From the NCBI RefSeq assembly GCF_001427305.1, contig NZ_LMFZ01000005.1, positions 62,001 to 126,000 on the forward strand: a stretch of 64,000 nt of DNA, read 5' to 3'. A program made the translations under genes and the position numbers. Origin of the DNA: Duganella sp. Root1480D1 (GTDB lineage: Bacteria > Pseudomonadota > Gammaproteobacteria > Burkholderiales > Burkholderiaceae_D). Shown here one piece after another: positions 1-64,000 of this stretch (position 1 is its first letter; every line of letters begins with the position of its first letter). A model generated the notes under the pieces. That model saw only the letters and a program-made list of their open reading frames with translations. It ran no database searches and was not told the DNA's origin.

Positions 1-145
1 CGCTTCGCCTGGCCGCATGAATGCCCTGGCCACCATGCCGCGCCAGGAAAGCGACGACAGCGAACTGGCCGGCGCGCAAGCCGTGCCGGGCGCCAATTTC
101 GCCGAATGGTTCAAACAGACGATCGACAAGCGCAATGGCAAATAA
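1..145 (+). CDS. fliO: FliO, flagellar export apparatus protein, C-terminal fragment
   Basis: Only the last 47 codons or so are in the window, reading in frame from base 2 to the TAA at 143-145, with the tail [16 protein letters not shown]. FliO is a small membrane protein that helps assemble the FliP ring of the flagellar type III export gate. The fragment carries no membrane segment, as expected of the poorly conserved cytoplasmic tail of FliO. The identification rests mainly on position: it overlaps the fliP start by 11 bases, as in the conserved fliO-P-Q-R order. The gene runs off the left edge of the window, so truncation here is artificial. Confidence 0.75.
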
Positions 146-881
146 ACGCGCACTGTGCCTTGCTGCCGGCGCCGCGCTTGTCCTGCCGCTGATTGCGGCC
201 GCCGAACCGACCATCCCTGCCTTTACCAGCACGCCAGCCGCCGGCGGCGGCACCAATTACGGCCTGACGCTGCAAACGCTGATCCTGATGACGGCGCTGA
301 CCTTCATCCCGGCAGCGCTGCTGATGATGACCGGCTTCACCCGCATCGTGATCGTGCTGTCGCTGCTGCGCCAGGCGCTGGGCACGCAGTCGGCGCCACC
401 CAACCAGGTCATCATCGGCCTGTCGCTGTTCCTGACCTTCTTCGTCATGAGCCCGGTGTTCGACAAGATCTACACCGACGCCTGGGTACCGCTGCAGGAC
501 AACAAGATCACCATGCAGCAAGCGATGGAGCGCTCGGCCGCGCCGCTGAAAGCCTTCATGCTGAAGCAGACCCGCCAGTCCGACCTGGCCCTGTTCGTCA
601 AGATTTCGCGCAGCCAGGAACTGCAAGGCCCGGAAGACGTGCCGCTGAAGATACTGGTGCCGGCCTTCATCACCTCCGAACTGAAGACCGCCTTCCAGAT
701 CGGCTTTGCCATCTTCATCCCCTTCCTCATCATCGACATGGTGGTGGCGTCGGTACTGATGTCGATGGGTATGATGATGATGTCGCCTGCCGTGATTTCG
801 CTGCCGTTCAAGCTGATGCTGTTCGTGCTGGTCGATGGCTGGCAACTGCTGCTGGGCTCACTGTCCCAGAGCTTCTACTAG
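135..881 (+). CDS. fliP: FliP, flagellar type III export gate subunit
   Basis: FliP forms the pentameric core of the FliPQR export gate through which rod, hook and filament subunits leave the cytoplasm. The protein is 248 aa from the ATG at 135. That start is preferred because it directly gives a cleavable signal peptide ([20 protein letters not shown], then AAA), which FliP characteristically has; the longer open frame from base 21 has no hydrophobic start. Family features follow: [20 protein letters not shown], the segment with [17 protein letters not shown], and two C-terminal membrane helices around [20 protein letters not shown]. It overlaps fliO by 11 bases and is followed after 10 bases by fliQ, so translation is probably coupled. 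Confidence 0.97.
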
Positions 882-891
882 GGAGGCTGCG

Positions 892-1161
892 ATGACTCCG
901 GAAACAGTCATGACCATGGGCCGCCAGGCCATGGAAGTCACGCTGATGGTGGCCGCACCGCTGCTGCTGGTGGCGCTGGTGATCGGCCTGGTGGTCTCGA
1001 TTTTCCAGGCCGCCACCCAGATCAACGAAGCGACTCTGTCCTTCATCCCGAAGCTGGTCGGCGTGTTTGTCACCATGGTGGTGGCCGGGCCGTGGATGAT
1101 TTCCGTGATGGTCGATTACATGCGGCAGGTGCTGACCGGCATTCCATCGCTGGTCTCGTGA
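892..1161 (+). CDS. fliQ: FliQ, flagellar type III export gate subunit
   Basis: FliQ is a small two-helix membrane protein that wraps around FliP/FliR in the export gate. The 89-aa product from the ATG at 892 (MTPETVMTMGRQAMEVTLMV) has the usual length and the conserved core VVSIFQAATQINEATLSFIP between two hydrophobic hairpins. A longer frame from 835 lies inside fliP and is not used. GGGAGG at 881-886 gives a strong ribosome site. It sits between fliP and fliR with 10- and 3-base gaps. Confidence 0.97.
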   Translation: MTPETVMTMGRQAMEVTLMVAAPLLLVALVIGLVVSIFQAATQINEATLSFIPKLVGVFVTMVVAGPWMISVMVDYMRQVLTGIPSLVS

Positions 1162-1164
1162 CCG

Positions 1165-1998
1165 ATGCTGGTCGTCACTGCCGCTGAACTCAATACCTGG
1201 ATCGCCGCCCTGCTGTGGCCGGCGGCCCGCATCCTGGCGCTGATCGCGGCCTCCCCTATCTTCGGCAATGCCCGCATCCCGCAAAACGTCAAGCTCGCGC
1301 TTGGCGTCATGATCGCCCTGGTGGTGGCGCCGGCGGTGCCTGCCATGCCGGCGCTCGACCCGGCCGGCTGGGCCGGGCTGTTGGTGCTGGGACGTGAAAT
1401 CGTGATTGGCGCCGGCATGGGCTTCGCGATGCGGCTGGTCTTCGGCGCAGTCGAAATGGCGGGTGAGATTTCCAGCCTGACCATGGGCCTGGGTTTCGCC
1501 AGCTTCTTCGACCCGATGTCGCAAGGCCGCTCGTCGGCGGTGTCGCAATTCCTGGTGTGGATCGTAACGCTGGCAGCGCTGGCGGTGAACGCCCATCTGG
1601 TGCTGATCGAAGCGCTGGCGGAAAGCTTCTACACGCTGCCGGTGGCAGCCATCTCCTTCCATAACGACGGCTTCTGGGACCTCGCGCTGTGGGGCTCGAA
1701 GATTTTCACGGCAGGCCTGCAGTTGTCGCTGCCGATAGTCGCCGCGCTGCTGATCACCAACGTTGCGCTGGGCATCCTGACGCGGGCCGCGCCGCAACTG
1801 AACCTGTTCGGCATCGGCTTCCCGATCACGCTAGGCGTGGGTTTCCTGACGATGACCATGGCCCTGCCCTACATGAACATGCCGCTGCAGGTGCTGGTCA
1901 ACGAGGGCGTGGAAAAAGCGCGGCAATTGCCGCGCGAGTGGGATAGCAGGAAAGAAGTCGGGGTCAGGTCTGGCAATCGGACACGGCCTCAGCCGTAG
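1165..1998 (+). CDS. fliR: FliR, flagellar type III export gate subunit
   Basis: FliR completes the FliPQR gate. The product is 277 aa with multiple hydrophobic segments and the typical SLTMGLGFASFFDPMSQG stretch, about 15 residues longer than the usual 260 or so. The extra C-terminal residues are encoded by a palindromic repeat: the left arm of the 88-nt palindrome begins at 1958, and the stop codon TAG (1996-1998) lies inside that arm. The native end is probably near QLPREW, and insertion of the repeat may have replaced the original stop. It follows fliQ by 3 bases. No flhB follows; that gene is about 31 kb away in this window. Confidence 0.96.
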   Translation: MLVVTAAELNTWIAALLWPAARILALIAASPIFGNARIPQNVKLALGVMIALVVAPAVPAMPALDPAGWAGLLVLGREIVIGAGMGFAMRLVFGAVEMAGEISSLTMGLGFASFFDPMSQGRSSAVSQFLVWIVTLAALAVNAHLVLIEALAESFYTLPVAAISFHNDGFWDLALWGSKIFTAGLQLSLPIVAALLITNVALGILTRAAPQLNLFGIGFPITLGVGFLTMTMALPYMNMPLQVLVNEGVEKARQLPREWDSRKEVGVRSGNRTRPQP

Positions 1999-2045
1999 GC
2001 GCGCCTACGGCTGAGGCCGTGTCCGATTGCCAGACCTGACCCCGA
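1958..2045. repeat. 88-nt perfect palindrome between fliR and flgL, probable bidirectional terminator
   Basis: Two 44-nt arms are exact reverse complements with no unpaired centre (axis between 2001 and 2002). The outer part reads GGGGTCAGGTCTGGCAATCG and its complement; the centre is GTAGGCGCGCCTAC. It lies between convergent fliR and flgL, which ends 5 bases further on, and is followed by ATTTTC, so it could end transcription from both sides. The GGGGTCAGGTCTG edge resembles the GGGTCTGACCC core of the other intergenic palindromes in this window. Confidence 0.85.
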
Positions 2046-2049
2046 ATTT

Positions 2050-3279
2050 TCAGATCAAATTGAACAGCGATAAGCCCGTCAGCGCCTTGTAGGATTTCTG
2101 TGCAGCTTCCAGCGTGGTTTGCTGCTGCGTGAAGCGGGAAATGGCTTCCACCGGATCCAGGTCGACCAGATCGGACAACTGATTCGCATATTGCAGGTTC
2201 AGGTCATCGCCCGCGCTGTCGAGGTGATCCAGTTCGCTCAGGCGGGCGCCGACCGAGGCGCGCACCGATAGCACATTGTCCAGCGAATTGGTGATGTTCT
2301 GGTTGGCCAGGTTCAGCGCATTGGTCAACGCGGCGCCCGCCTGCGGCGAGCCGGCCGGGCCGCGCAATGCGGCGATCAGGCTGGTCATGGTCTCGAACAC
2401 CGACTGGTTCTTGCTCGGGTCGACATTGAAAACGTCGCCGTTGGCCGGGGCGCCGGTGACTTCCATCTGGATGCCATCGAAAGCGATCGGCTGGCCTGCC
2501 ACATAAGGAATGTTCGAGGCTACCGCAGTGCCGGCAGTTACGTCGTTGACGGTGTAGGTGGTCGCAGCCGGCGTACCGCTGACGGTGAAGTTCAGCGTGT
2601 AATTGTGGCCGGTGACTGCCGAAGGCGTCTTCACCACGCCTGGCGAAATGATGCCGGTACCGCCGCGCGTGTAATTGTTCGGATCGACGCTGGTCTGGAA
2701 AGTGCCGTTGCCGGTGATATTGCTTTCAAAGATGGCCGAGCCGGTCTCGCTGGTGGCGAGCTTGCGCGACGACGCCACCTGCAGTTCGCGCTGGCCCTGG
2801 TCGCCATTGTAGGTGGCGCCGGTGGCGGAACGGGTGAACGGCTGGATGTCGCTCTTGTAGCCGGAGAACAGGTAGGCGCCGGCGCCGTCGGTGGCATTGG
2901 CCTGGCCCAGCAAGTCTTCCAGGCGGCCGTCGAGCTCCTTGGCCAGCGCTTCGCGGTCGGCAAGCGTAAAGCCAGGGTTGCCGGCAGCGACGATCTTGCT
3001 CTTCACTTCCTGCAGCAGGTCGTCAGTGCTTGCCAGCGTATTGTCGACCAGCGACAGCGAAGACTTGGCATTGCTGCGGTTGGTCACGTACTGGGTGTTC
3101 ATCTCTTTCGACTGCGACACTTCCAGCGCGCGCGCCGAAGCGACCGGGTCGTCCGACGGGGTCACCACGCGGCGCATGGTCGACAGCTGCAACTGCGTCT
3201 TCTGCAGTTGCGCCTGCAGCGTGTTCAGCTGGCTGACGCCGTTGTCGTAAATCGTCTTGGTGGCGATGCGCATGACCAT
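2050..3279 (-). CDS. flgL: FlgL, hook-filament junction protein HAP3
   Basis: FlgL forms the upper junction ring between hook and filament and is exported by the flagellar type III system. The product is 409 aa with a flagellin-like N-terminus (MRIATKTIYDNGVSQLNTLQ) and C-terminus (NQLSDLVDLDPVEAISRFTQ ... SYKALTGLSLFNLI), the two coiled-coil ends that pack as in flagellin. The start at 3279 gives MVMRIA; an ATG two codons later matches the usual MRI start, but the ribosome site AAGGA is better spaced for 3279. It lies 21 bases after flgK and is presumably co-transcribed with it. Confidence 0.96.
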   Translation of the reverse strand: MVMRIATKTIYDNGVSQLNTLQAQLQKTQLQLSTMRRVVTPSDDPVASARALEVSQSKEMNTQYVTNRSNAKSSLSLVDNTLASTDDLLQEVKSKIVAAGNPGFTLADREALAKELDGRLEDLLGQANATDGAGAYLFSGYKSDIQPFTRSATGATYNGDQGQRELQVASSRKLATSETGSAIFESNITGNGTFQTSVDPNNYTRGGTGIISPGVVKTPSAVTGHNYTLNFTVSGTPAATTYTVNDVTAGTAVASNIPYVAGQPIAFDGIQMEVTGAPANGDVFNVDPSKNQSVFETMTSLIAALRGPAGSPQAGAALTNALNLANQNITNSLDNVLSVRASVGARLSELDHLDSAGDDLNLQYANQLSDLVDLDPVEAISRFTQQQTTLEAAQKSYKALTGLSLFNLI

Positions 3280-3300
3280 GGTGCTATTCCTTCAAAAATC

Positions 3301-5250
3301 TTACCTGCCCAGCGACAGCAGGGTATCAAACAGTTCGCTGGCCACCTGGATCACCTTGCCGGAGGCCTGGTAAGCCTGCTGGTAGCGCAACAGGTTGGAC
3401 GCTTCTTCGTCGAGGTTCACGCCCGACACCGAATCGCGCGCGGCCTGCGCCTGCTGCACGGTGGTGTCGGCCGCCGCGCCGGCGATCTGCACTTCGCGCG
3501 TCTTGTTGCCGACGAAGTTGACCATCTGCGCGTAGCTGGCCTGGAAGGTGGCGTGGCCGTCGTCCAGGATGTTCTTGCTTTGCAGGCCCGCCAGCAGCAC
3601 GCCATTGCGCGCGTCGCCGACGCCGCTGCCCGGCGAAATGGTGAACTTGTCATTGTTGGCCAGGTTGCCGGAGATGTCGAACTCGATGCCCTGGAAAGTC
3701 ATCTTGGCGCCGGAGGTGTAAGGCACCGGCGTGCCGGCCGGATAGGTCGTGGTGGTGCCATTGACCGTCACGTCCACAGCCGTCGGGAAGCCGGACAGCT
3801 GGTTGGTCGCGCTGTTGTAGGTCAGTGTGACCGGCGCGGCAAGCTGATTGCCCGGCAACAGGTAATTCGGGTTGACAGCACCGGCGCTGATCTTGCCGGT
3901 GCCGGTATTGGTGGTCGGCACCGACGTGCTGATCGGGGCGCCCAAGGCAATCTTGTTGCGATCCTTCAGCTCGACGCCGAAATCCTGCGCCGCGTTATAG
4001 GTCGGGCGCACCAGGAAGTGGTCGGGGCCGCCGGCTGCGCCGGTGACCGAGAAAGCCACGCCATCGATCACTTGCGGCTGGGTCTGCGGGTACGGCGCGA
4101 TGGTCGTGGTCGCACCATCGCTGGCGCGCGTCACGATGAAATTGGTGCCGTTGTAATTGATGTCGTAATCGGAAGTGGTCAGCTTGGCGGCATCGACCAC
4201 CACCGCATCGATTTTCACCGTACTCGATGGCGAGTTGCGAGTGTCGTAACCGACGTAGGCGTGGATGTCCTTGAAGAAATTGCCGCCCAGGTTGCCATCC
4301 AGGTCGACGCCCAGCTTGTGCTGGTCGTTGAAGGCATCGGCCAGGCCGGCTGCAATCTTGCCGAGGTTGGCATTTGCCACGTCCAGGCCGCTGTTGCGGA
4401 AGTCGATCAGGCCGCCCAGCTGGCCGCCGGTCAGCACGCTGTCCGGCAGTTGCGAAAAGGTGCCGCCCTGGGTACGGTAGCCGACCACGATGCGTTCCGG
4501 GTCAAAGGTCGAAGGGGCCGTCGCCAGTTCCTGGCTGCGGTTGCCGATCACCAGCGGCTGGCCGGTGCCGAACGAGACGTTCAGCATATTATTCTCGGCC
4601 GGCCTCACGGTAACCTGGATCTGCTTGTTCATCTCGGCGATCAGGGCATCGCGCTGGTCCATCAGGTCGTTTGGCAGGGCCGAAGGATCGACCGACAGGC
4701 CGGCAATCGTGTTGTTCATCTCGGCGATGCGGCGTGCAAAGGAATTAATTTCGGTGACGCTGGCGGTCACGCCGGTATTCACGCCCTCGTTCAATTCCTT
4801 CATGCGGCTGGACAGGCCGTTGAAGCGCGACGCCAGCGACTCGGCCGCCGACAGCATGGCCTGGCGCGCCGCGGTCGATTGCGGGTTCGAATTGGCATTC
4901 TGCACGCCGCTGAAGAAGCTCTGCAGTGCCGGGCCGAGGCCGACCGTGGTATCGGCCAGCAAGTTGTCGATCTGACTGACCTGGTTGAAATAGGTGTCGA
5001 GCTGGGACTGGTTGGTCTGAGCACCCAGCAGTTGCCGGTTCAGGAAGTCGTCATAAACGCGCTTGATCTGCGCCACTTCGGTGCCTGTGCCAAGGAAGCC
5101 TTCGCCGGTCTGGATCGGCTGGGTGGTGCTCTGCACCGTTACCTGACGGTTATAGCCGACCACATTGGCGTTGGTAATGTTGTGCCCAGTGGTGGCCAGG
5201 CCCGTCTGGGCAGCCAACAAACCACTTTTACCGATGCTGAGTAAGGACAT
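3301..5250 (-). CDS. flgK: FlgK, hook-filament junction protein HAP1
   Basis: FlgK is the first junction protein between hook and filament. The 649-aa protein begins MSLLSIGKSGLLAAQTGLAT followed by the rod/hook-family motif GHNITNANVVGYNRQ, and ends with the matching C-terminal motif VSGVNLDEEASNLLRYQQAY, as expected for flagellar axial proteins. It is longer than the enterobacterial protein (about 550 aa); the extra length is in the variable central region, where an FDISGNLANNDKFTISPG segment is typical of betaproteobacterial FlgK. It is preceded by a good sigma28 promoter (5280-5306), so flgKL can be expressed late and independently of flgB-J. Confidence 0.97.
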   Translation of the reverse strand: MSLLSIGKSGLLAAQTGLATTGHNITNANVVGYNRQVTVQSTTQPIQTGEGFLGTGTEVAQIKRVYDDFLNRQLLGAQTNQSQLDTYFNQVSQIDNLLADTTVGLGPALQSFFSGVQNANSNPQSTAARQAMLSAAESLASRFNGLSSRMKELNEGVNTGVTASVTEINSFARRIAEMNNTIAGLSVDPSALPNDLMDQRDALIAEMNKQIQVTVRPAENNMLNVSFGTGQPLVIGNRSQELATAPSTFDPERIVVGYRTQGGTFSQLPDSVLTGGQLGGLIDFRNSGLDVANANLGKIAAGLADAFNDQHKLGVDLDGNLGGNFFKDIHAYVGYDTRNSPSSTVKIDAVVVDAAKLTTSDYDINYNGTNFIVTRASDGATTTIAPYPQTQPQVIDGVAFSVTGAAGGPDHFLVRPTYNAAQDFGVELKDRNKIALGAPISTSVPTTNTGTGKISAGAVNPNYLLPGNQLAAPVTLTYNSATNQLSGFPTAVDVTVNGTTTTYPAGTPVPYTSGAKMTFQGIEFDISGNLANNDKFTISPGSGVGDARNGVLLAGLQSKNILDDGHATFQASYAQMVNFVGNKTREVQIAGAAADTTVQQAQAARDSVSGVNLDEEASNLLRYQQAYQASGKVIQVASELFDTLLSLGR

Positions 5251-5279
5251 TTTGATAATTACCTTCGCTAGATATTCAG

Positions 5280-5306
5280 TTTACGGCACATCCGGACAAA
5301 ACTTGA
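5280..5306 (-). promoter_or_regulatory. Sigma28 (FliA) promoter of flgKL
   Basis: On the minus strand the sequence reads TCAAGTTT, 11 bases, GCCGTAAA, close to the FliA consensus TAAAGTTT-N11-GCCGATAA. It lies about 30 bases upstream of the flgK ATG, leaving a short leader with GAAGG as ribosome site. The same architecture occurs in front of flgM (23596-23622). Confidence 0.8.
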
Positions 5307-5312
5307 TGTTCG

Positions 5313-6233
5313 TCAGGCAAGAGTGCGCTTGATAATGCCGGCCAGCTTGGTGGCATAGTTGGGATCGGTGGCGTATCCGGCGCGCTGCAGGCCCCGGGCG
5401 AAGCCGGCGGCATCGGTGCTGCCAGCCGCAGCCAGCGCTTTTTCATAGCGCGGGTTGCTGCTCAGCAGGCGGGCGTAATCCTTGAAGCTGTCGGCATAGC
5501 TGTCGTAGGCGCGGAATTTCTCGACGCGGGTCTGCGGCTGGCCGTTGATATATTCGGTAGTAGCCGTTTCGACAACACGGCCCTTCCAGTCCGGGCCGGC
5601 CTTGATGCCGAACAGGTTATGGCTGTTGCTGCCGTCGCGGCCCTTGATCTCGCGGCGGCCCCAGCCGGTTTCCAGTGCTGCCTGGCCGAGCATGAACTTG
5701 GCCGGGATGCCGGTGGCGCGGCTGGCTTCTTCGGCATGGCCGGATAGCTTGTCCTGGAAGCTGCGCACATGGGCTGGCTTGTCGGATGCCGCCACCGGGC
5801 TGCTGCCGGACCTGGCCACGGCCGCAGCACCGCCGCTGGCTTCGATCGAACGCTGCAGCTTGGCTTGCTCCATCAGCGCACGCGTCATGGCCGCATCGGT
5901 CGGCACGCCATCCTGCGGCGGCAAGGTCTTCGATAGCTGGCGCACCAGCACGTCGGCCAGGCCCAGGCCTTTTTTGGCGATATCCTGGCTGGTCTGCTGG
6001 TCGAGCATGGTGGTGAACATCTTGGTTTGCTGGTTGTCCATCAAACCGTCTTGCGGCGTGGCATCACGCATGCTCTTCATCATCATGTTGACGAACATGG
6101 CTTCGAACTGGGTGGCCGCGGTTTTCAGCGCTTCCGGCGAACCGGCCCGCGCCGACTGGCGCAACTCGGACATGCCCTTGGTATCGATGGCAAGGTTGGC
6201 GCTCAGGTCGGAGGAAACGGTACGCGGGATCAT
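5313..6233 (-). CDS. flgJ: FlgJ, rod cap and peptidoglycan hydrolase
   Basis: FlgJ caps the growing rod and cuts the peptidoglycan layer so the rod can pass. The 306-aa protein has both expected parts: an N-terminal rod-binding domain (around residues 30-110, with ATQFEAMFVNMMMKSMRDAT) and a C-terminal glucosaminidase-type domain (about 155-305, with AKFMLGQAALETGWGRREIK). Glu188 in QAALETGWG is the predicted catalytic acid. The two-domain form is typical of beta- and gammaproteobacteria. It follows flgI by 10 bases. Confidence 0.96.
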   Translation of the reverse strand: MIPRTVSSDLSANLAIDTKGMSELRQSARAGSPEALKTAATQFEAMFVNMMMKSMRDATPQDGLMDNQQTKMFTTMLDQQTSQDIAKKGLGLADVLVRQLSKTLPPQDGVPTDAAMTRALMEQAKLQRSIEASGGAAAVARSGSSPVAASDKPAHVRSFQDKLSGHAEEASRATGIPAKFMLGQAALETGWGRREIKGRDGSNSHNLFGIKAGPDWKGRVVETATTEYINGQPQTRVEKFRAYDSYADSFKDYARLLSSNPRYEKALAAAGSTDAAGFARGLQRAGYATDPNYATKLAGIIKRTLA

Positions 6234-6243
6234 GGCTGCATCC

Positions 6244-7350
6244 TCAAATGATTTCCAGCTCGGCGCGCAGCGAACCGGCTGCCTTCATCGCCTGCAGGAT
6301 GGCCAGCAAGTCTTGCGGCGAAGCGCCGATGGCGTTGAGGGCTTTCACCACCTCGGCCAGCGAGGCGCCGCCCTTCAGCATGATGACTTTGCCGGAGTCT
6401 TTCTTGATGTCGACACTGCCCTGCTGGCTTACCACGGTCTGGCCGCCGCTGAGTGGGTTCGGCTGGCTGACCTGGGTGTCGGCACTCACCGATACTGACA
6501 GGTTGCCGTGCGAAATGGCGCACGTCTCAAGCGTCACTTCCTGGTTCATCACCACCGAGCCGGTGCGGGCGTTCATGATGACTTTGGCAGCCTGGCGCGC
6601 CGGGCGCACGTCCATGTTTTCCAGCTCGCCGATGAAGGCCACCCGTGCATCGCTCGACGATGGTGCGGTAACGCGGATGGTGCGGCCATCCTGCGCATAG
6701 GCCACGCCGGCGCCGTATTTGTCATTGATGGCATGCACCACGCGGCTGGCGGTGGCAAAGTCGGTATTGTTCAGTTCAAGGCGGATCTGGTTGCCATCGC
6801 CCAGCGCGGTCGGGACCGCGCGTTCCACCGTGGCGCCGCCGGAAATGCGGCCGACCGACAGGTGGTTGACGACGACGGCAGCGCCGCCGCCCGGCGCTTG
6901 CGCGCCAACGCCACCAACCAGCACATTGCCTTGCGCCATGCCGTACACCTGGCCGTCGGCGCCTTTCAGCGGCGTCATCAGCAGCGTGCCGCCGCGCAGC
7001 GATTTGGCGTTACCCATCGAGGAAACGGTGACGTCGATCTGCTGCCCCGGCTGCGCGAATGCCGGCAGGTTGGTGGTGACCATCACGGCCGCCACGTTCT
7101 TCAGTTGCAGCGTGGTGCCAGGCGGCAGCGCCACGCCCATCTGCTGCAGCATGGAAGCCACCGATTGCACGGTGAACGGGGTTTGCGTGGTCTGGTCACC
7201 GGAGCCGTCGAGGCCGACCACCAGGCCATACCCCATCAACTGGTTCTGCCGCACGCCGGCCACGCTGGCCAGGTCCTTCAGGCGTTCAGCCTGCACGGCT
7301 GGCGCCAGCAGCAAGGCTGCGCAGAGGGTGAGGAGCTTGAAATTCTTCAT
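6244..7350 (-). CDS. flgI: FlgI, flagellar P-ring protein
   Basis: FlgI assembles in the periplasm into the P ring around the rod in the peptidoglycan layer. The product is 368 aa with a Sec signal peptide (MKNFKLLTLCAALLLAPAVQ, cleavage near QAE). Family hallmarks include ERLKDLASVAGVRQNQLMGYGLVVGLDGSGDQT and the C-terminal LAEVVKALNAIGASPQDLLA. It starts 2 bases after the flgH stop codon, so the two ring genes are probably translationally coupled. Confidence 0.98.
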   Translation of the reverse strand: MKNFKLLTLCAALLLAPAVQAERLKDLASVAGVRQNQLMGYGLVVGLDGSGDQTTQTPFTVQSVASMLQQMGVALPPGTTLQLKNVAAVMVTTNLPAFAQPGQQIDVTVSSMGNAKSLRGGTLLMTPLKGADGQVYGMAQGNVLVGGVGAQAPGGGAAVVVNHLSVGRISGGATVERAVPTALGDGNQIRLELNNTDFATASRVVHAINDKYGAGVAYAQDGRTIRVTAPSSSDARVAFIGELENMDVRPARQAAKVIMNARTGSVVMNQEVTLETCAISHGNLSVSVSADTQVSQPNPLSGGQTVVSQQGSVDIKKDSGKVIMLKGGASLAEVVKALNAIGASPQDLLAILQAMKAAGSLRAELEII

Positions 7351-7352
7351 GA

Positions 7353-8009
7353 TCAGAAGGGCAGCAGGCTGAGGAAGAAGCGCGACAACATCGACTGCAC
7401 CTCGGCGCCATCGATATTGCTCTTGGTGCGGTATTCGACGCGGGCGTCGGCGATGGCGGTCGAGGCCACCGAGTTGCCGTTGATCGAATCCGGGTTCACC
7501 ATGCCGGAAATGCGGATATATTCGGTTGCCTTGTTCATGCCGACCTGCTTTTCGCCGGCGATGACCAGGTTGCCGTTCGACAGCACTTCGACCACGGTGG
7601 CGCCAATGGTGCCGCGGAAGCTGTTGCTGAGCGACTGGCTGTCGGCATCGGCAAACTTGTTGTCGGCGCTGGTGGCAACGTTGGCACCAAGGCGGTTCTG
7701 CAGCACGCCCGGAACGCCGAAGTTGACGCTGCCCGACTTGCTGCCGGCGCTGGCGCCATTCTTGACGGCAGAGGTGCTCTCCGTGATGACGACGTTGATC
7801 ACATCGCCCACATGACGCGCACGGCGGTCTTCAAAGGCCGGACGGTAGGTGCTGGCCTGGTAGATCGCGCCATTGTTCTGCGCTACCGGAGGATATGGCG
7901 GCGGCAGCGGGCGCGCGCTGGTCGGGCCGTTGACGATCGAGGTGGGCGCGCCGGCGCAGGCAGACAGCAGCGCGGCGGCGATGATGGTAGCGGCAAGGCG
8001 GATACGCAT
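7353..8009 (-). CDS. flgH: FlgH, flagellar L-ring lipoprotein
   Basis: FlgH forms the outer-membrane L ring. It is 218 aa and begins with a lipoprotein signal (MRIRLAATIIAAALLSACAG) whose lipobox LSAC places the lipidated cysteine at residue 18. Conserved FlgH segments include ARHVGDVINVVITESTSA and EYIRISGMVNPDSINGNSVAS. It lies 15 bases after flgG and directly before flgI. Confidence 0.97.
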   Translation of the reverse strand: MRIRLAATIIAAALLSACAGAPTSIVNGPTSARPLPPPYPPVAQNNGAIYQASTYRPAFEDRRARHVGDVINVVITESTSAVKNGASAGSKSGSVNFGVPGVLQNRLGANVATSADNKFADADSQSLSNSFRGTIGATVVEVLSNGNLVIAGEKQVGMNKATEYIRISGMVNPDSINGNSVASTAIADARVEYRTKSNIDGAEVQSMLSRFFLSLLPF

Positions 8010-8024
8010 GGCGGGCTCGTTCGA

Positions 8025-8807
8025 TTACAGTTGTGTCAGGCGCTGCAGCATCTGGTCGGAAGTGGTAATCGCTTTCGAATTGATTTCGTAAGCGCGCTGG
8101 GTCTGGATCATGTTCACCATTTCCTCGACCACGTTGACGTTCGAGGTTTCCACATAGCCCTGCAGGATCACGCCCGTGCCGTTGGTGCCCGGCTGGTTGA
8201 GGGTGGCCGCGCCGGAGGAACCGGTTTCCACGTACAGGTTCTCGCCCTTCGACTCCAGGCCGGTCGGGTTGATGAAGGTCGCCAGCTGGATGGCGCCGAT
8301 CTGCTGTGGCGCAGCCTGGCCCGGCAGGGTGACCGACACGATGCCGTCGCGCCCGACCGTAATGCTGGTGGCATTGATCGGGATGGTAATGGCCGGCTGC
8401 AGCACGAAGCCGCTGGAAGTCACCATCTGGCCATTGTTATCGCGCTGGAAGGAGCCGTCGCGGGTGTAAGCCGTGGTGCCGTCCGGCAGCAGCACCGGGA
8501 AGAAGCCATTGCCGTTGACCATCAGGTCCTTGTCGTTGCCGGTCGACTGCGGGTTGCCCTGGGTGTGGATGCGCTCGATGGACACCGGGCGCACGCCAGT
8601 GCCGATCTGCATGCCGGATGGTAGCTGGGTCTGCTGCGACGAAGCAGCGCCTGGCTGGCGGATGTTCTGGTACAGCAGGTCCTCGAAGACGGCGCGCGAC
8701 TTCTTGAAACCATTGGTGCTCACGTTTGCCAGGTTATTGGACACCACGTCCATCTGGGTCTGCTGCGCTTCCATGCCGGTCTTGGCAATCCACAGTGATC
8801 GAATCAT
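8025..8807 (-). CDS. flgG: FlgG, distal rod protein
   Basis: FlgG builds the distal rod. The 260-aa protein has the axial-family N-terminus [20 protein letters not shown] with [19 protein letters not shown], and the C-terminal [20 protein letters not shown] motif that pairs with it. In most bacteria flgG follows flgF directly; here flgF is 10 kb away (18900) beyond a type VI secretion cargo and a c-di-GMP gene. FlgG therefore opens its own transcription unit flgGHIJ and must have a separate promoter in the 179-base gap to vgrG. Confidence 0.98.
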
Positions 8808-8854
8808 TTCCCTGCCCCTTAAACGGTAAAACCAAGCGGTTTTTCTATGCAGGC

Positions 8855-8881
8855 ATTATCCCGTGGCAAAGATCAACTCAA
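8855..8881 (-). promoter_or_regulatory. Possible sigma70-type promoter for flgGHIJ
   Basis: On the minus strand TTGAGT, 15 bases, GATAAT lies about 48 bases upstream of flgG. The -10 is good but the spacer is shorter than ideal. A promoter is expected here because flgG is separated from flgF. No convincing sigma28 or sigma54 site was seen in this gap. Confidence 0.25.
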
Positions 8882-8986
8882 AGCGTGGATCTGGCTGGTT
8901 TTCCCCCGCCTATTCAAGCGTGTGGCAGGAATTGTTCAGCTCTGCTATTGTTTGCGATTTGATAATTGTTGCTAAAAAGATAGACT

Positions 8987-11863
8987 ATGAGGACCGACCT
9001 CCTGTCCCAGGCGTATGCCGCCCTTGCCCAGTTCGCCAGCGAGACCAGGCTGTACGAGCTCACGCTGGAAAAAGATGGTGACTACGGCTCCGGCGGACTG
9101 CTGGTCGAAGCCTTCCTGTCCGATGATTGCCTGCAGGAGATCGCCTCCCGCGACGTGATCGCGCTATCGACCAGCGCCACGATTGAGCCCGCCAGCCTGC
9201 TGGGCCAGCGCGCCAGCCTGCAGGCCAGCCTGGCCGACGGCAGCCGCACCGCCTTTCACGGCTATATCAGCCACGCGGCGATCCTGGGCAGCGAGGGCGG
9301 GTTCGCGCGCTATCGCCTGCGCATGTCTTCCTGGCTGTGGCTGGCGACCCAGGCGCGCAACAGCCGCGTATGGCAGGACAAGAGTGTGGCCGACATCGTG
9401 GACGACGTGTTCTCCGGCTTCGCCCCTTACGCCAAATGGCAGTGGAGCGATGACGCGCGTTCCCTGCTCGACTCGCTGCCGGTGCGCAGCTATTGCTGCC
9501 AGTACCGCGAATCCGACTACGACTTCGTGCGCCGCCTGCTGACGGAAGAAGGCGTCGCCTGGCGCTTCGAGGATGGCGAAGAAGAGCAAACCCTGGTGCT
9601 GTTCGCCGACAGCAGCCAGCAATCGGCCACGCCGGAAGACGCCAGCAGCGCTGCCGGCGGCGGCCTGCGCTACCACGCCGCGCGCGCCGGCGAGCAGTTC
9701 GACACCATCCAGTCGCTGCAAACCATGCGCCAGCTGGTGAGCGGCGCGGTGGCTGTCCTCAGTTATGACTACAAGGCCAAAGCCGCCGTCAGCGCCACCG
9801 TTCCAACGCGCGTGAACGACCTGGGCAAGAACGCCTTCCAGCCGGAGAGCTACGACTATCCCGGCCAGTACTTCTACGGCGACAGTTCCGAAGCCGAACG
9901 CTACGCCACCCTGCACATGCAACTGCACGAAGCGCGCAGCCAGCAATGCCAGGGGCGCTCCACCGTACGCACCCTGCGTGCCGGCACCCGCTTCACGATG
10001 ACGCAAGGCGCCCTCCTCTCCGGCGACGAAGGCGCGGACTATGTCGCCTTGCGCGTGCTTGGCGTGGGCGTCAACAACCTGCCGATTGCCGCCAAGCGCG
10101 GCCTGGAAGAACTGTTCGGCCCCATCCCCGAGCTGCTTGAAACGCTGGCTGCGCAAACGCGCGACCTGCCGGAAGATTTCAGTATCACGGTAGAAAAGGC
10201 TTCCGCCAGTGGCTACGCCAACAGCTTTGCCGCGCTGGCAGCAGACGTGCCGTGGCGCCCCGCCCATCATGGCGGCGAAGGCCGGCAGCATGCCAAGCCA
10301 ACCGCCCTGGGATCGCAAAGCGCCATCGTGGTGGGCGAGAACGGCCAGGACGTGCCGCAGGGCGGGAACGAGATCCACTGCGACCGGCTGGGCCGGGTAC
10401 GCATCCGCTTCCATTGGCAGGATTCCGCCGATGCGACATGCTGGGTGCGCGTTGCACAGCGCTCGGCCGGCGGCGGCATGGGCAGCCAGTTCCTGCCGCG
10501 CATCGGGCAAGAGGTGCTGGTGCAGTTCATCGAGAACGACATCGACCGCCCGATCATCGTCGGCGCGCTGTACAACGGACAGGGTGAAAGCGGCGTCCCG
10601 CCAACGCCCGGCGGCACCACAGCGCAGGAGGCATCCGACCATTTCAGCCAGGCCCACGACCACGCCACCTCGGCGCAGGGCAACCTGGTCGGCGGCAATG
10701 CCCCGGTATGGCACGGCTCCGGCAGCGGCAGCGGCGCCCACCGCAACGCATCCGCGCTGTGGGGCGTGCGCAGCAAGGAATTTGGCGGCAGCGGCTACAA
10801 CCAGCTGGTATTCGACGACACCGACAGCCAGGGCCGCGTGCAGCTGCGCACCACCCAGGCCGCCACGGAGCTGAACCTGGGCCACCTGGTCCACAACACC
10901 GACAACTACCGCGGCAGCCTGCGCGGCCAGGGCGCTGAGCTGCGTACCGATGCTTACGGCGCAGTGCGCGCCGGCGCCGGCCTGCTGATTACCAGCTACA
11001 AGATCACGCACGGCGCATCGCAGCGCGAACCGGCGGGCGACAACACCGCCGGCATCGCCATGCTGAAGCAGGCAGTCAAGCTGGGCGAGACCTTCAGCGA
11101 TGTCGCCGTGAAGCACGGCACCGTCGGCCTGGCCTCCCACATGGGCGCGCACAAGGCCAACGCCAGCGCACTCGATGAGAAAGAAGCGCCCCTGAAATCG
11201 CTGCTGACCGCCGTCTCGGGCATGGTGGGCGACACCAGCCTCGACACGGCACAAGCCGACGCCGGCGAGCGCAAGACCAGTGGCGGCGCAGGCAAATTAC
11301 CGCACAGCGCCGATCCGATCATCGCCATCACCGCCAAGGACGGCCTGTCAATGAGCGCCGCACGCGACCTGCAAATAGTCGCGGGAGAAACCGCAACTGT
11401 GATGAGCGGCGCCGACACCCAACTAGCTACTGGCGGCCAGATGCGCATCCACACTCAGCAAACGATCGGCATGCTTGGTGGTGCGGTCAAGCCGGGCGAG
11501 CAGAATGTAGGCGTGCAAGTGATCGCCGCGCGCGATCCGATCGATGTGCAGGCGCAGGCCGGCGCAATGCTGGTGCAGGCGCTCGACGTGATCAACGTGA
11601 AAAGCTCCAACGCCCATATCGATTGGGCCGCTGCCAAGAAGATCAGCCTTTCCACCGTTGGCGGTGCAAACATCACCATTGATGGCGGCAACATCACGGT
11701 GCAGTGCCCGGGCAAGATCGAGATCAAGGCCGGCAAGAAGTCGTTCGTCGGACCAGTCAAGACTGACTACACGATGCCCGCACTGCCCACCAGCGTTTGC
11801 AAACCGTGCTTGCTAGCAGCACTACGCAGTGGCAGCCCATTCATCGCACCAGCAGCGGCATGA
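8987..11863 (+). CDS. vgrG: VgrG, type VI secretion spike protein
   Basis: VgrG trimers form the puncturing tip of the type VI secretion system and carry effectors. The 958-aa protein contains a gp27-like base (about residues 15-400, with SYCCQYRESDYDFVRRLLTE and EEGVAWRFED), a gp5-like OB fold (about 440-540, with HCDRLGRVRIRFHW and SQFLPRIGQEVLVQFIEND), a linker with WGVRSKEFGGSGYNQLVFDD, and a DUF2345 region (about 770-930, around IIAITAKDGLSMSAARDLQI). No C-terminal toxin domain is visible; cargo is presumably delivered by the downstream genes. Codon use is GC-rich like the chromosome, unlike the genes that follow. No other T6SS structural gene lies in the window, so it is an orphan vgrG cluster that needs a T6SS encoded elsewhere. 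Confidence 0.95.
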   Translation: MRTDLLSQAYAALAQFASETRLYELTLEKDGDYGSGGLLVEAFLSDDCLQEIASRDVIALSTSATIEPASLLGQRASLQASLADGSRTAFHGYISHAAILGSEGGFARYRLRMSSWLWLATQARNSRVWQDKSVADIVDDVFSGFAPYAKWQWSDDARSLLDSLPVRSYCCQYRESDYDFVRRLLTEEGVAWRFEDGEEEQTLVLFADSSQQSATPEDASSAAGGGLRYHAARAGEQFDTIQSLQTMRQLVSGAVAVLSYDYKAKAAVSATVPTRVNDLGKNAFQPESYDYPGQYFYGDSSEAERYATLHMQLHEARSQQCQGRSTVRTLRAGTRFTMTQGALLSGDEGADYVALRVLGVGVNNLPIAAKRGLEELFGPIPELLETLAAQTRDLPEDFSITVEKASASGYANSFAALAADVPWRPAHHGGEGRQHAKPTALGSQSAIVVGENGQDVPQGGNEIHCDRLGRVRIRFHWQDSADATCWVRVAQRSAGGGMGSQFLPRIGQEVLVQFIENDIDRPIIVGALYNGQGESGVPPTPGGTTAQEASDHFSQAHDHATSAQGNLVGGNAPVWHGSGSGSGAHRNASALWGVRSKEFGGSGYNQLVFDDTDSQGRVQLRTTQAATELNLGHLVHNTDNYRGSLRGQGAELRTDAYGAVRAGAGLLITSYKITHGASQREPAGDNTAGIAMLKQAVKLGETFSDVAVKHGTVGLASHMGAHKANASALDEKEAPLKSLLTAVSGMVGDTSLDTAQADAGERKTSGGAGKLPHSADPIIAITAKDGLSMSAARDLQIVAGETATVMSGADTQLATGGQMRIHTQQTIGMLGGAVKPGEQNVGVQVIAARDPIDVQAQAGAMLVQALDVINVKSSNAHIDWAAAKKISLSTVGGANITIDGGNITVQCPGKIEIKAGKKSFVGPVKTDYTMPALPTSVCKPCLLAALRSGSPFIAPAAA

Positions 11864-11871
11864 GGTAGACC

Positions 11872-12801
11872 ATGTATTTTGCAGTAAATCCAACCTCACC
11901 AACATTGCCTGCGCAGATCGCGCAACAGATCGAATCGTTGCAAGTGCAGCACGAAGGCGCACCGTTTCACGTGATGGCGCTTGTGGACGGCGCTTTTGAT
12001 GAAGAGTTTTTCAAATCCTATCCGCGAAGCCGCTGGCTACGCCATTCGCTTTACGCGAACACTTCATTGCAATCACTCGGGACAGCTGCACCACAGCTGA
12101 CCACCTTCAATGGTCAGCCTGGTGGGCTCTTGAAGTGGCTGGAGAATCTCTTCTCAGAATGCAGTGGAAAGCCGATGCTCAGCATCATTGCAAGCGCAAT
12201 CGATGCCGAGTCATTGCAGCAGCATCTCCTGCCGTACCTTATATGCCGTACGGAAGACACTGTCGAATGGCCTGTGCGTTGGGGCGATACCCGCATCTCA
12301 TCCGGCTTAATGGACTCATTGATTCCAGCGCAACGAGAACACCTGCTAAGCCCACTTTATTGCTGGTGGTCGCCGAGTCGACAGGGAAGTGAATTGAAAT
12401 GGCGCGGTGCCGGTGCAGCGTTTCCGCTCGCTGCGGAATTCGACAAGTTGCCGATGGATGACGCTACCTTTGCAGCGCTAGTGGACTCGTCTGAGCCAGA
12501 CTCCATCTTAAGCAACATCTATGACAGCCAACCAGATGTCTTGCGTGCCCACAGTCCCTTTCAGGCGCACGCGACTGTGTCGCGACATCTGAAGGTGGCG
12601 TCTGCCCACCGAATTGAAGCTGCAAGAGCAAGGCACCACTTCGGCGTCTTATCGCTAATCCTCAGGGACGAATTCACAAAGCATCCAGCTATGGCTGCGG
12701 CACTAAGTCGCGTATTTAGTGGAGCCGAGTACTTTGACGAAATTCGCAGACTGCCATCGAGTTTTTGGGAGTCTGCTGAGGAATACCGCTCTACGTCTTG
12801 A
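11872..12801 (+). CDS. DUF4123-type T6SS effector adaptor
   Basis: The 309-aa protein shows the DUF4123 (Tap/TEC) pattern: an N-terminal FHVMALVDGAFDEEF strand, WLRHSLYANT, and the central VRWGDTRISSGLMDSLIPAQ followed by LLSPLYCWWSP. Such adaptors load a specific effector onto the VgrG tip and are normally encoded between vgrG and the effector, exactly as here. It starts 8 bases after vgrG. The assignment to the downstream lipase-like effector is inference from gene order. Base composition becomes visibly more AT-rich within this gene than in vgrG. Confidence 0.85.
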   Translation: MYFAVNPTSPTLPAQIAQQIESLQVQHEGAPFHVMALVDGAFDEEFFKSYPRSRWLRHSLYANTSLQSLGTAAPQLTTFNGQPGGLLKWLENLFSECSGKPMLSIIASAIDAESLQQHLLPYLICRTEDTVEWPVRWGDTRISSGLMDSLIPAQREHLLSPLYCWWSPSRQGSELKWRGAGAAFPLAAEFDKLPMDDATFAALVDSSEPDSILSNIYDSQPDVLRAHSPFQAHATVSRHLKVASAHRIEAARARHHFGVLSLILRDEFTKHPAMAAALSRVFSGAEYFDEIRRLPSSFWESAEEYRSTS

Positions 12802-12824
12802 ACCAACAAACAAAAGGAACGCTC

Positions 12825-13271
12825 ATGAAATTTGTAATCACGCTTTGTGCCGCGCTCTTGGTGGCCTGCTCCACTCCTGCCAAGCATGACGACTCAAAAT
12901 ATGGCGCCAGCGTAGGGATTGTTAATCACACAGGTCGATATATTCATTCAGCGACAGTAAATGGTGCAGGCGGGGCAAATATGGATGCATGGGGAGCTGG
13001 TATCGGTGACGTTTGTTGCGTTTCGGTTCCTACGAAATGGTACCCAGGAATGGAAGTCCTTGTACGTTGGAATATGCCTGAGAACGGCAAATATGTTTTC
13101 AAGGAGAAAATGGTCACGGTTGAAAAATACGACGAGCCGGGCAGCGTCTACATGCACTTTTTCCCGAATGATCAGGTCCGAGTAGTTGTGTCCCGACATT
13201 GGAGCATCAGTGATAAGCATCCCATTCCCGCTCCAGTAAAGCCTGCGTCTTTGTCTAATCAATCACATTAA
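12825..13271 (+). CDS. DUF3304 lipoprotein, candidate immunity protein (copy 1)
   Basis: The 148-aa protein begins MKFVITLCAALLVACS, a lipoprotein signal with lipobox LVAC, so it is probably anchored in the envelope facing the periplasm. The start at 12825 is preferred over the frame from 12798 because AAAGGAAC lies at the right distance and the signal peptide then starts immediately. The body matches DUF3304: GIVNHTGRYIHSATVNGAGG, DVCCVSVPTKWYPGMEVLVR, and GSVYMHFFPNDQVRVVV. Placed between the adaptor and a periplasm-acting lipase candidate, and repeated downstream, it is a plausible immunity protein; that function is inference. It ends 1 base before the effector start. Confidence 0.8.
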   Translation: MKFVITLCAALLVACSTPAKHDDSKYGASVGIVNHTGRYIHSATVNGAGGANMDAWGAGIGDVCCVSVPTKWYPGMEVLVRWNMPENGKYVFKEKMVTVEKYDEPGSVYMHFFPNDQVRVVVSRHWSISDKHPIPAPVKPASLSNQSH

Positions 13272-13272
13272 A

Positions 13273-15471
13273 ATGACTAATGAAATTGCAGGGGCGCCTG
13301 CTCGAGCCCCTTATCCGGTATCTGACTTCTTAATGCCGACCGCGCAGCGGCACTCCGACATGGCGGAGAAATTTGCGCGTTCGGACCCTAAGGACGGCCC
13401 CTGTTCGATTCCCGTTCACATTGCGCTGTTTTTTGATGGTACCAATAACAACCTATACCGCGATAAAGAAGGGATGCGTGTGGGTGTACCTGGCTCGGAT
13501 AAAAAGCCAACGCCCGCGAGTAAAAAACCTGTCGCAGCGAATGAAGCAGATCACAGCAATGTAGCCAGACTATTTCTCGCGTTTCCTCGGGACAAATTAC
13601 GAGAAGGCATGTTCCGTTTTTACATGCCAGGACTAGGCACGCCCTTCCCCGAAATTGGTGAGCTGACCGAAACGCAAGAGGGAAAGGCATTCGGAAAAGG
13701 AGGGCAACCTCGCATTGTTTGGGCGTTATTACAAGTCTTGAATACACTATATGCCGTTGCAAATGGTAATACGCCGCTTTACGACGACCAGACGATCGGC
13801 AAGTTAGCCATCGAACACAACGAGAAGGTAGGCACAACTGAACGCGACGATTACGGTGGGCGCAATCCCATCACGCACAAGAGTTGGTTCGCGACTCATA
13901 TCAACACGGTTGCAGCCAAGCTGGTGGCTACACCAAAACCCAAGGTCCCGTCGTTGACATTGTCGGTTTTTGGCTTTTCACGAGGTGCAGCCGAGGCCGC
14001 CGCATTCTGCCATATGTTTGACGAGCTCCTTATGAATAATGGGTTTGCAGGCATCCCCGCCAAAATTTGCTTCCTGGGAGTTTTTGACACAGTTGCCTCG
14101 ATAGGCGGCTCATCATCAGTTGGACGAACGACGTTCATGCCAAGCGTCTTATTTGACGGCCATTGGTCATGGGCAAATCGCCTCTTGAAACCGCTTCCAG
14201 GTTGTGTGGAGGCGGGTCGACACTTTATCGCGAGCCAAGAGCTTCGGATGAATTTCCCGGTCACGCGCCTGCACTCGAAAAATGGAAATTTCAAGGAAGT
14301 GTATTTCCCGGGAATGCACTCCGACGTCGGCGGTGGTTACGGTCCCGGCGACTTTGGCAAAGGACGTGGTTCGCAAAGCTCGCTTGTTTCACAGATTCCA
14401 TTGGTTCACATGTTCAAGGAGGCACGAGAGCATGGCGTACCGCTAACACCGTTCAGCGAGCTTGCTCAAGAGATCAAGGATGACTATGCAATTAATGAGG
14501 AGTTGGCCTCAGCCTGGAATGCATATACCGCAGAGCTTGGGAATAGCGGTAACGTTTTGAAGAAGCACATGGAGCTTTACTACCGTTGGCGTGCGGCGCG
14601 TTTAAAAACATTAGAGCAAACAGAAAGCTTCAAGTCCGCTAACCTACAAGCCCAGCAAGATATGCGCGATGCCAATCGCATGCTTGCTGGCGATTTGGAG
14701 GCATTGAGATATAGGAAGACCGCGGAAAAGCGAGGACCAGGTGACTACGCAGGGATCGAACCATACTCATGGCAAGATCAGGGTCGCATCAATGCGTGGC
14801 ATCTGTCTCGCGCAATCAATCGGCAAGACTTAGACGCATGGGAGGAGTGGGCCCTCAAAATTTTCGATAACCCGGCTCCATTGCCCCCTGATGTCATGCG
14901 GTTTTTCGATGACTACATCCACGATTCGTTCGCAGGCTTCTACATGGCAGGCGAGGTAACGGAATACGACAGGCGGGTGAAGATTTCGCAGGTACTCAAG
15001 CAAGACAGACGTCGCCTGAAGGGTTTTGATTTGAAGGTGTACGACTTGGCAAAGAAGACTGAGGACGCGGTCAACAAAAAGAAGGCCGGTGAAAATCTAT
15101 CTGCGGAGGAAAAAGCGTTAGCAGAAGAGGCTGAACACGGAACGCCTTATCCAATCATGACTGATGAAGACACAAAGGATATGCGCAGCGCGGCAATCAC
15201 CACGCAAACCATGACCCGCCGCGAAGGGGGTGGATATATCATCATGCGTGGCAATTACCCTGAGAGCGGCATTATCCGTAAGAGTATTTATGATACGGAA
15301 CTGCACAGGGAGCCGCTGACCGGCGTAGAAGTCGGCAAGGCCACCGCACAGGAAGAAAAGTTCGCTTTGGTGTGGAGCGATGATATTCAGGAGGACCTGC
15401 TCTTGTTCGCAGCCGATGATGCTCTCCCTCATGTGAGGGTTGAAGAGGCCGAAGTAACTGCGTTAGCGTAA
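13273..15471 (+). CDS. DUF2235/Tle1-like T6SS lipase effector
   Basis: The 732-aa protein carries the DUF2235 alpha/beta-hydrolase core of the Tle1 phospholipase effectors. Visible landmarks are IPVHIALFFDGTNNN at about residue 50, the nucleophile elbow GFSRGA with Ser236, and FPGMHSDVGGGYG with Asp351 as the likely catalytic acid. A longer C-terminal region (about 400-732) contains charged helices and an acidic stretch with no recognised fold. The family hydrolyses membrane phospholipids of competitor cells after T6SS delivery. The gene follows vgrG, the adaptor and a DUF3304 gene, and is followed by more DUF3304 copies. Its AT content is clearly higher than that of the flanking flagellar genes, which suggests transfer as cargo. 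Confidence 0.87.
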   Translation: MTNEIAGAPARAPYPVSDFLMPTAQRHSDMAEKFARSDPKDGPCSIPVHIALFFDGTNNNLYRDKEGMRVGVPGSDKKPTPASKKPVAANEADHSNVARLFLAFPRDKLREGMFRFYMPGLGTPFPEIGELTETQEGKAFGKGGQPRIVWALLQVLNTLYAVANGNTPLYDDQTIGKLAIEHNEKVGTTERDDYGGRNPITHKSWFATHINTVAAKLVATPKPKVPSLTLSVFGFSRGAAEAAAFCHMFDELLMNNGFAGIPAKICFLGVFDTVASIGGSSSVGRTTFMPSVLFDGHWSWANRLLKPLPGCVEAGRHFIASQELRMNFPVTRLHSKNGNFKEVYFPGMHSDVGGGYGPGDFGKGRGSQSSLVSQIPLVHMFKEAREHGVPLTPFSELAQEIKDDYAINEELASAWNAYTAELGNSGNVLKKHMELYYRWRAARLKTLEQTESFKSANLQAQQDMRDANRMLAGDLEALRYRKTAEKRGPGDYAGIEPYSWQDQGRINAWHLSRAINRQDLDAWEEWALKIFDNPAPLPPDVMRFFDDYIHDSFAGFYMAGEVTEYDRRVKISQVLKQDRRRLKGFDLKVYDLAKKTEDAVNKKKAGENLSAEEKALAEEAEHGTPYPIMTDEDTKDMRSAAITTQTMTRREGGGYIIMRGNYPESGIIRKSIYDTELHREPLTGVEVGKATAQEEKFALVWSDDIQEDLLLFAADDALPHVRVEEAEVTALA

Positions 15472-15473
15472 CC

Positions 15474-15590
15474 AGCAACGTCTATATGCTCTTCTATCCG
15501 AACGATGATGTGCGCGTGATTTTTCCGCCCTATGACGGCGCAAGTCCGCCACATCCGATTCAACGCCCTGTGAAGCCGACTACACCATGA
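15474..15590 (+). pseudogene. DUF3304 remnant, C-terminal 38 codons only (copy 2)
   Basis: Two bases after the effector stop codon an open stretch encodes SNVYMLFYPNDDVRVIFPPY followed by DGASPPHPIQRPVKPTTP and TGA. This matches the C-terminal end of the DUF3304 proteins on either side (GSVYMHFFPNDQVRVVV ... HPIPAPVKP). No start codon and no N-terminal two-thirds are present, so this is the 3' stump of a deleted copy. Its TGA overlaps the ATG of the next copy (ATGA at 15587-15590), the same junction seen between copies 3 and 4. Confidence 0.8.
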
Positions 15591-16048
15591 TAAGGTTTTG
15601 CTCCGAAGCGAGCTTGCGACTAGCCGTTGTACTCATTGTGGGTTGTTCAAGCCAACCTGCAAAAGACATCTCCAGTTATGGTGCCAGTGTAGGGATCGTA
15701 AACCACACTGGAAAATTCATTCACTCCGCATCAGTCAATGGTGGGGCAGGCGGTCACATGGAAGCTTGGGGTGCTGGCGCAGCGAACGTTTGCTGTGTTT
15801 CAGTCCCAAGGGTATGGTCTCCCGGAATGAAGTTGCTTGTGCGCTGGGATATGCCTGAAGGAAGTGTGCATGTCTACAAACAGGCCCTCGTCGAGGTGGA
15901 GAAGTACGATGAAACTGGTAGTGTCTATATCCACGTGCTTCCGGATGATGTGGTCAGGGTTGTGGTCTCAAACTATGACGGCTGGAGCTCCAAACATCCT
16001 ATCCCTCCGCCCAAAAAGCCCAACAAACAACTCCCCCCTTCACCATGA
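15587..16048 (+). CDS. DUF3304 lipoprotein, candidate immunity protein (copy 3)
   Basis: The 153-aa protein resembles copy 1 closely: KDISSYGASVGIVNHTGKFI, NVCCVSVPRVWSPGMKLLVR, and GSVYIHVLPDDVVRVVVSNY. The N-terminus MIRFCSEASLRLAVVLIVGC gives a lipobox IVGC, so it should be lipidated. The start overlaps the stop of the remnant copy (ATGA). A proline-rich tail (PPPKKPNKQLPPSP) differs from copy 1. It is intact and in the same strand order as the effector, so it may provide redundant or diverged protection. Confidence 0.78.
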   Translation: MIRFCSEASLRLAVVLIVGCSSQPAKDISSYGASVGIVNHTGKFIHSASVNGGAGGHMEAWGAGAANVCCVSVPRVWSPGMKLLVRWDMPEGSVHVYKQALVEVEKYDETGSVYIHVLPDDVVRVVVSNYDGWSSKHPIPPPKKPNKQLPPSP

Positions 16049-16454
16049 ACATGATTAACCAACTCGATAGTTCTCGGATGATTGCTTGTAGAGATTTGTT
16101 GATCCCGATCGCTATGCTTCTGGTGGCTTGCTTCACTCACTCTAGGGTAAATGGTGCTGGTGGCACAAACATGCCGCATGGGGAGCCGGTATGGCTGAGG
16201 TATGCTGTGTGATGGTCCCCAACATTTGGTACCCAGGTATAAAAATTACAGTCGAGTAGGATATGCCTGACGGAACTAAGCACAATTACAAGAGAAGACT
16301 GGTCGATGTCGAACAGTACAACGGACCCGGCAGCGTCTATCTACACTTCTTCGCAGATGATCAAGTACGTGTGGTTGTTACTCCATACGGTGTCCCAAGC
16401 CCCACGCATCCCGTTCAACGGCCACAAAAACCAACTTCTTTGCTCGGTTATTGA
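16045..16454 (+). pseudogene. Decayed DUF3304 lipoprotein gene (copy 4)
   Basis: Starting at the ATG overlapping copy 3's stop, the frame encodes a possible signal (IPIAMLLVACF) and then RVNGAGGTNM, but the block corresponding to GASVGIVNHTGRYIHS is missing. After GGTNM the homology jumps frame: WGAGMAEVCCVMVPNIWYPG is read in a second frame, then an in-frame TAG stands where the intact copies have Trp (VRW), and homology resumes as DMPDGTKHNYKR through GSVYLHFFADDQVRVVV to the TGA at 16452-16454. One deletion, one frameshift and one nonsense codon make it a clear pseudogene. Confidence 0.85.
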
Positions 16455-16465
16455 CGCCTCATGAT

Positions 16466-18793
16466 TCAGACTACGTCTGCCGTCTGTGCCATCCGCAAAG
16501 GTTCGGGGCGCCCCACCCCATAGCCTTGGGCGAAGTCGACTCCCATCGCGCGCAGGCAGGCCAGCACTGCGTCGTCTTCAACGAATTCGGCGATGGTCTG
16601 CTTGCCCATCACATGCGCGATCTGGTTGATCGATTCAACCATGGCGCGTTCGGTTGGGTTATGCAGGATGCCTTTGATGAAGCTGCCGTCGATCTTCACG
16701 TAATCGACTGGCAGGTGCTTCAGGTAGGCGAAGGAGGACATTCCGGCGCCGAAATCGTCCAGCGCGAAGCGGGCGCCTTGCGCTTGCAGGTCCTGGATCA
16801 GGGTCGCAGCCTGCGCCAGGTTAGCCACCGCGACCGTTTCGGTGATTTCGAAGCACACGTTTTCCAGCGCAATGCCGGTCACGCGCTGCTGCTCCAGCAC
16901 GAACTCCAGCAAGCCTTCGTCGCACACCGAGGCTCCGGACAGGTTGATGGCCCAGCTCGTGCCGGGCGGCTGTTCGGCCAGCGCGGCGAAGGCGTGGAAG
17001 ATCACCCAGCGGTCCAGCAGCGGCATCAGGTCGTAACGCTCGGCAGCCGGGATAAAGGCCATTGGCGGCACCAGCTCGCCGTCTTCGTCGAGCATGCGCA
17101 CCAGCACTTCCGCATGCGGGCGCAAACCGGGCCGCAGCGGCGCGATGGTTTGCAGGTGCAGGCAGAAGCGGTCGTTTTCCAGCGCGGCGCGGATGCGCGA
17201 CACGGCTTCCATTTCCGTTTGCCGCACCGATAGTTCGGCATCGTCGTCGCTGTACAGGTGGATGCGGTTGCGGCCCTTTTCTTTGGCCATGTAGCAGGCT
17301 GCATCCGCGGATTTCATCACTTCCTTCAGACTGCTGCTCCGGCTGTCGAGCAGCACGACGCCGATGCTGACGCCAATGCGGTAGCTGCGTACGCCCCAGG
17401 CGAAATGCAGGTCGACTACGGCCTTGCGCACTTTTTCCGCGACGCGCAGCGCGTCTTCGTGGCTGCACTGGGTCAGCATGATGCCGAATTCGTCGCCGCC
17501 CAGACGGCCGACGATGTCGCGCTCGCGCAGCGTAGCCTGCAGCAGTTGGCTGACTTGCTTGATCAATTCATCGCCGGCTGCGTGGCCGCTGGTGTCGTTA
17601 ATGATCTTAAAGCGGTCCAGGTCGAGGTAGAGCACCGCATGTTCGCCGCCGCTGCCCTGGCGCAGGGCCGCCAGCAGTTCGCGCAGGCGGCGTTCGAACT
17701 CGCGCCGGTTCATAATATCGGTCAGGTCGTCGTGCGTGGCCTGGTAGCTCAGTTGCGCGGCGTGGCGGCGTGCCTCGCTGGCGTCGTGCAGCACAATGAC
17801 CTGGCCGATGGCTTCCCCGTCAGGCGCGTGGATCGGCGCTTCGGAGCGGTCGACCGGCAGCAGGGTGCCGTCGGCGGCCAGCACATGCAGCGCACCGCCC
17901 TCGCCTTCCAGCCGGCACACTTCATCCAGCGGGCGGCCCCGCATCTCGGCGACGGACAGGCCCAGCATCTGTTCGGCATTGCGGTTGCTGTAGCTGACAC
18001 GCTGTTCGCGATCGGTAGTGATGACGGCATCGGCAATCGAAGCCAGCGTCACCTGCACCAGTTCCTTTTCGGCGAAGGCTTCCGCCTCGCTTTGGCGCAG
18101 TTGCTGCAGCAGGCGCTCGCGGCGGGCGAACGAGCGGCGCAGGTAGCTGTTGCCGCTCCAGGCCAGCACGGCGGCGGCCAGCAAGAGCACGGCCAGCAAT
18201 GCGGTCGATACCTGGCGCGCGGCATCATTGATGGCGGCGGCAAAGCCAATGGCCAGCGGAGTCAGCCGGCTGTCGATTTCCTGGATCTCCAGCAGCACGT
18301 CAGGCACACGGCGGGCGGCCGGCGTCATGTCATGCACGCGCTCCCCCAGTTCGCGCAGGCGCAGCAGGTGCTGGTCGCTGTGCTCCCAGTAGGTGATGGC
18401 GCGCGCCATCAGGTACAGGTCTTTGAAATTGCGGTATAGCCAGACCATGCCGCGCACGTCTTCTTCGGCATTGCGGCCGCCAAGGAAGCCTTCGCGCACC
18501 ACGTCCCAGTCCATCTGCTCCTTGTCCATTTCGCGCCGGGCGCGCATGTCGGAGAGCGGCACCGCCAGTTCGGATTGGAATTGGGCGTAATCCTGTTCGT
18601 CAGAGGTGACGAGGTAGCGCTGCAGGGAGGCGATCGCGGCTTTCTGGCCTTTGGACCAATGGCTTTCGCCGCCGACGTAGGCGCGCAGCGTCGCTGCGAT
18701 GGACAGGCTGAAGGCCGCCACCAGGGTGAGCGCAGCCACGGCCAGCACAAACGGCAGGACCACGGTGGCGTAGCGTTCCTCGGGAGGAGCCAT
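16466..18793 (-). CDS. Membrane PAS-GGDEF-EAL c-di-GMP turnover protein
   Basis: The 775-aa protein (start chosen at MAPPEERYATVVL; a 31-codon upstream extension needs a TTG and has no features) has an N-terminal membrane helix, a periplasmic sensor region, a second helix near residue 205-225, a PAS domain (about 255-370), a GGDEF domain with intact GGDEF at 432-436 and an RxxD inhibitory site (RERD) five residues before it, and an EAL domain whose signature reads EVL with Glu562. Other EAL landmarks (INLSGAS, FEITE, LDDFGAGMSSF, KIDGSFI) are present. It could make or degrade c-di-GMP. It lies 106 bases downstream of flgF in the same direction, so it may be co-transcribed with flgBCDEF, and ends 11 bases from the decayed DUF3304 gene. 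Confidence 0.92.
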   Translation of the reverse strand: MAPPEERYATVVLPFVLAVAALTLVAAFSLSIAATLRAYVGGESHWSKGQKAAIASLQRYLVTSDEQDYAQFQSELAVPLSDMRARREMDKEQMDWDVVREGFLGGRNAEEDVRGMVWLYRNFKDLYLMARAITYWEHSDQHLLRLRELGERVHDMTPAARRVPDVLLEIQEIDSRLTPLAIGFAAAINDAARQVSTALLAVLLLAAAVLAWSGNSYLRRSFARRERLLQQLRQSEAEAFAEKELVQVTLASIADAVITTDREQRVSYSNRNAEQMLGLSVAEMRGRPLDEVCRLEGEGGALHVLAADGTLLPVDRSEAPIHAPDGEAIGQVIVLHDASEARRHAAQLSYQATHDDLTDIMNRREFERRLRELLAALRQGSGGEHAVLYLDLDRFKIINDTSGHAAGDELIKQVSQLLQATLRERDIVGRLGGDEFGIMLTQCSHEDALRVAEKVRKAVVDLHFAWGVRSYRIGVSIGVVLLDSRSSSLKEVMKSADAACYMAKEKGRNRIHLYSDDDAELSVRQTEMEAVSRIRAALENDRFCLHLQTIAPLRPGLRPHAEVLVRMLDEDGELVPPMAFIPAAERYDLMPLLDRWVIFHAFAALAEQPPGTSWAINLSGASVCDEGLLEFVLEQQRVTGIALENVCFEITETVAVANLAQAATLIQDLQAQGARFALDDFGAGMSSFAYLKHLPVDYVKIDGSFIKGILHNPTERAMVESINQIAHVMGKQTIAEFVEDDAVLACLRAMGVDFAQGYGVGRPEPLRMAQTADVV

Positions 18794-18899
18794 AAACTTG
18801 CACTGCAGGGATGAAAAATCCCATGATGGAGAATCCCGGCACGGTGTGCAATGGTGTGCACGCCATACGTTGCCATGCAGCAACAAAATTAATGCAAAA

Positions 18900-19643
18900 T
18901 TAATTCAGCGCCAAGATTTGTGTAGCTTTGGCAGCATTGTTTTCCGCGTTTTTCAGCAAACTCATTTGCGTTTCGAAAGAACGTGCCAGAGTGATCATAT
19001 TAACCATGGCGTCGATCGGGTTCACGTTGCTGCCCTCCAGCGTGCCGTCTGCCAGGCGCACGCTCTGGTCGGGATCGGCGGGCAAGCCGCTTTGCTGGCG
19101 GAACAGGCCATCGTCGCCGCGCACCAGGCCTTTGACGTCCGGGTTGACCAGCTTGATGCGGCCCAGCACGTTCGATGGGCCAGGCTGGGTCTGGGTGGTG
19201 TCGATGGCGGACACGGTGCCGTCGGCGGCAATGGCCACCTGGGCGTCCGGCGGGATCGCGATCGGGCCATTCTCCCCCACCAGGGTCAGGCCGGCAGCCG
19301 TTTGCAGCATGCCGTTTTCGCTGACCTTCAGGCTGCCGTTGCGGGTGTACGCTTCCGAGCCATCGGTCGATTGCACGGCAATGAAGCCATCGCCGCGCAA
19401 GGCCACGTCCAGCGCACGCCCGGTGGTCTGCATGGCGCCGGCGCGGAAGTCCGAGCCGACCGTGTTGTCGACCACGAAGGTCCGGGTCGGCAAGCCTTCG
19501 GCCACCACGGGGACGGCGCGGAAGGAGTCGAGCTGGGCGCGGAAGCCGGTCGTGGTTGCATTGGCCAGGTTGTTCGACGTGGTGGCCTGTTGCTCCAGGA
19601 TGTGGCGCGCGCCCGTGGCGGCGGTGTAGACAAGGCGGTCCAT
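18900..19643 (-). CDS. flgF: FlgF, proximal rod protein
   Basis: FlgF is a rod subunit. The 247-aa protein begins MDRLVYTAATGARHILEQQA with the axial motif TSNNLANATTTGFRAQLDSF, and ends with VNMITLARSFETQMSLLKNA, the C-terminal partner motif. It follows flgE by 20 bases. The normal next gene, flgG, is displaced by about 10 kb; a c-di-GMP protein gene follows instead. Confidence 0.97.
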   Translation of the reverse strand: MDRLVYTAATGARHILEQQATTSNNLANATTTGFRAQLDSFRAVPVVAEGLPTRTFVVDNTVGSDFRAGAMQTTGRALDVALRGDGFIAVQSTDGSEAYTRNGSLKVSENGMLQTAAGLTLVGENGPIAIPPDAQVAIAADGTVSAIDTTQTQPGPSNVLGRIKLVNPDVKGLVRGDDGLFRQQSGLPADPDQSVRLADGTLEGSNVNPIDAMVNMITLARSFETQMSLLKNAENNAAKATQILALN

Positions 19644-19663
19644 CGCTTGCTCGCTTTATTCGA

Positions 19664-21205
19664 TTAACGCAGGTTGACCAGGGTTTGCAGTACCGAGTCC
19701 TGGGTCTTGATGGTCTGCGCATTGGCCTGGTACACGCGCTGCGCGGTGATCATGTCGACCAGTTCCTTGGTCAGGTCTACGTTGGACGATTCGACCGAGG
19801 AGGAACGCAGCTGGCCCAGGTTGCCTTCGCCTGGCGTGCCGATCTGCGGCTGGCCGGAGGCCGAGCTCTCAGCCCACACGTTGTTCCCCAGCGGGATCAG
19901 GCCGTCCGGGCTGGCGAAATTGGCCAGCACGAATTGCGCCAGTGGACGCGACTTGCCGTTGCTGTACTGGCCGATGATGGTGCCGGTGGCATCGGTCGAG
20001 AAGCGTTGCAGGCTGCCGGACGAATAACCGTTCTGGGTCGACTCCTTTTCATTGGTTGGCGAGCCGTATTGGGTGGTGCCGATGAAGTTGGTGGAAATCG
20101 TCATCGTCAGGTCGGCGCCGTTGTCCGGGAAGATCGGCAGGTCGATCGAGAATGGCAGGGTCTGCGGCGGTGTCAGCAACGCCATGCGGGCCGCGCTCAA
20201 CTGACCGTTGGTGTCGAACGCCAGGGTGCCCACCTTGACGGCCGGGACCGTGATGGCCGCTGCCAGCTTCTGGTCGATGATGTCTGGCGTATTGCCCGGG
20301 ACAGCGCCAACGTCGGTCGGCGGAGTGTATACCGCCGCCAGTTTCGCCAGTTGCGCGGGGGTAGCGCCTGCCGCTGTCGCGGCAGCGGTCATGGCCGCAC
20401 CGGCAGCAGCGGAATACGCTTGCTGGGCCGCCAGCATGCCAGCCGCGTTACCGGCTGCCGCTGCCGTGTTGTAGGCGGCGCGCGCCGCCAGCGACGCTGG
20501 GTCGGTCAGCACTGCTTGCGCAATCGCCTTGGAGTCGACCTGCACGCCATCGCTGCCCGCGTACACATCCCATACGCCACTGCCCTTGTTCACGTAGAAC
20601 ACCGACATGGTGTGGGCATTGCCCAGGCTGTCGAACACATCCATGACAGTCTGCTTGGTGTAGGTCAGCGGATCGCTGGCATCGAACGGCACCTTGGTCG
20701 GTACCGGCGAGGTGGACGACAGGTTGATCTTGAAGTTCGCTTCGGTGGTCTCGACCGGGGTCAGGTCGGCCGTATCGATCTTGATCGGCACCGGCGCGCC
20801 GGCCAGGATCACGCCTTGCTGGTTGGCCAGGTAGCCGGTGATGGCATTGCCCTGGGCATTGGTGATGATGCCATTCTTATCGAGCAGGAACTGGCCATTG
20901 CGCGAGTACTGCACTTCGCCGCTGGGCGCCACGGTGCGGAAGAAGCCGCCGCCATTGATGGACACGTCCAGCGGGTTGTTGGTGGTTTCGATATTGCCCT
21001 GCGTGAATTGCTGTGCGATGCGCGAGATGCTCACGCCGATACCTGGGTTGTTGCCGGCCACGCCGTTCAGCGAGTTAGCGTACAGGTCGGCAAACTGCGC
21101 CTGCGAACTTTTGAAGCCCACCGTGCTCGCGTTGGCGATGTTGTTGCCGATCACGTCGAGCGACTTGCCTGCGGCGTTCAGGCCGCTGAGACCTTGTTGA
21201 AACAT
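19664..21205 (-). CDS. flgE: FlgE, flagellar hook protein
   Basis: FlgE polymerises into the hook. The 513-aa protein has the family ends MFQQGLSGLNAAGKSLDVIG plus NNIANASTVGFKSSQAQFAD, and LTKELVDMITAQRVYQANAQ. It is about 100 residues longer than the enterobacterial hook protein; part of the excess is an alanine-rich block (around residues 240-275, e.g. ARAAYNTAAAAGNAAGMLAA) that looks like a low-complexity insertion in the variable, surface-exposed region. It follows flgD by 24 bases. Confidence 0.97.
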   Translation of the reverse strand: MFQQGLSGLNAAGKSLDVIGNNIANASTVGFKSSQAQFADLYANSLNGVAGNNPGIGVSISRIAQQFTQGNIETTNNPLDVSINGGGFFRTVAPSGEVQYSRNGQFLLDKNGIITNAQGNAITGYLANQQGVILAGAPVPIKIDTADLTPVETTEANFKINLSSTSPVPTKVPFDASDPLTYTKQTVMDVFDSLGNAHTMSVFYVNKGSGVWDVYAGSDGVQVDSKAIAQAVLTDPASLAARAAYNTAAAAGNAAGMLAAQQAYSAAAGAAMTAAATAAGATPAQLAKLAAVYTPPTDVGAVPGNTPDIIDQKLAAAITVPAVKVGTLAFDTNGQLSAARMALLTPPQTLPFSIDLPIFPDNGADLTMTISTNFIGTTQYGSPTNEKESTQNGYSSGSLQRFSTDATGTIIGQYSNGKSRPLAQFVLANFASPDGLIPLGNNVWAESSASGQPQIGTPGEGNLGQLRSSSVESSNVDLTKELVDMITAQRVYQANAQTIKTQDSVLQTLVNLR

Positions 21206-21229
21206 GGTATTTCCCCTATCAGGTTGGGC

Positions 21230-21922
21230 TTACAAAACTTGTTTGATATCGTCCATGGTCAGTTGACCGATGGCTGGAACATTGAGCTTGGTGCCGCCGG
21301 CGCCGGTGGACACGCTGGCCACGGTGCCGAAGGTCAGCGCCTGCACTCCTTCGGCGGCCTTGCCGCCCAGGGTACCGCTGACGCTGACGGTGTACATGCC
21401 GTCCGCCGCGGTGGTGCCGTCTTCCAGCTTGCCGTCCCAACCCAGCGGCAGCACGCCGGCATCGACTGCCTGCAGGGTCTGCGTATGCACGACCTTGCCG
21501 GCGGCGTTCTTGATGTCGATCTGCAGCGTGTCGACCGCGTTCTTCAATTCGACGCCGAACAGGCCTTTGCCAGACACCAGTTGCAGGTTCTTGCCTGCGG
21601 CCAGCACGCCATGGTTGATCAGGTTGGTCGCCTGCAGCGAAGCCGAATTGGCGTAATCTTTTTTCAGCGATTCGATCGTCTCGTTCAGCTTGTTGATGCC
21701 GGTGACGGTCTGCAATTGCGCGAGCTGGCTGGTGACTTGGGCGTTATCCAGCGGGTTGAGCGGGTCCTGGTTCTTCAGCTGCGTAATCAGCAGCGTCATG
21801 AATTTGTCCTGGTCGGCCGAGACGCTTTTGTCGGAGCCGGAATTGCCGCGCGTGTTGACCGCGTTGAGCAAGGCTTGCGACGGGGTGCTGCCGCCAGTGA
21901 CTGGGGTATTGGTGATGGCCAT
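21230..21922 (-). CDS. flgD: FlgD, hook cap / scaffold protein
   Basis: FlgD caps the growing hook and is later discarded. The 230-aa protein carries the N-terminal signature DQDKFMTLLITQLKNQDPLN followed by PLDNAQVTSQLAQLQTV, then the FlgD Ig/tudor-like region (LPLGWDGKLEDGTTAADGMY). It begins 2 bases after flgC, and flgE follows. Confidence 0.96.
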   Translation of the reverse strand: MAITNTPVTGGSTPSQALLNAVNTRGNSGSDKSVSADQDKFMTLLITQLKNQDPLNPLDNAQVTSQLAQLQTVTGINKLNETIESLKKDYANSASLQATNLINHGVLAAGKNLQLVSGKGLFGVELKNAVDTLQIDIKNAAGKVVHTQTLQAVDAGVLPLGWDGKLEDGTTAADGMYTVSVSGTLGGKAAEGVQALTFGTVASVSTGAGGTKLNVPAIGQLTMDDIKQVL

Positions 21923-21924
21923 GA

Positions 21925-22329
21925 TTACTGTCCGATCGTCAGGGTTTTCAGCAGCATGGTCTTGGCTGCGTTCATGGTTTCTACATTGGTCTGGTAGGAG
22001 CGCGAGGCCGACAGCATATTGACCATCTCATCGACCACATTCACGTTCGGCATCGTCACATAGCCCTTCTCGTCCGCCAGCGGATGCTTGGGGTCGTAGA
22101 CCTGCTTGAGCGGCGACGGGTCTTCCACCACCTTGCTCACCTTGACCGAGGTAGCGGCGCCGTTGGCAGTCGGAGTGGCTTCGAACACCACCTGCTTGGC
22201 GCGGTAGGCTTCGCCGCTGGCCGAGGTGGCGCTGTCGGCGTTGGCCAGGTTGGAGGCGACCACGTTCAGGCGCTGGGCCTGGGCGCTCATGGCCGAACCG
22301 GAAACATTGAAGATGCTGAACAAGGACAT
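21925..22329 (-). CDS. flgC: FlgC, proximal rod protein
   Basis: FlgC is a rod subunit of 134 aa with [40 protein letters not shown] and the C-terminal [20 protein letters not shown], all typical. Its ATG overlaps the flgB stop codon by one base (TAATG), indicating translational coupling. Confidence 0.97.
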
Positions 22330-22748
22330 TAGCTGCCTCCCTGGATCGCGGCCAGCAGGCCTTTGATCTGCGAATTAATAAAGGTCACGCCTGCTTCGTA
22401 GCGCAATGCGTTGTCGGCAAAGTTGTTACGTTCGACATCCATATCGACCGTGTTGCCGTCCACAGCGCCCTGGGCCGGATGGCGGTACAGCAGCGGCGTG
22501 CCGTCGGGCAGGGTGCTGCCATCCTGCGGCGGACGCGGGAAATGCTTGTTGGCCGTGGTATTCAGCGGCTGCGGGGTAGCCGCGCGCTGCATGGCTTCCT
22601 GCAGGTTGGCGGAAAAGTCGATGTCGCGCGCCTTGTAATTGGGCGTATCGGCATTGGCAATGTTCGACGCCAGCACGGCCTGGCGCTTTTCACGCAGGCT
22701 GAGGGCGGTTTCGTTGAACAGCAGGTAGTTGTCGAGTTTGCCTAACAT
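22329..22748 (-). CDS. flgB: FlgB, proximal rod protein
   Basis: FlgB is the cell-proximal rod subunit and the first gene of flgBCDEF. The 139-aa product starts [20 protein letters not shown] and contains [20 protein letters not shown]. The ATG at 22748 is preferred over a frame 14 codons longer because GGAG lies 7 bases upstream and because FlgB proteins begin with this sequence. It diverges from flgA across a 128-base gap that must hold both promoters; no unambiguous sigma54 or sigma28 site was found there. Confidence 0.96.
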
Positions 22749-22876
22749 GGCACTTCTCCGCTTGATGACAGGTTCGATGATACGGAGCAATGTGCTTGCT
22801 TGATCGGAAGAGAAAGGCGGGGTTTTTGCCCTTATTCGCGGCTTGCGGCTGTCGCGCGAGGGCTAAGATGGGCAAC

Positions 22877-23575
22877 ATGAAACAGACTCTCATCATTGCA
22901 TCCCTCTTCGTTGCCGGTATAGCCGCCAGCGCGGCCCACGCCGCCCCGGACCGGATGGAGCCTGCGGCCCTGCGCCAGGTGGCCGAGCAATTCCTGCAAG
23001 TCCAGACTGCGGGCCTGCCGGGCAAGGTCACGGTCAGCGTCGGTGCGGTCGACCCGCGCCTGAACCTGGCGCCCTGCCCGGCGCCGGAAGCCTTCCTGAT
23101 GCCGGGTGCGCGCGCCTGGGGCAAGACCACGGTGGGCGTGCGCTGTGCGGCGCCTTCTCCGTGGACGGTATATATTCAATCCCAGGTATCGGTGTTGGGC
23201 AGTTATGTGGCCGCCGCCGTGCCGCTGGTGCAGGGCCAGGCCATCGAAGATGGGCAGTTGGCGATAATGCAAGGTGAACTGACCGCCCTGCCGCCTGGGA
23301 TCGCGACCGACAAGGCGCAACTGGTCGGCAAGTCCAGCAGCATGTCGATTTCGGCCGGCACTCCGGTGCGGGTGGACATGGTCAAGGCCAAGCCGGTCAT
23401 CCTGCAGGGCCAGCTGGTCAAGCTGGTCACCAAGGGCAATGGCTTCTCGGTTTCGGCCGAGGGCAAGGCAGCCGGTTCGGCGGCCGAGGGCCAGGTGGTG
23501 GCAGTCCGCACCGGCAATGGCCAGCAAATCAGCGGGATTGCCCGCATGGGCGGACTGGTCGAAGTAGCTTTTTGA
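22877..23575 (+). CDS. flgA: FlgA, P-ring assembly chaperone
   Basis: FlgA is the periplasmic chaperone for P-ring (FlgI) polymerisation. The 232-aa product has a signal peptide (MKQTLIIASLFVAGIAASAA, cleavage near AHA) and a C-terminal SAF-type domain with TPVRVDMVKAKPVILQGQLV and the terminal ISGIARMGGLVEVAF. The start at 22877 is chosen because it puts the signal peptide at the N-terminus; upstream in-frame codons encode a basic, non-signal sequence. Divergent from flgB and followed by flgM, the standard flgAMN arrangement. Confidence 0.95.
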   Translation: MKQTLIIASLFVAGIAASAAHAAPDRMEPAALRQVAEQFLQVQTAGLPGKVTVSVGAVDPRLNLAPCPAPEAFLMPGARAWGKTTVGVRCAAPSPWTVYIQSQVSVLGSYVAAAVPLVQGQAIEDGQLAIMQGELTALPPGIATDKAQLVGKSSSMSISAGTPVRVDMVKAKPVILQGQLVKLVTKGNGFSVSAEGKAAGSAAEGQVVAVRTGNGQQISGIARMGGLVEVAF

Positions 23576-23595
23576 ACAAGTTTCACGATGCCAGC

Positions 23596-23622
23596 TAAAG
23601 TTTGGCCGCAGGATGCCGTAAT
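23596..23622 (+). promoter_or_regulatory. Sigma28 (FliA) promoter of flgMN
   Basis: TAAAGTTT, 11 bases, GCCGTAAT: the -35 box is identical to the FliA consensus and the -10 is close to GCCGATAA with the exact consensus spacing. It begins 21 bases after the flgA stop and lies about 50 bases before the flgM start, so the anti-sigma factor is made under control of the sigma factor it inhibits, in addition to any read-through from flgA. Confidence 0.85.
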
Positions 23623-23670
23623 AGACTCGTATGCCGGGGTAAAGTACTCCAACCAGACGAGGATAACGCT

Positions 23671-23994
23671 GTGAAGATCAACGATACATTGAAGAACACG
23701 CCGGGCTTGCCAAGTTCGCCCGCGACGGGCACGAACGCGCGCGGCGCGGACAAGGCCGCCGCGGCAACTTCGACCGCACCACAGGCAGGTACCGACAATG
23801 TGCGCCTGTCCGCGCAAGGACAGGCAATGGCGGCCAGTGGCGCTGCAGCCAGCAATGCCGTGTTCGACACGAAAAAAGTCGAACGCATCAAGATGGCAAT
23901 CGCTGACGGCCAGTTCCAGGTCAATTCGGAAAAGGTGGCAGACGGTTTGCTGGACACAGTCCGCGACCTGCTGCACGCACGTAAGCAACGCTAA
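23671..23994 (+). CDS. flgM: FlgM, anti-sigma28 factor
   Basis: FlgM binds FliA until the hook is complete and is then exported. The 107-aa product starts at GTG 23671 (VKINDTLKNTPGLPS), chosen because GAGG lies 6-9 bases upstream and because FlgM proteins begin MKI; the longer frame from 23602 would run through the promoter. The C-terminal sigma-binding half includes FDTKKVERIKMAIADGQFQV and KVADGLLDTVRDLL. An extended Ala/Pro-rich linker follows the N-terminus. Its target FliA is encoded at 27650-28381. Confidence 0.94.
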   Translation: MKINDTLKNTPGLPSSPATGTNARGADKAAAATSTAPQAGTDNVRLSAQGQAMAASGAAASNAVFDTKKVERIKMAIADGQFQVNSEKVADGLLDTVRDLLHARKQR

Positions 23995-24000
23995 GGAAGC

Positions 24001-24465
24001 ATGATGGCCGCTGTCTCCCCTAAACACAGCCTGCAGGCTGAGTTGAACAAGATCACGGAATTGCTGGAAGTCCTGAAACAGGAACAGCAAGACCTGGTCG
24101 CGGCTGACATCGACCACCTGACCTCGCTGACGCCGCAAAAGTCGGCCCTGGTCAATGAAATGGCCACATTGGCCACCGCGCGCCACCACGCCCTCGCCGA
24201 GGCCGGTTTTCCGGCCATGGAGCTGGGCATGGAATCGTGGCTGGAAGCCCAGCATGACGATGCCGCCAACATCCTGTGGCAGCAACTGCTGGACCAGACC
24301 CGCGCGGCCAAGGAATTGAACCGCCTGAACGGCGTGTTGATCAACAAGCACCTGGGCCATACCCAGGGCGCGCTGCAAGCCCTGCGCCCGCAACAAACCA
24401 CGGTCTACGGCCCAAGCGGCATGACCACGAGCGGCACCACCCGCCGCGGCTTCATCGCCGGCTAA
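24001..24465 (+). CDS. flgN: FlgN, export chaperone for FlgK and FlgL
   Basis: FlgN is the cytoplasmic chaperone that escorts FlgK and FlgL to the export gate. The 154-aa helical protein has the expected layout: long amphipathic helices (QAELNKITELLEVLKQEQQD, LVNEMATLATARHHALAEAG) and a C-terminal helix (QGALQALRPQQ). It starts 6 bases after flgM; a second ATG directly follows the first, so the exact initiator is uncertain by one codon. Sequence conservation in this family is low, so the assignment leans on position. Confidence 0.88.
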   Translation: MMAAVSPKHSLQAELNKITELLEVLKQEQQDLVAADIDHLTSLTPQKSALVNEMATLATARHHALAEAGFPAMELGMESWLEAQHDDAANILWQQLLDQTRAAKELNRLNGVLINKHLGHTQGALQALRPQQTTVYGPSGMTTSGTTRRGFIAG

Positions 24466-24506
24466 GCCTTTCCGCCACCGGCGCCCCGCCGGAACTTTCG
24501 AAACGT

Positions 24507-24535
24507 GTGACTTTTTATGCAACTTTCTGCATAAT
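24507..24535 (+). promoter_or_regulatory. Candidate promoter with overlapping dyad, possibly giving a leaderless mRNA
   Basis: GTGACT, 17 bases, CATAAT forms a plausible sigma70 promoter. A perfect 7-bp dyad TTATGCA-N6-TGCATAA (24515-24534) spans the spacer and overlaps the -10, as an operator would. The -10 ends 6 bases before the ATG at 24542, so transcription would begin at or next to the start codon; no Shine-Dalgarno sequence is present. Confidence 0.4.
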
Positions 24536-24541
24536 GGCCGG

Positions 24542-26107
24542 ATGCGTACATTTCTCTCAGGAATTATTCTGGCGGCAACGACCGCTCAAGCCGGTGCTGC
24601 CTCCGTTCATTCCGCCCTTGGCGGTGAACAATTCGGATTGCAGCCCGCCGACAACTTCCGCCTGACCAACGGCCGCTGCAACGACTGCGGCCAGAAGCAG
24701 GCCATGTGGTATTTCCAGGATGAGCTGATTGCCCTGCCGGCAACCGGCGCCAAGGATGCGCCGGGCCTGGTCTGGCTCGGCTCGCCGCAACTGGTGCCGC
24801 AGGCGCGCTTTGACGGCAAATCCCTGCACACGGCCGATGGCGGCACGCTCAATTTCCGCCTGGTGCCGAAGCTCGCCACCAACCGCTCCTATTTCAACGA
24901 CAGCACCGAAGCGTTCTTCCGCCAGCGCGAAGTGCGCGTGCGCGGCCAGTGGGATGAAGCCGGCCAGCAGTTCGTGGCGCGCACGATCTGGCCGCGCGAC
25001 TATGTGATCGATGCCGGCAAGCTGCCGGTGCTGCCGCTGTCCGGCGGCGACAATCTAGAAGGCTTCGTGCGCCACGCCGAGGGCGGTGCGCGCAGCGATT
25101 ACGCGGTGCGCAAGCTGTGGCAGCGTCCCGGTGCGGTATCGGCCGACCTGTCCGGCAAGCCGGTGCTGGCCATGATGCTGAGCGGCGCCCAAGGCGACGA
25201 CGACGAGGCCTATGGCGGCCACTTTGCCATCGCGACCGGCCGCCTTGGCCCGCAAGGCGAATGGTCGGACTGGCTGGTGAATAACTTCTACGGTCTGGAT
25301 TCGTACAGCGAAAAAGGCATCGTCGCGTCGGCACTACCGATGGACAACTACCTGATGGATGTGAACAGCGGCCAGCAGTATTACCGGCCGTCGTACATGT
25401 TGGTGGCGGTGCTGAAAGACCCGCGCACGGCGCAGGCTTACCAGAGCAATGTGAACCAGGTGTTCCGCGATTTCTACGCCCACCATTTCAGCTACCAGCA
25501 TGCGGCGGCCAATTGCACCGGCATCAATGTCGACGTGCTGCGCAAGCTGGGGTGGCAGTGGCCGTTGCAGGGCCCGACCAATCGCCTGAAAGCCGTTGGC
25601 GCGTTTGCCTACATGGCGGCGAAGGACTTGAGCATCGCCAGCGGCAAGAAGGCCTTCAGCTATTTCACCGAGGAGCAGACGCGCTTGCATCCGGCGGTGG
25701 CGTTCGATGCGCTGGGCCAGGATTTGCTAAATGTGCTGGGCGGCCAGGCTGGGCGCCAGTTAAGCGGGTTCGAGCAGCAGTTGCAGTCGGATGTGGAGGC
25801 TGTGATGGTGGTGCGGATTCCGCAGATTCCTTCCAGCCGTGCATTTGGTTCGGCGCCAGCCTATTCGATCGATGAATTCATGGCGCGCGCGCCGGCGGAT
25901 CGCAGCAAGTGGCAGGTAGTGCCGACGGAGCCGCGGCCGTTTCCTGAGGAGTTGATGGACGAGAAGGCGAAGAAGAATTTGCACGCGTCGGCGTGGCCGG
26001 TGGCGCTGCTGGTGCTGCTGGTTGCGGCGATTGGGACTGCGTGGCATTGGCGGCGCAGGCAGAAGCTGCGGGAGCAGGTGCCGCATCCGGAGCGCTTACG
26101 CGCCTGA
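24542..26107 (+). CDS. Exported membrane-anchored protein with DUF4105-like cysteine-hydrolase motifs
   Basis: I do not recognise a named family with certainty. The 521-aa protein has a signal peptide (MRTFLSGIILAATTAQAGA), a long periplasmic body, one C-terminal membrane helix (AWPVALLVLLVAAIGTAWHW) and a short basic cytoplasmic tail. The segments YGGHFAIATGR (His) and AANCTGINVDVLRKLGW (Cys) in that order recall the permuted papain-like fold of DUF4105/NlpC-P60-like proteins, so a periplasmic hydrolase is possible; this is inference. A CNDC pair (NGRCNDCGQK) near residue 45 could be a disulphide. It sits between flgN and motD but faces motD and looks unrelated to motility. Confidence 0.6.
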   Translation: MRTFLSGIILAATTAQAGAASVHSALGGEQFGLQPADNFRLTNGRCNDCGQKQAMWYFQDELIALPATGAKDAPGLVWLGSPQLVPQARFDGKSLHTADGGTLNFRLVPKLATNRSYFNDSTEAFFRQREVRVRGQWDEAGQQFVARTIWPRDYVIDAGKLPVLPLSGGDNLEGFVRHAEGGARSDYAVRKLWQRPGAVSADLSGKPVLAMMLSGAQGDDDEAYGGHFAIATGRLGPQGEWSDWLVNNFYGLDSYSEKGIVASALPMDNYLMDVNSGQQYYRPSYMLVAVLKDPRTAQAYQSNVNQVFRDFYAHHFSYQHAAANCTGINVDVLRKLGWQWPLQGPTNRLKAVGAFAYMAAKDLSIASGKKAFSYFTEEQTRLHPAVAFDALGQDLLNVLGGQAGRQLSGFEQQLQSDVEAVMVVRIPQIPSSRAFGSAPAYSIDEFMARAPADRSKWQVVPTEPRPFPEELMDEKAKKNLHASAWPVALLVLLVAAIGTAWHWRRRQKLREQVPHPERLRA

Positions 26108-26158
26108 AACCGGTAAACCGGTGTCTGACCCTGTGGGTCGGACCCCGGTTTACCGGTT
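26108..26158. repeat. GGTAAACCGG palindrome, bidirectional terminator-like repeat
   Basis: A 24-bp stem (one mismatch, one wobble) with a 3-base loop: AACCGGTAAACCGG ... GACCC / GGGTC ... CCGGTTTACCGGTT. It fills the whole gap between convergent genes: the upstream gene's TGA ends at 26107 and the motD stop begins at 26159. It shares its arms with the two repeats in the flhF-flhA gap. Confidence 0.85.
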
Positions 26159-26920
26159 CTAAGGGTTTGGAATTTCGGTAGCAGGATCCGGAATCCCGGA
26201 CAGAATGGTCACCGCCACCCGCCTGTTCCGCGCCCGCGTCTCGGGATCATCATTCGAGGCCACCGGCTGGTTATCCGCATGCCCCACCGCCGTCATGCGC
26301 GAAGCGGCAATCCCCGACTCGATAAACAGCCTGACCACGGTCCCCGCCCGCACCGCCGACAACTCCCAGTTTGACGGAAATGCCGCGTTGCTGATCGGTA
26401 CATTATCGGTATGCCCTTCCACCTGCACATTGTGCGGATCATCCTTGAGCAGCGTCGCCACCGCAGTCAGCGCCTCACGCGATTCGCCCGTCAGCCGCGC
26501 ATCGCCCGGATTGAACAGCACCGAAGCATTGATCTCCACGCTCACCCCGCGGCTATTCTGCGTCACCCGCACCTTGCCTTCTTTCACCAGCGGCGCCAGG
26601 GTGCTGGCCAGATCCTTGGCCAGCCGCGTCATCTGCTCCTTCTCCTTCTTGATCGCCTCATTGCGCTTGCGCGATGCGGGATTCGGAATCGGCAGGCTCT
26701 GGACTTCGGTATTGGTCGGTGGCGCAGCCCCCGCCCCGCCAAACGCATCGCCCAGCGCATCGGAAAACACCTTGTACTTGCCCACGTTGACCGAGGACAC
26801 CGCGTACATCACCACAAAAAAGGCAAACAGCAGCGTAATGAAGTCCGCATAGGAGATCAGCCAGCGCTCATGGTTCTCGGGGTCGTCGTCGAACTTGCGG
26901 CGTGCGCGGCGGTATTGCAT
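26159..26920 (-). CDS. motD: MotD, MotB-type flagellar stator subunit
   Basis: The 253-aa protein is a MotB-family stator component: a short cytoplasmic N-terminus (MQYRRARRKFDDDPENHERW), one membrane helix LISYADFITLLFAFFVVMYA with the proton-binding Asp26, and a C-terminal OmpA-like peptidoglycan-binding domain (about 130-245; VQVEGHTDNVPISN, NWELSAVRAGTVVRLFIESG, GHADNQPVASNDDPETRARN). Paired with motC one base upstream, it is the MotCD-type stator rather than the main MotAB pair, which is not in this window. Confidence 0.93.
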   Translation of the reverse strand: MQYRRARRKFDDDPENHERWLISYADFITLLFAFFVVMYAVSSVNVGKYKVFSDALGDAFGGAGAAPPTNTEVQSLPIPNPASRKRNEAIKKEKEQMTRLAKDLASTLAPLVKEGKVRVTQNSRGVSVEINASVLFNPGDARLTGESREALTAVATLLKDDPHNVQVEGHTDNVPISNAAFPSNWELSAVRAGTVVRLFIESGIAASRMTAVGHADNQPVASNDDPETRARNRRVAVTILSGIPDPATEIPNP

Positions 26921-26921
26921 G

Positions 26922-27668
26922 TCACGGCTCCCGCATCAGGGTCGCGATCCGTTCATCGATTACGCGCGTGAAATCGCCGGTAGCGATGTCGTACATCACC
27001 GAGGCCGTCAGCTCCTGCAGGTAGACCTGGCGCGTGACGATGGTTTTGAGCTTGTTGGCAATCGGGTAGAAGAACAGGTTGGCCAGGCCGACGCCGTAAA
27101 TGGTCGACACAAAGGCTACCGCGATGCCGGAACCCAGCTTGCTCGGATCGGTCAGGTTTTCCATCACATGGATCAGGCCCAGCACCGCGCCCAGGATGCC
27201 GATGGTCGGCGAATAGCCGGCCGCCGATTCCCAGATGCGCACCGCCTGGCGTTCCGCCGTTTCGAACGCGGTAATCTCCATGTCCAGCATCTGGCGCATC
27301 TTGTCCGGGTTGATGCCGTCCACGATCATGCGCAGGCCCTTGGCGACGAACTTGTCCTTGGCGCCCAGCATGGGGCGCTCCAGCGCCAGCAGCCCGTCGC
27401 GGCGGGCCAGCATGCTCCAGTTATTGATATCGCGCGCCAACTGGGCGCGGTTGTCAGGCGGGGGTTTGAAGACCCAGCGCAGCATGGTCAGGCCACGGCG
27501 CAGGGTCGGCAAGCGGGTTTGCAGCATGACAGCACCAAAGGTGCCAATTACCACGATGGCAAAGGCGGCTGGCTGCAGCAAGGAAGTAATCTTGCCGCCT
27601 TCCAGCCCCTGGCCGACGATGATGCCGGCCAGCGCCAGCAGGACGCCGACTACGCTGGACCAGTCCAT
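26922..27668 (-). CDS. motC: MotC, MotA-type flagellar stator subunit
   Basis: The 248-aa protein is a MotA-family stator component with four predicted membrane helices: two near the N-terminus (SSVVGVLLALAGIIVGQGLE and LQPAAFAIVVIGTFGAVMLQ) and two after the cytoplasmic loop (AGYSPTIGILGAVLGLIHVM and IAVAFVSTIYGVGLANLFFY). The conserved prolines in the third-helix region are present. It overlaps the 3' end of fliA by 19 bases and precedes motD by one base, so fliA-motC-motD form one unit. Confidence 0.94.
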   Translation of the reverse strand: MDWSSVVGVLLALAGIIVGQGLEGGKITSLLQPAAFAIVVIGTFGAVMLQTRLPTLRRGLTMLRWVFKPPPDNRAQLARDINNWSMLARRDGLLALERPMLGAKDKFVAKGLRMIVDGINPDKMRQMLDMEITAFETAERQAVRIWESAAGYSPTIGILGAVLGLIHVMENLTDPSKLGSGIAVAFVSTIYGVGLANLFFYPIANKLKTIVTRQVYLQELTASVMYDIATGDFTRVIDERIATLMREP

Positions 27669-28381
27669 GCCTGCTCCCGCAACGAGGCGCGCAGGCGCGC
27701 CACGGCTTGTGTGTGCAACTGCGATACCCGGGACTCGGACACGCCCATCACGGCGCCGATCTCCTTCAGGTTCAGCTCTTCCTCGTAGTAAAGGCCCATC
27801 AGCATTTTCTCGCGTGGGGGTAGCGCTTCAATCGCATCGATCACAGCCTGGCGGAAGTCGGTGTCGAGCAGCGCGCGCAGCGGATCGGCATCTTCATCAT
27901 GGGCGTAGCGGTCGAGGAAGCTGTCGTTGCCGTCTTCCTCATGAAAATCTTCGTAATACACCAGTTGGTGGCCGCCGCCCTCGGACAGCATTTCCTGGTA
28001 ATCGGCCAGCGACAGCTTGAGCGATTTCGCCACTTCCGACTCGGTCGGCGGGCGGCCCAGGCGCTGCTGCAGGGTGGCCATGGCATTTTCAATCTTGCGC
28101 ATGTCCTGCCGCATCGAACGCGGCATCCAGTCGGAAGAGCGCAATTCATCGAGCATGGCGCCGCGGATGCGCATCACCGCGTAAGTCTCGAACTGGGCGC
28201 CGTGGGTTTCTTCATACCTGTTAATAGCGTCGAGCAAGCCGATCATGCCGGCCTGTACCAGGTCATCCACTTCCACACTGGGCGGCAATTTTGCCTTCAT
28301 ATGGTGGGCCAGGCGCTTGACCAACGGCATGTGCGTCGTCAGCAAGGAATCCTTGTCCACCTTCCCTTTGACCGTGTACAT
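27650..28381 (-). CDS. fliA: FliA, sigma28 factor for late flagellar genes
   Basis: FliA directs RNA polymerase to class 3 flagellar promoters such as those before flgK and flgM here. The 243-aa protein has region 2 (VDDLVQAGMIGLLDAINRYE, FETYAVMRIRGAMLDELRSS and DWMPRSMRQ, the FliA-specific stretch), region 3 (RLGRPPTESEVAKSLKLSL) and region 4 (LPPREKMLMGLYYEEELNLK then EIGAVMGVSESRVSQLHTQA). It is preceded by flhG (17-base gap) and overlaps motC. Its inhibitor FlgM is at 23671-23994. Confidence 0.98.
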   Translation of the reverse strand: MYTVKGKVDKDSLLTTHMPLVKRLAHHMKAKLPPSVEVDDLVQAGMIGLLDAINRYEETHGAQFETYAVMRIRGAMLDELRSSDWMPRSMRQDMRKIENAMATLQQRLGRPPTESEVAKSLKLSLADYQEMLSEGGGHQLVYYEDFHEEDGNDSFLDRYAHDEDADPLRALLDTDFRQAVIDAIEALPPREKMLMGLYYEEELNLKEIGAVMGVSESRVSQLHTQAVARLRASLREQAWTGPA

Positions 28382-28398
28382 AAAGGTTCTAATTCTTT

Positions 28399-29199
28399 TC
28401 AGGCTCTAAAATGGTTGCAGCTCCCCATTGCAAAACGCCCGGCCAGCTGGCGGAAGGCCACTGAAGCCCCGGCCAATGGGAAGGCGTCCACCACCGCACG
28501 ACCCAAGCGGGCTGCACGCTGCAGGTATTCGTCAGCCGGCACAGAACCCATGGAAACGAGGTTGACTGCCAGGTAACGGCTTGCCGCATGTGCCATATTA
28601 TCGTAAACCACCCTTGCTTCGGCCTCCGAAGCGCCGGTGACCAGGATGCCGAACGGGCGGCGGCCCAATTCATGGTTGAGCCGCTTGATCATCATATAGG
28701 CATTCTTGATCGAAGTTGCACTGTTTGACACCTGCACCACGATCTCGGAACTGGCCATCAGCGGGATCGGGAAGGCTTCGCCATCGAATTCGCCATCCAC
28801 CAGCACAATGCCGCTCTGGCTGGCCAGCACGCCGAAAGCCTTGGCCAGGCGGCGTCCTTCGTCGGGGCCGCGGCGCATTTCGCCGCGGGTCATCGACACC
28901 ACGTTGAAGCCCTGCGGCGCGGCATGCAGCACCTGGTTCAAGCCGCAGCGCTGGCGCGCCACGTCGAGCAGGCTGGTGCCGTGGTCCAGGCCGAGGCGGG
29001 ACACCACCCCGTGGGCGCTGGCGCAGGCATCGACCAGCAGCACGTCGTTGCCGGCCTGCGACAGCGAGGCGCCCAGGTTAACCAGCATGGCGCCTTTGTC
29101 GTCCTGCGGCGTGGCCGACAGGAAGGTGATGATGCGTGGCCGGGGGCCGGCCAGCATCCGGCGCAGGCCTTCGGCCTGGTCGAAGTCGAAATTAGCCAA
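28399..29199 (-). CDS. flhG: FlhG/FleN-like MinD-family flagellar number regulator, degenerate Walker A
   Basis: FlhG/FleN proteins are MinD-like ATPases that work with FlhF to set flagellar number and place. The family is recognised from the N-terminal DQAEGLRRML peptide (FlhF-activating motif), MLVNLGASLSQAGNDVLLVD, and position directly after flhF. The start is taken as TTG 29199 (MANFDFDQAEGLRRMLAG; GAGG upstream, overlapping the flhF end by 8 bases); an ATG at 29226 would add MTQCCVRYA. The Walker A region reads SATPQDDKGA instead of the usual KGGVGKT/S, so nucleotide binding is doubtful. About 266 aa. Confidence 0.88.
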   Translation of the reverse strand: MANFDFDQAEGLRRMLAGPRPRIITFLSATPQDDKGAMLVNLGASLSQAGNDVLLVDACASAHGVVSRLGLDHGTSLLDVARQRCGLNQVLHAAPQGFNVVSMTRGEMRRGPDEGRRLAKAFGVLASQSGIVLVDGEFDGEAFPIPLMASSEIVVQVSNSATSIKNAYMMIKRLNHELGRRPFGILVTGASEAEARVVYDNMAHAASRYLAVNLVSMGSVPADEYLQRAARLGRAVVDAFPLAGASVAFRQLAGRFAMGSCNHFRA

Positions 29200-30571
29200 A
29201 GCGTACCTCACGCAGCATTGGGTCATGGGCGGCGCCGGCTACCAGCAGCGGCAGCTCGGCATCGCCGTATTTCGGAACGGCCTGGCCGCCGAAGGCGCGC
29301 CCTACCAGCGCCGCCGGATCGGCCAGGTGCAGGTCTTCCGGCACGCGCTGGCCGTTGGACGCGTAGAACAGGCGCAGCTTGTGGCGGATCACCACGTCCA
29401 GCGCGGAGCCGATCGAGGCGGCTTCGTCCAGCTTGGTGATGATGGCGCCGGCCAGGCCGCTGCCCTGGTAGGCGCGCACCACTTCGGACAGGGTTTCCTG
29501 GGTCGAGGTGGCGTTCATGCACAGGATGCGCTGCACGTCGGTGCCGACGCCCTGCAACATGGCGACCTGTTCGGCCACCATCTGGTCACGCTGGCTGACA
29601 CCGACGGTATCAATCAGCACGGTGTGCTTGTTGCGCAGTTCATTCAGGGCGATGCGCAGGTCGGCTTCGTCCTTCACCGAATGCACCATCACGCCCAGGA
29701 TCTTGCCGTAGATGCGCAGTTGTTCGTGGGCGCCGATACGATAGGCGTCGGTGGTGATCAGGGCCAGCTTTTCCGCGCCGTGGCGCATCACGCAGCGCGC
29801 GGCCAGCTTGGCGGTGGTAGTGGTCTTGCCGACACCGGTCGGGCCGACCAGGGCGAACACGCCGCCCTTTTCCAGCAGTGCGTCCTCGTTGGCCATGGCG
29901 TTGATGTTGCGCGCCAGGACGGTGCGCATCCATTGCAGGGCCTCGGCGCCGTCACGCGTGGCAGGTAGCTTGTCGGTCAGGTAGCGCGCCAGGCTGGCGG
30001 AGAAGCCGGCGGCCAGCAGTTCGCGCAGCACCACGGTCTTGTGCGGTTCGCGTTGCTGGGTGTTGGCGAAGGCCAGTTCGTTGAGCTGGGTTTCCATCAT
30101 GCCGCGCATGGCGCGCAGTTCGCTCATCATGCTGGTCATTTCGGCGGCGGCCGTGGCCTTGGCGCTGGCGACGGCTTCGGCGACCAGGGAGGAAATGCGG
30201 TCCATGTCCATGGCTGGGACCGGGGCCGGGGCCGGGGCCGGTGCGATCGGCCGGGCCGGTGCGCGCGGGGCGGATGGCGCCGGGCGTGCGGTGGCGCGTA
30301 CCACGGGGGCGGCAGGCTGGGAGACCAGGGCCGGGGCATGGTCGGCGGCCGGTGCGGCTGGCGCAAGGTCCAGGTGCGGCGCGGGCGCGGACATGGGGGA
30401 ATCCGGGGAGTGCGGGGCCAGGGCGGCGGCATCGTCGCCGGCCAGGGCCAGGATTTCCACCGCGCCGTCGACAGCGCGGTTGGAGAGGATCACCGCATCC
30501 GGGCCAAGCGCTTCGCGTACCTTGCGCAGCGCTTCACGAGATGTTGGGGCGGTAAATTTTTTGACGTTCAT
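29192..30571 (-). CDS. flhF: FlhF, SRP-like GTPase for polar flagellum placement
   Basis: FlhF marks the cell pole for flagellar assembly. The 459-aa protein has the three expected parts: a basic N-terminal B domain (MNVKKFTAPTSREALRKVRE), a long Ala/Pro-rich linker (about 60-140), and the N-G GTPase domain with P-loop GPTGVGKTTTTAKLA and the motif DTVGVSQRDQM; the usual TKLDEAASIGSALDV region follows. The Ala/Pro linker is longer than in gammaproteobacteria. It lies downstream of flhA across a repeat-bearing 268-base gap and overlaps flhG. Confidence 0.97.
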   Translation of the reverse strand: MNVKKFTAPTSREALRKVREALGPDAVILSNRAVDGAVEILALAGDDAAALAPHSPDSPMSAPAPHLDLAPAAPAADHAPALVSQPAAPVVRATARPAPSAPRAPARPIAPAPAPAPVPAMDMDRISSLVAEAVASAKATAAAEMTSMMSELRAMRGMMETQLNELAFANTQQREPHKTVVLRELLAAGFSASLARYLTDKLPATRDGAEALQWMRTVLARNINAMANEDALLEKGGVFALVGPTGVGKTTTTAKLAARCVMRHGAEKLALITTDAYRIGAHEQLRIYGKILGVMVHSVKDEADLRIALNELRNKHTVLIDTVGVSQRDQMVAEQVAMLQGVGTDVQRILCMNATSTQETLSEVVRAYQGSGLAGAIITKLDEAASIGSALDVVIRHKLRLFYASNGQRVPEDLHLADPAALVGRAFGGQAVPKYGDAELPLLVAGAAHDPMLREVRFG

Positions 30572-30668
30572 TTCCTGCTACTCCGACTTATTCGCACATG
30601 GTCAGATTATTGACGATGCGTCGGGGTAACAATCGGTGGAATAGCCTGGGAAATGCCGCTTAATTCAA

Positions 30669-30706
30669 AACCGGTAAACCTGGGTCCGACCCGCAGGGTC
30701 AGACCC
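30669..30706. repeat. GGTAAACC / GGGTCTGACCC repeat, left copy in the flhF-flhA gap
   Basis: The arm AAACCGGTAAACC is followed by a hairpin GGGTCCGACCC-GCA-GGGTCAGACCC (11 bp, one mismatch). Compared with the full element at 26108-26158, the right-hand GGTTTACCGG arm is missing. Confidence 0.75.
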
Positions 30707-30801
30707 CGAATGATCGCGCGGCAAACGGGGTTGGTTCCGGGCCTTTGACTGTCTACCAAGATCAACGGCGCACAACCCAAACCGTTGGCCGTCGAGCTGG
30801 C

Positions 30802-30841
30802 AGGGTCTGACCCTGCGGGTCAGAGCCTGGTTTACCGGTTT
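30802..30841. repeat. GGGTCTGACCC / GGTTTACCGG repeat, right copy abutting flhA
   Basis: The hairpin AGGGTCTGACCC-TGC-GGGTCAGAGCCT (12 bp, one mismatch) is followed by GGTTTACCGGTTT. The flhA stop codon (TAA at 30842-30840 on the minus strand) is formed by the edge of this arm. The left-hand arm is missing, so this copy and the one at 30669 are complementary halves flanking about 95 bases (30707-30801) in which I see no gene. Confidence 0.75.
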
Positions 30842-32969
30842 ACTGCGCGCCCACCAGGGAAGTAACCCGGATCGTCTTCGTCTCCGGAATCTCGGAATGC
30901 GACAGCACCTTCAACTGCGGCAATGCGCGGCGCAGGAATTTGGACAGCAGCGGACGCAGAACCCCTGGCACCAGCAGCACCGGCGTCACACCCAAGGCCT
31001 CCTGCTGCTGCGTTGCCGCCGCGGCCTGCTGCGCAATGGTGTCCGCCAGCCCCGGCTCGATGCCGGCAGCATCACCGCCGCCACTGGTCATCGCCTGCAT
31101 CAGCAAGCGTTCCAGGCGGTTATCCAGGGTCATGACCGACAGCTCGCCGCCAGCCGGGAACAACTGCTGCACAATCGCACGGCCCAGCGCCACGCGCACC
31201 TGCGCGGTCAGCTCGTTCGGATCCTGGGTATGCGGCGTGAATTCGGCCAGCGTCTCGATAATGGTGCGCATGTCGCGGATATGCACCCCCTCCGCCAACA
31301 GGTTCTGCAACACCTTCTGCAGGGCCGACAGCGACAGCATCTTGGGCACCAGGTCTTCCACCAGCTTCGGCGAATCCTTGCCCAGGTGATCCAGCAGCGA
31401 CTGTACTTCCGCGCGGCCAAGCAGCTCGGAGGCATGCGACGTAATCAGGTGGTTCAGGTGGGTTGCCACCACCGTGCCCGCATCGACCACGGTATAGCCC
31501 ATGCCGGTGGCCTGGTCGCGCAGCGAAGCATCGATCCAGATGGCCGGCAGGCCGAAGGCCGGGTCGGTGGTCACCATGCCTGGCAGCGTGCCGCTTGCCA
31601 TGCCCGGATTGATCGCCAGGTATTGGCCGTTGAACGCCTCGCCGGTACCGACTTCCACGCCCTTCAGCGTGATGCGATAGGCGGAAGGCTTCAGTTCCAG
31701 GTTGTCGCGGATATGTACCGGCGGCGCCAGGAAGCCCACTTCCTGCGCAAACTTCTTGCGGATGCCCTTGATGCGCTTCAGCAGTTCGCCGCCCTGGGTC
31801 TTGTCGACCAGCGGAATCAATCGATAGCCCACTTCCAGGCCCAGCGTATCGACCGCCAGCACGTCCTGCCAGGTCGCCTCTTCCTGCTCGGGCGCAGCCT
31901 GGGCGCCGGCGGCAGCGCCGGCCGCGCCGCCACCACCCGCGCCGCCTGCCTCTTGCGTGGCAACCCCTTCGGCTTTTTCCCTGGCCTTCTTCTGCAGCAG
32001 GTAGCCGGAGCCAATCAGGGTCGATGCCAGCAGGATGAACACCAGGTTAGGCATGCCCGGAATCAGGCCCAGGCCGCCGATGATGCCGCCGGTGATGAAC
32101 AGCACTTGCGGCTTGGCGAACAACTGGCTGATCACCTGGGTGCCGATGTCGGTTTCGGAGGCCACGCGCGAGACTACGATACCGGCCGCGATCGAAATCA
32201 CCAGCGAAGGAATCTGCGCCACCAGGCCGTCACCAATCGCCAGCAGTACATAGTTTTTCAGCGCATCGGCAAAGCCCATGTCGTGCTGGATCATGCCCAC
32301 CAGCAGGCCGCCCACCACGTTGATGACAGTAACCAGGATGCCCGCCACCGCGTCGCCGCGCACGTATTTCGAGGCACCGTCCATGGCGCCGTAGAACTCG
32401 GCCTCTTGCGACACCTCATTACGGCGGCGCTTGGCTTCAGGCTCGCCGATCAGGCCCGCATTCAGGTCCGCGTCGATCGCCATCTGCTTGCCAGGCATTG
32501 CATCCAGGGCGAAACGCGCGCCCACTTCAGCGATACGGCCGGCACCCTTGGTCACCACCACGAAGTTGATGATGGTCAGGATCACGAACACCACGATACC
32601 GACGGTGTAGTTACCGCCGATCAGGAAGTGGCCGAAAGCCTCGATCACCTTGCCTGCCGCATCCGGGCCGGTGTGGCCTTCGGTCAGCACGACGCGGGTC
32701 GAGGCCACGTTCAGGGACAGGCGCAGCATGGTAGACACCAGCAGCACGGTCGGGAAAGCCATGAAATCCAGTGGCTTGATCGTGTACAGGCTGGTCAGCA
32801 GCACGATGATCGACAGGGCGATATTGAAGCTGAAGAACAGGTCAAGCACGAACGACGGCAAGGGCAGGATCATCATTGCCAGCAGCATGATGATCAGGAT
32901 CGGTGCAGCCAGGGCCTGGCCGTTACCGGCAATGCCTTTCATCCATGGCGGCATGTTCAGTGCGTTCAT
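30840..32969 (-). CDS. flhA: FlhA, flagellar export gate component
   Basis: FlhA forms the nonameric ring of the export gate and uses the proton motive force. The 709-aa protein has about eight N-terminal membrane helices, the FHIPEP-family signature (ARFALDAMPGKQMAIDADLN), a linker that is unusually Gly/Ala/Gln-rich (about residues 335-365, GAGGGGAAGAAAGAQAAPEQ), and the C-terminal substrate/chaperone-docking domain. It follows flhB by 15 bases. Its stop codon coincides with the edge of an intergenic palindromic repeat. Confidence 0.98.
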   Translation of the reverse strand: MNALNMPPWMKGIAGNGQALAAPILIIMLLAMMILPLPSFVLDLFFSFNIALSIIVLLTSLYTIKPLDFMAFPTVLLVSTMLRLSLNVASTRVVLTEGHTGPDAAGKVIEAFGHFLIGGNYTVGIVVFVILTIINFVVVTKGAGRIAEVGARFALDAMPGKQMAIDADLNAGLIGEPEAKRRRNEVSQEAEFYGAMDGASKYVRGDAVAGILVTVINVVGGLLVGMIQHDMGFADALKNYVLLAIGDGLVAQIPSLVISIAAGIVVSRVASETDIGTQVISQLFAKPQVLFITGGIIGGLGLIPGMPNLVFILLASTLIGSGYLLQKKAREKAEGVATQEAGGAGGGGAAGAAAGAQAAPEQEEATWQDVLAVDTLGLEVGYRLIPLVDKTQGGELLKRIKGIRKKFAQEVGFLAPPVHIRDNLELKPSAYRITLKGVEVGTGEAFNGQYLAINPGMASGTLPGMVTTDPAFGLPAIWIDASLRDQATGMGYTVVDAGTVVATHLNHLITSHASELLGRAEVQSLLDHLGKDSPKLVEDLVPKMLSLSALQKVLQNLLAEGVHIRDMRTIIETLAEFTPHTQDPNELTAQVRVALGRAIVQQLFPAGGELSVMTLDNRLERLLMQAMTSGGGDAAGIEPGLADTIAQQAAAATQQQEALGVTPVLLVPGVLRPLLSKFLRRALPQLKVLSHSEIPETKTIRVTSLVGAQ

Positions 32970-32984
32970 TCTCTGTTACTCCGT

Positions 32985-34121
32985 TTATTTCTTGTTCAGT
33001 GGATCCATATCGTCCGGCACATCGAGCCTGGTTGGACGATCCGGGTAACGCAGGCCTGGACGATAAGCCTTGATCTGGTACACATACGCCAGCACTTCCG
33101 CCACGGCGGCGTACAGGCGCGGCGGAATCTCGTCGCCGATTTCAGTGTGTTTGTGCAGGGCACGTGCCAGCGGCGGCGCTTCCAGGATGGCGACGCGGTG
33201 CTCCTTGGCCAGTTCGCGGATCTTGGCCGCCACTTCGTCGGTACCCTTGGCCACCACGCGCGGTGCACCCTGCCCGCCTTCGGCGTATTTCAACGCCACC
33301 GCATAGTGGGTCGGGTTGGTCACTACGACGTCGGCGGTCGGCACTTCCTGCATCATGCGTTTCTTCGCCATCTCGCGCTGGAGCTGGCGAATCTTGCCCT
33401 TGATCTGCGGGTTGCCGTCCGACTCCTTGGATTCCTGGATCAGCTCCTGGCGCGTCATCTTCAGCTTGTTCGAGTAATGCCACATCTGGTACGGCGCATC
33501 GATCAGGGCGATGAATCCCAGCGCGCCGACGATCACAATGAAGCTGAACCCCAGCATATTCATGACGTGCGTGCTGCCGCTGTGCAGCGGTTCGACCATC
33601 AGGCCGATCGCTTCCTGCTGCTGGCGCGAAATGACCATATAAGCCACCACGCCCACCACGATGGACTTGCCGATAGCCTTGACCAGTTCCACCAGCGAGT
33701 TGGTGGAGAACATATTGCCGATGCCCGTGATGGGGTTCAGCTTCATGAAATTCGGGGTGAAGGCCTTGGCCGAGAACAGCCAGCCGCCGACCAGCAGCGG
33801 CGATGCCAGTGCCACCACCATCACAGCGATGGCAATCGGCAGGCAGGCCAGCATGACATGCACCACATCGACCAGGATGCGGGTGACCAGGACATCAGGA
33901 TTGAAGACTTGCTCGCGCGTCAGCGACAGCCCCGAGGTGAGGCTGCGGCTTAATTCGCGCACCAGGCCGGAACCGGTCATCCACAGGCCGGCACCCGCTG
34001 CCATGAGAACGGTAAAGGTCGCGACTTCCCGCGACCTCGGTACGTCCCCTTCTTCACGCGCCTGCTCGAGGCGCCTCTGTGACGCGGGTTCTGTTTTCTC
34101 GGCTTCGCTGTCTTCAGCCAT
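32985..34121 (-). CDS. flhB: FlhB, export specificity switch protein
   Basis: FlhB switches export from rod/hook to filament substrates by autocleavage. The 378-aa protein has the basic N-terminus with SEAEKTEPASQRRLEQAREE, four membrane helices and the cytoplasmic domain with NPTH at residues 269-272, where cleavage occurs between Asn269 and Pro270. The C-terminal tail (LRYPDRPTRLDVPDDMDPLN) is variable in the family. First gene of the flhB-flhA pair; the upstream neighbour in the same direction is unrelated. Confidence 0.98.
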   Translation of the reverse strand: MAEDSEAEKTEPASQRRLEQAREEGDVPRSREVATFTVLMAAGAGLWMTGSGLVRELSRSLTSGLSLTREQVFNPDVLVTRILVDVVHVMLACLPIAIAVMVVALASPLLVGGWLFSAKAFTPNFMKLNPITGIGNMFSTNSLVELVKAIGKSIVVGVVAYMVISRQQQEAIGLMVEPLHSGSTHVMNMLGFSFIVIVGALGFIALIDAPYQMWHYSNKLKMTRQELIQESKESDGNPQIKGKIRQLQREMAKKRMMQEVPTADVVVTNPTHYAVALKYAEGGQGAPRVVAKGTDEVAAKIRELAKEHRVAILEAPPLARALHKHTEIGDEIPPRLYAAVAEVLAYVYQIKAYRPGLRYPDRPTRLDVPDDMDPLNKK

Positions 34122-34202
34122 TGACCGCTCCTGTTATCGACCGTGCCATTATCGCTGCGGCCGGGCAAGAGCTATCGATGGAAAAAGCGGGGAAAACCGC
34201 CC

Positions 34203-35234
34203 TTACTCGGCCCCGTCGGCGGCTGGCGCCACCTCCGGCACGGCCTTCGGACGGCCCAATTGCCAGACCTGCTGGTCGATGGCGCCGAAGATGGACTTGC
34301 CGTCGGCGTCCAGCATTTCGATCTTGATGGTGTCGCCAAAGGACATGAAGGAAGTTGTCGGTTTGCCATCGGCGATCATTTCCAGGCAGCGCTTTTCGGC
34401 GATGCAGGAGTAACCCTTCTTCGCATCCTTGTTGGACACGGTGCCGGAACCGACAATGGTGCCGGCGCGCGCATTGCGGGTTTTCACCAGGTGCGAGATC
34501 AACTGGGCGAAGTTGAAGACCATGTCCACGCCGGCATTGGGCTGGCCCACCAGCTTGCCGTTCCAGGTGGAGCGCAGCGGCAGGTGGATCTTGGCATCCT
34601 TCCACGCGTCCCCCAGCTCATCCGGCGTGACAGCGACCGGCGAGAAACTGCTGGCCGGCTTGGACTGGAAGAAGCCGAAGCCCTTTGCCAGTTCTTCCGG
34701 AATCAGGTTGCGCAAGGAGACGTCGTTCACCAGCACCAGCAGGCGAATCTGCTGGAAGGCCAGGTCCGGCGTTGCGCCCATTGGCACATCATCGGTAATG
34801 ACGGCGATTTCCGATTCGAAGTCGATGCCCCATTCTTCGTGTTTCAGCTCGATGTCGTCGCAAGGGCCGATGAAGTCGTCGCTGCCGCCCTGGTACATCA
34901 GCGGGTCTTCCCAGAACGAAGCCGGCATCTCCGCGTTGCGGGCCTTGCGCACTAGTTCAACGTGGTTGACATAGGCCGAGCCGTCAGCCCACTGGTAAGC
35001 ACGCGGCAGCGGGGCCATGCAGTTTGCCGGCGCGAAGTCGAAGCTGCGGCGGGCCTTGCCTTCGTTGAGCTGGCGGTACAGCTCATCAAGCTGCGGCGAG
35101 ATGAAGTTCCAGTCATCCAGCGCGCGTTGCAGGCTGCGGGCAATGCCATCGGCGACCACGGCGGTCTTCAGGTCGCGGGAGACGACGATCAACTGGCCGT
35201 CGCGGGTGCCGTCTTTGAGGGTGGCGAGTTTCAT
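34203..35234 (-). CDS. Fumarylacetoacetate hydrolase family protein
   Basis: The 343-aa protein has the FAH-type fold region: VELVRKARNAEMPASFWEDP, MYQGGSDDFIGPCDDI, EWGIDFESEIAVITDDVPMG (metal-binding acidic residues), and RAGTIVGSGTVSNKDAKKGY. Family members hydrolyse fumarylacetoacetate-like C-C bonds in aromatic catabolism. It stands alone here, with no tyrosine-degradation gene beside it, so the substrate cannot be named. It is divergent from the DUF2061 gene and shares that promoter region. Confidence 0.85.
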   Translation of the reverse strand: MKLATLKDGTRDGQLIVVSRDLKTAVVADGIARSLQRALDDWNFISPQLDELYRQLNEGKARRSFDFAPANCMAPLPRAYQWADGSAYVNHVELVRKARNAEMPASFWEDPLMYQGGSDDFIGPCDDIELKHEEWGIDFESEIAVITDDVPMGATPDLAFQQIRLLVLVNDVSLRNLIPEELAKGFGFFQSKPASSFSPVAVTPDELGDAWKDAKIHLPLRSTWNGKLVGQPNAGVDMVFNFAQLISHLVKTRNARAGTIVGSGTVSNKDAKKGYSCIAEKRCLEMIADGKPTTSFMSFGDTIKIEMLDADGKSIFGAIDQQVWQLGRPKAVPEVAPAADGAE

Positions 35235-35281
35235 TTTAGGAATGCTATCGATTCAGTAGAGATAATCAATTTTACCTCTTA

Positions 35282-35300
35282 GATGCGAATCATTACCATT
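35282..35300. promoter_or_regulatory. Fur-box-like sequence
   Basis: GATGCGAATCATTACCAT; its right half AATCATTACC matches nine of ten bases of the second half of the classical Fur box, and the whole resembles the TGCGAATCATT form common in betaproteobacterial iron promoters. It lies 27 bases before the DUF2061 ATG and about 50 bases from the divergent FAH-family gene. Confidence 0.35.
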
Positions 35301-35326
35301 TGGCTCAACTGGAAAGGATTTCGATC

Positions 35327-35734
35327 ATGGCAATCGCAGCGAAGAAAATGAGCCAAGTCACCGCCCACATGGGGATTGCCTTCGGCCTGATGTACGTGCT
35401 GACCGGCTCGGTAGCTTTCGGCGGCCTGGCTGCCGTGCTGGAACCGGTCATCAACGTCGTGCTGCTGCCATTCCATGAAAAGGCCTGGCACGCACTGCGC
35501 ACACGCTTCAGCGCGCGCCGGCTGACGCTGGTCGCGGCCGAAAAAGTATCGCAAACCGTCATGCACGCACTGGTCGCCTTTGCCACCTTGTACGCGGCAA
35601 CCGGCTCCCTGGCCTTCGGCGGACTGGCCGCTGTGCTGGAGCCGGTCATCAACGTGATCGCCCTGCCCTTCCACGACCGCTGGTTCGACCGCCACGTGCT
35701 GCGTGTTGCCCCGTCGGCTCTTGCCGCTGCCTGA
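35327..35734 (+). CDS. DUF2061 membrane protein, duplicated domain
   Basis: The 135-aa protein consists of two copies of a DUF2061-like unit: KKMSQVTAHMGIAFGLMYVL and EKVSQTVMHALVAFATLYAA each followed by TGS(V/L)AFGGLAAVLEPVINV and a histidine-containing LPFH. Each unit should form two membrane helices. The start at 35327 is preferred because GGAAAGGA lies upstream; earlier in-frame codons lack a ribosome site. Function is unknown. A Fur-box-like site precedes it, so iron control is possible. Confidence 0.8.
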   Translation: MAIAAKKMSQVTAHMGIAFGLMYVLTGSVAFGGLAAVLEPVINVVLLPFHEKAWHALRTRFSARRLTLVAAEKVSQTVMHALVAFATLYAATGSLAFGGLAAVLEPVINVIALPFHDRWFDRHVLRVAPSALAAA

Positions 35735-35838
35735 TTCTTCCAAACAATCAAGGCGGTGAGAATCCGCGCAAATTCCGGACTGTGCATGCTGTTATGCTTC
35801 GACGCATTTGTTAACTGCCGAGAGAGGCCTCCACCCAT

Positions 35839-36396
35839 ATGCGCCGCTTACTTGCTTTGCTTCCCTTGCTGCCCTGCCTGTGCCTCGCGCACGGGACCAA
35901 TCTCGAATTGCGCGAAATGACAAACGCCGACCAGGCAGCACGAAACGCTTCCCTTACCGACTGGTCCATCCTGAACAAGGAAGATGCCAAGCGCCGCGAC
36001 CGCGTAAGGGAAATGCTGGCTGCTGGCACCATCACCTCGGCAGAAGACTTCTACAACGCCGGGCTGATCATGCAACACGGGAAAAGCCCTCAGGATTTCA
36101 AGCTGGCCTTTTCGCTCGCCAGTCTCAGCATGACGATTGATCCGGAAAGCAGCAGCTTCAAGCCAGCCTACAAGTCGAGCAAGTGGCTGACCGCTGCCGC
36201 TTGGGACCGCCATATGATGAATCTCGGAAAACCGCAATGGTACGGAACGCAATTCACCAAACGCGACCCGAAGCTGCCGTGGGAGCTCTACCAGTTCGAT
36301 GAGAATGCTGTTACTGACGAGGAGAGAAAAGCGCTCGGCGTCATGACCCGGGAAGAGTCGCGCGCCAAGCTGGAGCAAATGAACAAGGCGCACTGA
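35839..36396 (+). CDS. Exported DUF6624-like protein
   Basis: The 185-aa protein begins with a signal peptide (MRRLLALLPLLPCLCLAHG). The mature part has a pattern like DUF6624 proteins: DFYNAGLIMQHGKSPQDFKL, LASLSMTID, and AAWDRHMMNLGKPQWYGTQF. The role is unknown. It is not coupled to either neighbour (about 100 bases before, 84 after). The ribosome site is weak; the start is chosen because it places the signal peptide at the N-terminus. Confidence 0.65.
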   Translation: MRRLLALLPLLPCLCLAHGTNLELREMTNADQAARNASLTDWSILNKEDAKRRDRVREMLAAGTITSAEDFYNAGLIMQHGKSPQDFKLAFSLASLSMTIDPESSSFKPAYKSSKWLTAAAWDRHMMNLGKPQWYGTQFTKRDPKLPWELYQFDENAVTDEERKALGVMTREESRAKLEQMNKAH

Positions 36397-36480
36397 CCAA
36401 GCCCGCGTGCGGCAGCGAACGGACGCAATTCGCTCTGGGGCCTAGTCTCGGCTTGTCATTCAAACCGCTGGAGGCGAATC

Positions 36481-36870
36481 ATGTTTGCCGACAAGGACGC
36501 AATCGCGATGATTGCTGTGAAAGACCTTGACGCCGCCGCCAAATTCTACGGGGACGTGCTCGGCCTGGAAAAGCTCGACAGCCCGGAACAGCAGGTCATG
36601 GTTTTCCGCAGTGGCACGAGCAAGCTCAACGTCTATCGTTCGGAATACGCCGGCACCAATAAAGCTACCACCCTCATGTGGAATGTCGGCAGCGAATTGG
36701 AATCCATTGCCGCAAGACTCAAGGCCAAGGGTGTGGCATTCGAACATTACGATTTGCCAGGCCTGACACTTGAAGGCGACATCCATGTCGGCGGCCATAT
36801 GAAAGTGGCATGGTTCAAGGATGTCGACGGCAATATCCTCAGCATTGTGAGCGGACAGGAGGCTTTATGA
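36481..36870 (+). CDS. VOC (glyoxalase/bleomycin resistance) family protein
   Basis: The 129-aa protein shows one VOC module pair: AMIAVKDLDAAAKFYGDVLG, LEKLDSPEQQVMVFRSGTSK, YRSEYAGTNKATTLMWNVG, and the C-terminal HMKVAWFKDVDGNILSIV. VOC proteins bind metals and modify or sequester small molecules; the substrate is not predictable here. GGAGGCGAATC just before the ATG is a strong ribosome site. Its TGA overlaps the ATG of the EF-hand gene (ATGA). Confidence 0.85.
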   Translation: MFADKDAIAMIAVKDLDAAAKFYGDVLGLEKLDSPEQQVMVFRSGTSKLNVYRSEYAGTNKATTLMWNVGSELESIAARLKAKGVAFEHYDLPGLTLEGDIHVGGHMKVAWFKDVDGNILSIVSGQEAL

Positions 36871-37298
36871 ATCCGAAAACACTTGGCTTGATTGCGGGCG
36901 CGCTGATTTCAGTGCACGCGCTGGCAGCAACACCTGATGTGGACAAAGAATTCACCGCAATGGATGCCGACCGGGACGGCAAGGTATCCGCAAGCGAGCA
37001 TGCGGCCGGCGCGAAGCAAATGTTCGGGAAGATGGATGCCAACCATGACGGCAAGGTAACTGCCGCAGAAATGGCGGCAGCCCACCAGGCCATCAGCGGC
37101 CAGGCGGCGAAGAAATCGGACATGCCGGCAGCCGACAAGATCAAGGCCGTCGACGCTGACGGCGACGGCGTGCTCACTGCCGAAGAGCACGCCAAAGCCT
37201 CGGCATCGATGTTTGCAAAAATGGATACCGACAAGGACGGTTTCCTGAGCAAGCAGGAGATGGCCGCCGGGCATGCGGCCATGATGAAGAAACAGTGA
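36867..37298 (+). CDS. Exported EF-hand calcium-binding protein
   Basis: The 143-aa protein has a signal peptide (MNPKTLGLIAGALISVHALA) and four canonical EF-hand loops: DADRDGKVSASE, DANHDGKVTAAE, DADGDGVLTAEE and DTDKDGFLSKQE. All have Asp at positions 1, 3 and 5 (Asn at 3 in the second) and Glu at 12, so calcium binding is likely. The start at 36867 overlaps the VOC stop codon. Function beyond calcium binding is unknown; it should be periplasmic. Confidence 0.88.
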   Translation: MNPKTLGLIAGALISVHALAATPDVDKEFTAMDADRDGKVSASEHAAGAKQMFGKMDANHDGKVTAAEMAAAHQAISGQAAKKSDMPAADKIKAVDADGDGVLTAEEHAKASASMFAKMDTDKDGFLSKQEMAAGHAAMMKKQ

Positions 37299-38015
37299 TC
37301 AGACCGGCGCCAGCAGCGCAAGCTGTTCAGGTGACAGATAGCACCACTCGCCTTCCTGCAGGCCAAGCGAGGCGAGTTGCAGTTGGCCGATGGCGGAACG
37401 ATGCAGCGCAGAGCAGTGATTGCCGGCGGCAGCGAGCATGCGCTTGACCTGGTGGTACTTGCCTTGCTCCAGGACGATCTCGAGCTGGTTCTCGCCGCGC
37501 TTGATGCAGGTGACAGCAGCCAGCGGAGCCGGCTCATCGTGCAACTGGACGCCCGCCAGCATCTGGGCCACCAGCTCGTCGGTCACCGGTTCTGCCGTAG
37601 TGGCCAGGTAGACCTTGGGCACATGGCGCTTGGGTGAGGACTGGGCATGGATGAACGGGCCGTCGTCCGACATCAGCAGCATGCCGGTGGTGTCGTGGTC
37701 GAGTCGGCCAACCGGCTGGACTTCACGCCAGGTAAATTGCTCAGGAAGCAAGGTCAGCACACCGGGATGATGGCTGGGCTTACGGGAGCATTCGTAATCG
37801 GACGGCTTGTACAGCGCAATATAGAGGTGTTCGCGATAAACCCACTCTTCGCCAAACACTTCCAGCACCAGGCCGTCGGTTTCAATAGTCGCTTTATAGT
37901 TGTCCTGCACTTCGCCGCCGATGGAAACGTCACCGTCTTCAATCAGGGCGCGGCAGTATTTACGGGTGCCGAAGCCTTGCGACTGCAGGATTCGGTCCAG
38001 GGATAATTTACTCAT
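37299..38015 (-). CDS. RsuA-type pseudouridine synthase
   Basis: The 238-aa protein has an N-terminal S4-like RNA-binding segment (LDRILQSQGFGTRKYCRALI) and the RsuA/RluB catalytic motif PVGRLDHDTTGMLLMSDDG with catalytic Asp106. KYHQVKRMLAAAGNHCSALH near the C-terminus is typical of RsuA-type enzymes. The target is likely 16S rRNA. The start at 38015 (MSKLSLDRILQ) fits the family; a 19-codon extension does not. It is convergent with the EF-hand gene without any gap. Confidence 0.9.
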   Translation of the reverse strand: MSKLSLDRILQSQGFGTRKYCRALIEDGDVSIGGEVQDNYKATIETDGLVLEVFGEEWVYREHLYIALYKPSDYECSRKPSHHPGVLTLLPEQFTWREVQPVGRLDHDTTGMLLMSDDGPFIHAQSSPKRHVPKVYLATTAEPVTDELVAQMLAGVQLHDEPAPLAAVTCIKRGENQLEIVLEQGKYHQVKRMLAAAGNHCSALHRSAIGQLQLASLGLQEGEWCYLSPEQLALLAPV

Positions 38016-38158
38016 GGGGCGGGATTTTACCGGATTTACGCTACCGCAAGCCTCCCTATTGATGCAGATCAAAGGGCGTGACAGTCGAGTTGGTACACTT
38101 AAATAGCATTAGGAATCTGCTGACTGGGCTATAGGAATTTCTTTGGGAGATCTCAGCA

Positions 38159-38452
38159 ATGAAGCTCTACATCAACCGTAAGTCGTTGGCCCAGGCTCAT
38201 GCCGCTTCGCTGGAAACCAAGCTGGCCGTAGCGCGCTGGAGTGGCCAGGCAGGCGCAATGCCGCAAGCTTTGTGGCGTCACCAGCAAGGTGCTGAGCTGC
38301 TGGAGTGGCTGCTGCAAGGGGGCTTTTCAACCGAAGAGCAGAACGCGGAAACGAAAACAGCGGCCAGGGGCCGCCGTTCTCTTGCCTCCCAAAGAGACAG
38401 TGACGAGGAATGTGAATTCACTCAAGTCCGCATCCGTAATGCGGCTGCGTAG
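38159..38452 (+). CDS. Small hypothetical protein
   Basis: A 97-aa open frame (MKLYINRKSLAQAHAASLET) preceded by GGGAGA at a usable distance. I recognise no family. The first 60 residues look like a normal small soluble protein; the last 35 (from about AETKTAARGRRSL) overlap a terminator-like hairpin AACAGCGGCC-AGG-GGCCGCCGTT, so the real gene may once have ended earlier. No partner genes. Confidence 0.45.
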   Translation: MKLYINRKSLAQAHAASLETKLAVARWSGQAGAMPQALWRHQQGAELLEWLLQGGFSTEEQNAETKTAARGRRSLASQRDSDEECEFTQVRIRNAAA

Positions 38453-38579
38453 TCTGCCTCAAGAATTGATTGCTGATCGCCCTCCCCTTGAATCGAACTA
38501 CACCGTCAATATAGTCCACGTCGGGGAAATGGCAAGCAAAAATGCCAATGTTAACTGCTGAGCCATTCCAGGCAATAGC

Positions 38580-39578
38580 TCAGCGCAAGCTCGGCTTGGC
38601 CGCATCGGCTGCGGCCTTGATTGCGCCGTAACCGACGGCTGCGCCAAATTTCTTCAGCACGCGCTCAGGCAGGTTTTCATGCTGGGTGTAGTCGACGATA
38701 TCTTCGGCTTTCACTATATCGCGCGCCACGCTGTCCACGCTGCCCAGGTCATCGGCCAAGCCCATTTCGATGGCGCGTGCCCCCGTCCAGTACAGGCCGG
38801 AGAACATATCAGGCGTTTCTTTCAGGCGTTTGCCACGGCCGGTACGCACCACGTCGATGAATTGCGCGTGGATTTCCTTGAGCATGCTCTGGGCATGCTG
38901 TTTCTGCTTGTCCGACTGCGGGCTGAACGGATCCATGAAGCCCTTGTTCTCGCCAGCCGTCAGCAGGCGGCGTTCGACGCCCAGCTTTTCCATGGTGCCG
39001 GTGAAGCCAAAACCGTCCATCAGCACGCCGATCGAACCGATGATGCTGGCCTTGTTGACGTAGATGCGGTCCGCAGCCGAAGCGATGTAGTAGCCGCCCG
39101 ACGCGCAGATTTCATCGACCACCACATAGAGCGGCTTTTGCGGGTAGCCGTGGCGCAGGCGGCGGATTTCGTCCACGATCATGCCGGCCTGGACAGCGCT
39201 GCCACCCGGGCTGTTGATGTGCAGGACGATGGCCACCGAGCCGGTGTCCGAGAAAGCTTTGTTCAGTGCGGGAATCACCACGTCGGCAGCGCCGCTGCCT
39301 TCAGATTCAATGCTGCCCTCGATTTCGATCAGGGCGGTATGGCGGCCCAGCGCTTCAGCATCGCCGCCCATCAGGTTGACGCCGAAGTAGCTGGCCAGGG
39401 CGAAGAAAATGATGGCCAGCGTCGACACCTTGAAGAAGATGCTCCAGCGGCGGTTGGCACGCTGCTCTTTCAGCGTGGCGAATACCAGCTTTTCCAGAAC
39501 CTCGCGTTCCCACTTGATGGGCGGGTTCTCGGCTGGCGGGACTGGCTGCTGGTTATTGTTCTCGTTGTTATCACTCAT
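38580..39578 (-). CDS. sppA: SppA-type S49 signal peptide peptidase
   Basis: The 332-aa protein has an N-terminal membrane anchor (IFFKVSTLAIIFFALASYFG) and a single S49 peptidase domain (about 85-300), so it is the short, SohB/SppA36-like form. The nucleophile is Ser160 in EICASGGYYIAS; HINSPGGSAVQAG and IIGSIGVLMDGFG are conserved family segments, and the catalytic lysine is expected in the SIGV downstream region. It degrades cleaved signal peptides in the membrane. The start at 39578 overlaps the Rieske gene by four bases. Confidence 0.92.
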   Translation of the reverse strand: MSDNNENNNQQPVPPAENPPIKWEREVLEKLVFATLKEQRANRRWSIFFKVSTLAIIFFALASYFGVNLMGGDAEALGRHTALIEIEGSIESEGSGAADVVIPALNKAFSDTGSVAIVLHINSPGGSAVQAGMIVDEIRRLRHGYPQKPLYVVVDEICASGGYYIASAADRIYVNKASIIGSIGVLMDGFGFTGTMEKLGVERRLLTAGENKGFMDPFSPQSDKQKQHAQSMLKEIHAQFIDVVRTGRGKRLKETPDMFSGLYWTGARAIEMGLADDLGSVDSVARDIVKAEDIVDYTQHENLPERVLKKFGAAVGYGAIKAAADAAKPSLR

Positions 39579-39940
39579 GGTCTTGGGCGCACATAGTCGT
39601 CGGGCTGCCAATAAATGTTTTCATCACGCTCGGACACGGCAATCGGGCGTAAACGGCCGCCGCGGCATGGGCCGCCGGCGCACTGGCCATTTTCAGGCAT
39701 ATAAATGGCGCCGTGTGTGGAACACATAATATAAAGGCCGCTGGATTCGAAGAACTCCCCCTCCGCCCAGTCGAGCTCGATCGGCACGTGGGCGCAGCGG
39801 TTCAGGTAGCCATACACCTTGCCGCCGTAGCGCACCACGAAGCCAGTGGTATCTTCACCGCCAGCGCGCAGGGGGAAACGGATGCCCTTGCCGCCTTCCA
39901 GCAGCGCCTCGGCAGCACAGACCAGGATGTCAGCGTCCAT
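39575..39940 (-). CDS. Rieske [2Fe-2S] protein
   Basis: A 121-aa single-domain Rieske protein. Cluster ligands are visible as C49-A-H51 and C73-S-T-H76 (RCAHVP and CSTHGAIY). No oxygenase domain is attached. The start at 39940 overlaps the gph stop codon by one base (TAATG); an upstream ATG seven codons earlier would lie inside gph. It sits in the gph-Rieske-sppA cluster common in Burkholderiales. The partner redox protein is unknown. Confidence 0.9.
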   Translation of the reverse strand: MDADILVCAAEALLEGGKGIRFPLRAGGEDTTGFVVRYGGKVYGYLNRCAHVPIELDWAEGEFFESSGLYIMCSTHGAIYMPENGQCAGGPCRGGRLRPIAVSERDENIYWQPDDYVRPRP

Positions 39941-40599
39941 TACGCGTACTCGTTCAGCCACTGGTGCAATTGCGGCACCGTGCGGGCCGAATACACCGGG
40001 TTGCAGGCGGCCAGTTGATCAAGCGGATGGGCGCCATATTCGACGGCGATGCCGGAAGATCCCGCATTTTGCGCCATCATCAGGTCGTGTGTCGTGTCGC
40101 CGATCATGACGGTGCGCTTCAAATCCTGGCCCAGCTCGCGGGTCAGTTCCTGCAACATGGCCGGGTGCGGCTTGGAGAAGGTCTCGTCGGCGCAGCGCGT
40201 GGCGTCAAAGGTCGACAGCAGGCCGGCGGCGTTCAGAGCGCGATTCAGGCCCACCCGGCTCTTGCCGGTGGCGACCGCCAGGAAGAAGCCTTGCTGCGAC
40301 AAATCCTGCAGCATCTCCGGAACGCCATCAAACAGCGTCAATTCGTGGTCTTTTGCCAGGTAATGGTAGCGATAGCGCTCGATCATGCGCGGATACACCT
40401 TGGGGTCGAGGCCCGGCATCGCCACCTGCATGGCTTCACCCAGGCCCAGCCCGATGACATGGGCCGCCTGCTCCCGGCTCGGGATTGGCAGGGCCAGGTC
40501 CTTGGCGGCGGCCTGGATGCATTTCACGATAGTGGCGGTGCTGTCCATGAGCGTGCCATCCCAATCGAAGACGATCAGGTCAAATTGCTTGCGCGGCAT
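39940..40599 (-). CDS. gph: HAD-family phosphatase, phosphoglycolate phosphatase-like
   Basis: The 219-aa protein is a HAD hydrolase: motif I FDWDGTLMDS with nucleophile Asp12 and acid Asp14, motif II around VATGKSRVGL, Lys in TFSKPHPAML (motif III) and MIGDTTHDLMMAQNAG (motif IV). The closest family is Gph-like; the substrate is probably phosphoglycolate but other phosphates are possible. Gene order rluC-gph-Rieske-sppA suggests one operon; it starts 10 bases after rluC. Confidence 0.88.
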   Translation of the reverse strand: MPRKQFDLIVFDWDGTLMDSTATIVKCIQAAAKDLALPIPSREQAAHVIGLGLGEAMQVAMPGLDPKVYPRMIERYRYHYLAKDHELTLFDGVPEMLQDLSQQGFFLAVATGKSRVGLNRALNAAGLLSTFDATRCADETFSKPHPAMLQELTRELGQDLKRTVMIGDTTHDLMMAQNAGSSGIAVEYGAHPLDQLAACNPVYSARTVPQLHQWLNEYA

Positions 40600-40609
40600 T
40601 ATTTTTTTC

Positions 40610-41629
40610 TCAATTCAATGGTTTCCCCAAGCTTACCAAGAATCGCTGGCATTCGGCGGCCAAAGGCGCATTCAAGGTCATCGGCTTGCCCGTTTCCGGG
40701 TGAGTAAACGTAATCTGGTGGGCGTGCAAGAACATCCGTTTCAGTGCACCGCGGGTTTCGGTGGCTTTCTGCAGCGCCTTGTTCAGCGCGAAATCGCCGT
40801 ATTTGTCGTCGCCAGCGATGGGGAAGCCCGAAGATTGCAGATGAACGCGAATCTGGTGGGTGCGTCCGGTTTTCAGCTCGGCTTCCAGCAAGGCGAAACC
40901 GTCGAACTTTTGCAGCAGGCTGAACACGGTATGCGAGGCCTGGCCGTCGGCCTGCACCCGCACGCGGCGCTCGCCGTCCGGCAGCGTATATTTATGCAAT
41001 GCCAACTTGACGTGCTGGCGTTTGTTCTTCCAGTCGCCAACGGCCAGGGCCAGATAGCGCTTGTCGGTCGCACCGTCGCGCATCTGGTCGTGCAGGTTGG
41101 TCAGTGCGGTACGTTTCTTGGCGATCAGCAGCAGGCCGGAGGTTTCGCGGTCCAGGCGGTGCACCAGTTCCAGGAACTTGGCGTCCGGGCGTGCTGCGCG
41201 CAGTTGCTCGATCACGCCGAACGACACGCCGGAGCCGCCGTGCACGGCCACGCCGCACGGTTTGTCGATCACCAGCAAGTTGGCGTCTTCGAAAATCACG
41301 GGGAATTCGGCGGCCGGGACCGTCGACTCTTGCTTTTCAGCAATGCGAATCGGCGGAATCCGGACCAAGTCGCCGGCATTCAGGCGGTACAGCTGGTCGA
41401 TGCGGCCCTTGTTGACCCGTACTTCACCCGAGCGCAGGATACGATAGACGTGGCTCTTCGGCACACCTTTGCAAACACGCAACAGGTAGTTATCGATCCG
41501 CTGACCGGCCTCTTCTTCAGTGATTGTGACGAATTGTGCTTGCGGCAGGACCTGTTGGGGGGAAGCGGATTCGGCTTTTTGCGCCTTGTTTTGGCCTGGC
41601 TTCCCAGAATTTCTCTCTAAGTCCTTCAT
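40610..41629 (-). CDS. rluC: RluC, 23S rRNA pseudouridine synthase
   Basis: The 339-aa protein has an S4 domain (about 45-100; QRIDNYLLRVCKGVPKSHVY) and an RluA-type catalytic domain with VHRLDRETSGLLL, catalytic Asp160. KTGRTHQIRVHL and DDKYGDFALNKAL are typical. E. coli RluC modifies positions 955, 2504 and 2580 of 23S rRNA; the position next to and divergent from rne is the usual arrangement for rluC. First gene of a probable rluC-gph-Rieske-sppA operon. Confidence 0.94.
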   Translation of the reverse strand: MKDLERNSGKPGQNKAQKAESASPQQVLPQAQFVTITEEEAGQRIDNYLLRVCKGVPKSHVYRILRSGEVRVNKGRIDQLYRLNAGDLVRIPPIRIAEKQESTVPAAEFPVIFEDANLLVIDKPCGVAVHGGSGVSFGVIEQLRAARPDAKFLELVHRLDRETSGLLLIAKKRTALTNLHDQMRDGATDKRYLALAVGDWKNKRQHVKLALHKYTLPDGERRVRVQADGQASHTVFSLLQKFDGFALLEAELKTGRTHQIRVHLQSSGFPIAGDDKYGDFALNKALQKATETRGALKRMFLHAHQITFTHPETGKPMTLNAPLAAECQRFLVSLGKPLN

Positions 41630-42194
41630 TTTGAATATATAATCGTTCTGCCGCAGTTTTTAAATTGCTGCACGTGTAAAGAATTAAACGTACATTTTAC
41701 ACAGGGGCGTATCCACTGGCCTCGCCAAACGCAAATTCAGTGGGAAAAATTGTATACGCACATTCGTGCGCCGATCAGGGTCGCAACCACTGTTGTCATC
41801 GGCTCGAGCGCTCGTGTGCTGAATTAGACTGGCTGGATTGTTAGGATAAGTCCGGCGAGCAAGCACTACAGTCGTTGCTCGCTGGTTGATGAAGTGGATA
41901 ACGCTTGCCGTTTCGCCAAGGCACCATACAAGATGCCCCGGCCCGACGATGTGCGCACGCCTGCATTCTCCCGCCACCCGGCAACGCTCGGGCCGTTGGA
42001 TGATGTTGCACGCAGTGCGCAAACTCGGCATGACGATTTGCTTCATGCGCCCAATGCGGCGGCAGCGTTTCGCGCCTGCCGCATGACGAGGCATTTCCCC
42101 CTACAGCCTCCTTAATTCACGCGTATATCCTTGTACTTCGCCGTCTCCACGGAGGCGGCTTTGACATGGCCCAAGGGTCGCGGAGTTAATAAAA
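41630..42194 (+). other. Long rne leader / rluC-rne divergent intergenic region
   Basis: No gene is visible in these 565 bases; the short open frames in it lack ribosome sites. TATAAT at 41638-41643 could serve rne, and the overlapping TATATT on the minus strand could serve rluC; the -35 boxes are weak. If rne starts near 41650, its 5' untranslated region is about 545 bases, long enough for the RNase E autoregulation known in E. coli. A small hairpin (GCCGTCTCC/GGAGGCGGC) lies about 40 bases before the rne ATG. Confidence 0.4.
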
Positions 42195-45100
42195 ATGAAA
42201 CGCATGTTGTTTAATGCTACGCAGCAAGAAGAGTTGCGCGTAGCCATTGTCGACGGTCAGAAATTGATCGACATCGACATCGAGACCGCCGGACGAGAGC
42301 AGCGCAAGTCCAATATCTACAAAGGCGTCATCACTCGAATCGAACCCTCCCTCGAAGCTTGCTTCGTCAGCTACGGCGAAGACCGCCACGGCTTCCTCCC
42401 CTTTAAAGAAGTTGCCCGTTCCTATTTCCGCGAAGGCGTCGACGTGCGCAATGCATCCGTCAAGGAAGCGCTGCGCGAAGGCCAGGAAATCATGGTGCAG
42501 GTGGAGAAGGAAGAACGCGGCAATAAAGGCGCGGCGCTGACCTCCTTCATTTCGCTGGCCGGCCGCTACCTGGTGCTGATGCCGAACAACCCGCGCGGTG
42601 GCGGTGTATCGCGCCGGGTGGAGGGCGAAGAGCGCCAGGAATTGCGCGAAACCATGGACAAGCTGGACCTGCCGCAAGGCATGTCGGTGATCGCCCGTAC
42701 CGCCGGCATCGGCCGTACCGTGGAAGAGCTGCAGTGGGACTTGAACTACCTGATGCAACTGTGGCGCGCCATCGAAGGCGCCTCCAAGGCAGCCTCCGGG
42801 GCCTTCCTGATCTACCAGGAATCGTCGCTGGTGATCCGCGCCATTCGTGACTATTTCCAGCCTGATATCGGCGAGATCCTGATCGATACCGACGAGATCT
42901 ACGAACAGGCGCACCAGTTCATGTCGCATGTCATGCCGGACATGGTGCACCGCGTGAAGCGCTACAGCGACGACGTGCCGCTGTTCTCCCGTTTCCAGAT
43001 CGAACACCAGATCGAAACCGCCTACTCGCGCACGGTTCCACTGCCATCCGGCGGCGCGATCGTGATCGACCACACCGAAGCCCTGGTCTCCATCGACGTC
43101 AACTCGGCCCGCGCCACCCGCGGTTCGGACATCGAAACCACTGCATTCCACACCAACTGCGAAGCCGCCGACGAAGTGGCCCGCCAGCTGCGCCTGCGCG
43201 ACCTGGGCGGCCTGATCGTGATCGACTTCATCGACATGGAAGTGTCGAAGAACCAGCGCGAAGTCGAACAGCGCCTGAAAGACGCCCTGCACCACGACCG
43301 TGCCCGCGTCCAGATGGGCAAGATTTCCCGCTTCGGCCTGATGGAACTGTCGCGCCAGCGCCTGCGCCCTTCCCTGTCGGAAGGCTCGCACGTGACTTGC
43401 CCGCGCTGCTCCGGCACCGGCCACATCCGCGATACCGAATCGTCCGCCCTGCAGGTGCTGCGCATCATCCAGGAAGAGGCGATGAAGGAAAATTCCGCCG
43501 CTATCCACGTGCAGGTGCCAGTCGACGTGGCTGCCTTCCTGCTGAACGAGAAGCGCGGCGAAGTGCTGAAGATCGAGACCCGTCACCGCATCACCGTGAT
43601 CCTGATCCCGAACAAGCACCTGGAAACCCCGCACTACAAGCTGGAACGCATCAAGCACGACGATCCACGCCTGGAAGACCACGCTGCTTCCTACACCATG
43701 GCGGAAGCTGCCGAGACCGACATGTCGTTCTCCAAGCGCCATAAGGAAGAAGCCAAGCCGCGCCAGGAAGCCGTCGTCAAAACCATTACTCCAGAGCAAC
43801 CAGCTCCGCTGGTGGAACACAAGCCGGAAGCGGCCAAGCCAGCCGCCGCTGCGCCACGCGCCGCCGCTGTTGCAGCACCTGCAGAAAAAGGTTTCTTCGC
43901 CAAACTGATCTCCTTCTTCACCGGCGGTGACAAGGAAGAGCCAGTGCAGCCGAAGGCGCCAGTCATCGTCACCAAGGCCCCGGCCAACGCAGAACGCGGC
44001 GACCGCAAGGATCGCGGCCAGCGTGGCCGTAACCGTGGCGGCAAAGGCGGCCGTGGCGAGCGTGAAGACCGCGAACCAGGTACCCGCCCAGGCGCCGAGG
44101 AAGCCAAACCGGCAGCAGAAGCCCGCAAGCCACGCGAACAGCGCGAGCCACGTGAAGCGCGTGAGCCACGCCTGCCGCGTGAACCACGTGAGCCACGTGA
44201 ACAGCGCGAAGGCGCCGACGCAGCCCAGGCCCAAGGCCAGCGCGCCGAGCGTGAACCACGCGAGCCACGTGAACCGCGCCAGCCACGCCAGCCGCGCGAG
44301 CCACGTGCTGAGAAACCAGTTCCAGCGGAAGCCAAGGCCGAGGAACTGGCACTGGCAGCAACAGGCGTCGGTCCAGTTGGCACCGGCACCGGTGCTCCCG
44401 AGACTCCAGTACTGGTGAAAGCCGCCGGCAACACCGGTCCAGAGGGTGACGAAAATGAAGGCGCGGAAGGTGGCGATGAGCCACGCCGCCGCCGCCGTCG
44501 CGGTGGCCGCAACCGGAATCGTCGTGAGCGTGACGACGCTGAGGGCGTGGAAGGCGCAGAAGGCGTAAGCGAGGCAACGTTCACCGTCGCGCCGGCTGAA
44601 GGCGAAGCTGTTGCCGCCCCTGTCGCTGTAGAATCGGCTGCAACCGAAGTCGCCAGCGCGGCTACCGCCCCTGTCGCGGCACCTGCGGTTGCCGAACCAG
44701 TCGCTGCTGCCCCGGTTGTTGAAGCACCGGTCGCAGCTGCCCCAGTAGTTGCAGCTCCAGAAGTTGCAGCTCCAGAAGTTGCAGCTCCAGAAGTTGCAGC
44801 TCCAGAAGTTGCCGCTCCAGAAGTTGCAGCCCCTGCTGTTGCGGCTCCTGCCGTTGTCGAGCCAGTCGAGGCGGCACCGGTTGCTGCTGCGCCAGTGCAG
44901 CCAGCCGCTATCGACCTGCCGGTTGCCGCGCCAGCAGCCGCTGAGCCAGTCGAGGCTGAGCCAGTTGCCGCTGCCCCCGCTTCGCCACAAGGCGTGCTGC
45001 CATTCGCTGACGCCGCACCGGCTGCTGTCGAACCGGCAACTGCGGAAGAAGTTGCCGCTGACGTAGTTGAGCCAGCTGCCGAGCAAACACCGGCCGCTCC

Positions 45101-45440
45101 CGTTGCTGCCGCTCCGGCGCCAGCTCAGGTTGCACCAGTGCCAGCCCCGGTTGCCGCACCAGCACCAGCTCCGGTTGCCGCACCAGCACCAGCACCAGCA
45201 CCAGCAACCGCACCGGCGCCTGCGCCTGCGCATGCCGCCGCCAAAGTTGATGTCAACGCCATGCTGGCTGCCGCCGGCCTGTCGATGGCAGTAACCGACC
45301 CGGCCAAGGTACGCGCTGCGCAGGAAGCAGCAGCTGCAGCAGCCACCACCCAACCGATCCGCGTGCCACGCGAGCGCAAGCCGCAGCCACCGGTCGCCAG
45401 CGAGCCGCTGGTGCAGGTTGAAACCAAGGTGAATGGCTAA
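42195..45440 (+). CDS. rne: RNase E, endoribonuclease and degradosome scaffold
   Basis: RNase E cleaves AU-rich single-stranded RNA and scaffolds the degradosome. The 1081-aa protein starts MKRMLFNATQQEELRVAIVD. The catalytic half holds the S1 domain (about 36-120), Asp301 and Asp344 (in LVSIDVNS and IVIDFIDM), which correspond to E. coli Asp303 and Asp346, and the zinc-link CPRCSGTG (Cys402, Cys405). The C-terminal half is an arginine-rich segment with repeated REPREPR and then long Ala/Pro/Val repeats (AAPEV, APAPVAAP). An amphipathic membrane-anchor helix (KGFFAKLISFFTGG, near 565-580) is present. The stop overlaps the chrA start. Confidence 0.98.
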   Translation: MKRMLFNATQQEELRVAIVDGQKLIDIDIETAGREQRKSNIYKGVITRIEPSLEACFVSYGEDRHGFLPFKEVARSYFREGVDVRNASVKEALREGQEIMVQVEKEERGNKGAALTSFISLAGRYLVLMPNNPRGGGVSRRVEGEERQELRETMDKLDLPQGMSVIARTAGIGRTVEELQWDLNYLMQLWRAIEGASKAASGAFLIYQESSLVIRAIRDYFQPDIGEILIDTDEIYEQAHQFMSHVMPDMVHRVKRYSDDVPLFSRFQIEHQIETAYSRTVPLPSGGAIVIDHTEALVSIDVNSARATRGSDIETTAFHTNCEAADEVARQLRLRDLGGLIVIDFIDMEVSKNQREVEQRLKDALHHDRARVQMGKISRFGLMELSRQRLRPSLSEGSHVTCPRCSGTGHIRDTESSALQVLRIIQEEAMKENSAAIHVQVPVDVAAFLLNEKRGEVLKIETRHRITVILIPNKHLETPHYKLERIKHDDPRLEDHAASYTMAEAAETDMSFSKRHKEEAKPRQEAVVKTITPEQPAPLVEHKPEAAKPAAAAPRAAAVAAPAEKGFFAKLISFFTGGDKEEPVQPKAPVIVTKAPANAERGDRKDRGQRGRNRGGKGGRGEREDREPGTRPGAEEAKPAAEARKPREQREPREAREPRLPREPREPREQREGADAAQAQGQRAEREPREPREPRQPRQPREPRAEKPVPAEAKAEELALAATGVGPVGTGTGAPETPVLVKAAGNTGPEGDENEGAEGGDEPRRRRRRGGRNRNRRERDDAEGVEGAEGVSEATFTVAPAEGEAVAAPVAVESAATEVASAATAPVAAPAVAEPVAAAPVVEAPVAAAPVVAAPEVAAPEVAAPEVAAPEVAAPEVAAPAVAAPAVVEPVEAAPVAAAPVQPAAIDLPVAAPAAAEPVEAEPVAAAPASPQGVLPFADAAPAAVEPATAEEVAADVVEPAAEQTPAAPVAAAPAPAQVAPVPAPVAAPAPAPVAAPAPAPAPATAPAPAPAHAAAKVDVNAMLAAAGLSMAVTDPAKVRAAQEAAAAAATTQPIRVPRERKPQPPVASEPLVQVETKVNG
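44751..44840 (+). repeat. 15-bp tandem repeat in the rne C-terminal coding region
   Basis: Five near-identical copies of GCAGCTCCAGAAGTT plus one degenerate copy, each encoding AAPEV. The unit is a multiple of three, so copy number can change without a frameshift. Confidence 0.85.
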
Positions 45441-46794
45441 CCGGCCTGCCGCTGAAGAAAAGGGGAAGCCAAGTGCTTCCCCTTTTCATGTCCCATTGTG
45501 GGAAGCATTCCTGTACTGGCTCAAGCTAGGCTTCGTCAGCTTCGGTGGCCCCGCCGGCCAGATCGCCATGATGCACACCGAACTGGTAGAGCGCCGGCGC
45601 TGGATCTCCGAGCACCGCTTCCTGCACGCCCTGAATTACTGCATGCTGCTGCCTGGTCCCGAGGCCACGCAGCTTGCCGTCTACATCGGCTGGCTGATGC
45701 ACCGCACACTGGGCGGCATCATCGCCGGCGTCTTGTTCGTTCTCCCTTCGCTGCTGCTGTTGATCGGCCTGTCCTGGGCCTATATGGCTTATGGAAGCCT
45801 GCCTGCCATCGCCGGCATCCTGTACGGCATGAAGCCCGCCGTCGTCGCCATCGTGCTGGCCGCCGCCTGGCGTATCGGCAAACGCACGCTGCGCAATCGC
45901 CCGTTGATGGCGATCGCGCTACTTGCCTTTATCGCCATCAGCTTCATCAAGCTGCCCTTCCCCGCCATCGTCGCCACCGCTGCCCTGCTGGGCTGGCTCG
46001 GCGGCCGCTGGCGCCCGGACCTGTTTGCACTGGGCGGCGCCGGGCATGGCCCCGCCGCCGCGCAAGGCGCGCACGCCCCCGCCCTGATCGACGATGACAC
46101 ACCGACGCCACCGCACGCCCGCTTCACCTGGGCCGGCCTGGCACGCGTCGTCGCCGCTGGCATCATCCTGATGGCAGGGGCCTGGCTACTGCTGGCCTGG
46201 CTGTTCGGCATCGACAAGCCCCTGGCGCAAATGGGCTGGTTCTTCACCAAGGCAGCCATGATGACTTTTGGCGGCGCTTACGCCGTCCTGCCCTATGTCT
46301 ACCAGGGCGGCGTCGAACATTTCCAGTGGCTGACTGCCGCCCAGATGGTGGACGGCCTGGCGCTGGGCGAAACCACGCCCGGCCCGCTCATCATGGTGGT
46401 CGCCTTCGTCGGCTTCGTCGGCGCCTGGACACACCAAGCCATCGCCGGCAATCCAGCGCTGGCCGGCATTGCGGGCGCCACTGTCGCGGCCTGGTTCACC
46501 TTCGTGCCATCGTTCATCTTCATCCTGGCCGGCGGCCCGCTGGTCGAGTCCACGCGCGGCAATATCCGCATGACCGCCCCGCTGACAGCCATTTCGGCCG
46601 CCGTGGTCGGCGTCATTGCCAGCCTGGCACTATTTTTCGGTATCCACGTGTTCCATCCAGCCAGCCAGTGGGAGTGGCCGGCCGTTGCAATCGCCGCTGC
46701 CGCGGCCATAGCCTTAATGCAGTACAAGCAAGGAACAATCCGCGTATTAGTGGCCTGTGCAATTGCTGGCATCGTGCTATCGTACCGGGTGTAA
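45433..46794 (+). CDS. chrA: ChrA, chromate transporter family protein
   Basis: The 453-aa membrane protein is a long-chain ChrA with two homologous halves: [20 protein letters not shown] with [20 protein letters not shown] in the first, and [20 protein letters not shown] with [20 protein letters not shown] in the second. It is predicted to export chromate or related oxyanions. The annotated ATG overlaps the rne stop by 8 bases; codons 9-19 of this start ([11 protein letters not shown]) are encoded by a strong hairpin, so a start after the hairpin is possible but no ATG or good ribosome site exists there. Confidence 0.9.
45457..45487 (+). terminator. Hairpin after rne, inside the 5' coding part of chrA
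   Basis: GAAAAGGGGAAGC-CAAGT-GCTTCCCCTTTTC: a perfect 13-bp stem with a 5-base loop, 17 bases after the rne stop. The strength and place suit a terminator or 3' stabiliser of rne mRNA, but no U-run follows and it is translated as part of chrA. Confidence 0.65.
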
Positions 46795-46807
46795 ACGAGC
46801 ACCCAGC

Positions 46808-47920
46808 ATGACCGAAAAAATCATCCTCCTGAATGATGGCCGCAGCCAGGCGCCGGCCATCCCGGCAACATTAGAAGCGCCGAGCGGCAGCCTGTTGGAC
46901 CGCTTCGCCCGTCCGCTGCATGACCTGCGCATTTCCATCACCGACCGCTGCAACTTCCGCTGCGTCTACTGCATGCCGAAGGAAGTGTTCGACAAGGACT
47001 ACCAGTACCTGCCGCACAACGCCCTGCTGACGTTTGAAGAGATCACGCGCATTGCGCGCCTGTTCGTCGAACACGGCGTCGAGAAGATCCGCCTGACCGG
47101 CGGCGAGCCGCTGTTGCGCAAGGACCTCGAGCGGCTGGTCGCCATGCTGGCCGGACTGCGCACGGCAAGCGGCAAGCAGCTCGACCTGACCCTGACCACC
47201 AACGGCTCCCTGCTGGCCCGCAAGGCGCAGTCGCTGAAAGACGCCGGCCTGCAGCGCGTCACCGTTTCGCTCGACGCCCTGGACGACGCCACCTTCAAGC
47301 GCATGAACGACGTCGATTTTGCAGTGGAAGACGTGCTGCACGGGATCGAGGTTGCACACAGCGTCGGCCTGGGCCCGGTCAAAGTGAACATGGTGGTCAA
47401 GCGTGGCATGAACGAGCAGGAAATCCTGCCGATGGCACGCCATTTCAACGGCTCGCCTGCCATCCTGCGCTTCATCGAGTTCATGGATGTCGGCACCTCA
47501 AACGGCTGGAACATGCACGATGTGGTGCCGTCGGCGGAAGTGGTGCGCATGATCGGCGCCGAAATGCCGCTGCTCCCCGTCGACCCGAATTACACCGGCG
47601 AAACCGCCGAACGCTGGCGCTATGTGGACGGCGGTGGCGAAATCGGGGTGATCTCCAGCGTAACGCAGGCGTTCTGCAAGGATTGTTCGCGCGCCCGCCT
47701 GTCGACCGAGGGCAAGCTGTACACCTGCCTGTTTGCATCGCGCGGCCACGACCTGCGTGCCCTGCTGCGCGAAGGCCGCAGCGATGCGGAAATTTCGTCC
47801 GCCATCAGCGCCTTGTGGCGCGTGCGCGGCGACCGCTATTCGGAACTGCGCACCATCAATACCGACGGCCTGGCGCTGGGCGCCGACCGCAAAGTCGAAA
47901 TGTCATACATCGGGGGATAA
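46808..47920 (+). CDS. moaA: MoaA, GTP 3',8-cyclase of molybdenum cofactor synthesis
   Basis: MoaA is the radical-SAM enzyme that converts GTP in the first step of molybdopterin synthesis. The 370-aa protein has the N-terminal [4Fe-4S]/SAM motif CNFRCVYC (Cys48, Cys52, Cys55), the GG motif [12 protein letters not shown], and a second cluster motif [20 protein letters not shown]. The C-terminal GG dipeptide (YIGG) needed for activity is present. ATG 46808 is 13 bases after chrA; an upstream frame extends into chrA and is not used. Followed by mobA-moeA. Confidence 0.97.
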
Positions 47921-47927
47921 GCAGACG

Positions 47928-49817
47928 ATGGAACACAGCATCAGTGCCTTGATCCTGGCAGGCGGCCGCGGCACCCGCATGGGCCGCGTCGACAAAGGCC
48001 TGCAGCCATTTCGCGGCGGCACGCTTGCCTCGCACGTGCTGCAGCGGCTCGCCCCCCAGGTGGCCAGCGTTACCATCAACGCCAACCGCAACCTCGGCGC
48101 CTACAGTGCCCTTGGCGCGGAAGTCCTGCCGGACGAACTGGAGGGCTACGAAGGCCCGCTGGCCGGACTGCAAACCGGCCTGCGTCATTGCGCGACGGAC
48201 CTGCTGCTGACCGCGCCGTGCGATTCGCCGTTCCTGCCACCGGACCTGGCGCAGCGCCTGTACGACGCGCTGAATGCACAGGGCGCCGATCTCGCCGTGG
48301 CATCCACACTGGAAACCGGCGAAGACGGCAAGACGCGCACGCAACTGCATCCCGTATTCTGCCTGGTGCGCAAGAGCGCCCTGCCCGCGCTGGACGACTA
48401 TCTGCAAACCGGCTCGCGCAAGATGGATGGCTGGTATAAGTCGATCAAGGTGGCCGAAGTGCTGTTCAACGACGCGGCGGCGTTCCGCAACATCAATACG
48501 CTGACCGAACTGCAGAACGAAGAAGACGCTGCCGCGAATCCTTCGCTGAAAGATGTGGCCAGTTGCCTGTCCGGCTACGATCCGGATGCGCTGCCGGTAC
48601 GGAACGCACAGCGCATCATCCGCGACTTCATCCAGCCGGTGCGCGGCATCGAGAAAGTCGCACTGCGCAGCGCCCTGGAGCGCGTGCTGGCGGCCGATGT
48701 GATTTCGCCGATCAATGTCCCGGCACATGACAATTCCGCCATGGACGGTTTCGCCTTTGCCGGCGCCCAGCTCAAAGCCGACGGCAATACCACGCTGAAG
48801 GTGATCGGCACCGCCTACGCCGGGCGCCCTTCCGCATTGAAGCCTGGCCCCGGCGAATGCGTGCGCATCATGACAGGCGGCGTCATGCCGGATGGCTGCG
48901 ACACCGTGCTGCCGCAGGAACTTGCAGCCGACTTGAGCGACGTGGCCGTGACGATTGCACCGAATACGGTGCGTACTGGCGACAACCGGCGCTTCAAGGG
49001 CGAAGACCTGGGCGCCGGCACGCCCGCTCTCCGCAAAGGGAAAGTGCTGCGCCCGGCCGACCTGGGCCTGGTGGCATCACTCGGCCTGGCCGAAGTGCCG
49101 GTGCAGCGCCGCCTGCGCGTAGCCTTCTTCTCCACCGGCGACGAATTGCGCTCGATCGGCGAACCTCTGGCGGAAGGCTGCGTCTACGACAGCAACCGCT
49201 ATACCTTGTTCGGCATGTTGCAGCGTCTTGGCTGCGATATTGTCGACATGGGCATCGTAAAAGATGACGCGGCATCGCTGGAAGAAGCCTTGCGCACGGC
49301 TTGCGAATGCGCCGACGCCGTGATCACTTCCGGCGGCGTGTCGGTGGGCGCCGCGGACTACACCAAGCAGGTCATGGCGACGCTGGGCGACGTGCATTTC
49401 TGGAAGATCGGCATGCGTCCCGGCCGCCCGATGGCTTTTGGCCGCATCCGCTCCAATGGCCACAGTGCCTACCTGTTTGGCCTGCCGGGCAACCCGGTGG
49501 CTGTCATGGTCACCTTTTACTTCTTTGCCCGCCACGCCCTGCTGCACATGATGGGAGCAGACTCGCCGGGCGACCAGATGCTGCGCGTGCGCTCGGCCCA
49601 GCCGATACGCAAGAAACCCGGCCGCACCGAATATCAGCGCGGCATCCTCGCCACGGCACTGGACGGCAGCCGCGAAGTGCGCATCACCGGCTCGCAAGGT
49701 TCCGGCATCCTGCGCTCCATGTCGGAAGCGAACTGCATGGTGGTGCTGCACGACGAGCAAGGCAACGTCGCCGAAGGCGATCTGGTCGACATAATCGTCT
49801 TCGACGGCCTGGTTTAA
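47928..49817 (+). CDS. mobA/moeA: MobA-MoeA fusion, molybdenum cofactor guanylyltransferase and molybdotransferase
   Basis: A single 629-aa frame joins two enzymes that are usually separate. Residues 1 to about 197 are MobA (LILAGGRGTRMGRVDKGLQ, GPLAGLQTGL, LLTAPCDSPFLPPDLA), which attaches GMP to molybdopterin. Residues about 205-629 are MoeA, beginning NPSLKDVASCLSGYDPDALP and continuing with PAHDNSAMDGFAF, RIMTGGVMPDGCDTV, SGGVSVGAADYTKQVM and GLPGNPVAVMVTF; it inserts molybdate. The two parts are joined by NEEDAAA without a stop codon. The gene starts 7 bases after moaA. A lost stop codon in the sequence is the alternative explanation. Confidence 0.9.
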   Translation: MEHSISALILAGGRGTRMGRVDKGLQPFRGGTLASHVLQRLAPQVASVTINANRNLGAYSALGAEVLPDELEGYEGPLAGLQTGLRHCATDLLLTAPCDSPFLPPDLAQRLYDALNAQGADLAVASTLETGEDGKTRTQLHPVFCLVRKSALPALDDYLQTGSRKMDGWYKSIKVAEVLFNDAAAFRNINTLTELQNEEDAAANPSLKDVASCLSGYDPDALPVRNAQRIIRDFIQPVRGIEKVALRSALERVLAADVISPINVPAHDNSAMDGFAFAGAQLKADGNTTLKVIGTAYAGRPSALKPGPGECVRIMTGGVMPDGCDTVLPQELAADLSDVAVTIAPNTVRTGDNRRFKGEDLGAGTPALRKGKVLRPADLGLVASLGLAEVPVQRRLRVAFFSTGDELRSIGEPLAEGCVYDSNRYTLFGMLQRLGCDIVDMGIVKDDAASLEEALRTACECADAVITSGGVSVGAADYTKQVMATLGDVHFWKIGMRPGRPMAFGRIRSNGHSAYLFGLPGNPVAVMVTFYFFARHALLHMMGADSPGDQMLRVRSAQPIRKKPGRTEYQRGILATALDGSREVRITGSQGSGILRSMSEANCMVVLHDEQGNVAEGDLVDIIVFDGLV

Positions 49818-50755
49818 GGGACCAGCAATGCCTGGATCTCCGGCTTCGCGTAGTTGTCGCGGGTGACCATGACGGCATCCGTCAGGATGGTCTGGTCTTT
49901 CATGGCTGCGCCCCGTGCAGCCGCCAGCGCCGCCTTCATTGAGAGTTAGCCCATCTGGCGCGGATCCTGCACCACCAAGCCGTTGATCTCCTGCTTGCCC
50001 AAACCTTCCAGCAGAAAATCGGTCGTATCGAAGCCCACGAATTACTTTTTCCCGGCAAGGCCCGCTTGCCGCAGCCCGCGCAGCATGCCATCGCTGGTCG
50101 ATTCATTGACCGCAAAAATGCCATCGAGATCGGGATGCCGTTCCAGCAATAGCGCCGCGCTGCGCGCCGCCTTGCCGCGCGTGCCGCCGCCATATTCGTC
50201 CGCCACGATATTGATGCGCGGCGCATTCTTCTTCAGGTAATCGATAAAGCCTTCAGCCCGCTCTTCCGTCGAGCCACTGCCTGCGATGGTGCGCAATATC
50301 GCCACCCTGCCCTGCCGGTTCAGCGAGCCGGCCAGCCGTTCCGCTGCCATCCTGCCTGCCGCAACATTGTTGGTGGTGATGAAATTGGTGTGCGCCTTGC
50401 CGTCCAACGCGGAATCCACCGCTACGACCTTGATCCCTAGCGCTGCAGCCTGCTCAACCGAAGCGACCACGCGGCTGCGATCGGTCGCTGCGATGATGAT
50501 GGCATCGACACCTGGCCTGGAATAAATGCGCAGGATCTCGATCTGCGAGTCGACGTCGTCATTGTGCGCCGGACCACGCCAGGTCAGTTGGACATGCCCG
50601 TCTTCCCGCATTGCGCGCTCGACTCCCTGCCGCATGAAAGTCCAGAAAACCTGGTCACGCGACTTGGGTATGAAGACGACCTCCAGGTCCCTGGCCAATA
50701 CCGGGCACACCGCCAGAGCGAAGTAACTCAGCAGGAGCACGCACCATTTTTTCAT
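49814..50755 (-). pseudogene. Periplasmic sugar-binding (RbsB/TorT-type) protein gene with two nonsense codons
   Basis: The frame starts with a signal peptide (MKKWCVLLLSYFALAVCPVL) and reads as a type I periplasmic binding protein: VVFIPKSRDQVFWTFMRQGV, SRPGVDAIIIAATDRSRVVA, FITTNNVAAGRMAAERLAGS, DGIFAVNESTSDGMLRGLRQ. A TAA at 50044-50042 interrupts it after AGLAGK, yet the same frame continues with FVGFDTTDFLLEGLGKQEI and GLVVQDPRQMG, meets a second TAA at 49948-49946, and ends with MKAALAAARGAAMKDQTILT and a TAA at 49816-49814. Without the two stops it would be about 313 aa. It overlaps the end of mobA-moeA tail to tail. No ABC transporter genes adjoin it. Confidence 0.82.
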
Positions 50756-50800
50756 GATTCCGCTATCTTACTCCCCAACCCCTCGGGTGTTTTCGCCGAT

Positions 50801-51148
50801 TCAGTAACGGTAACAATGGGCCTGCTGCGGCTCACTGCGCATCAATGCAGTGCTCCAGGCGGGATTGGTGGCTTGCTGGCATTTGACCAGGACTTCGGAC
50901 CAGGCTTTCAGGTTGGCTTCGGAGGCGTCCTTCTTCCATGCTTCGTCCATTGCGCGGGCGAAGGGAGTTTGCCGGCGCAGGGGGCTTAGCTGGCGGCCGA
51001 AGCTGTCGCGCGCGGGAACCATATCCGCCACTGAGACCGGCGGGCGGGCGGGGGGTTTTGCGCCAGGAATTTCAAGCTCTCCGCCCAACGCGCAGGCTGC
51101 TGTTGCTGGCAGCAGCAAGGCTAGCGCGAGGCGGGCGGCGAGTCCCAT
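50801..51148 (-). CDS. Small exported hypothetical protein
   Basis: A 115-aa protein with an N-terminal signal peptide (MGLAARLALALLLPATAACA); the LPATAAC stretch is a weak lipobox, so lipidation is uncertain. The rest is hydrophilic with RRQTPFARAMDEAWKKDASE and two C-terminal cysteines. No family recognised. It follows rmuC by 3 bases in the same direction, so it is likely co-transcribed. Confidence 0.6.
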   Translation of the reverse strand: MGLAARLALALLLPATAACALGGELEIPGAKPPARPPVSVADMVPARDSFGRQLSPLRRQTPFARAMDEAWKKDASEANLKAWSEVLVKCQQATNPAWSTALMRSEPQQAHCYRY

Positions 51149-51151
51149 CGT

Positions 51152-52402
51152 TCAGGTGGAGCTGTCGGCGTCGGCATCGACGCTGTCGGCCGCGCCCAGC
51201 ATGAGCAGGGCTTCTTCGGCAGGGAGCGCTTCGACGGACTTCAATTTGCGGGCCATCTGGCGGCTGCGGACTTCCGCGCTCTCGATATTGCGGGCAGCGC
51301 GTTCCAGCGTGGTCTTGGTCGCGGCAAGGACGTCGCCGAATTTGGCAAACTCCGTTTTCACGGCGCCCAGCACCTGCCACACTTCGGACGAACGTTTCTC
51401 CAGCGCCAGGGTGCGGAAGCCCATTTGCAAGCTGTTCAACAAGGCCGTCAACGTGGACGGGCCGGCGATGCTGACGCGGTTCACGCGCTGCAGTTCGTCA
51501 GCCAGGCCGGGACGGCGCATCACTTCCGCGTACAGGCCTTCGGTCGGCAGGAACAGGATGGCGAAGTCGGTAGTCATCGGCGGCGAAACGTATTTCTCGG
51601 CAATCGTTTTCGCTTCGCCGCGCACGGCACGTTCCAGCTCGCGGCCTGCGGCGGCAACTGCATCGGCATCGGCGCGGTCGGCCGCTTCCAGCAGGCGTTC
51701 GTATTGCTCCTTCGGGAACTTGGCGTCGATCGGCATCCACACTGGCGCCCCGCCCTCTTTCTGGCCCGGAAGCTTGAGTGCAAATTCGACGCGGGCGTTG
51801 CTGCCCGGGATGGTCTCGACGTTCTTCGCGTACTGGTCCGGCGTGAGAATTTGCTCGAGCAGCATTTCCAGTTGCACTTCGCCCCAGGTGCCGCGCGTCT
51901 TCACATTGGTCAGTACGCGCTTCAAATCGCCGACGCCCAACGCCAGCTGCTGCATTTCGCCCAGCCCCTGGTGCACGCGCTCCAGCCGCTCGGAGACCTG
52001 GCGGAACGATTCGGTCAGGCGGGTTTCCAGGGTTTCGTGCAGTTTTTCATCGACCGTCTTGCGCATTTCTTCCAGCCGCGCCCCGTTGTCCGCCTGCAGT
52101 TCGCGCATCTTGGTCTCCAGCGCCACGCGCACTTCCAGCAGGCGCCGTGTATTCGACTCGGTCAGCACCTCGATCTGGCGCCGCATGGTTTCAAGCTGCT
52201 GCACCGTGGCGGCATGCGACTGCGCCAGGATGTTGCCCATCTCCTGCCGCTGTGCCTGCGCGGTTGCCTGCAACTGCAGGCGCACTTCGCGTTCGACGCG
52301 ATCCAGTTGGTCGGCAACGTCGCTGCCGCGGCTGCGCAGCAGCGAGACAATTTGCAGGACAATAATCACGGCGGCCAGCGCCAGCAGGACGGTCAATTCC
52401 AT
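51152..52402 (-). CDS. rmuC: RmuC family DNA recombination-limiting protein
   Basis: The 416-aa protein has an N-terminal membrane helix (MELTVLLALAAVIIVLQIVS), a long coiled coil (about 25-170) and the RmuC core: LGVGDLKRVLTNVKTRGTWG then EVQLEMLLEQILTPDQYAKN, and DFAILFLPTEGLYAEVMRRP. RmuC proteins limit recombination at inverted repeats, probably through a nuclease-like fold. The ATG at 52402 overlaps the hemoglobin stop codon by one base. Relevant context is the number of perfect palindromes in this genome segment. Confidence 0.93.
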   Translation of the reverse strand: MELTVLLALAAVIIVLQIVSLLRSRGSDVADQLDRVEREVRLQLQATAQAQRQEMGNILAQSHAATVQQLETMRRQIEVLTESNTRRLLEVRVALETKMRELQADNGARLEEMRKTVDEKLHETLETRLTESFRQVSERLERVHQGLGEMQQLALGVGDLKRVLTNVKTRGTWGEVQLEMLLEQILTPDQYAKNVETIPGSNARVEFALKLPGQKEGGAPVWMPIDAKFPKEQYERLLEAADRADADAVAAAGRELERAVRGEAKTIAEKYVSPPMTTDFAILFLPTEGLYAEVMRRPGLADELQRVNRVSIAGPSTLTALLNSLQMGFRTLALEKRSSEVWQVLGAVKTEFAKFGDVLAATKTTLERAARNIESAEVRSRQMARKLKSVEALPAEEALLMLGAADSVDADADSST

Positions 52403-52794
52403 CAATCAGCCTTGTTCCGCATCCAGTCGGCGGTCTGGAAGAACGACTCCATCAGCCGCAGGCGCAATGGTTCTTCGATGCCGACATCCTGCATCGCCCA
52501 CGCCATGCAGCGCAGCCACTGGTCGCGCTCACTGGAACCGACGGCGAAAGGCAGGTGGCGCGCGCGCAGGCGCGGGTGGCCAAAGCGTTCAATGAACAGG
52601 TCCGGGCCGCCCATCCAGCCGCTGAGGAACCAGAACAGCTTGTCGCGCGAGCCGTCGGTGCTGGGCGGGTGCATGGCACGGATGCCGGCAAACTCCGGCT
52701 CCAGCTCCATCAGGTCGTAAAAACGGTCAACCATCGCGCGCAGCTTGGTTTCGCCGCCGATGACTTCATAAAGGGTGCGTGCTTCATCATTCAT
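52402..52794 (-). CDS. Truncated hemoglobin, group II-like
   Basis: The 130-aa protein is a two-over-two globin: TLYEVIGGETKLRAMVDRFY DLM, then GRP-like MHPPSTDGSRDKLFWFLSGW, GGPDLFIERFGHPRLRARHL with the proximal His in GHPRLRARH, and DQWLRCMAWAMQDVGIEEPL. The family binds O2/NO. The start at 52794 (MNDEARTLYEV) is preferred over a longer frame that overlaps the divergent kinase promoter. Coupled to rmuC by a one-base overlap. Confidence 0.9.
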   Translation of the reverse strand: MNDEARTLYEVIGGETKLRAMVDRFYDLMELEPEFAGIRAMHPPSTDGSRDKLFWFLSGWMGGPDLFIERFGHPRLRARHLPFAVGSSERDQWLRCMAWAMQDVGIEEPLRLRLMESFFQTADWMRNKAD

Positions 52795-52885
52795 AAAGCA
52801 ATGATAGCGCATGGACGTATTGATGTGGATCAAGCATAGTGCTGATTCTGCGCAAAATGCGCCAACAAACCGCCATCATTGCCGG

Positions 52886-54115
52886 ATGATCCGACGCCTT
52901 ATCCGAACCCGCCTGCGTGCCCGCAGTGCCGAGGAAATCGCCGACCTGCGCCTGGCTGCGTTAAGCTGGCTCGGAATCACCTGCTTTCCACTGTACTACG
53001 CAATTTTCGGCTGGCTGGTGCCGCAACCGTATGAGAACCTGGCGGCGCGCGCCATCGGCACCGCGCTCGGGATTGGCGGCTTGCTGGCAAGACGCCTTCC
53101 GCCGCGCCTGCGCGATCGCTACACCCTGGTGCTGGTGACCTATGAACTGCCATTCTTCTGCACCTTCATGTTCCTGATGAACCACGCCAACGTCACCTGG
53201 TCCCAGGTGATGCTGGTGATGCTGGTGGCGCTGTTCCACTTCGATTTCCGACTCGCGTTACGCGCAGGGGCCATCGGCATTTCCGCCGCCGTGCTGCTGG
53301 CAATCGCCCTGGGCGCCGGCAACATGCTGCTTTCCGCGGACGTGCTGCAACTGCTGCCGGTGCAGTTGTTCCTGGTCGGCTGGATGTGGGTGTTTTCGCA
53401 AAGCCGCAAGGCACTGGAAGAAGAAAAGCTGGAAGGCCTGGGCGAAGGCCTGGGCGCCGTGGCGCATGAAATGCGCACCCCGCTGGCCAGCCTGGATGCC
53501 AATGTACGCGGACTGTCGCGCATGCAGCAGCGCGCCGGGCAGGAAAACCCCGCGATGCGCCAGGCGCTGGGCCGCATGCAGTATGAAGTGCGCCATATGA
53601 ACCATATGATCGACCTGTTCCTGCTTAGTGCGCAAGCGGTGCGGCAAAAGCTGGACCCGCACGAAACCGTGTCCATGCTCGATACGGTCGAATCGGCATT
53701 GCGCCGCTATCCCTTCACCGGCGAGGTCCAGCGCCAGCTCGTTGCGCTGCAGGTGCGCAGCGACTTTCGCTTCGGCGGTCAGAATGAGCTCGCCATCATG
53801 CTGCTGTTGAACCTCCTGCGCAATGCAATGCAGGCGGTGCAGCGCGCGGGCAAAGGGCGGGTCAGGATCGTGATTGACGGCGGACGGCCAATTCCGCGTG
53901 TGCTGGTGATCGATACCGGCTGCGGCATCGCCCCCCGCCACCTGCCAATGATCTTCCAGCGCTTCTTCACTTATCCGGAGCATAATGGCGCCGGCATCGG
54001 CCTGGCACTATGCCGCCAGGTGATGCAAGCGTGGGAAGCGAAACTACATTGTGTCTCCCGCGAGCACGCATATGCTATCTTTGTGCTTGAATTTCCCTTA
54101 AAAGCCAGCCGCTGA
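52886..54115 (+). CDS. Six-TM sensor histidine kinase, CqsS/LqsS-like
   Basis: The 409-aa protein has an N-terminal region with about six membrane helices (residues 20-165) and no periplasmic domain, then a DHp domain with AVAHEMRTPLASL (phospho-accepting His194) and an ATPase domain with N box LLNLLRNAMQAV, G1 DTGCGIAP, F box FQRFFTYPEHNG and G2 GAGIGLALC. This compact layout and the AHEMRTPLAS H box resemble the quorum-sensing kinases CqsS, LqsS and Janthinobacterium JqsS. The start at 52886 (MIRRLIRTRLR) is chosen over a longer frame lacking a ribosome site. The gene is 3 bases upstream of its response regulator. Confidence 0.85.
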   Translation: MIRRLIRTRLRARSAEEIADLRLAALSWLGITCFPLYYAIFGWLVPQPYENLAARAIGTALGIGGLLARRLPPRLRDRYTLVLVTYELPFFCTFMFLMNHANVTWSQVMLVMLVALFHFDFRLALRAGAIGISAAVLLAIALGAGNMLLSADVLQLLPVQLFLVGWMWVFSQSRKALEEEKLEGLGEGLGAVAHEMRTPLASLDANVRGLSRMQQRAGQENPAMRQALGRMQYEVRHMNHMIDLFLLSAQAVRQKLDPHETVSMLDTVESALRRYPFTGEVQRQLVALQVRSDFRFGGQNELAIMLLLNLLRNAMQAVQRAGKGRVRIVIDGGRPIPRVLVIDTGCGIAPRHLPMIFQRFFTYPEHNGAGIGLALCRQVMQAWEAKLHCVSREHAYAIFVLEFPLKASR

Positions 54116-54118
54116 ACC

Positions 54119-55114
54119 ATGAAACTGCCCGTTTACGCCCACCCAACCATGACCGTCCTGGTGGACGACAGCGATACCTTCCTCCATAGCCTGGTATTCC
54201 AGCTCGATCCGATGCAGGCCAGCGTATGTTTCCATGACCCGCTGCAGGCGCTGGAATGGTTCAAGGCCAATGCCCAGAGCAGCGAATTGCCGCTGCAAGT
54301 GGATTTCGACAACCCGAACCAGTCGGCCGAGCAGCGCAATGTGGCGGTGGACCTGGAGCAGATTTACCGGATTTCCGGCCAGCGCCAGCGTTTTTCCATT
54401 CCCTCCGTGCTGGTGGTCGATTATTCAATGCCACAAATGAACGGCGTGGCATTCTGCCAGGCGATCCAGCACCTGCCGTGCAAGAAAATCCTGTTCACCG
54501 GCCAGGCCGACGAAAAGATCGCGGTGGATGCCTTCAACCGCGGCCTGATCGACCGCTATATCAAGAAAAGCGCGGACGATGCGCTGGACCGGCTGGAAGA
54601 GGAAGTGGCAGCGCTGCAAAAGGCCTTCTTCCAGGAGCAGTCGGAGACCCTGCTCGACATGCTGGTGCTGCACGAATTCAGCTTCCTGCGCTGTGGCGCG
54701 CTGGCCAAGGTGGTGCAGCAGTTGTACCAGGAGCACGGCTTTGTCGAGCACTACCCCTTCCCTAGCCCGAGCGGCATCCTGTTCTTCAAGGCCGACGGTT
54801 CGGCGCAATTGATGGTGGTGGAAACGGAGCGCGGATACGAATCGCAGGTGGAAATGGCACGCGACAGCGGCGCCCCACAGTCGCTGGTCGAAGCACTGGA
54901 AGAAAAGCGCATGCTGCCCTTCTTCCCGCCGGACGGCATGTACTCGGATGAAGTGGGCCAGCACTGGCACCGCTACTGCAAGGCGCCACAGGTATGCAAA
55001 GGGCTGGAGACCTATTACTGGGCCCTGTTCGAGGTTGAACCGGCCCTGCTCGACATCCAGCCTACCCCCTACGCAGAATTCCTGCGCCAGCACACCCCGC
55101 CGCTGGCCGCCTAA
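54119..55114 (+). CDS. Response regulator with expanded receiver domain, LqsR/JqsR-like
   Basis: The 331-aa protein has a receiver domain with acidic pair Asp16-Asp17 (TVLVDDSDTF) and phospho-acceptor Asp101 in VLVVDYSMPQMNG, followed by ILFTGQADEK and YIKKSADDAL. The two acidic sites are about 84 residues apart, roughly double the usual distance, because about 40 residues (around 45-90) are inserted. The C-terminal half (about 165-331; FSFLRCGALAKVVQQLYQEH, FPSPSGILFFKADGSAQLMV) has no DNA-binding motif. Size, late phospho-Asp and partner kinase recall Legionella LqsR. Output function unknown. Confidence 0.75.
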   Translation: MKLPVYAHPTMTVLVDDSDTFLHSLVFQLDPMQASVCFHDPLQALEWFKANAQSSELPLQVDFDNPNQSAEQRNVAVDLEQIYRISGQRQRFSIPSVLVVDYSMPQMNGVAFCQAIQHLPCKKILFTGQADEKIAVDAFNRGLIDRYIKKSADDALDRLEEEVAALQKAFFQEQSETLLDMLVLHEFSFLRCGALAKVVQQLYQEHGFVEHYPFPSPSGILFFKADGSAQLMVVETERGYESQVEMARDSGAPQSLVEALEEKRMLPFFPPDGMYSDEVGQHWHRYCKAPQVCKGLETYYWALFEVEPALLDIQPTPYAEFLRQHTPPLAA

Positions 55115-55123
55115 CGGCCCAGC

Positions 55124-55163
55124 CCGTGTCCCACCCTGGGGTCACACCCCAGCCGGGACACGG
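55124..55163. repeat. Imperfect palindrome between convergent genes, terminator-like
   Basis: Outer stem CCGTGTCCC / GGGACACGG and inner stem CTGGGGT-CAC-ACCCCAG with small internal bulges. It lies between the response-regulator stop (55112-55114) and the permease stop (55174-55172), so it can act as terminator for both. The inner GGGGT/ACCCC core recalls the other intergenic repeats, but the arms differ. Confidence 0.65.
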
Positions 55164-55171
55164 ACCCAGGC

Positions 55172-57697
55172 TTAAGCTTCCCGCAGAGTTTGCAGCGGGG
55201 GGTGGTTCAGCACATTGCGCAGGCCGAGCCAGCCGCCGATCACGGCGCAGATCGCGCCTGCCAGCAAGCCCGCCAGCCAGACCCAGGGACTGAAAGTCCA
55301 GGCGAACTTGAACTGGTAGGTTGCCAGTCCCCATCCCATCAGGCCGGCGCCGGTCGCGGCCAGCAGGCCGCCCAGGCCGCCAACCAACATGAATTCAATC
55401 AGTTGCGCCTGCGAGAGCTGACGGCGGGTGGCGCCCAGGGCACGCAGCAGGCCCGCTTCGCGGCGCCGCTCGTCCTGCGAGCCCATCAAGGCGGCATACA
55501 GCACCAGCACGCCGGACAGCAAAGTGAAGGCAAACAGGAATTCCACCGCCTGGATCACCTGGTCCAGCACCGATTGCACCTGGCGCAGGATGCCGCCCAC
55601 GTCGATGATGGTCAGGTTGGGGAAGTCGCGCGAGAGAGCATTGCCGGCAGCCAGGGCATTTTTCGGCAAATGGTAGGACGTGATCCAGGTTTGCGGCGTG
55701 TCGGCCATCGCAGCGGGATTGATGATGACGAAGAAGTTCACCCGCATCGAGCCCCATTCGAGCTTGCGCAGGCTGGTGATCTTCGCCTCCACCGGCGAAC
55801 CGGCGATATCGAAGCGCATCGAATCGCCCAGCTTCAGCCCCAGCGTCTTGGCGATGCCTTCTTCGACCGAAGCTTCAGCCGCAGTGCCGCCCATCGACCA
55901 TTTGCCCGCCGTGACCTGGTTCTGTGCCGGCAGATCGACCATGGTGGAAAGATTGAACTCGCGTTCGGCCAGTCCTTTTGCCCGTTCGTCGGTGTAGGTC
56001 TCGCTGGTGATCGCCTTGCCGTTCACCGCTACCAGGCGGCCGCGGATCATCGGGAACAGCGGCACCTCCTTCACGCCGGCAGCCTTCAGTTGCGCGGCGA
56101 TGGCATCCTTCTGGTCCGGCTGGATATTGATGATGAAACGGTTCGGCGCATCCGGCGGCATGGTATTGCGCCAGGCCGACATCAGGTCGCCGCGCACCAC
56201 GGTCAGCAGCAGCAAAGCCATCAGGCCAAGCGACAGCGATACCACCTGCACCACGGTGGCGCCAGGACGGCGGCGCAGCGACGTGACCGCAAAGCGCCAT
56301 GACTGGTGCGAAAACGCGTTGCGCAGCGGGCGCAAGGCTTGCAGGCCAAGCCAGCCTGCCAGGGCAAACACCGCAAAACCAAGCAGGAAGCCGCCGCCGG
56401 TTACCCCCGCCAGCTTGACGTCATTCGATTGCCACAGCAGCAGCGCGCCGAAAGCGGCGATGCCCAGGCCATAGGTCGCCAGCGCCGCAGGTTTCGGGGC
56501 AGCAGCTTCGCGGCGGATCACGCGGTTGTGCGGCACGTTCCGCAATTGCAGGATCGGCGGCAGCGCGAAGCCGGCCAGCAGGATCATGCCGGTGGCCAGG
56601 CCTTGCAGTGCCGGCAGCATGGTCGGTGCCGGAATATCGGTGGCCACCAGGCTTCCCAGCAGTTGCAGCAGCACATAGTGGGCGCCAAAACCCAGCAGCA
56701 CGCCAAGCAAGCTGCCCGCCAGGCCAACCACCAGGAATTCAACCAGGTAAATTACCGTCACCTGGTTTTGCGTCAGACCCAGGCAGCGCAACATGGCGCA
56801 GGAATCCAGGTGGCGCTGCATGAAGCGGCGCGCGGCCATTGCCACTGCCACGGCAGCCAGCATGGCCGACAACAAGCCAACCAGCGACAGGAAACGATCG
56901 GCGCGGTCAAGGGTGGCGCTCATTTCCGGGCGCCCCTCTTCCAGCGATTCGATGCGCACGCCGCGCACCTTGTCTTTCCTGATCAGGGCCTTCAGCCACT
57001 CGCCATATTCCTGCGCCGGCCTGGAGCTGGCGCCGGGTCCGGCCACCATCAGCCGGTAGCCAACACGTGAGCCTTCCTGTACCAGGTTGGTCGCTGGCAT
57101 ATCGGACAAGGCGAGGAAGACGCGCGGTGCGAAATTGATGAAGCCACCGCCACGATCCGGCTCCGCCGCAATCAGTTGCGTCACGCGGAACTGCTTGTCG
57201 CCCAGTTGCACCGTGCCGCCGACAGCCACCTCCAGCGAGGCGGCCAGCGCCGGATCGATCCACACCGTGCCCGCTGCCGGCGCGGCCGGCGCCGGGGTGC
57301 CGATGCTGTCATTGGCTTGTGCGATATCGGTGTTGACCTTGACGCGCCCGCGCAGCGGATAGCCCGGACTGACGGCTTTCAGCGTTACCAGCACGGAACG
57401 GGCTGCATCACCCTGCCCGGCCTGCGCCATGCTGGGAAAGGCCAGCGTGTCGGCCACCAGCAAGCCGCGCTTTTGCGCCTCTTCGCGCCAGGCGGCGGGC
57501 ACCGGATTGTCGGCTACCACCACCAGGTCGGCGCCCAGCAACTGGTGCGCATCGCGATTCAGCCCGCTGCGCAGGCGATCGATGAAGAAACCGGCGGCCG
57601 ACAGTGCCGCCACCGCCACTACCAGCGCTACCAGCAGGAAGCGCAACTGACCGGCGCGCCAGTCGCGCGCCGTCATCCTCAAGGCTTGTCGAAACAT
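55172..57697 (-). CDS. FtsX/YbbP-type ABC transporter permease
   Basis: The 841-aa membrane protein has the layout of the YbbP-like permeases: an N-terminal helix (RFLLVALVVAVAALSAAGFF), a large MacB-like periplasmic domain, a first FtsX bundle (FLSLVGLLSAMLAAVAVAMA, TVIYLVEFLVVGLAGSLLGV), two further helices, a second periplasmic domain and a second FtsX bundle at the C-terminus (LFAFTLLSGVLVLYAALMGS, LIEFMLVGGLGGLLAATGAG). E. coli YbbP works with the ATPase YbbA; no ATPase gene adjoins it here. It begins 6 bases after the deaminase gene, so they are probably co-transcribed. Confidence 0.88.
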   Translation of the reverse strand: MFRQALRMTARDWRAGQLRFLLVALVVAVAALSAAGFFIDRLRSGLNRDAHQLLGADLVVVADNPVPAAWREEAQKRGLLVADTLAFPSMAQAGQGDAARSVLVTLKAVSPGYPLRGRVKVNTDIAQANDSIGTPAPAAPAAGTVWIDPALAASLEVAVGGTVQLGDKQFRVTQLIAAEPDRGGGFINFAPRVFLALSDMPATNLVQEGSRVGYRLMVAGPGASSRPAQEYGEWLKALIRKDKVRGVRIESLEEGRPEMSATLDRADRFLSLVGLLSAMLAAVAVAMAARRFMQRHLDSCAMLRCLGLTQNQVTVIYLVEFLVVGLAGSLLGVLLGFGAHYVLLQLLGSLVATDIPAPTMLPALQGLATGMILLAGFALPPILQLRNVPHNRVIRREAAAPKPAALATYGLGIAAFGALLLWQSNDVKLAGVTGGGFLLGFAVFALAGWLGLQALRPLRNAFSHQSWRFAVTSLRRRPGATVVQVVSLSLGLMALLLLTVVRGDLMSAWRNTMPPDAPNRFIINIQPDQKDAIAAQLKAAGVKEVPLFPMIRGRLVAVNGKAITSETYTDERAKGLAEREFNLSTMVDLPAQNQVTAGKWSMGGTAAEASVEEGIAKTLGLKLGDSMRFDIAGSPVEAKITSLRKLEWGSMRVNFFVIINPAAMADTPQTWITSYHLPKNALAAGNALSRDFPNLTIIDVGGILRQVQSVLDQVIQAVEFLFAFTLLSGVLVLYAALMGSQDERRREAGLLRALGATRRQLSQAQLIEFMLVGGLGGLLAATGAGLMGWGLATYQFKFAWTFSPWVWLAGLLAGAICAVIGGWLGLRNVLNHPPLQTLREA

Positions 57698-57703
57698 TGA
57701 TTG

Positions 57704-59046
<1,343 letters not shown>

Positions 59047-60969
59047 ATGACCATTTTTGACAACTACGCAGCACGCTACGAGCGCACCAAGGAAGAGGAA
59101 ATGTCCCTCTCCGAATATCTCGCGCTTTGCAAAAAGGACCGCCTGACCTACGCTTCAGCGGCGGAACGCATGCTGGCTGCGATTGGCGAACCGACCCTGG
59201 TTGATACGCGCAACGATACGCGCCTGTCCCGCATCTTCGCCAACAAGGTCATCAAGATTTATCCCGCCTTCCGCGAGTTCTACGGCATGGAAGACGTCAT
59301 CGAACAGGTAGTCGCCTACTTCCGCCATGCCGCGCAAGGCCTGGAAGAGCGCAAGCAGATCCTCTACCTGCTGGGCCCGGTTGGCGGCGGCAAGTCCTCG
59401 ATTGCGGAAAAGCTCAAGCAATTGATGGAAGAAGTGCCGTTCTATTGCCTGAAAGGTTCGCCGGTGAATGAATCGCCGCTCGGCCTGTTCAGCGAGGCAG
59501 AAGACGGCACCATCCTGGAAGAAGATTACGGCATCCCGCGCCGCTACCTGCGCAATATCCCTTCGCCATGGGCGGTCAAGCGCCTGCACGAATTCAATGG
59601 CGATATCAACCAGTTCCGCGTGGTCAAGCGCTACCCTTCGGTGTTGAAGCAGACCGCCATTTCCAAGACCGAACCAGGCGACGAGAACAACCAGGACATT
59701 TCTTCCCTGGTCGGCAAGGTCGATATCCGCAAGCTGGAAGACTACGCCCAGGACGATCCGGACGCCTACAGCTATTCCGGCGGCCTGTGCCTGGCCAACC
59801 AGGGCCTGATGGAATTCGTGGAAATGTTCAAGGCCCCGATCAAGGTGCTGCACCCGCTGCTGACCGCCACCCAGGAAGGCAACTACAAGGGCACCGAAGG
59901 CTTTGGCGCCATCCCCTTCGAGGGCATCATCCTGGCGCACTCGAACGAGTCGGAATGGAAGAGCTTCAAGAACAACCGCAACAACGAGGCATTCCTCGAC
60001 CGGATCTATATAGTGAAGGTGCCGTACTGCCTGCGCGTCACCGACGAAATCAAGATCTACGAGAAGCTGCTGCACAATTCCTCGCTCGACAAGGCGCCTT
60101 GCGCCCCCGGCACGCTGCGCATGATGTCGCAGTTCGCCATCCTGTCGCGCCTGAAAGAGCCGGAAAACTCGAGCATCTTCAGCAAAATGCTGGTGTACGA
60201 CGGTGAAAACCTCAAGGACACCGACCCGAAAGCCAAGTCCATCCACGAGTATGTTGACTACGCCGGGGTCGACGAAGGCATGAGCGGGCTGTCCACGCGT
60301 TTCGCCTTCAAGATCCTGTCCAAAGTGTTCAACTTCGACTCGACCGAGGTGGCGGCCAATCCGGTGCACCTGCTCTACGTGCTGGAACAGCAGGTCGAGC
60401 GCGAGCAATTCCCGCCGGAGACCGAGCAAAAATACTTCTCCTATATAAAAGAGCACCTGGCCCAGCGCTATGTCGAGTTCATCGGCAAGGAAATCCAGAC
60501 CGCCTACCTGGAGAGCTACTCCGAATACGGCCAGAACATCTTCGACCGCTACGTCACGTTTGCCGATTTCTGGATCCAGGACCAGGAATACCGCGACCCG
60601 GATACCGGCGAGAGCTTCGACCGCGAATCGCTGAACAATGAACTGGAGAAGATCGAAAAGCCGGCCGGGATTTCGAACCCGAAAGACTTCCGTAACGAGA
60701 TCGTCAACTTCGGGCTGCGGGCGCGCGCCAACAACGGCGGCAAGAACCCGGCCTGGACCAGTTACGAAAAGTTCCGCACGGTGATCGAGAAGAAAATGTT
60801 CTCCAATACCGAAGAACTGCTGCCGGTGATCTCCTTCAACGCCAAGGCCAGCGCCGAGGATGCCAACAAGCACGCCGACTTCGTGGCGCGCATGGTGGAA
60901 AAGGGTTACACGGCCAAGCAGGTCCGGCTGCTGTGCGAATGGTATCTGCGCGTGAGGAAGTCGTCCTGA
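59047..60969 (+). CDS. prkA: PrkA, AAA+/serine protein kinase
   Basis: PrkA (YeaG) is an AAA+ domain protein with a PrkA C-terminal kinase-like domain, linked to nitrogen starvation and stress. The 640-aa protein has MTIFDNYAARYERTKEEEMS at the N-terminus, a Walker A GPVGGGKSS (Lys116), and GTEGFGAIPFEGIILAHSNE with the sensor-like region following. The C-terminal helical part includes AQRYVEFIGKEIQTAYLESY. A clear AAAGGA ribosome site precedes the ATG. It is the first gene of the conserved prkA-yeaH-spoVR operon. Confidence 0.97.
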   Translation: MTIFDNYAARYERTKEEEMSLSEYLALCKKDRLTYASAAERMLAAIGEPTLVDTRNDTRLSRIFANKVIKIYPAFREFYGMEDVIEQVVAYFRHAAQGLEERKQILYLLGPVGGGKSSIAEKLKQLMEEVPFYCLKGSPVNESPLGLFSEAEDGTILEEDYGIPRRYLRNIPSPWAVKRLHEFNGDINQFRVVKRYPSVLKQTAISKTEPGDENNQDISSLVGKVDIRKLEDYAQDDPDAYSYSGGLCLANQGLMEFVEMFKAPIKVLHPLLTATQEGNYKGTEGFGAIPFEGIILAHSNESEWKSFKNNRNNEAFLDRIYIVKVPYCLRVTDEIKIYEKLLHNSSLDKAPCAPGTLRMMSQFAILSRLKEPENSSIFSKMLVYDGENLKDTDPKAKSIHEYVDYAGVDEGMSGLSTRFAFKILSKVFNFDSTEVAANPVHLLYVLEQQVEREQFPPETEQKYFSYIKEHLAQRYVEFIGKEIQTAYLESYSEYGQNIFDRYVTFADFWIQDQEYRDPDTGESFDRESLNNELEKIEKPAGISNPKDFRNEIVNFGLRARANNGGKNPAWTSYEKFRTVIEKKMFSNTEELLPVISFNAKASAEDANKHADFVARMVEKGYTAKQVRLLCEWYLRVRKSS

Positions 60970-61018
60970 TTGAGAAGTGGGATAATCAGGACGCGCCAAT
61001 CAAGCAGGCAGGAGGCAC

Positions 61019-62287
61019 ATGACTTACCTCATCGACCGTCGTTTGCAGGGCAAGAACAAGTCCGCGGTCAACCGCGAACGATTTTTGCGGCGTTACAAGG
61101 GCCAGATCAAGGATGCGGTCGGGCGCGCCATCAAGGGGCGCTCGATCACCGACATCGAGAATGGCGAAAAAGTATCGATTCCCGTCAAGGACGTGAACGA
61201 GCCCTCGTTCGGCCACGCCCACGGCGGCGTCTGGGAAGTGGTCAACCCCGGCAATGAGGAATACCAGAAAGGCGACCAGATCAACCGCCCCAAGGGCGGT
61301 GGCGGCAGCGGCCGTGGCCGCGCAGGCAACAGCGACCAGACCAGCGAGGATGATTTCATCTTCGAACTGTCACGCGAAGAATTCATGAACTACTTCTTCG
61401 AAGACCTGGAACTGCCGCACATGATCAAGACCCAGCTCACGGCCACCACCGAATTCAAGCCGCAGCGTGCCGGGTACACGGTGTCGGGCACGCCGTCCAA
61501 CATCCATGTGCTGCGCTCCCTGCGCGGCGCTCTCGGCCGCCGCATTGCGGTGGGCGGCAATTCGCGCAAGCGCCTGATCGAGGCCGAGCGCGAACTGGAA
61601 GAATTGCTGGTGGCCGGGGCCCCGCTCGACGATCCTGAGGTGATCGAGCTGAAGCGGCTGATCCACCACCTGCATACGCGGCTGCTGGCCATCCCCTTCA
61701 TCGACCCCTTCGACCTGCGCTATTCCAACCGCATCAAGGTGCCGAAGCCGATGACCCAGGCCGTGATGTTCTGCATCATGGACGTGTCGGGCTCGATGGA
61801 CGAGCAGCGCAAGGATACGGCCAAGCGCTTCTTCATCCTGCTCTACCTGTTCCTCAAGCGCGTGTACGACAAGATCGAGGTGGTGTTCATCCGCCACCAT
61901 ACGGCAGCGTCGGAAGTGGACGAGAACGAATTCTTCCACTCGCGCGAATCGGGCGGCACCGTGGTGTCCTCGGCCCTGCACCTGTTAAACAAGATCATCG
62001 ACGAGCGCTTCGGCGGCGGCAGCTGGAATGCCTATGTGGCGCAAGCTTCCGATGGCGACAACTGGGATAACGATTCCGTGCTGTGCCGGCAACTGCTGGT
62101 CAATACCATCATGCCCAAGGTGCAGTACTACACCTATGTCGAGATCACCGACGGCCCGCCGCAGAACCTGTGGGAGCAGTACGCCCAGATTCCCGAATAC
62201 CACCAGCACTTCGCCATGCAGAAGATAGTCACGCCGGCCGATATTTATCCGGTGTTCCGCGAACTGTTCAAGAAGCAACCAAAATGA
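61019..62287 (+). CDS. yeaH: YeaH/YhbH family protein (DUF444, von Willebrand A-like)
   Basis: The 422-aa protein starts MTYLIDRRLQGKNKSAVNRE, the DUF444 signature, has a Gly/Arg-rich linker (about 95-115), and a vWA-like domain with the metal-binding motif DVSGSMDEQRK (Asp255). Function unknown; always encoded with PrkA and SpoVR and thought to act in the same stress pathway. GGAGGCAC precedes the ATG. Its stop overlaps the spoVR start (ATGA). Confidence 0.95.
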   Translation: MTYLIDRRLQGKNKSAVNRERFLRRYKGQIKDAVGRAIKGRSITDIENGEKVSIPVKDVNEPSFGHAHGGVWEVVNPGNEEYQKGDQINRPKGGGGSGRGRAGNSDQTSEDDFIFELSREEFMNYFFEDLELPHMIKTQLTATTEFKPQRAGYTVSGTPSNIHVLRSLRGALGRRIAVGGNSRKRLIEAERELEELLVAGAPLDDPEVIELKRLIHHLHTRLLAIPFIDPFDLRYSNRIKVPKPMTQAVMFCIMDVSGSMDEQRKDTAKRFFILLYLFLKRVYDKIEVVFIRHHTAASEVDENEFFHSRESGGTVVSSALHLLNKIIDERFGGGSWNAYVAQASDGDNWDNDSVLCRQLLVNTIMPKVQYYTYVEITDGPPQNLWEQYAQIPEYHQHFAMQKIVTPADIYPVFRELFKKQPK

Positions 62288-63822
62288 ACCAGATGACCAA
62301 GCGCCCCCCGCATCCACGCGCCCTTCCGGAGCAATCCGAATGGACGTTTGAACTGATCGAGCAGGCGCACGAGGAAATCCGCCGCGTGGCGCACAACTTC
62401 GGGCTGGATACCTATCCCAACCAGTTGGAAATTATTACTGCCGAGCAAATGATGGATGCCTACACCTCGGTAGGCATGCCGGTATCGTATGCGCACTGGT
62501 CTTTCGGCAAGCATTTCCTTGCAACAGAGAAAGGTTACAAGCGCGGGCAGATGGGGCTGGCCTACGAGATCGTGATCAACTCCAACCCCTGCATTGCCTA
62601 TCTAATGGAGGAGAACAGCCTGACCATGCAGGCGCTGGTGATTGCCCACGCTGCCTACGGCCACAATTCCTTCTTCAAGGGCAATTACCTGTTCAAGACC
62701 TGGACCGATGCCGATGCCATCATCGATTACATGGTGTTCGCCAAGAATTACATCACCGAGTGCGAGCAGCGCCATGGCATCGATGCCATTGAATTGCTGC
62801 TCGACTCTTGCCACGCGATCCAGAACTATGGCGTGGACCGCTACAAGCGGCCGGCCAAGCTGTCGCTGGCGCAGGAAGCGATGAAACAGAAGGAACGCGA
62901 AGCCTACCTGCAGTCCCAGATCAACGAGTTGTGGCGCACCGTGCCGCGGCGCGAAGAAGAAGCGGTCGACAAGCCGGCACCGCGCTTCCCTCCCGAGCCG
63001 GAAGAAAACCTGCTGTACTTTATAGAGAAGTATGCCCCGCTGCTGGAACCGTGGCAGCGCGAGATCGTGCGCATCGTGCGCAAGATCAGCCAGTATTTCT
63101 ACCCGCAGCGCCAGACCCAGGTGATGAATGAGGGCTGGGCCACGTTCTGGCACTACACCATCCTCAACCAGTTGTACGATGAGGGCGTGGTCAGCGACGG
63201 CTTCATGATGGAATTCCTGAAGAGCCATACCAATGTGGTATACCAGCCGCCGGTGCACAGCCCCTATTACAACGGCATCAACCCGTATGCGCTGGGCTTT
63301 GCGATGATGTCCGACATCCGGCGCATTTGCGAGAACCCGACGCAAGAAGACCGCGAATGGTTCCCTGACATTGCCGGCAGCGACTGGAAGAAGACGCTCG
63401 ACTTTGCCATGCGCAACTTCAAGGATGAAAGTTTTATTGCGCAATATCTTTCGCCGCGCCTGATCCGCGAGTTCCACTTCTTTGCCGTATTAGATGACGA
63501 CAAGAACGACAAGCTGGCCGTCTCGGCCATCCATGACGAGCTGGGCTACCGCTATGTGCGGCAAATGCTGGCCGACCAGTACAACCTGGGCAACCGCGAG
63601 CCTAATATACAGGTGTGGTCCGTCAATACCCGCGACGACCGTGCCCTGACACTGCGCCACACGCAGTACAACCGCCGTCCCCTCAACCAACAGGCCAACG
63701 AAGTATTGAAGCACGTCGCCCGCCTGTGGGGATTCGACGTTCACCTGGATACGGTTTCGCCGGATGGCCAGGTGATCAGCACCATCGAGTGCAAGCGCGA
63801 GAAGCGCAACCGGGTGATCTGA
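62284..63822 (+). CDS. spoVR: SpoVR family protein
   Basis: The 512-aa protein is a SpoVR (YcgB) homologue: WTFELIEQAHEEIRRVAHNF, DTYPNQLEIITAEQMMDAYT, AYGHNSFFKGNYLF, MNEGWATFWHYTILNQLYDE and a C-terminal LNQQANEVLKHVARLWGFDV. The ATG at 62284 overlaps the yeaH stop; the long upstream frame lies within yeaH. In Bacillus SpoVR is needed for spore cortex formation; in proteobacteria it is part of a PrkA-linked stress module. Confidence 0.97.
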   Translation: MNQMTKRPPHPRALPEQSEWTFELIEQAHEEIRRVAHNFGLDTYPNQLEIITAEQMMDAYTSVGMPVSYAHWSFGKHFLATEKGYKRGQMGLAYEIVINSNPCIAYLMEENSLTMQALVIAHAAYGHNSFFKGNYLFKTWTDADAIIDYMVFAKNYITECEQRHGIDAIELLLDSCHAIQNYGVDRYKRPAKLSLAQEAMKQKEREAYLQSQINELWRTVPRREEEAVDKPAPRFPPEPEENLLYFIEKYAPLLEPWQREIVRIVRKISQYFYPQRQTQVMNEGWATFWHYTILNQLYDEGVVSDGFMMEFLKSHTNVVYQPPVHSPYYNGINPYALGFAMMSDIRRICENPTQEDREWFPDIAGSDWKKTLDFAMRNFKDESFIAQYLSPRLIREFHFFAVLDDDKNDKLAVSAIHDELGYRYVRQMLADQYNLGNREPNIQVWSVNTRDDRALTLRHTQYNRRPLNQQANEVLKHVARLWGFDVHLDTVSPDGQVISTIECKREKRNRVI

Positions 63823-64000
63823 CGACCGCTTTTGACAGAGTTACGTCGAAGCAACACACTTCGCCAAATTTCCTTAGCTCCGCCGACCATGTTGGCGAGC
63901 AATCTTTTGTCCTAAAGAAAAAGTGATGAAGATCAATCGCAGAGGCGAAAAAATGCTCAATTTTCTCTTGCTTTTTCTGCCAGACCACTTTGGCGTAGTC

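Follow-up and report, generated by a model that had tools for sequence, protein, structure and literature searches.

A JqsS/JqsR two-component pair that lost its hydroxyketone synthase gene and kept its relay, with a membrane sensor probably retuned to another cue

The kinase, the regulator and the missing synthase

The window, which is the whole stretch of 64,000 nucleotides analysed from Duganella sp. Root1480D1, carries a compact two-component locus set between conserved neighbours. On its left stand an RmuC gene (51152..52405, minus strand; Pfam PF02646) and a bacterial globin gene (52402..52833, minus strand; PF01152, 139.9 bits), whose true start is probably the ATG at 52812 or 52794, and on its right lies an FtsX-type permease (55172..57697, minus strand; PF02687). 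All three are also identified by synteny, and the RmuC and permease genes flank the locus in relatives with jqsA and without it. Between them, on the plus strand, are found a gene for a sensor histidine kinase of 409 aa (52886..54115) and one for a response regulator of 331 aa (54119..55114).

The kinase contains HisKA (33.4 bits) and HATPase_c (61 bits) domains, each above its Pfam cut-off, and the H box AHEMRTPLAS, which begins at residue 193 and places the phospho-acceptor at H194 (codon 53465..53467, plus strand), a histidine present in 15/15 orphans (loci without jqsA) and in 41/41 synthase-linked receptors. Ahead of the core, the AlphaFold2 model (mean pLDDT 78.3, pTM 0.53) has six helices (residues 15-44, 52-68, 73-98, 103-116, 121-141 and 151 onward), so the six-TM kinase with this H box proposed in the preliminary description is borne out. 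The open frame allows an alternative start at 52811; 52886 is favoured, because a promoter box lies in the upstream stretch and the 52886 start is conserved in close relatives. The membrane sensor spans residues 20-176 (52943..53413, plus strand). None of the best 25 of 71 NCBIfam matches was to a named CqsS/LqsS family, and since these matches were to other kinases and only from about residue 164, the homology of the sensor is based on JqsS synteny, H-box spacing and the residue numbering in PMC3376566. In the PDB sequence search, matches to the kinase began only at residue 142, and the 50 matches listed by Foldseek for the model were chiefly cytoplasmic kinase structures, including BceS (8g3a_D), to which 418 columns aligned with an rmsd of 19.5. 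To our knowledge no sensor structure of the hydroxyketone-receptor kind has been solved. The gene is assigned to JqsS by both its place and its sequence, as in a tree of kinase cores the window's protein clusters with the JqsS proteins of other orphans, next to synthase-linked JqsS.

The regulator is assigned over its full length. Its best phmmer match in the PDB was LqsR (6sy9, E 1.9e-41, residues 3-313), i.e., across both the receiver and the LqsR output domain, and the structure model (pLDDT 78.6) returned the same L. pneumophila response regulator as Foldseek rank 1 (E 1.4e-25, TM 0.76/0.81), so that the similarity includes the C-terminal half. The Pfam Response_reg profile matched only residues 91-154 (profile positions 42-104), which is in line with a long insertion ahead of the acceptor aspartate, and D101 (codon 54419..54421, plus strand) is aligned opposite the receiver aspartate of 6sy9. 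The position of the phospho-aspartate, put at 101 from the letters alone and ascribed to a receiver insertion, is therefore correct, and so was the placing of the Legionella LqsR acceptor near residue 108, which is given as D108 (PMC3376566). Both proteins are syntenic orthologues of JqsS and JqsR, as the initial reading of an LqsS/LqsR (JqsS/JqsR)-like pair had supposed, and the host genome holds a single LqsR-type protein with a full-length match and no other kinase close to this one (the runner-up is 35% identical, and in the catalytic part only).

A complete AHK quorum-sensing system includes a synthase in the genome, and here none was found. In the host genome, which is rated 100% complete, no CqsA/LqsA/JqsA synthase scored above the NF005526 cut-off of 428; the profile gave three sub-threshold matches of 188, 149 and 47 bits. 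From their sequences and neighbours, and from general features of the families, the first two are presumably KBL and BioF and the third is taken to be another PLP enzyme; bioA- and bioD-like ORFs lie beside the presumed BioF. A tblastn search of window positions 45001-62000 with JqsA gave only a chance match (25 bits, E 3.1). The absence of a synthase, noted in the preliminary description for the window, thus extends to the whole genome and, as described below, to 19 related genomes. A synthase hidden by assembly gaps was considered and is unlikely, because several orphan genomes (G106, G210, G228, G299, G319, G324 and G372) are listed with one contig. Elsewhere in the window, Rfam gave nothing at gathering scores on a low-GC patch at 11000-17500.

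The locus in relatives and the promoter box

Relatives share a common slot with the order RmuC-globin-[jqsA]-jqsS-jqsR-permease-Add-PrkA; the exceptions are L080, L116 and L118, which are without flank genes in the stretch, and a few loci with extra sequence between the genes. The globin gene lies directly behind jqsA in most synthase-bearing members of the genus, and in the window it adjoins the jqsS promoter. In a family sample of 392 genomes, JqsR (threshold E 1e-15) was present in 139 and the synthase (threshold E 1e-70) in 112, 111 of them above the NF005526 cut-off. Counting the host, JqsR occurs in 54 genomes of its genus, and a synthase is encoded by 34/54, always with jqsA beside jqsS (34/34); one further member, G376, has neither JqsR nor synthase. 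When the loci of the other 53 genus genomes and of 7 further family genomes were compared, jqsA adjoined jqsS in all 41 synthase-bearing loci, and in the 19 compared orphan loci (the window excluded) no match to jqsA was obtained at E up to 10. Among the 20 genus members without a synthase, window included, 15 keep jqsS-jqsR and five (G228, G309, G319, G374 and G388) have jqsR alone. Outside the genus, eight family genomes have JqsR and no synthase match; seven of them are without jqsS in the examined stretch, and the eighth (G238), a poor assembly with stops in many genes, was left out of the orphan count because it contains pieces of jqsA and jqsS. In a sample of 399 genomes from the order, JqsR (E 1e-30) was found in 26, 23 of these outside the family; a synthase above the cut-off was encoded by 14 of the 23 and a JqsS-like kinase stood beside JqsR in 11, all among those 14. 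From these counts, in genomes drawn as samples from larger groups, jqsS-jqsR without jqsA is seen only in this one clade, in agreement with the earlier remark that a synthase is usually found with such pairs.

Close kin with names are the Duganella strains CF458 and Root336D2 together with Massilia eburnea, Pseudoduganella violaceinigra and P. guangdongensis. Of 80 named loci, which are partly the same genomes as the other sample and so do not form an independent one, 70 have all three genes, nine are without jqsA and one has jqsR alone. Haack et al. included P. violaceinigra in their genome set and reported the JQS system in all strains but one (PMC5080296); in the accessible part of that article no mention of its missing jqsA was found.

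In a tree built from three flanking proteins (58 rows; quick search, with SH-aLRT support of 99 and no bootstrap; L080, L116 and L118 absent, here and in the rate test below, as they have no flank genes in the stretch), the 20 orphans form one side of one branch, and the outgroup rows carry jqsA. The kinase-core tree (55 rows) also holds its 14 orphans together, with a support of 97; L062, the locus of G106, was left out of this tree as well as of the rate test and the count of invariant positions described below. Most simply, jqsA was lost once, by an old deletion between the globin gene and jqsS, and jqsS was then lost twice. Horizontal replacement of the kinase is not supported, since the kinase-core tree and the synteny agree with the flanking genes.

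The stretch upstream of jqsS contains the palindrome TTGATGTGGATCAA (52820..52833, not assigned to a strand), which fits both the motif TTGAN6/7TCAA, named the JAI-1 motif by Haack et al. (PMC5080296), and the Anr/FNR-type consensus TTGATNNNNATCAA, which PMC6588701 gives as the Anr motif. The form TTGAN6TCAA is present between the globin gene and jqsS (or jqsR) in 20/20 orphans, about 19 of which fit TTGATNNNNATCAA. Synthase-bearing loci have the looser form in the jqsA-jqsS gap in 39/41 cases and the stricter one in 31/41, and neither occurs between globin and jqsA (0/38). This distribution suggests that the box is part of the old jqsA-jqsS promoter and was kept when jqsA was deleted, and that the deletion brought the globin gene beside it. 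The host genome holds 17 sites of TTGATNNNNATCAA vs. 0 for the reversed control pattern, and it encodes an Fnr-family regulator (NF008365, 249.5 bits, cut-off 228), i.e., both parts expected of an Anr/FNR-type promoter are found. Judged by reading of their sequences, the ORFs near the 17 sites include universal-stress-type and PHA-synthase-type proteins as well as others that are hard to assign or look unrelated to anaerobic genes. Neither FNR nor Anr is mentioned in the two papers retrieved for JAI-1; the published JAI-1 motif is predicted here to be an Anr/FNR box.

Selection and change in the membrane sensor

The two genes do not evolve as a decaying locus. Averaged over the six genomes that make up the window's clade, dN/dS comes to 0.22 in the sensor, 0.085 in the kinase core, 0.028 in the receiver and 0.116 in the output domain, flanking genes of the same clade lying at 0.063-0.134; three orphans of another branch gave 0.19, 0.03, 0.02 and 0.04, and four synthase-bearing groups 0.12-0.28, 0.15-0.17, 0.06-0.14 and 0.07-0.18, respectively. 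These low values mean that the pair is under purifying selection and that the sensor is not neutral, so decay was rejected; the one exception to an intact pair is G106, where the regulator is split and the kinase ORF short. The strong purifying selection on the relay indicates that the orphan JqsS/JqsR pathway is very probably still in use. Against this speak the five relatives without jqsS, in which the loss of the kinase implies that the pair is dispensable there.

The sensor has changed more than the rest. In the rate test (one fixed tree of about 52 rows, of which 33 are genus members with a synthase; automatic alignments, and branch lengths expressed relative to those of the flanking proteins), the flank-scaled rate of orphans relative to synthase-bearing loci was 2.04 for the sensor, 0.80 for the kinase core, 0.80 for the receiver and 0.78 for the output domain. 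The sensor is thus faster in orphans by comparison with both the flanks and the core, and the ratio of the sensor and core ratios is 2.56 (95% range 1.89-3.44, columns resampled 100 times). The stem branch of the window's clade is long (sensor 0.94 vs. flanks 0.22), and within the clade's six genomes the sensor evolves at just 1.31 times the flank-scaled rate of synthase-bearing relatives, therefore much of the sensor change is older. At 26 sensor positions that are invariant in the 41 synthase-linked receptors, the 14 orphans changed 24% on average, vs. 0-7% in ten synthase-linked control groups each set against the rest; at invariant positions of the kinase core the orphans changed 5% and the control groups 0-9%. 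The correlation between sensor change and loss of jqsA comes from one clade, since it is tied to one loss event. Part of the contrast between sensor and core comes from the slower core (0.80), and the sensor dN/dS of the clade is within the range of synthase-bearing groups.

The changed positions include ones that nearly all synthase-linked receptors keep. The correspondences to CqsS and LqsS were set by the distance to the H box and by literature numbering rather than by aligned CqsS or LqsS sequences, and by that distance S108 is the putative counterpart of CqsS S107 and LqsS S114, W105 of CqsS W104 and F162 of CqsS F162. In CqsS, W104 and S107 are head-group residues, and F160/F162/F166 and C170 gatekeeper and tail-length residues (PMC3376566). 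S108 is found in 41/41 and 69/70 receptors of the two synthase-linked sets and in 0/15 orphans, and the window has valine there (V108, codon 53207..53209, plus strand, as for all codons below). W41 and F92, invariant in the 41 synthase-linked receptors, are absent from all orphans, L062 having a gap at position 41; the window has F41 (53006..53008) and C92 (53159..53161). Among 11 receptors from other families of the order, whose best kinase matches are 31-39% identical to the queries, W41 and F92 are kept in 11/11 and S108 in 10/11, so that two synthase-linked receptors (1/70 and 1/11) are exceptions without S108. W105 (53198..53200) is kept in 15/15 orphans. The window thus retains the head-group Trp and has lost the Ser. 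Other sensor residues are also kept in orphans, e.g., F90, N99 and R55, and part of the ancestral pocket may therefore remain. The stretch W166 to F170 (53381..53395) places bulky residues where CqsS has its gatekeeper F166 and C170, the latter bearing on tail length. The window's clade is uniform at 41, 92, 108, 166 and 170 (six rows and six named rows, partly the same genomes), and among the orphans as a whole the varied residues at site 108 (V, W, C and L) point to repeated change.

Known systems and possible readings

The closest described system is JqsA/JqsS/JqsR of Janthinobacterium sp. HH01 (PMC3566124, PMC5080296), with the same kind of kinase and regulator, adjacent to each other, and the same type of promoter motif; in HH01 jqsA lies beside jqsS, whereas in the window the synthase is gone and nearly invariant sensor residues are changed. 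LqsS/LqsR of Legionella pneumophila shares a regulator with homology in both the receiver and the output domain (6sy9) and a six-helix kinase (PMC3376566), but Legionella also possesses LqsA and, with LqsT, a further kinase (PMC10653808), and the genome studied here has neither a synthase nor a second close kinase; moreover, LqsS keeps the head-group serine S114 (PMC3376566), which is lost in the window's JqsS. Vibrio CqsS resembles it in the six-TM sensor, the phospho-acceptor, also H194, and the kept counterpart of W104, yet it is a hybrid kinase with a receiver of its own that acts via LuxU/LuxO (PMC3376566), and the counterpart of its S107 is lost here. PhcX of Ralstonia is a regulator of the LqsR family that, like JqsR, persisted after the Lqs synthase was lost, but the R. 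solanacearum complex is without the Lqs kinases as well, and its phcX lies beside phc genes (PMC10653808), while the window keeps the cognate kinase in place. The LuxR solos PluR and PauR have no linked synthase, carry substituted ligand-contact residues and sense other signals (PMC5007282); they are LuxR-type regulators, whereas the receptor described here is a six-TM kinase of a different class. A cognate kinase kept with a changed sensor after loss of its synthase seems to be new, and no jqsS-jqsR pair without jqsA was reported in a literature search that covered, for the most part, journals open without subscription.

Orthology of the pair, loss of jqsA, restriction to a clade, selection and sensor shift are supported by the sequence comparisons. 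We consider it probable that this is the JqsS/JqsR pair of a hydroxyketone locus from which jqsA was deleted, whose relay was kept and whose sensor was retuned to another cue. The deletion would have occurred, most simply once, in the ancestor of a Pseudoduganella/Duganella clade. The relay, a predicted phosphotransfer from kinase H194 to regulator D101, has stayed under strong purifying selection. The membrane sensor changed rapidly once jqsA was gone, also at residues nearly all synthase-linked receptors keep, and the window's clade arrived at a single new combination, F41, C92, V108, W166 and F170. The kinase would then no longer answer a ligand of the ancestral JAI-1 type; the new cue is probably lipophilic and differently shaped, the output presumably still runs via JqsR, and transcription would remain linked to the box of the former jqsA-jqsS promoter. 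A changed ligand, away from the ancestral hydroxyketone, is most likely. The preliminary description had left two alternatives, an orphan receptor or one that senses something else, and the pattern of sensor change favours the latter, by inference, over the former.

One may ask whether the orphan pair still detects the hydroxyketone of neighbouring Duganella, Janthinobacterium or Massilia. LuxR solos do listen to foreign signals, the pair and its six-helix sensor are kept along with W105 in 15/15 orphans, and possible emitters are common, with 112/392 synthase-bearing relatives in the family sample; however, in a listener to the same ligand the pocket should stay unchanged, and instead three residues nearly invariant in synthase-linked receptors, the head-group serine among them, are changed in every orphan aligned, and in the window's clade the sites of gatekeeper and tail length are occupied by bulky W166 and F170, which makes such eavesdropping unlikely. 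A sensor that is a mere membrane anchor, in a kinase whose activity depends on how strongly it is expressed, on the state of the membrane or on another kinase, is improbable to a similar degree: the sensor is indeed the fastest-evolving part, and JqsR occurs without JqsS in five genomes, so that it can apparently work without the JqsS sensor, but the clade's sensor dN/dS of 0.22 is inside the range of the four synthase-linked groups (0.12-0.28), and residues 41, 92, 108, 166 and 170 are uniform across the clade. That an unlinked or unrelated synthase of the same genome supplies the ligand, and the system is no orphan at all, is very hard to credit. The synthase and jqsR do lie on separate contigs in G037 and G021 of the family and in G545 and G696 of another family; yet no NF005526 match above the cut-off was found in the host genome, rated as complete, and the remaining 19 orphans gave no match at E 1e-70.

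If the pair has been retuned, a more detailed reading can be put forward tentatively, being rather less probable than the retuning itself: the orphan receptors of the whole clade may sense a foreign or environmental lipophilic cue through a remade pocket, and the locus may have been controlled by Anr/FNR (oxygen/NO) through the JAI-1 motif before the loss and after it, the globin gene having been left under the promoter by the deletion. Comparison of receptors with and without a linked synthase adds two likely ligand residues of hydroxyketone receptors, W41 and F92, to the known W105, S108 and F162. The locus amounts to a natural experiment on a membrane quorum receptor after loss of its signal gene, in which the relay was kept and the sensor rebuilt, and it opens two points to direct test, namely the cue of orphan JqsS and the JAI-1 motif as an Anr/FNR box. 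If the reading of a lipophilic cue is true, these receptors would be the two-component counterpart of LuxR solos.

Atypical receptors and regulators

Among the 70 named receptors from loci that bear the synthase gene jqsA, one exception was found in the JqsS sensor kinase of a Rugamonas sp. MAG (L178), which carries S at position 105 and A at position 108 (the counterparts of CqsS W104 and S107) and is encoded in a locus that has a synthase. Its ligand may therefore be a ketone whose head group differs from the usual one. A regulator gene broken into two reading frames was seen in a single orphan locus, i.e., one devoid of jqsA: in L062 (G106), around 7900–9900, jqsR is interrupted in this way and the kinase ORF is also short. 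Because the genome is a one-contig entry, this may reflect genuine loss or else an error in sequencing. Extra JqsR copies are present in L209 (G148), L214 (G192) and L210 (G222), and no JqsS or synthase matches were detected around these second copies in the fetched stretch; the other JqsR of each of the three genomes has a synthase match within about 1.6 kb.

Further features of the window

A perfect TTGATNNNNATCAA, the Anr/FNR-type palindrome, occurs at 38059–38072 as the second such site in the window, and it overlaps the start of a 257-aa ORF on the minus strand, read from its sequence as pseudouridine synthase-like. GC content falls to 0.519 at 12001–16000, compared with 0.58–0.66 in most other 4-kb blocks, and this low-GC patch is contained in a run of plus-strand ORFs (8987–16048). 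By sequence reading, the run includes a VgrG-like protein with an adaptor-like ORF, as well as a hydrolase of 732 aa that looks similar to type VI secretion lipase effectors, flanked by two mutually similar small lipoprotein-like ORFs that could be a duplicated immunity gene.

The globin gene and jqsA

The globin gene of the window occupies 52402–52833. In the synthase-bearing loci L081–L113 of genus members, the globin gene follows jqsA closely in the same direction, at a gap of 26–218 bp (match edge to match edge, 20-bp margins included). Since the two genes are so arranged, a joint jqsA-globin transcript is possible in these loci. If so, a globin within the quorum-sensing operon would fit control by oxygen or NO.
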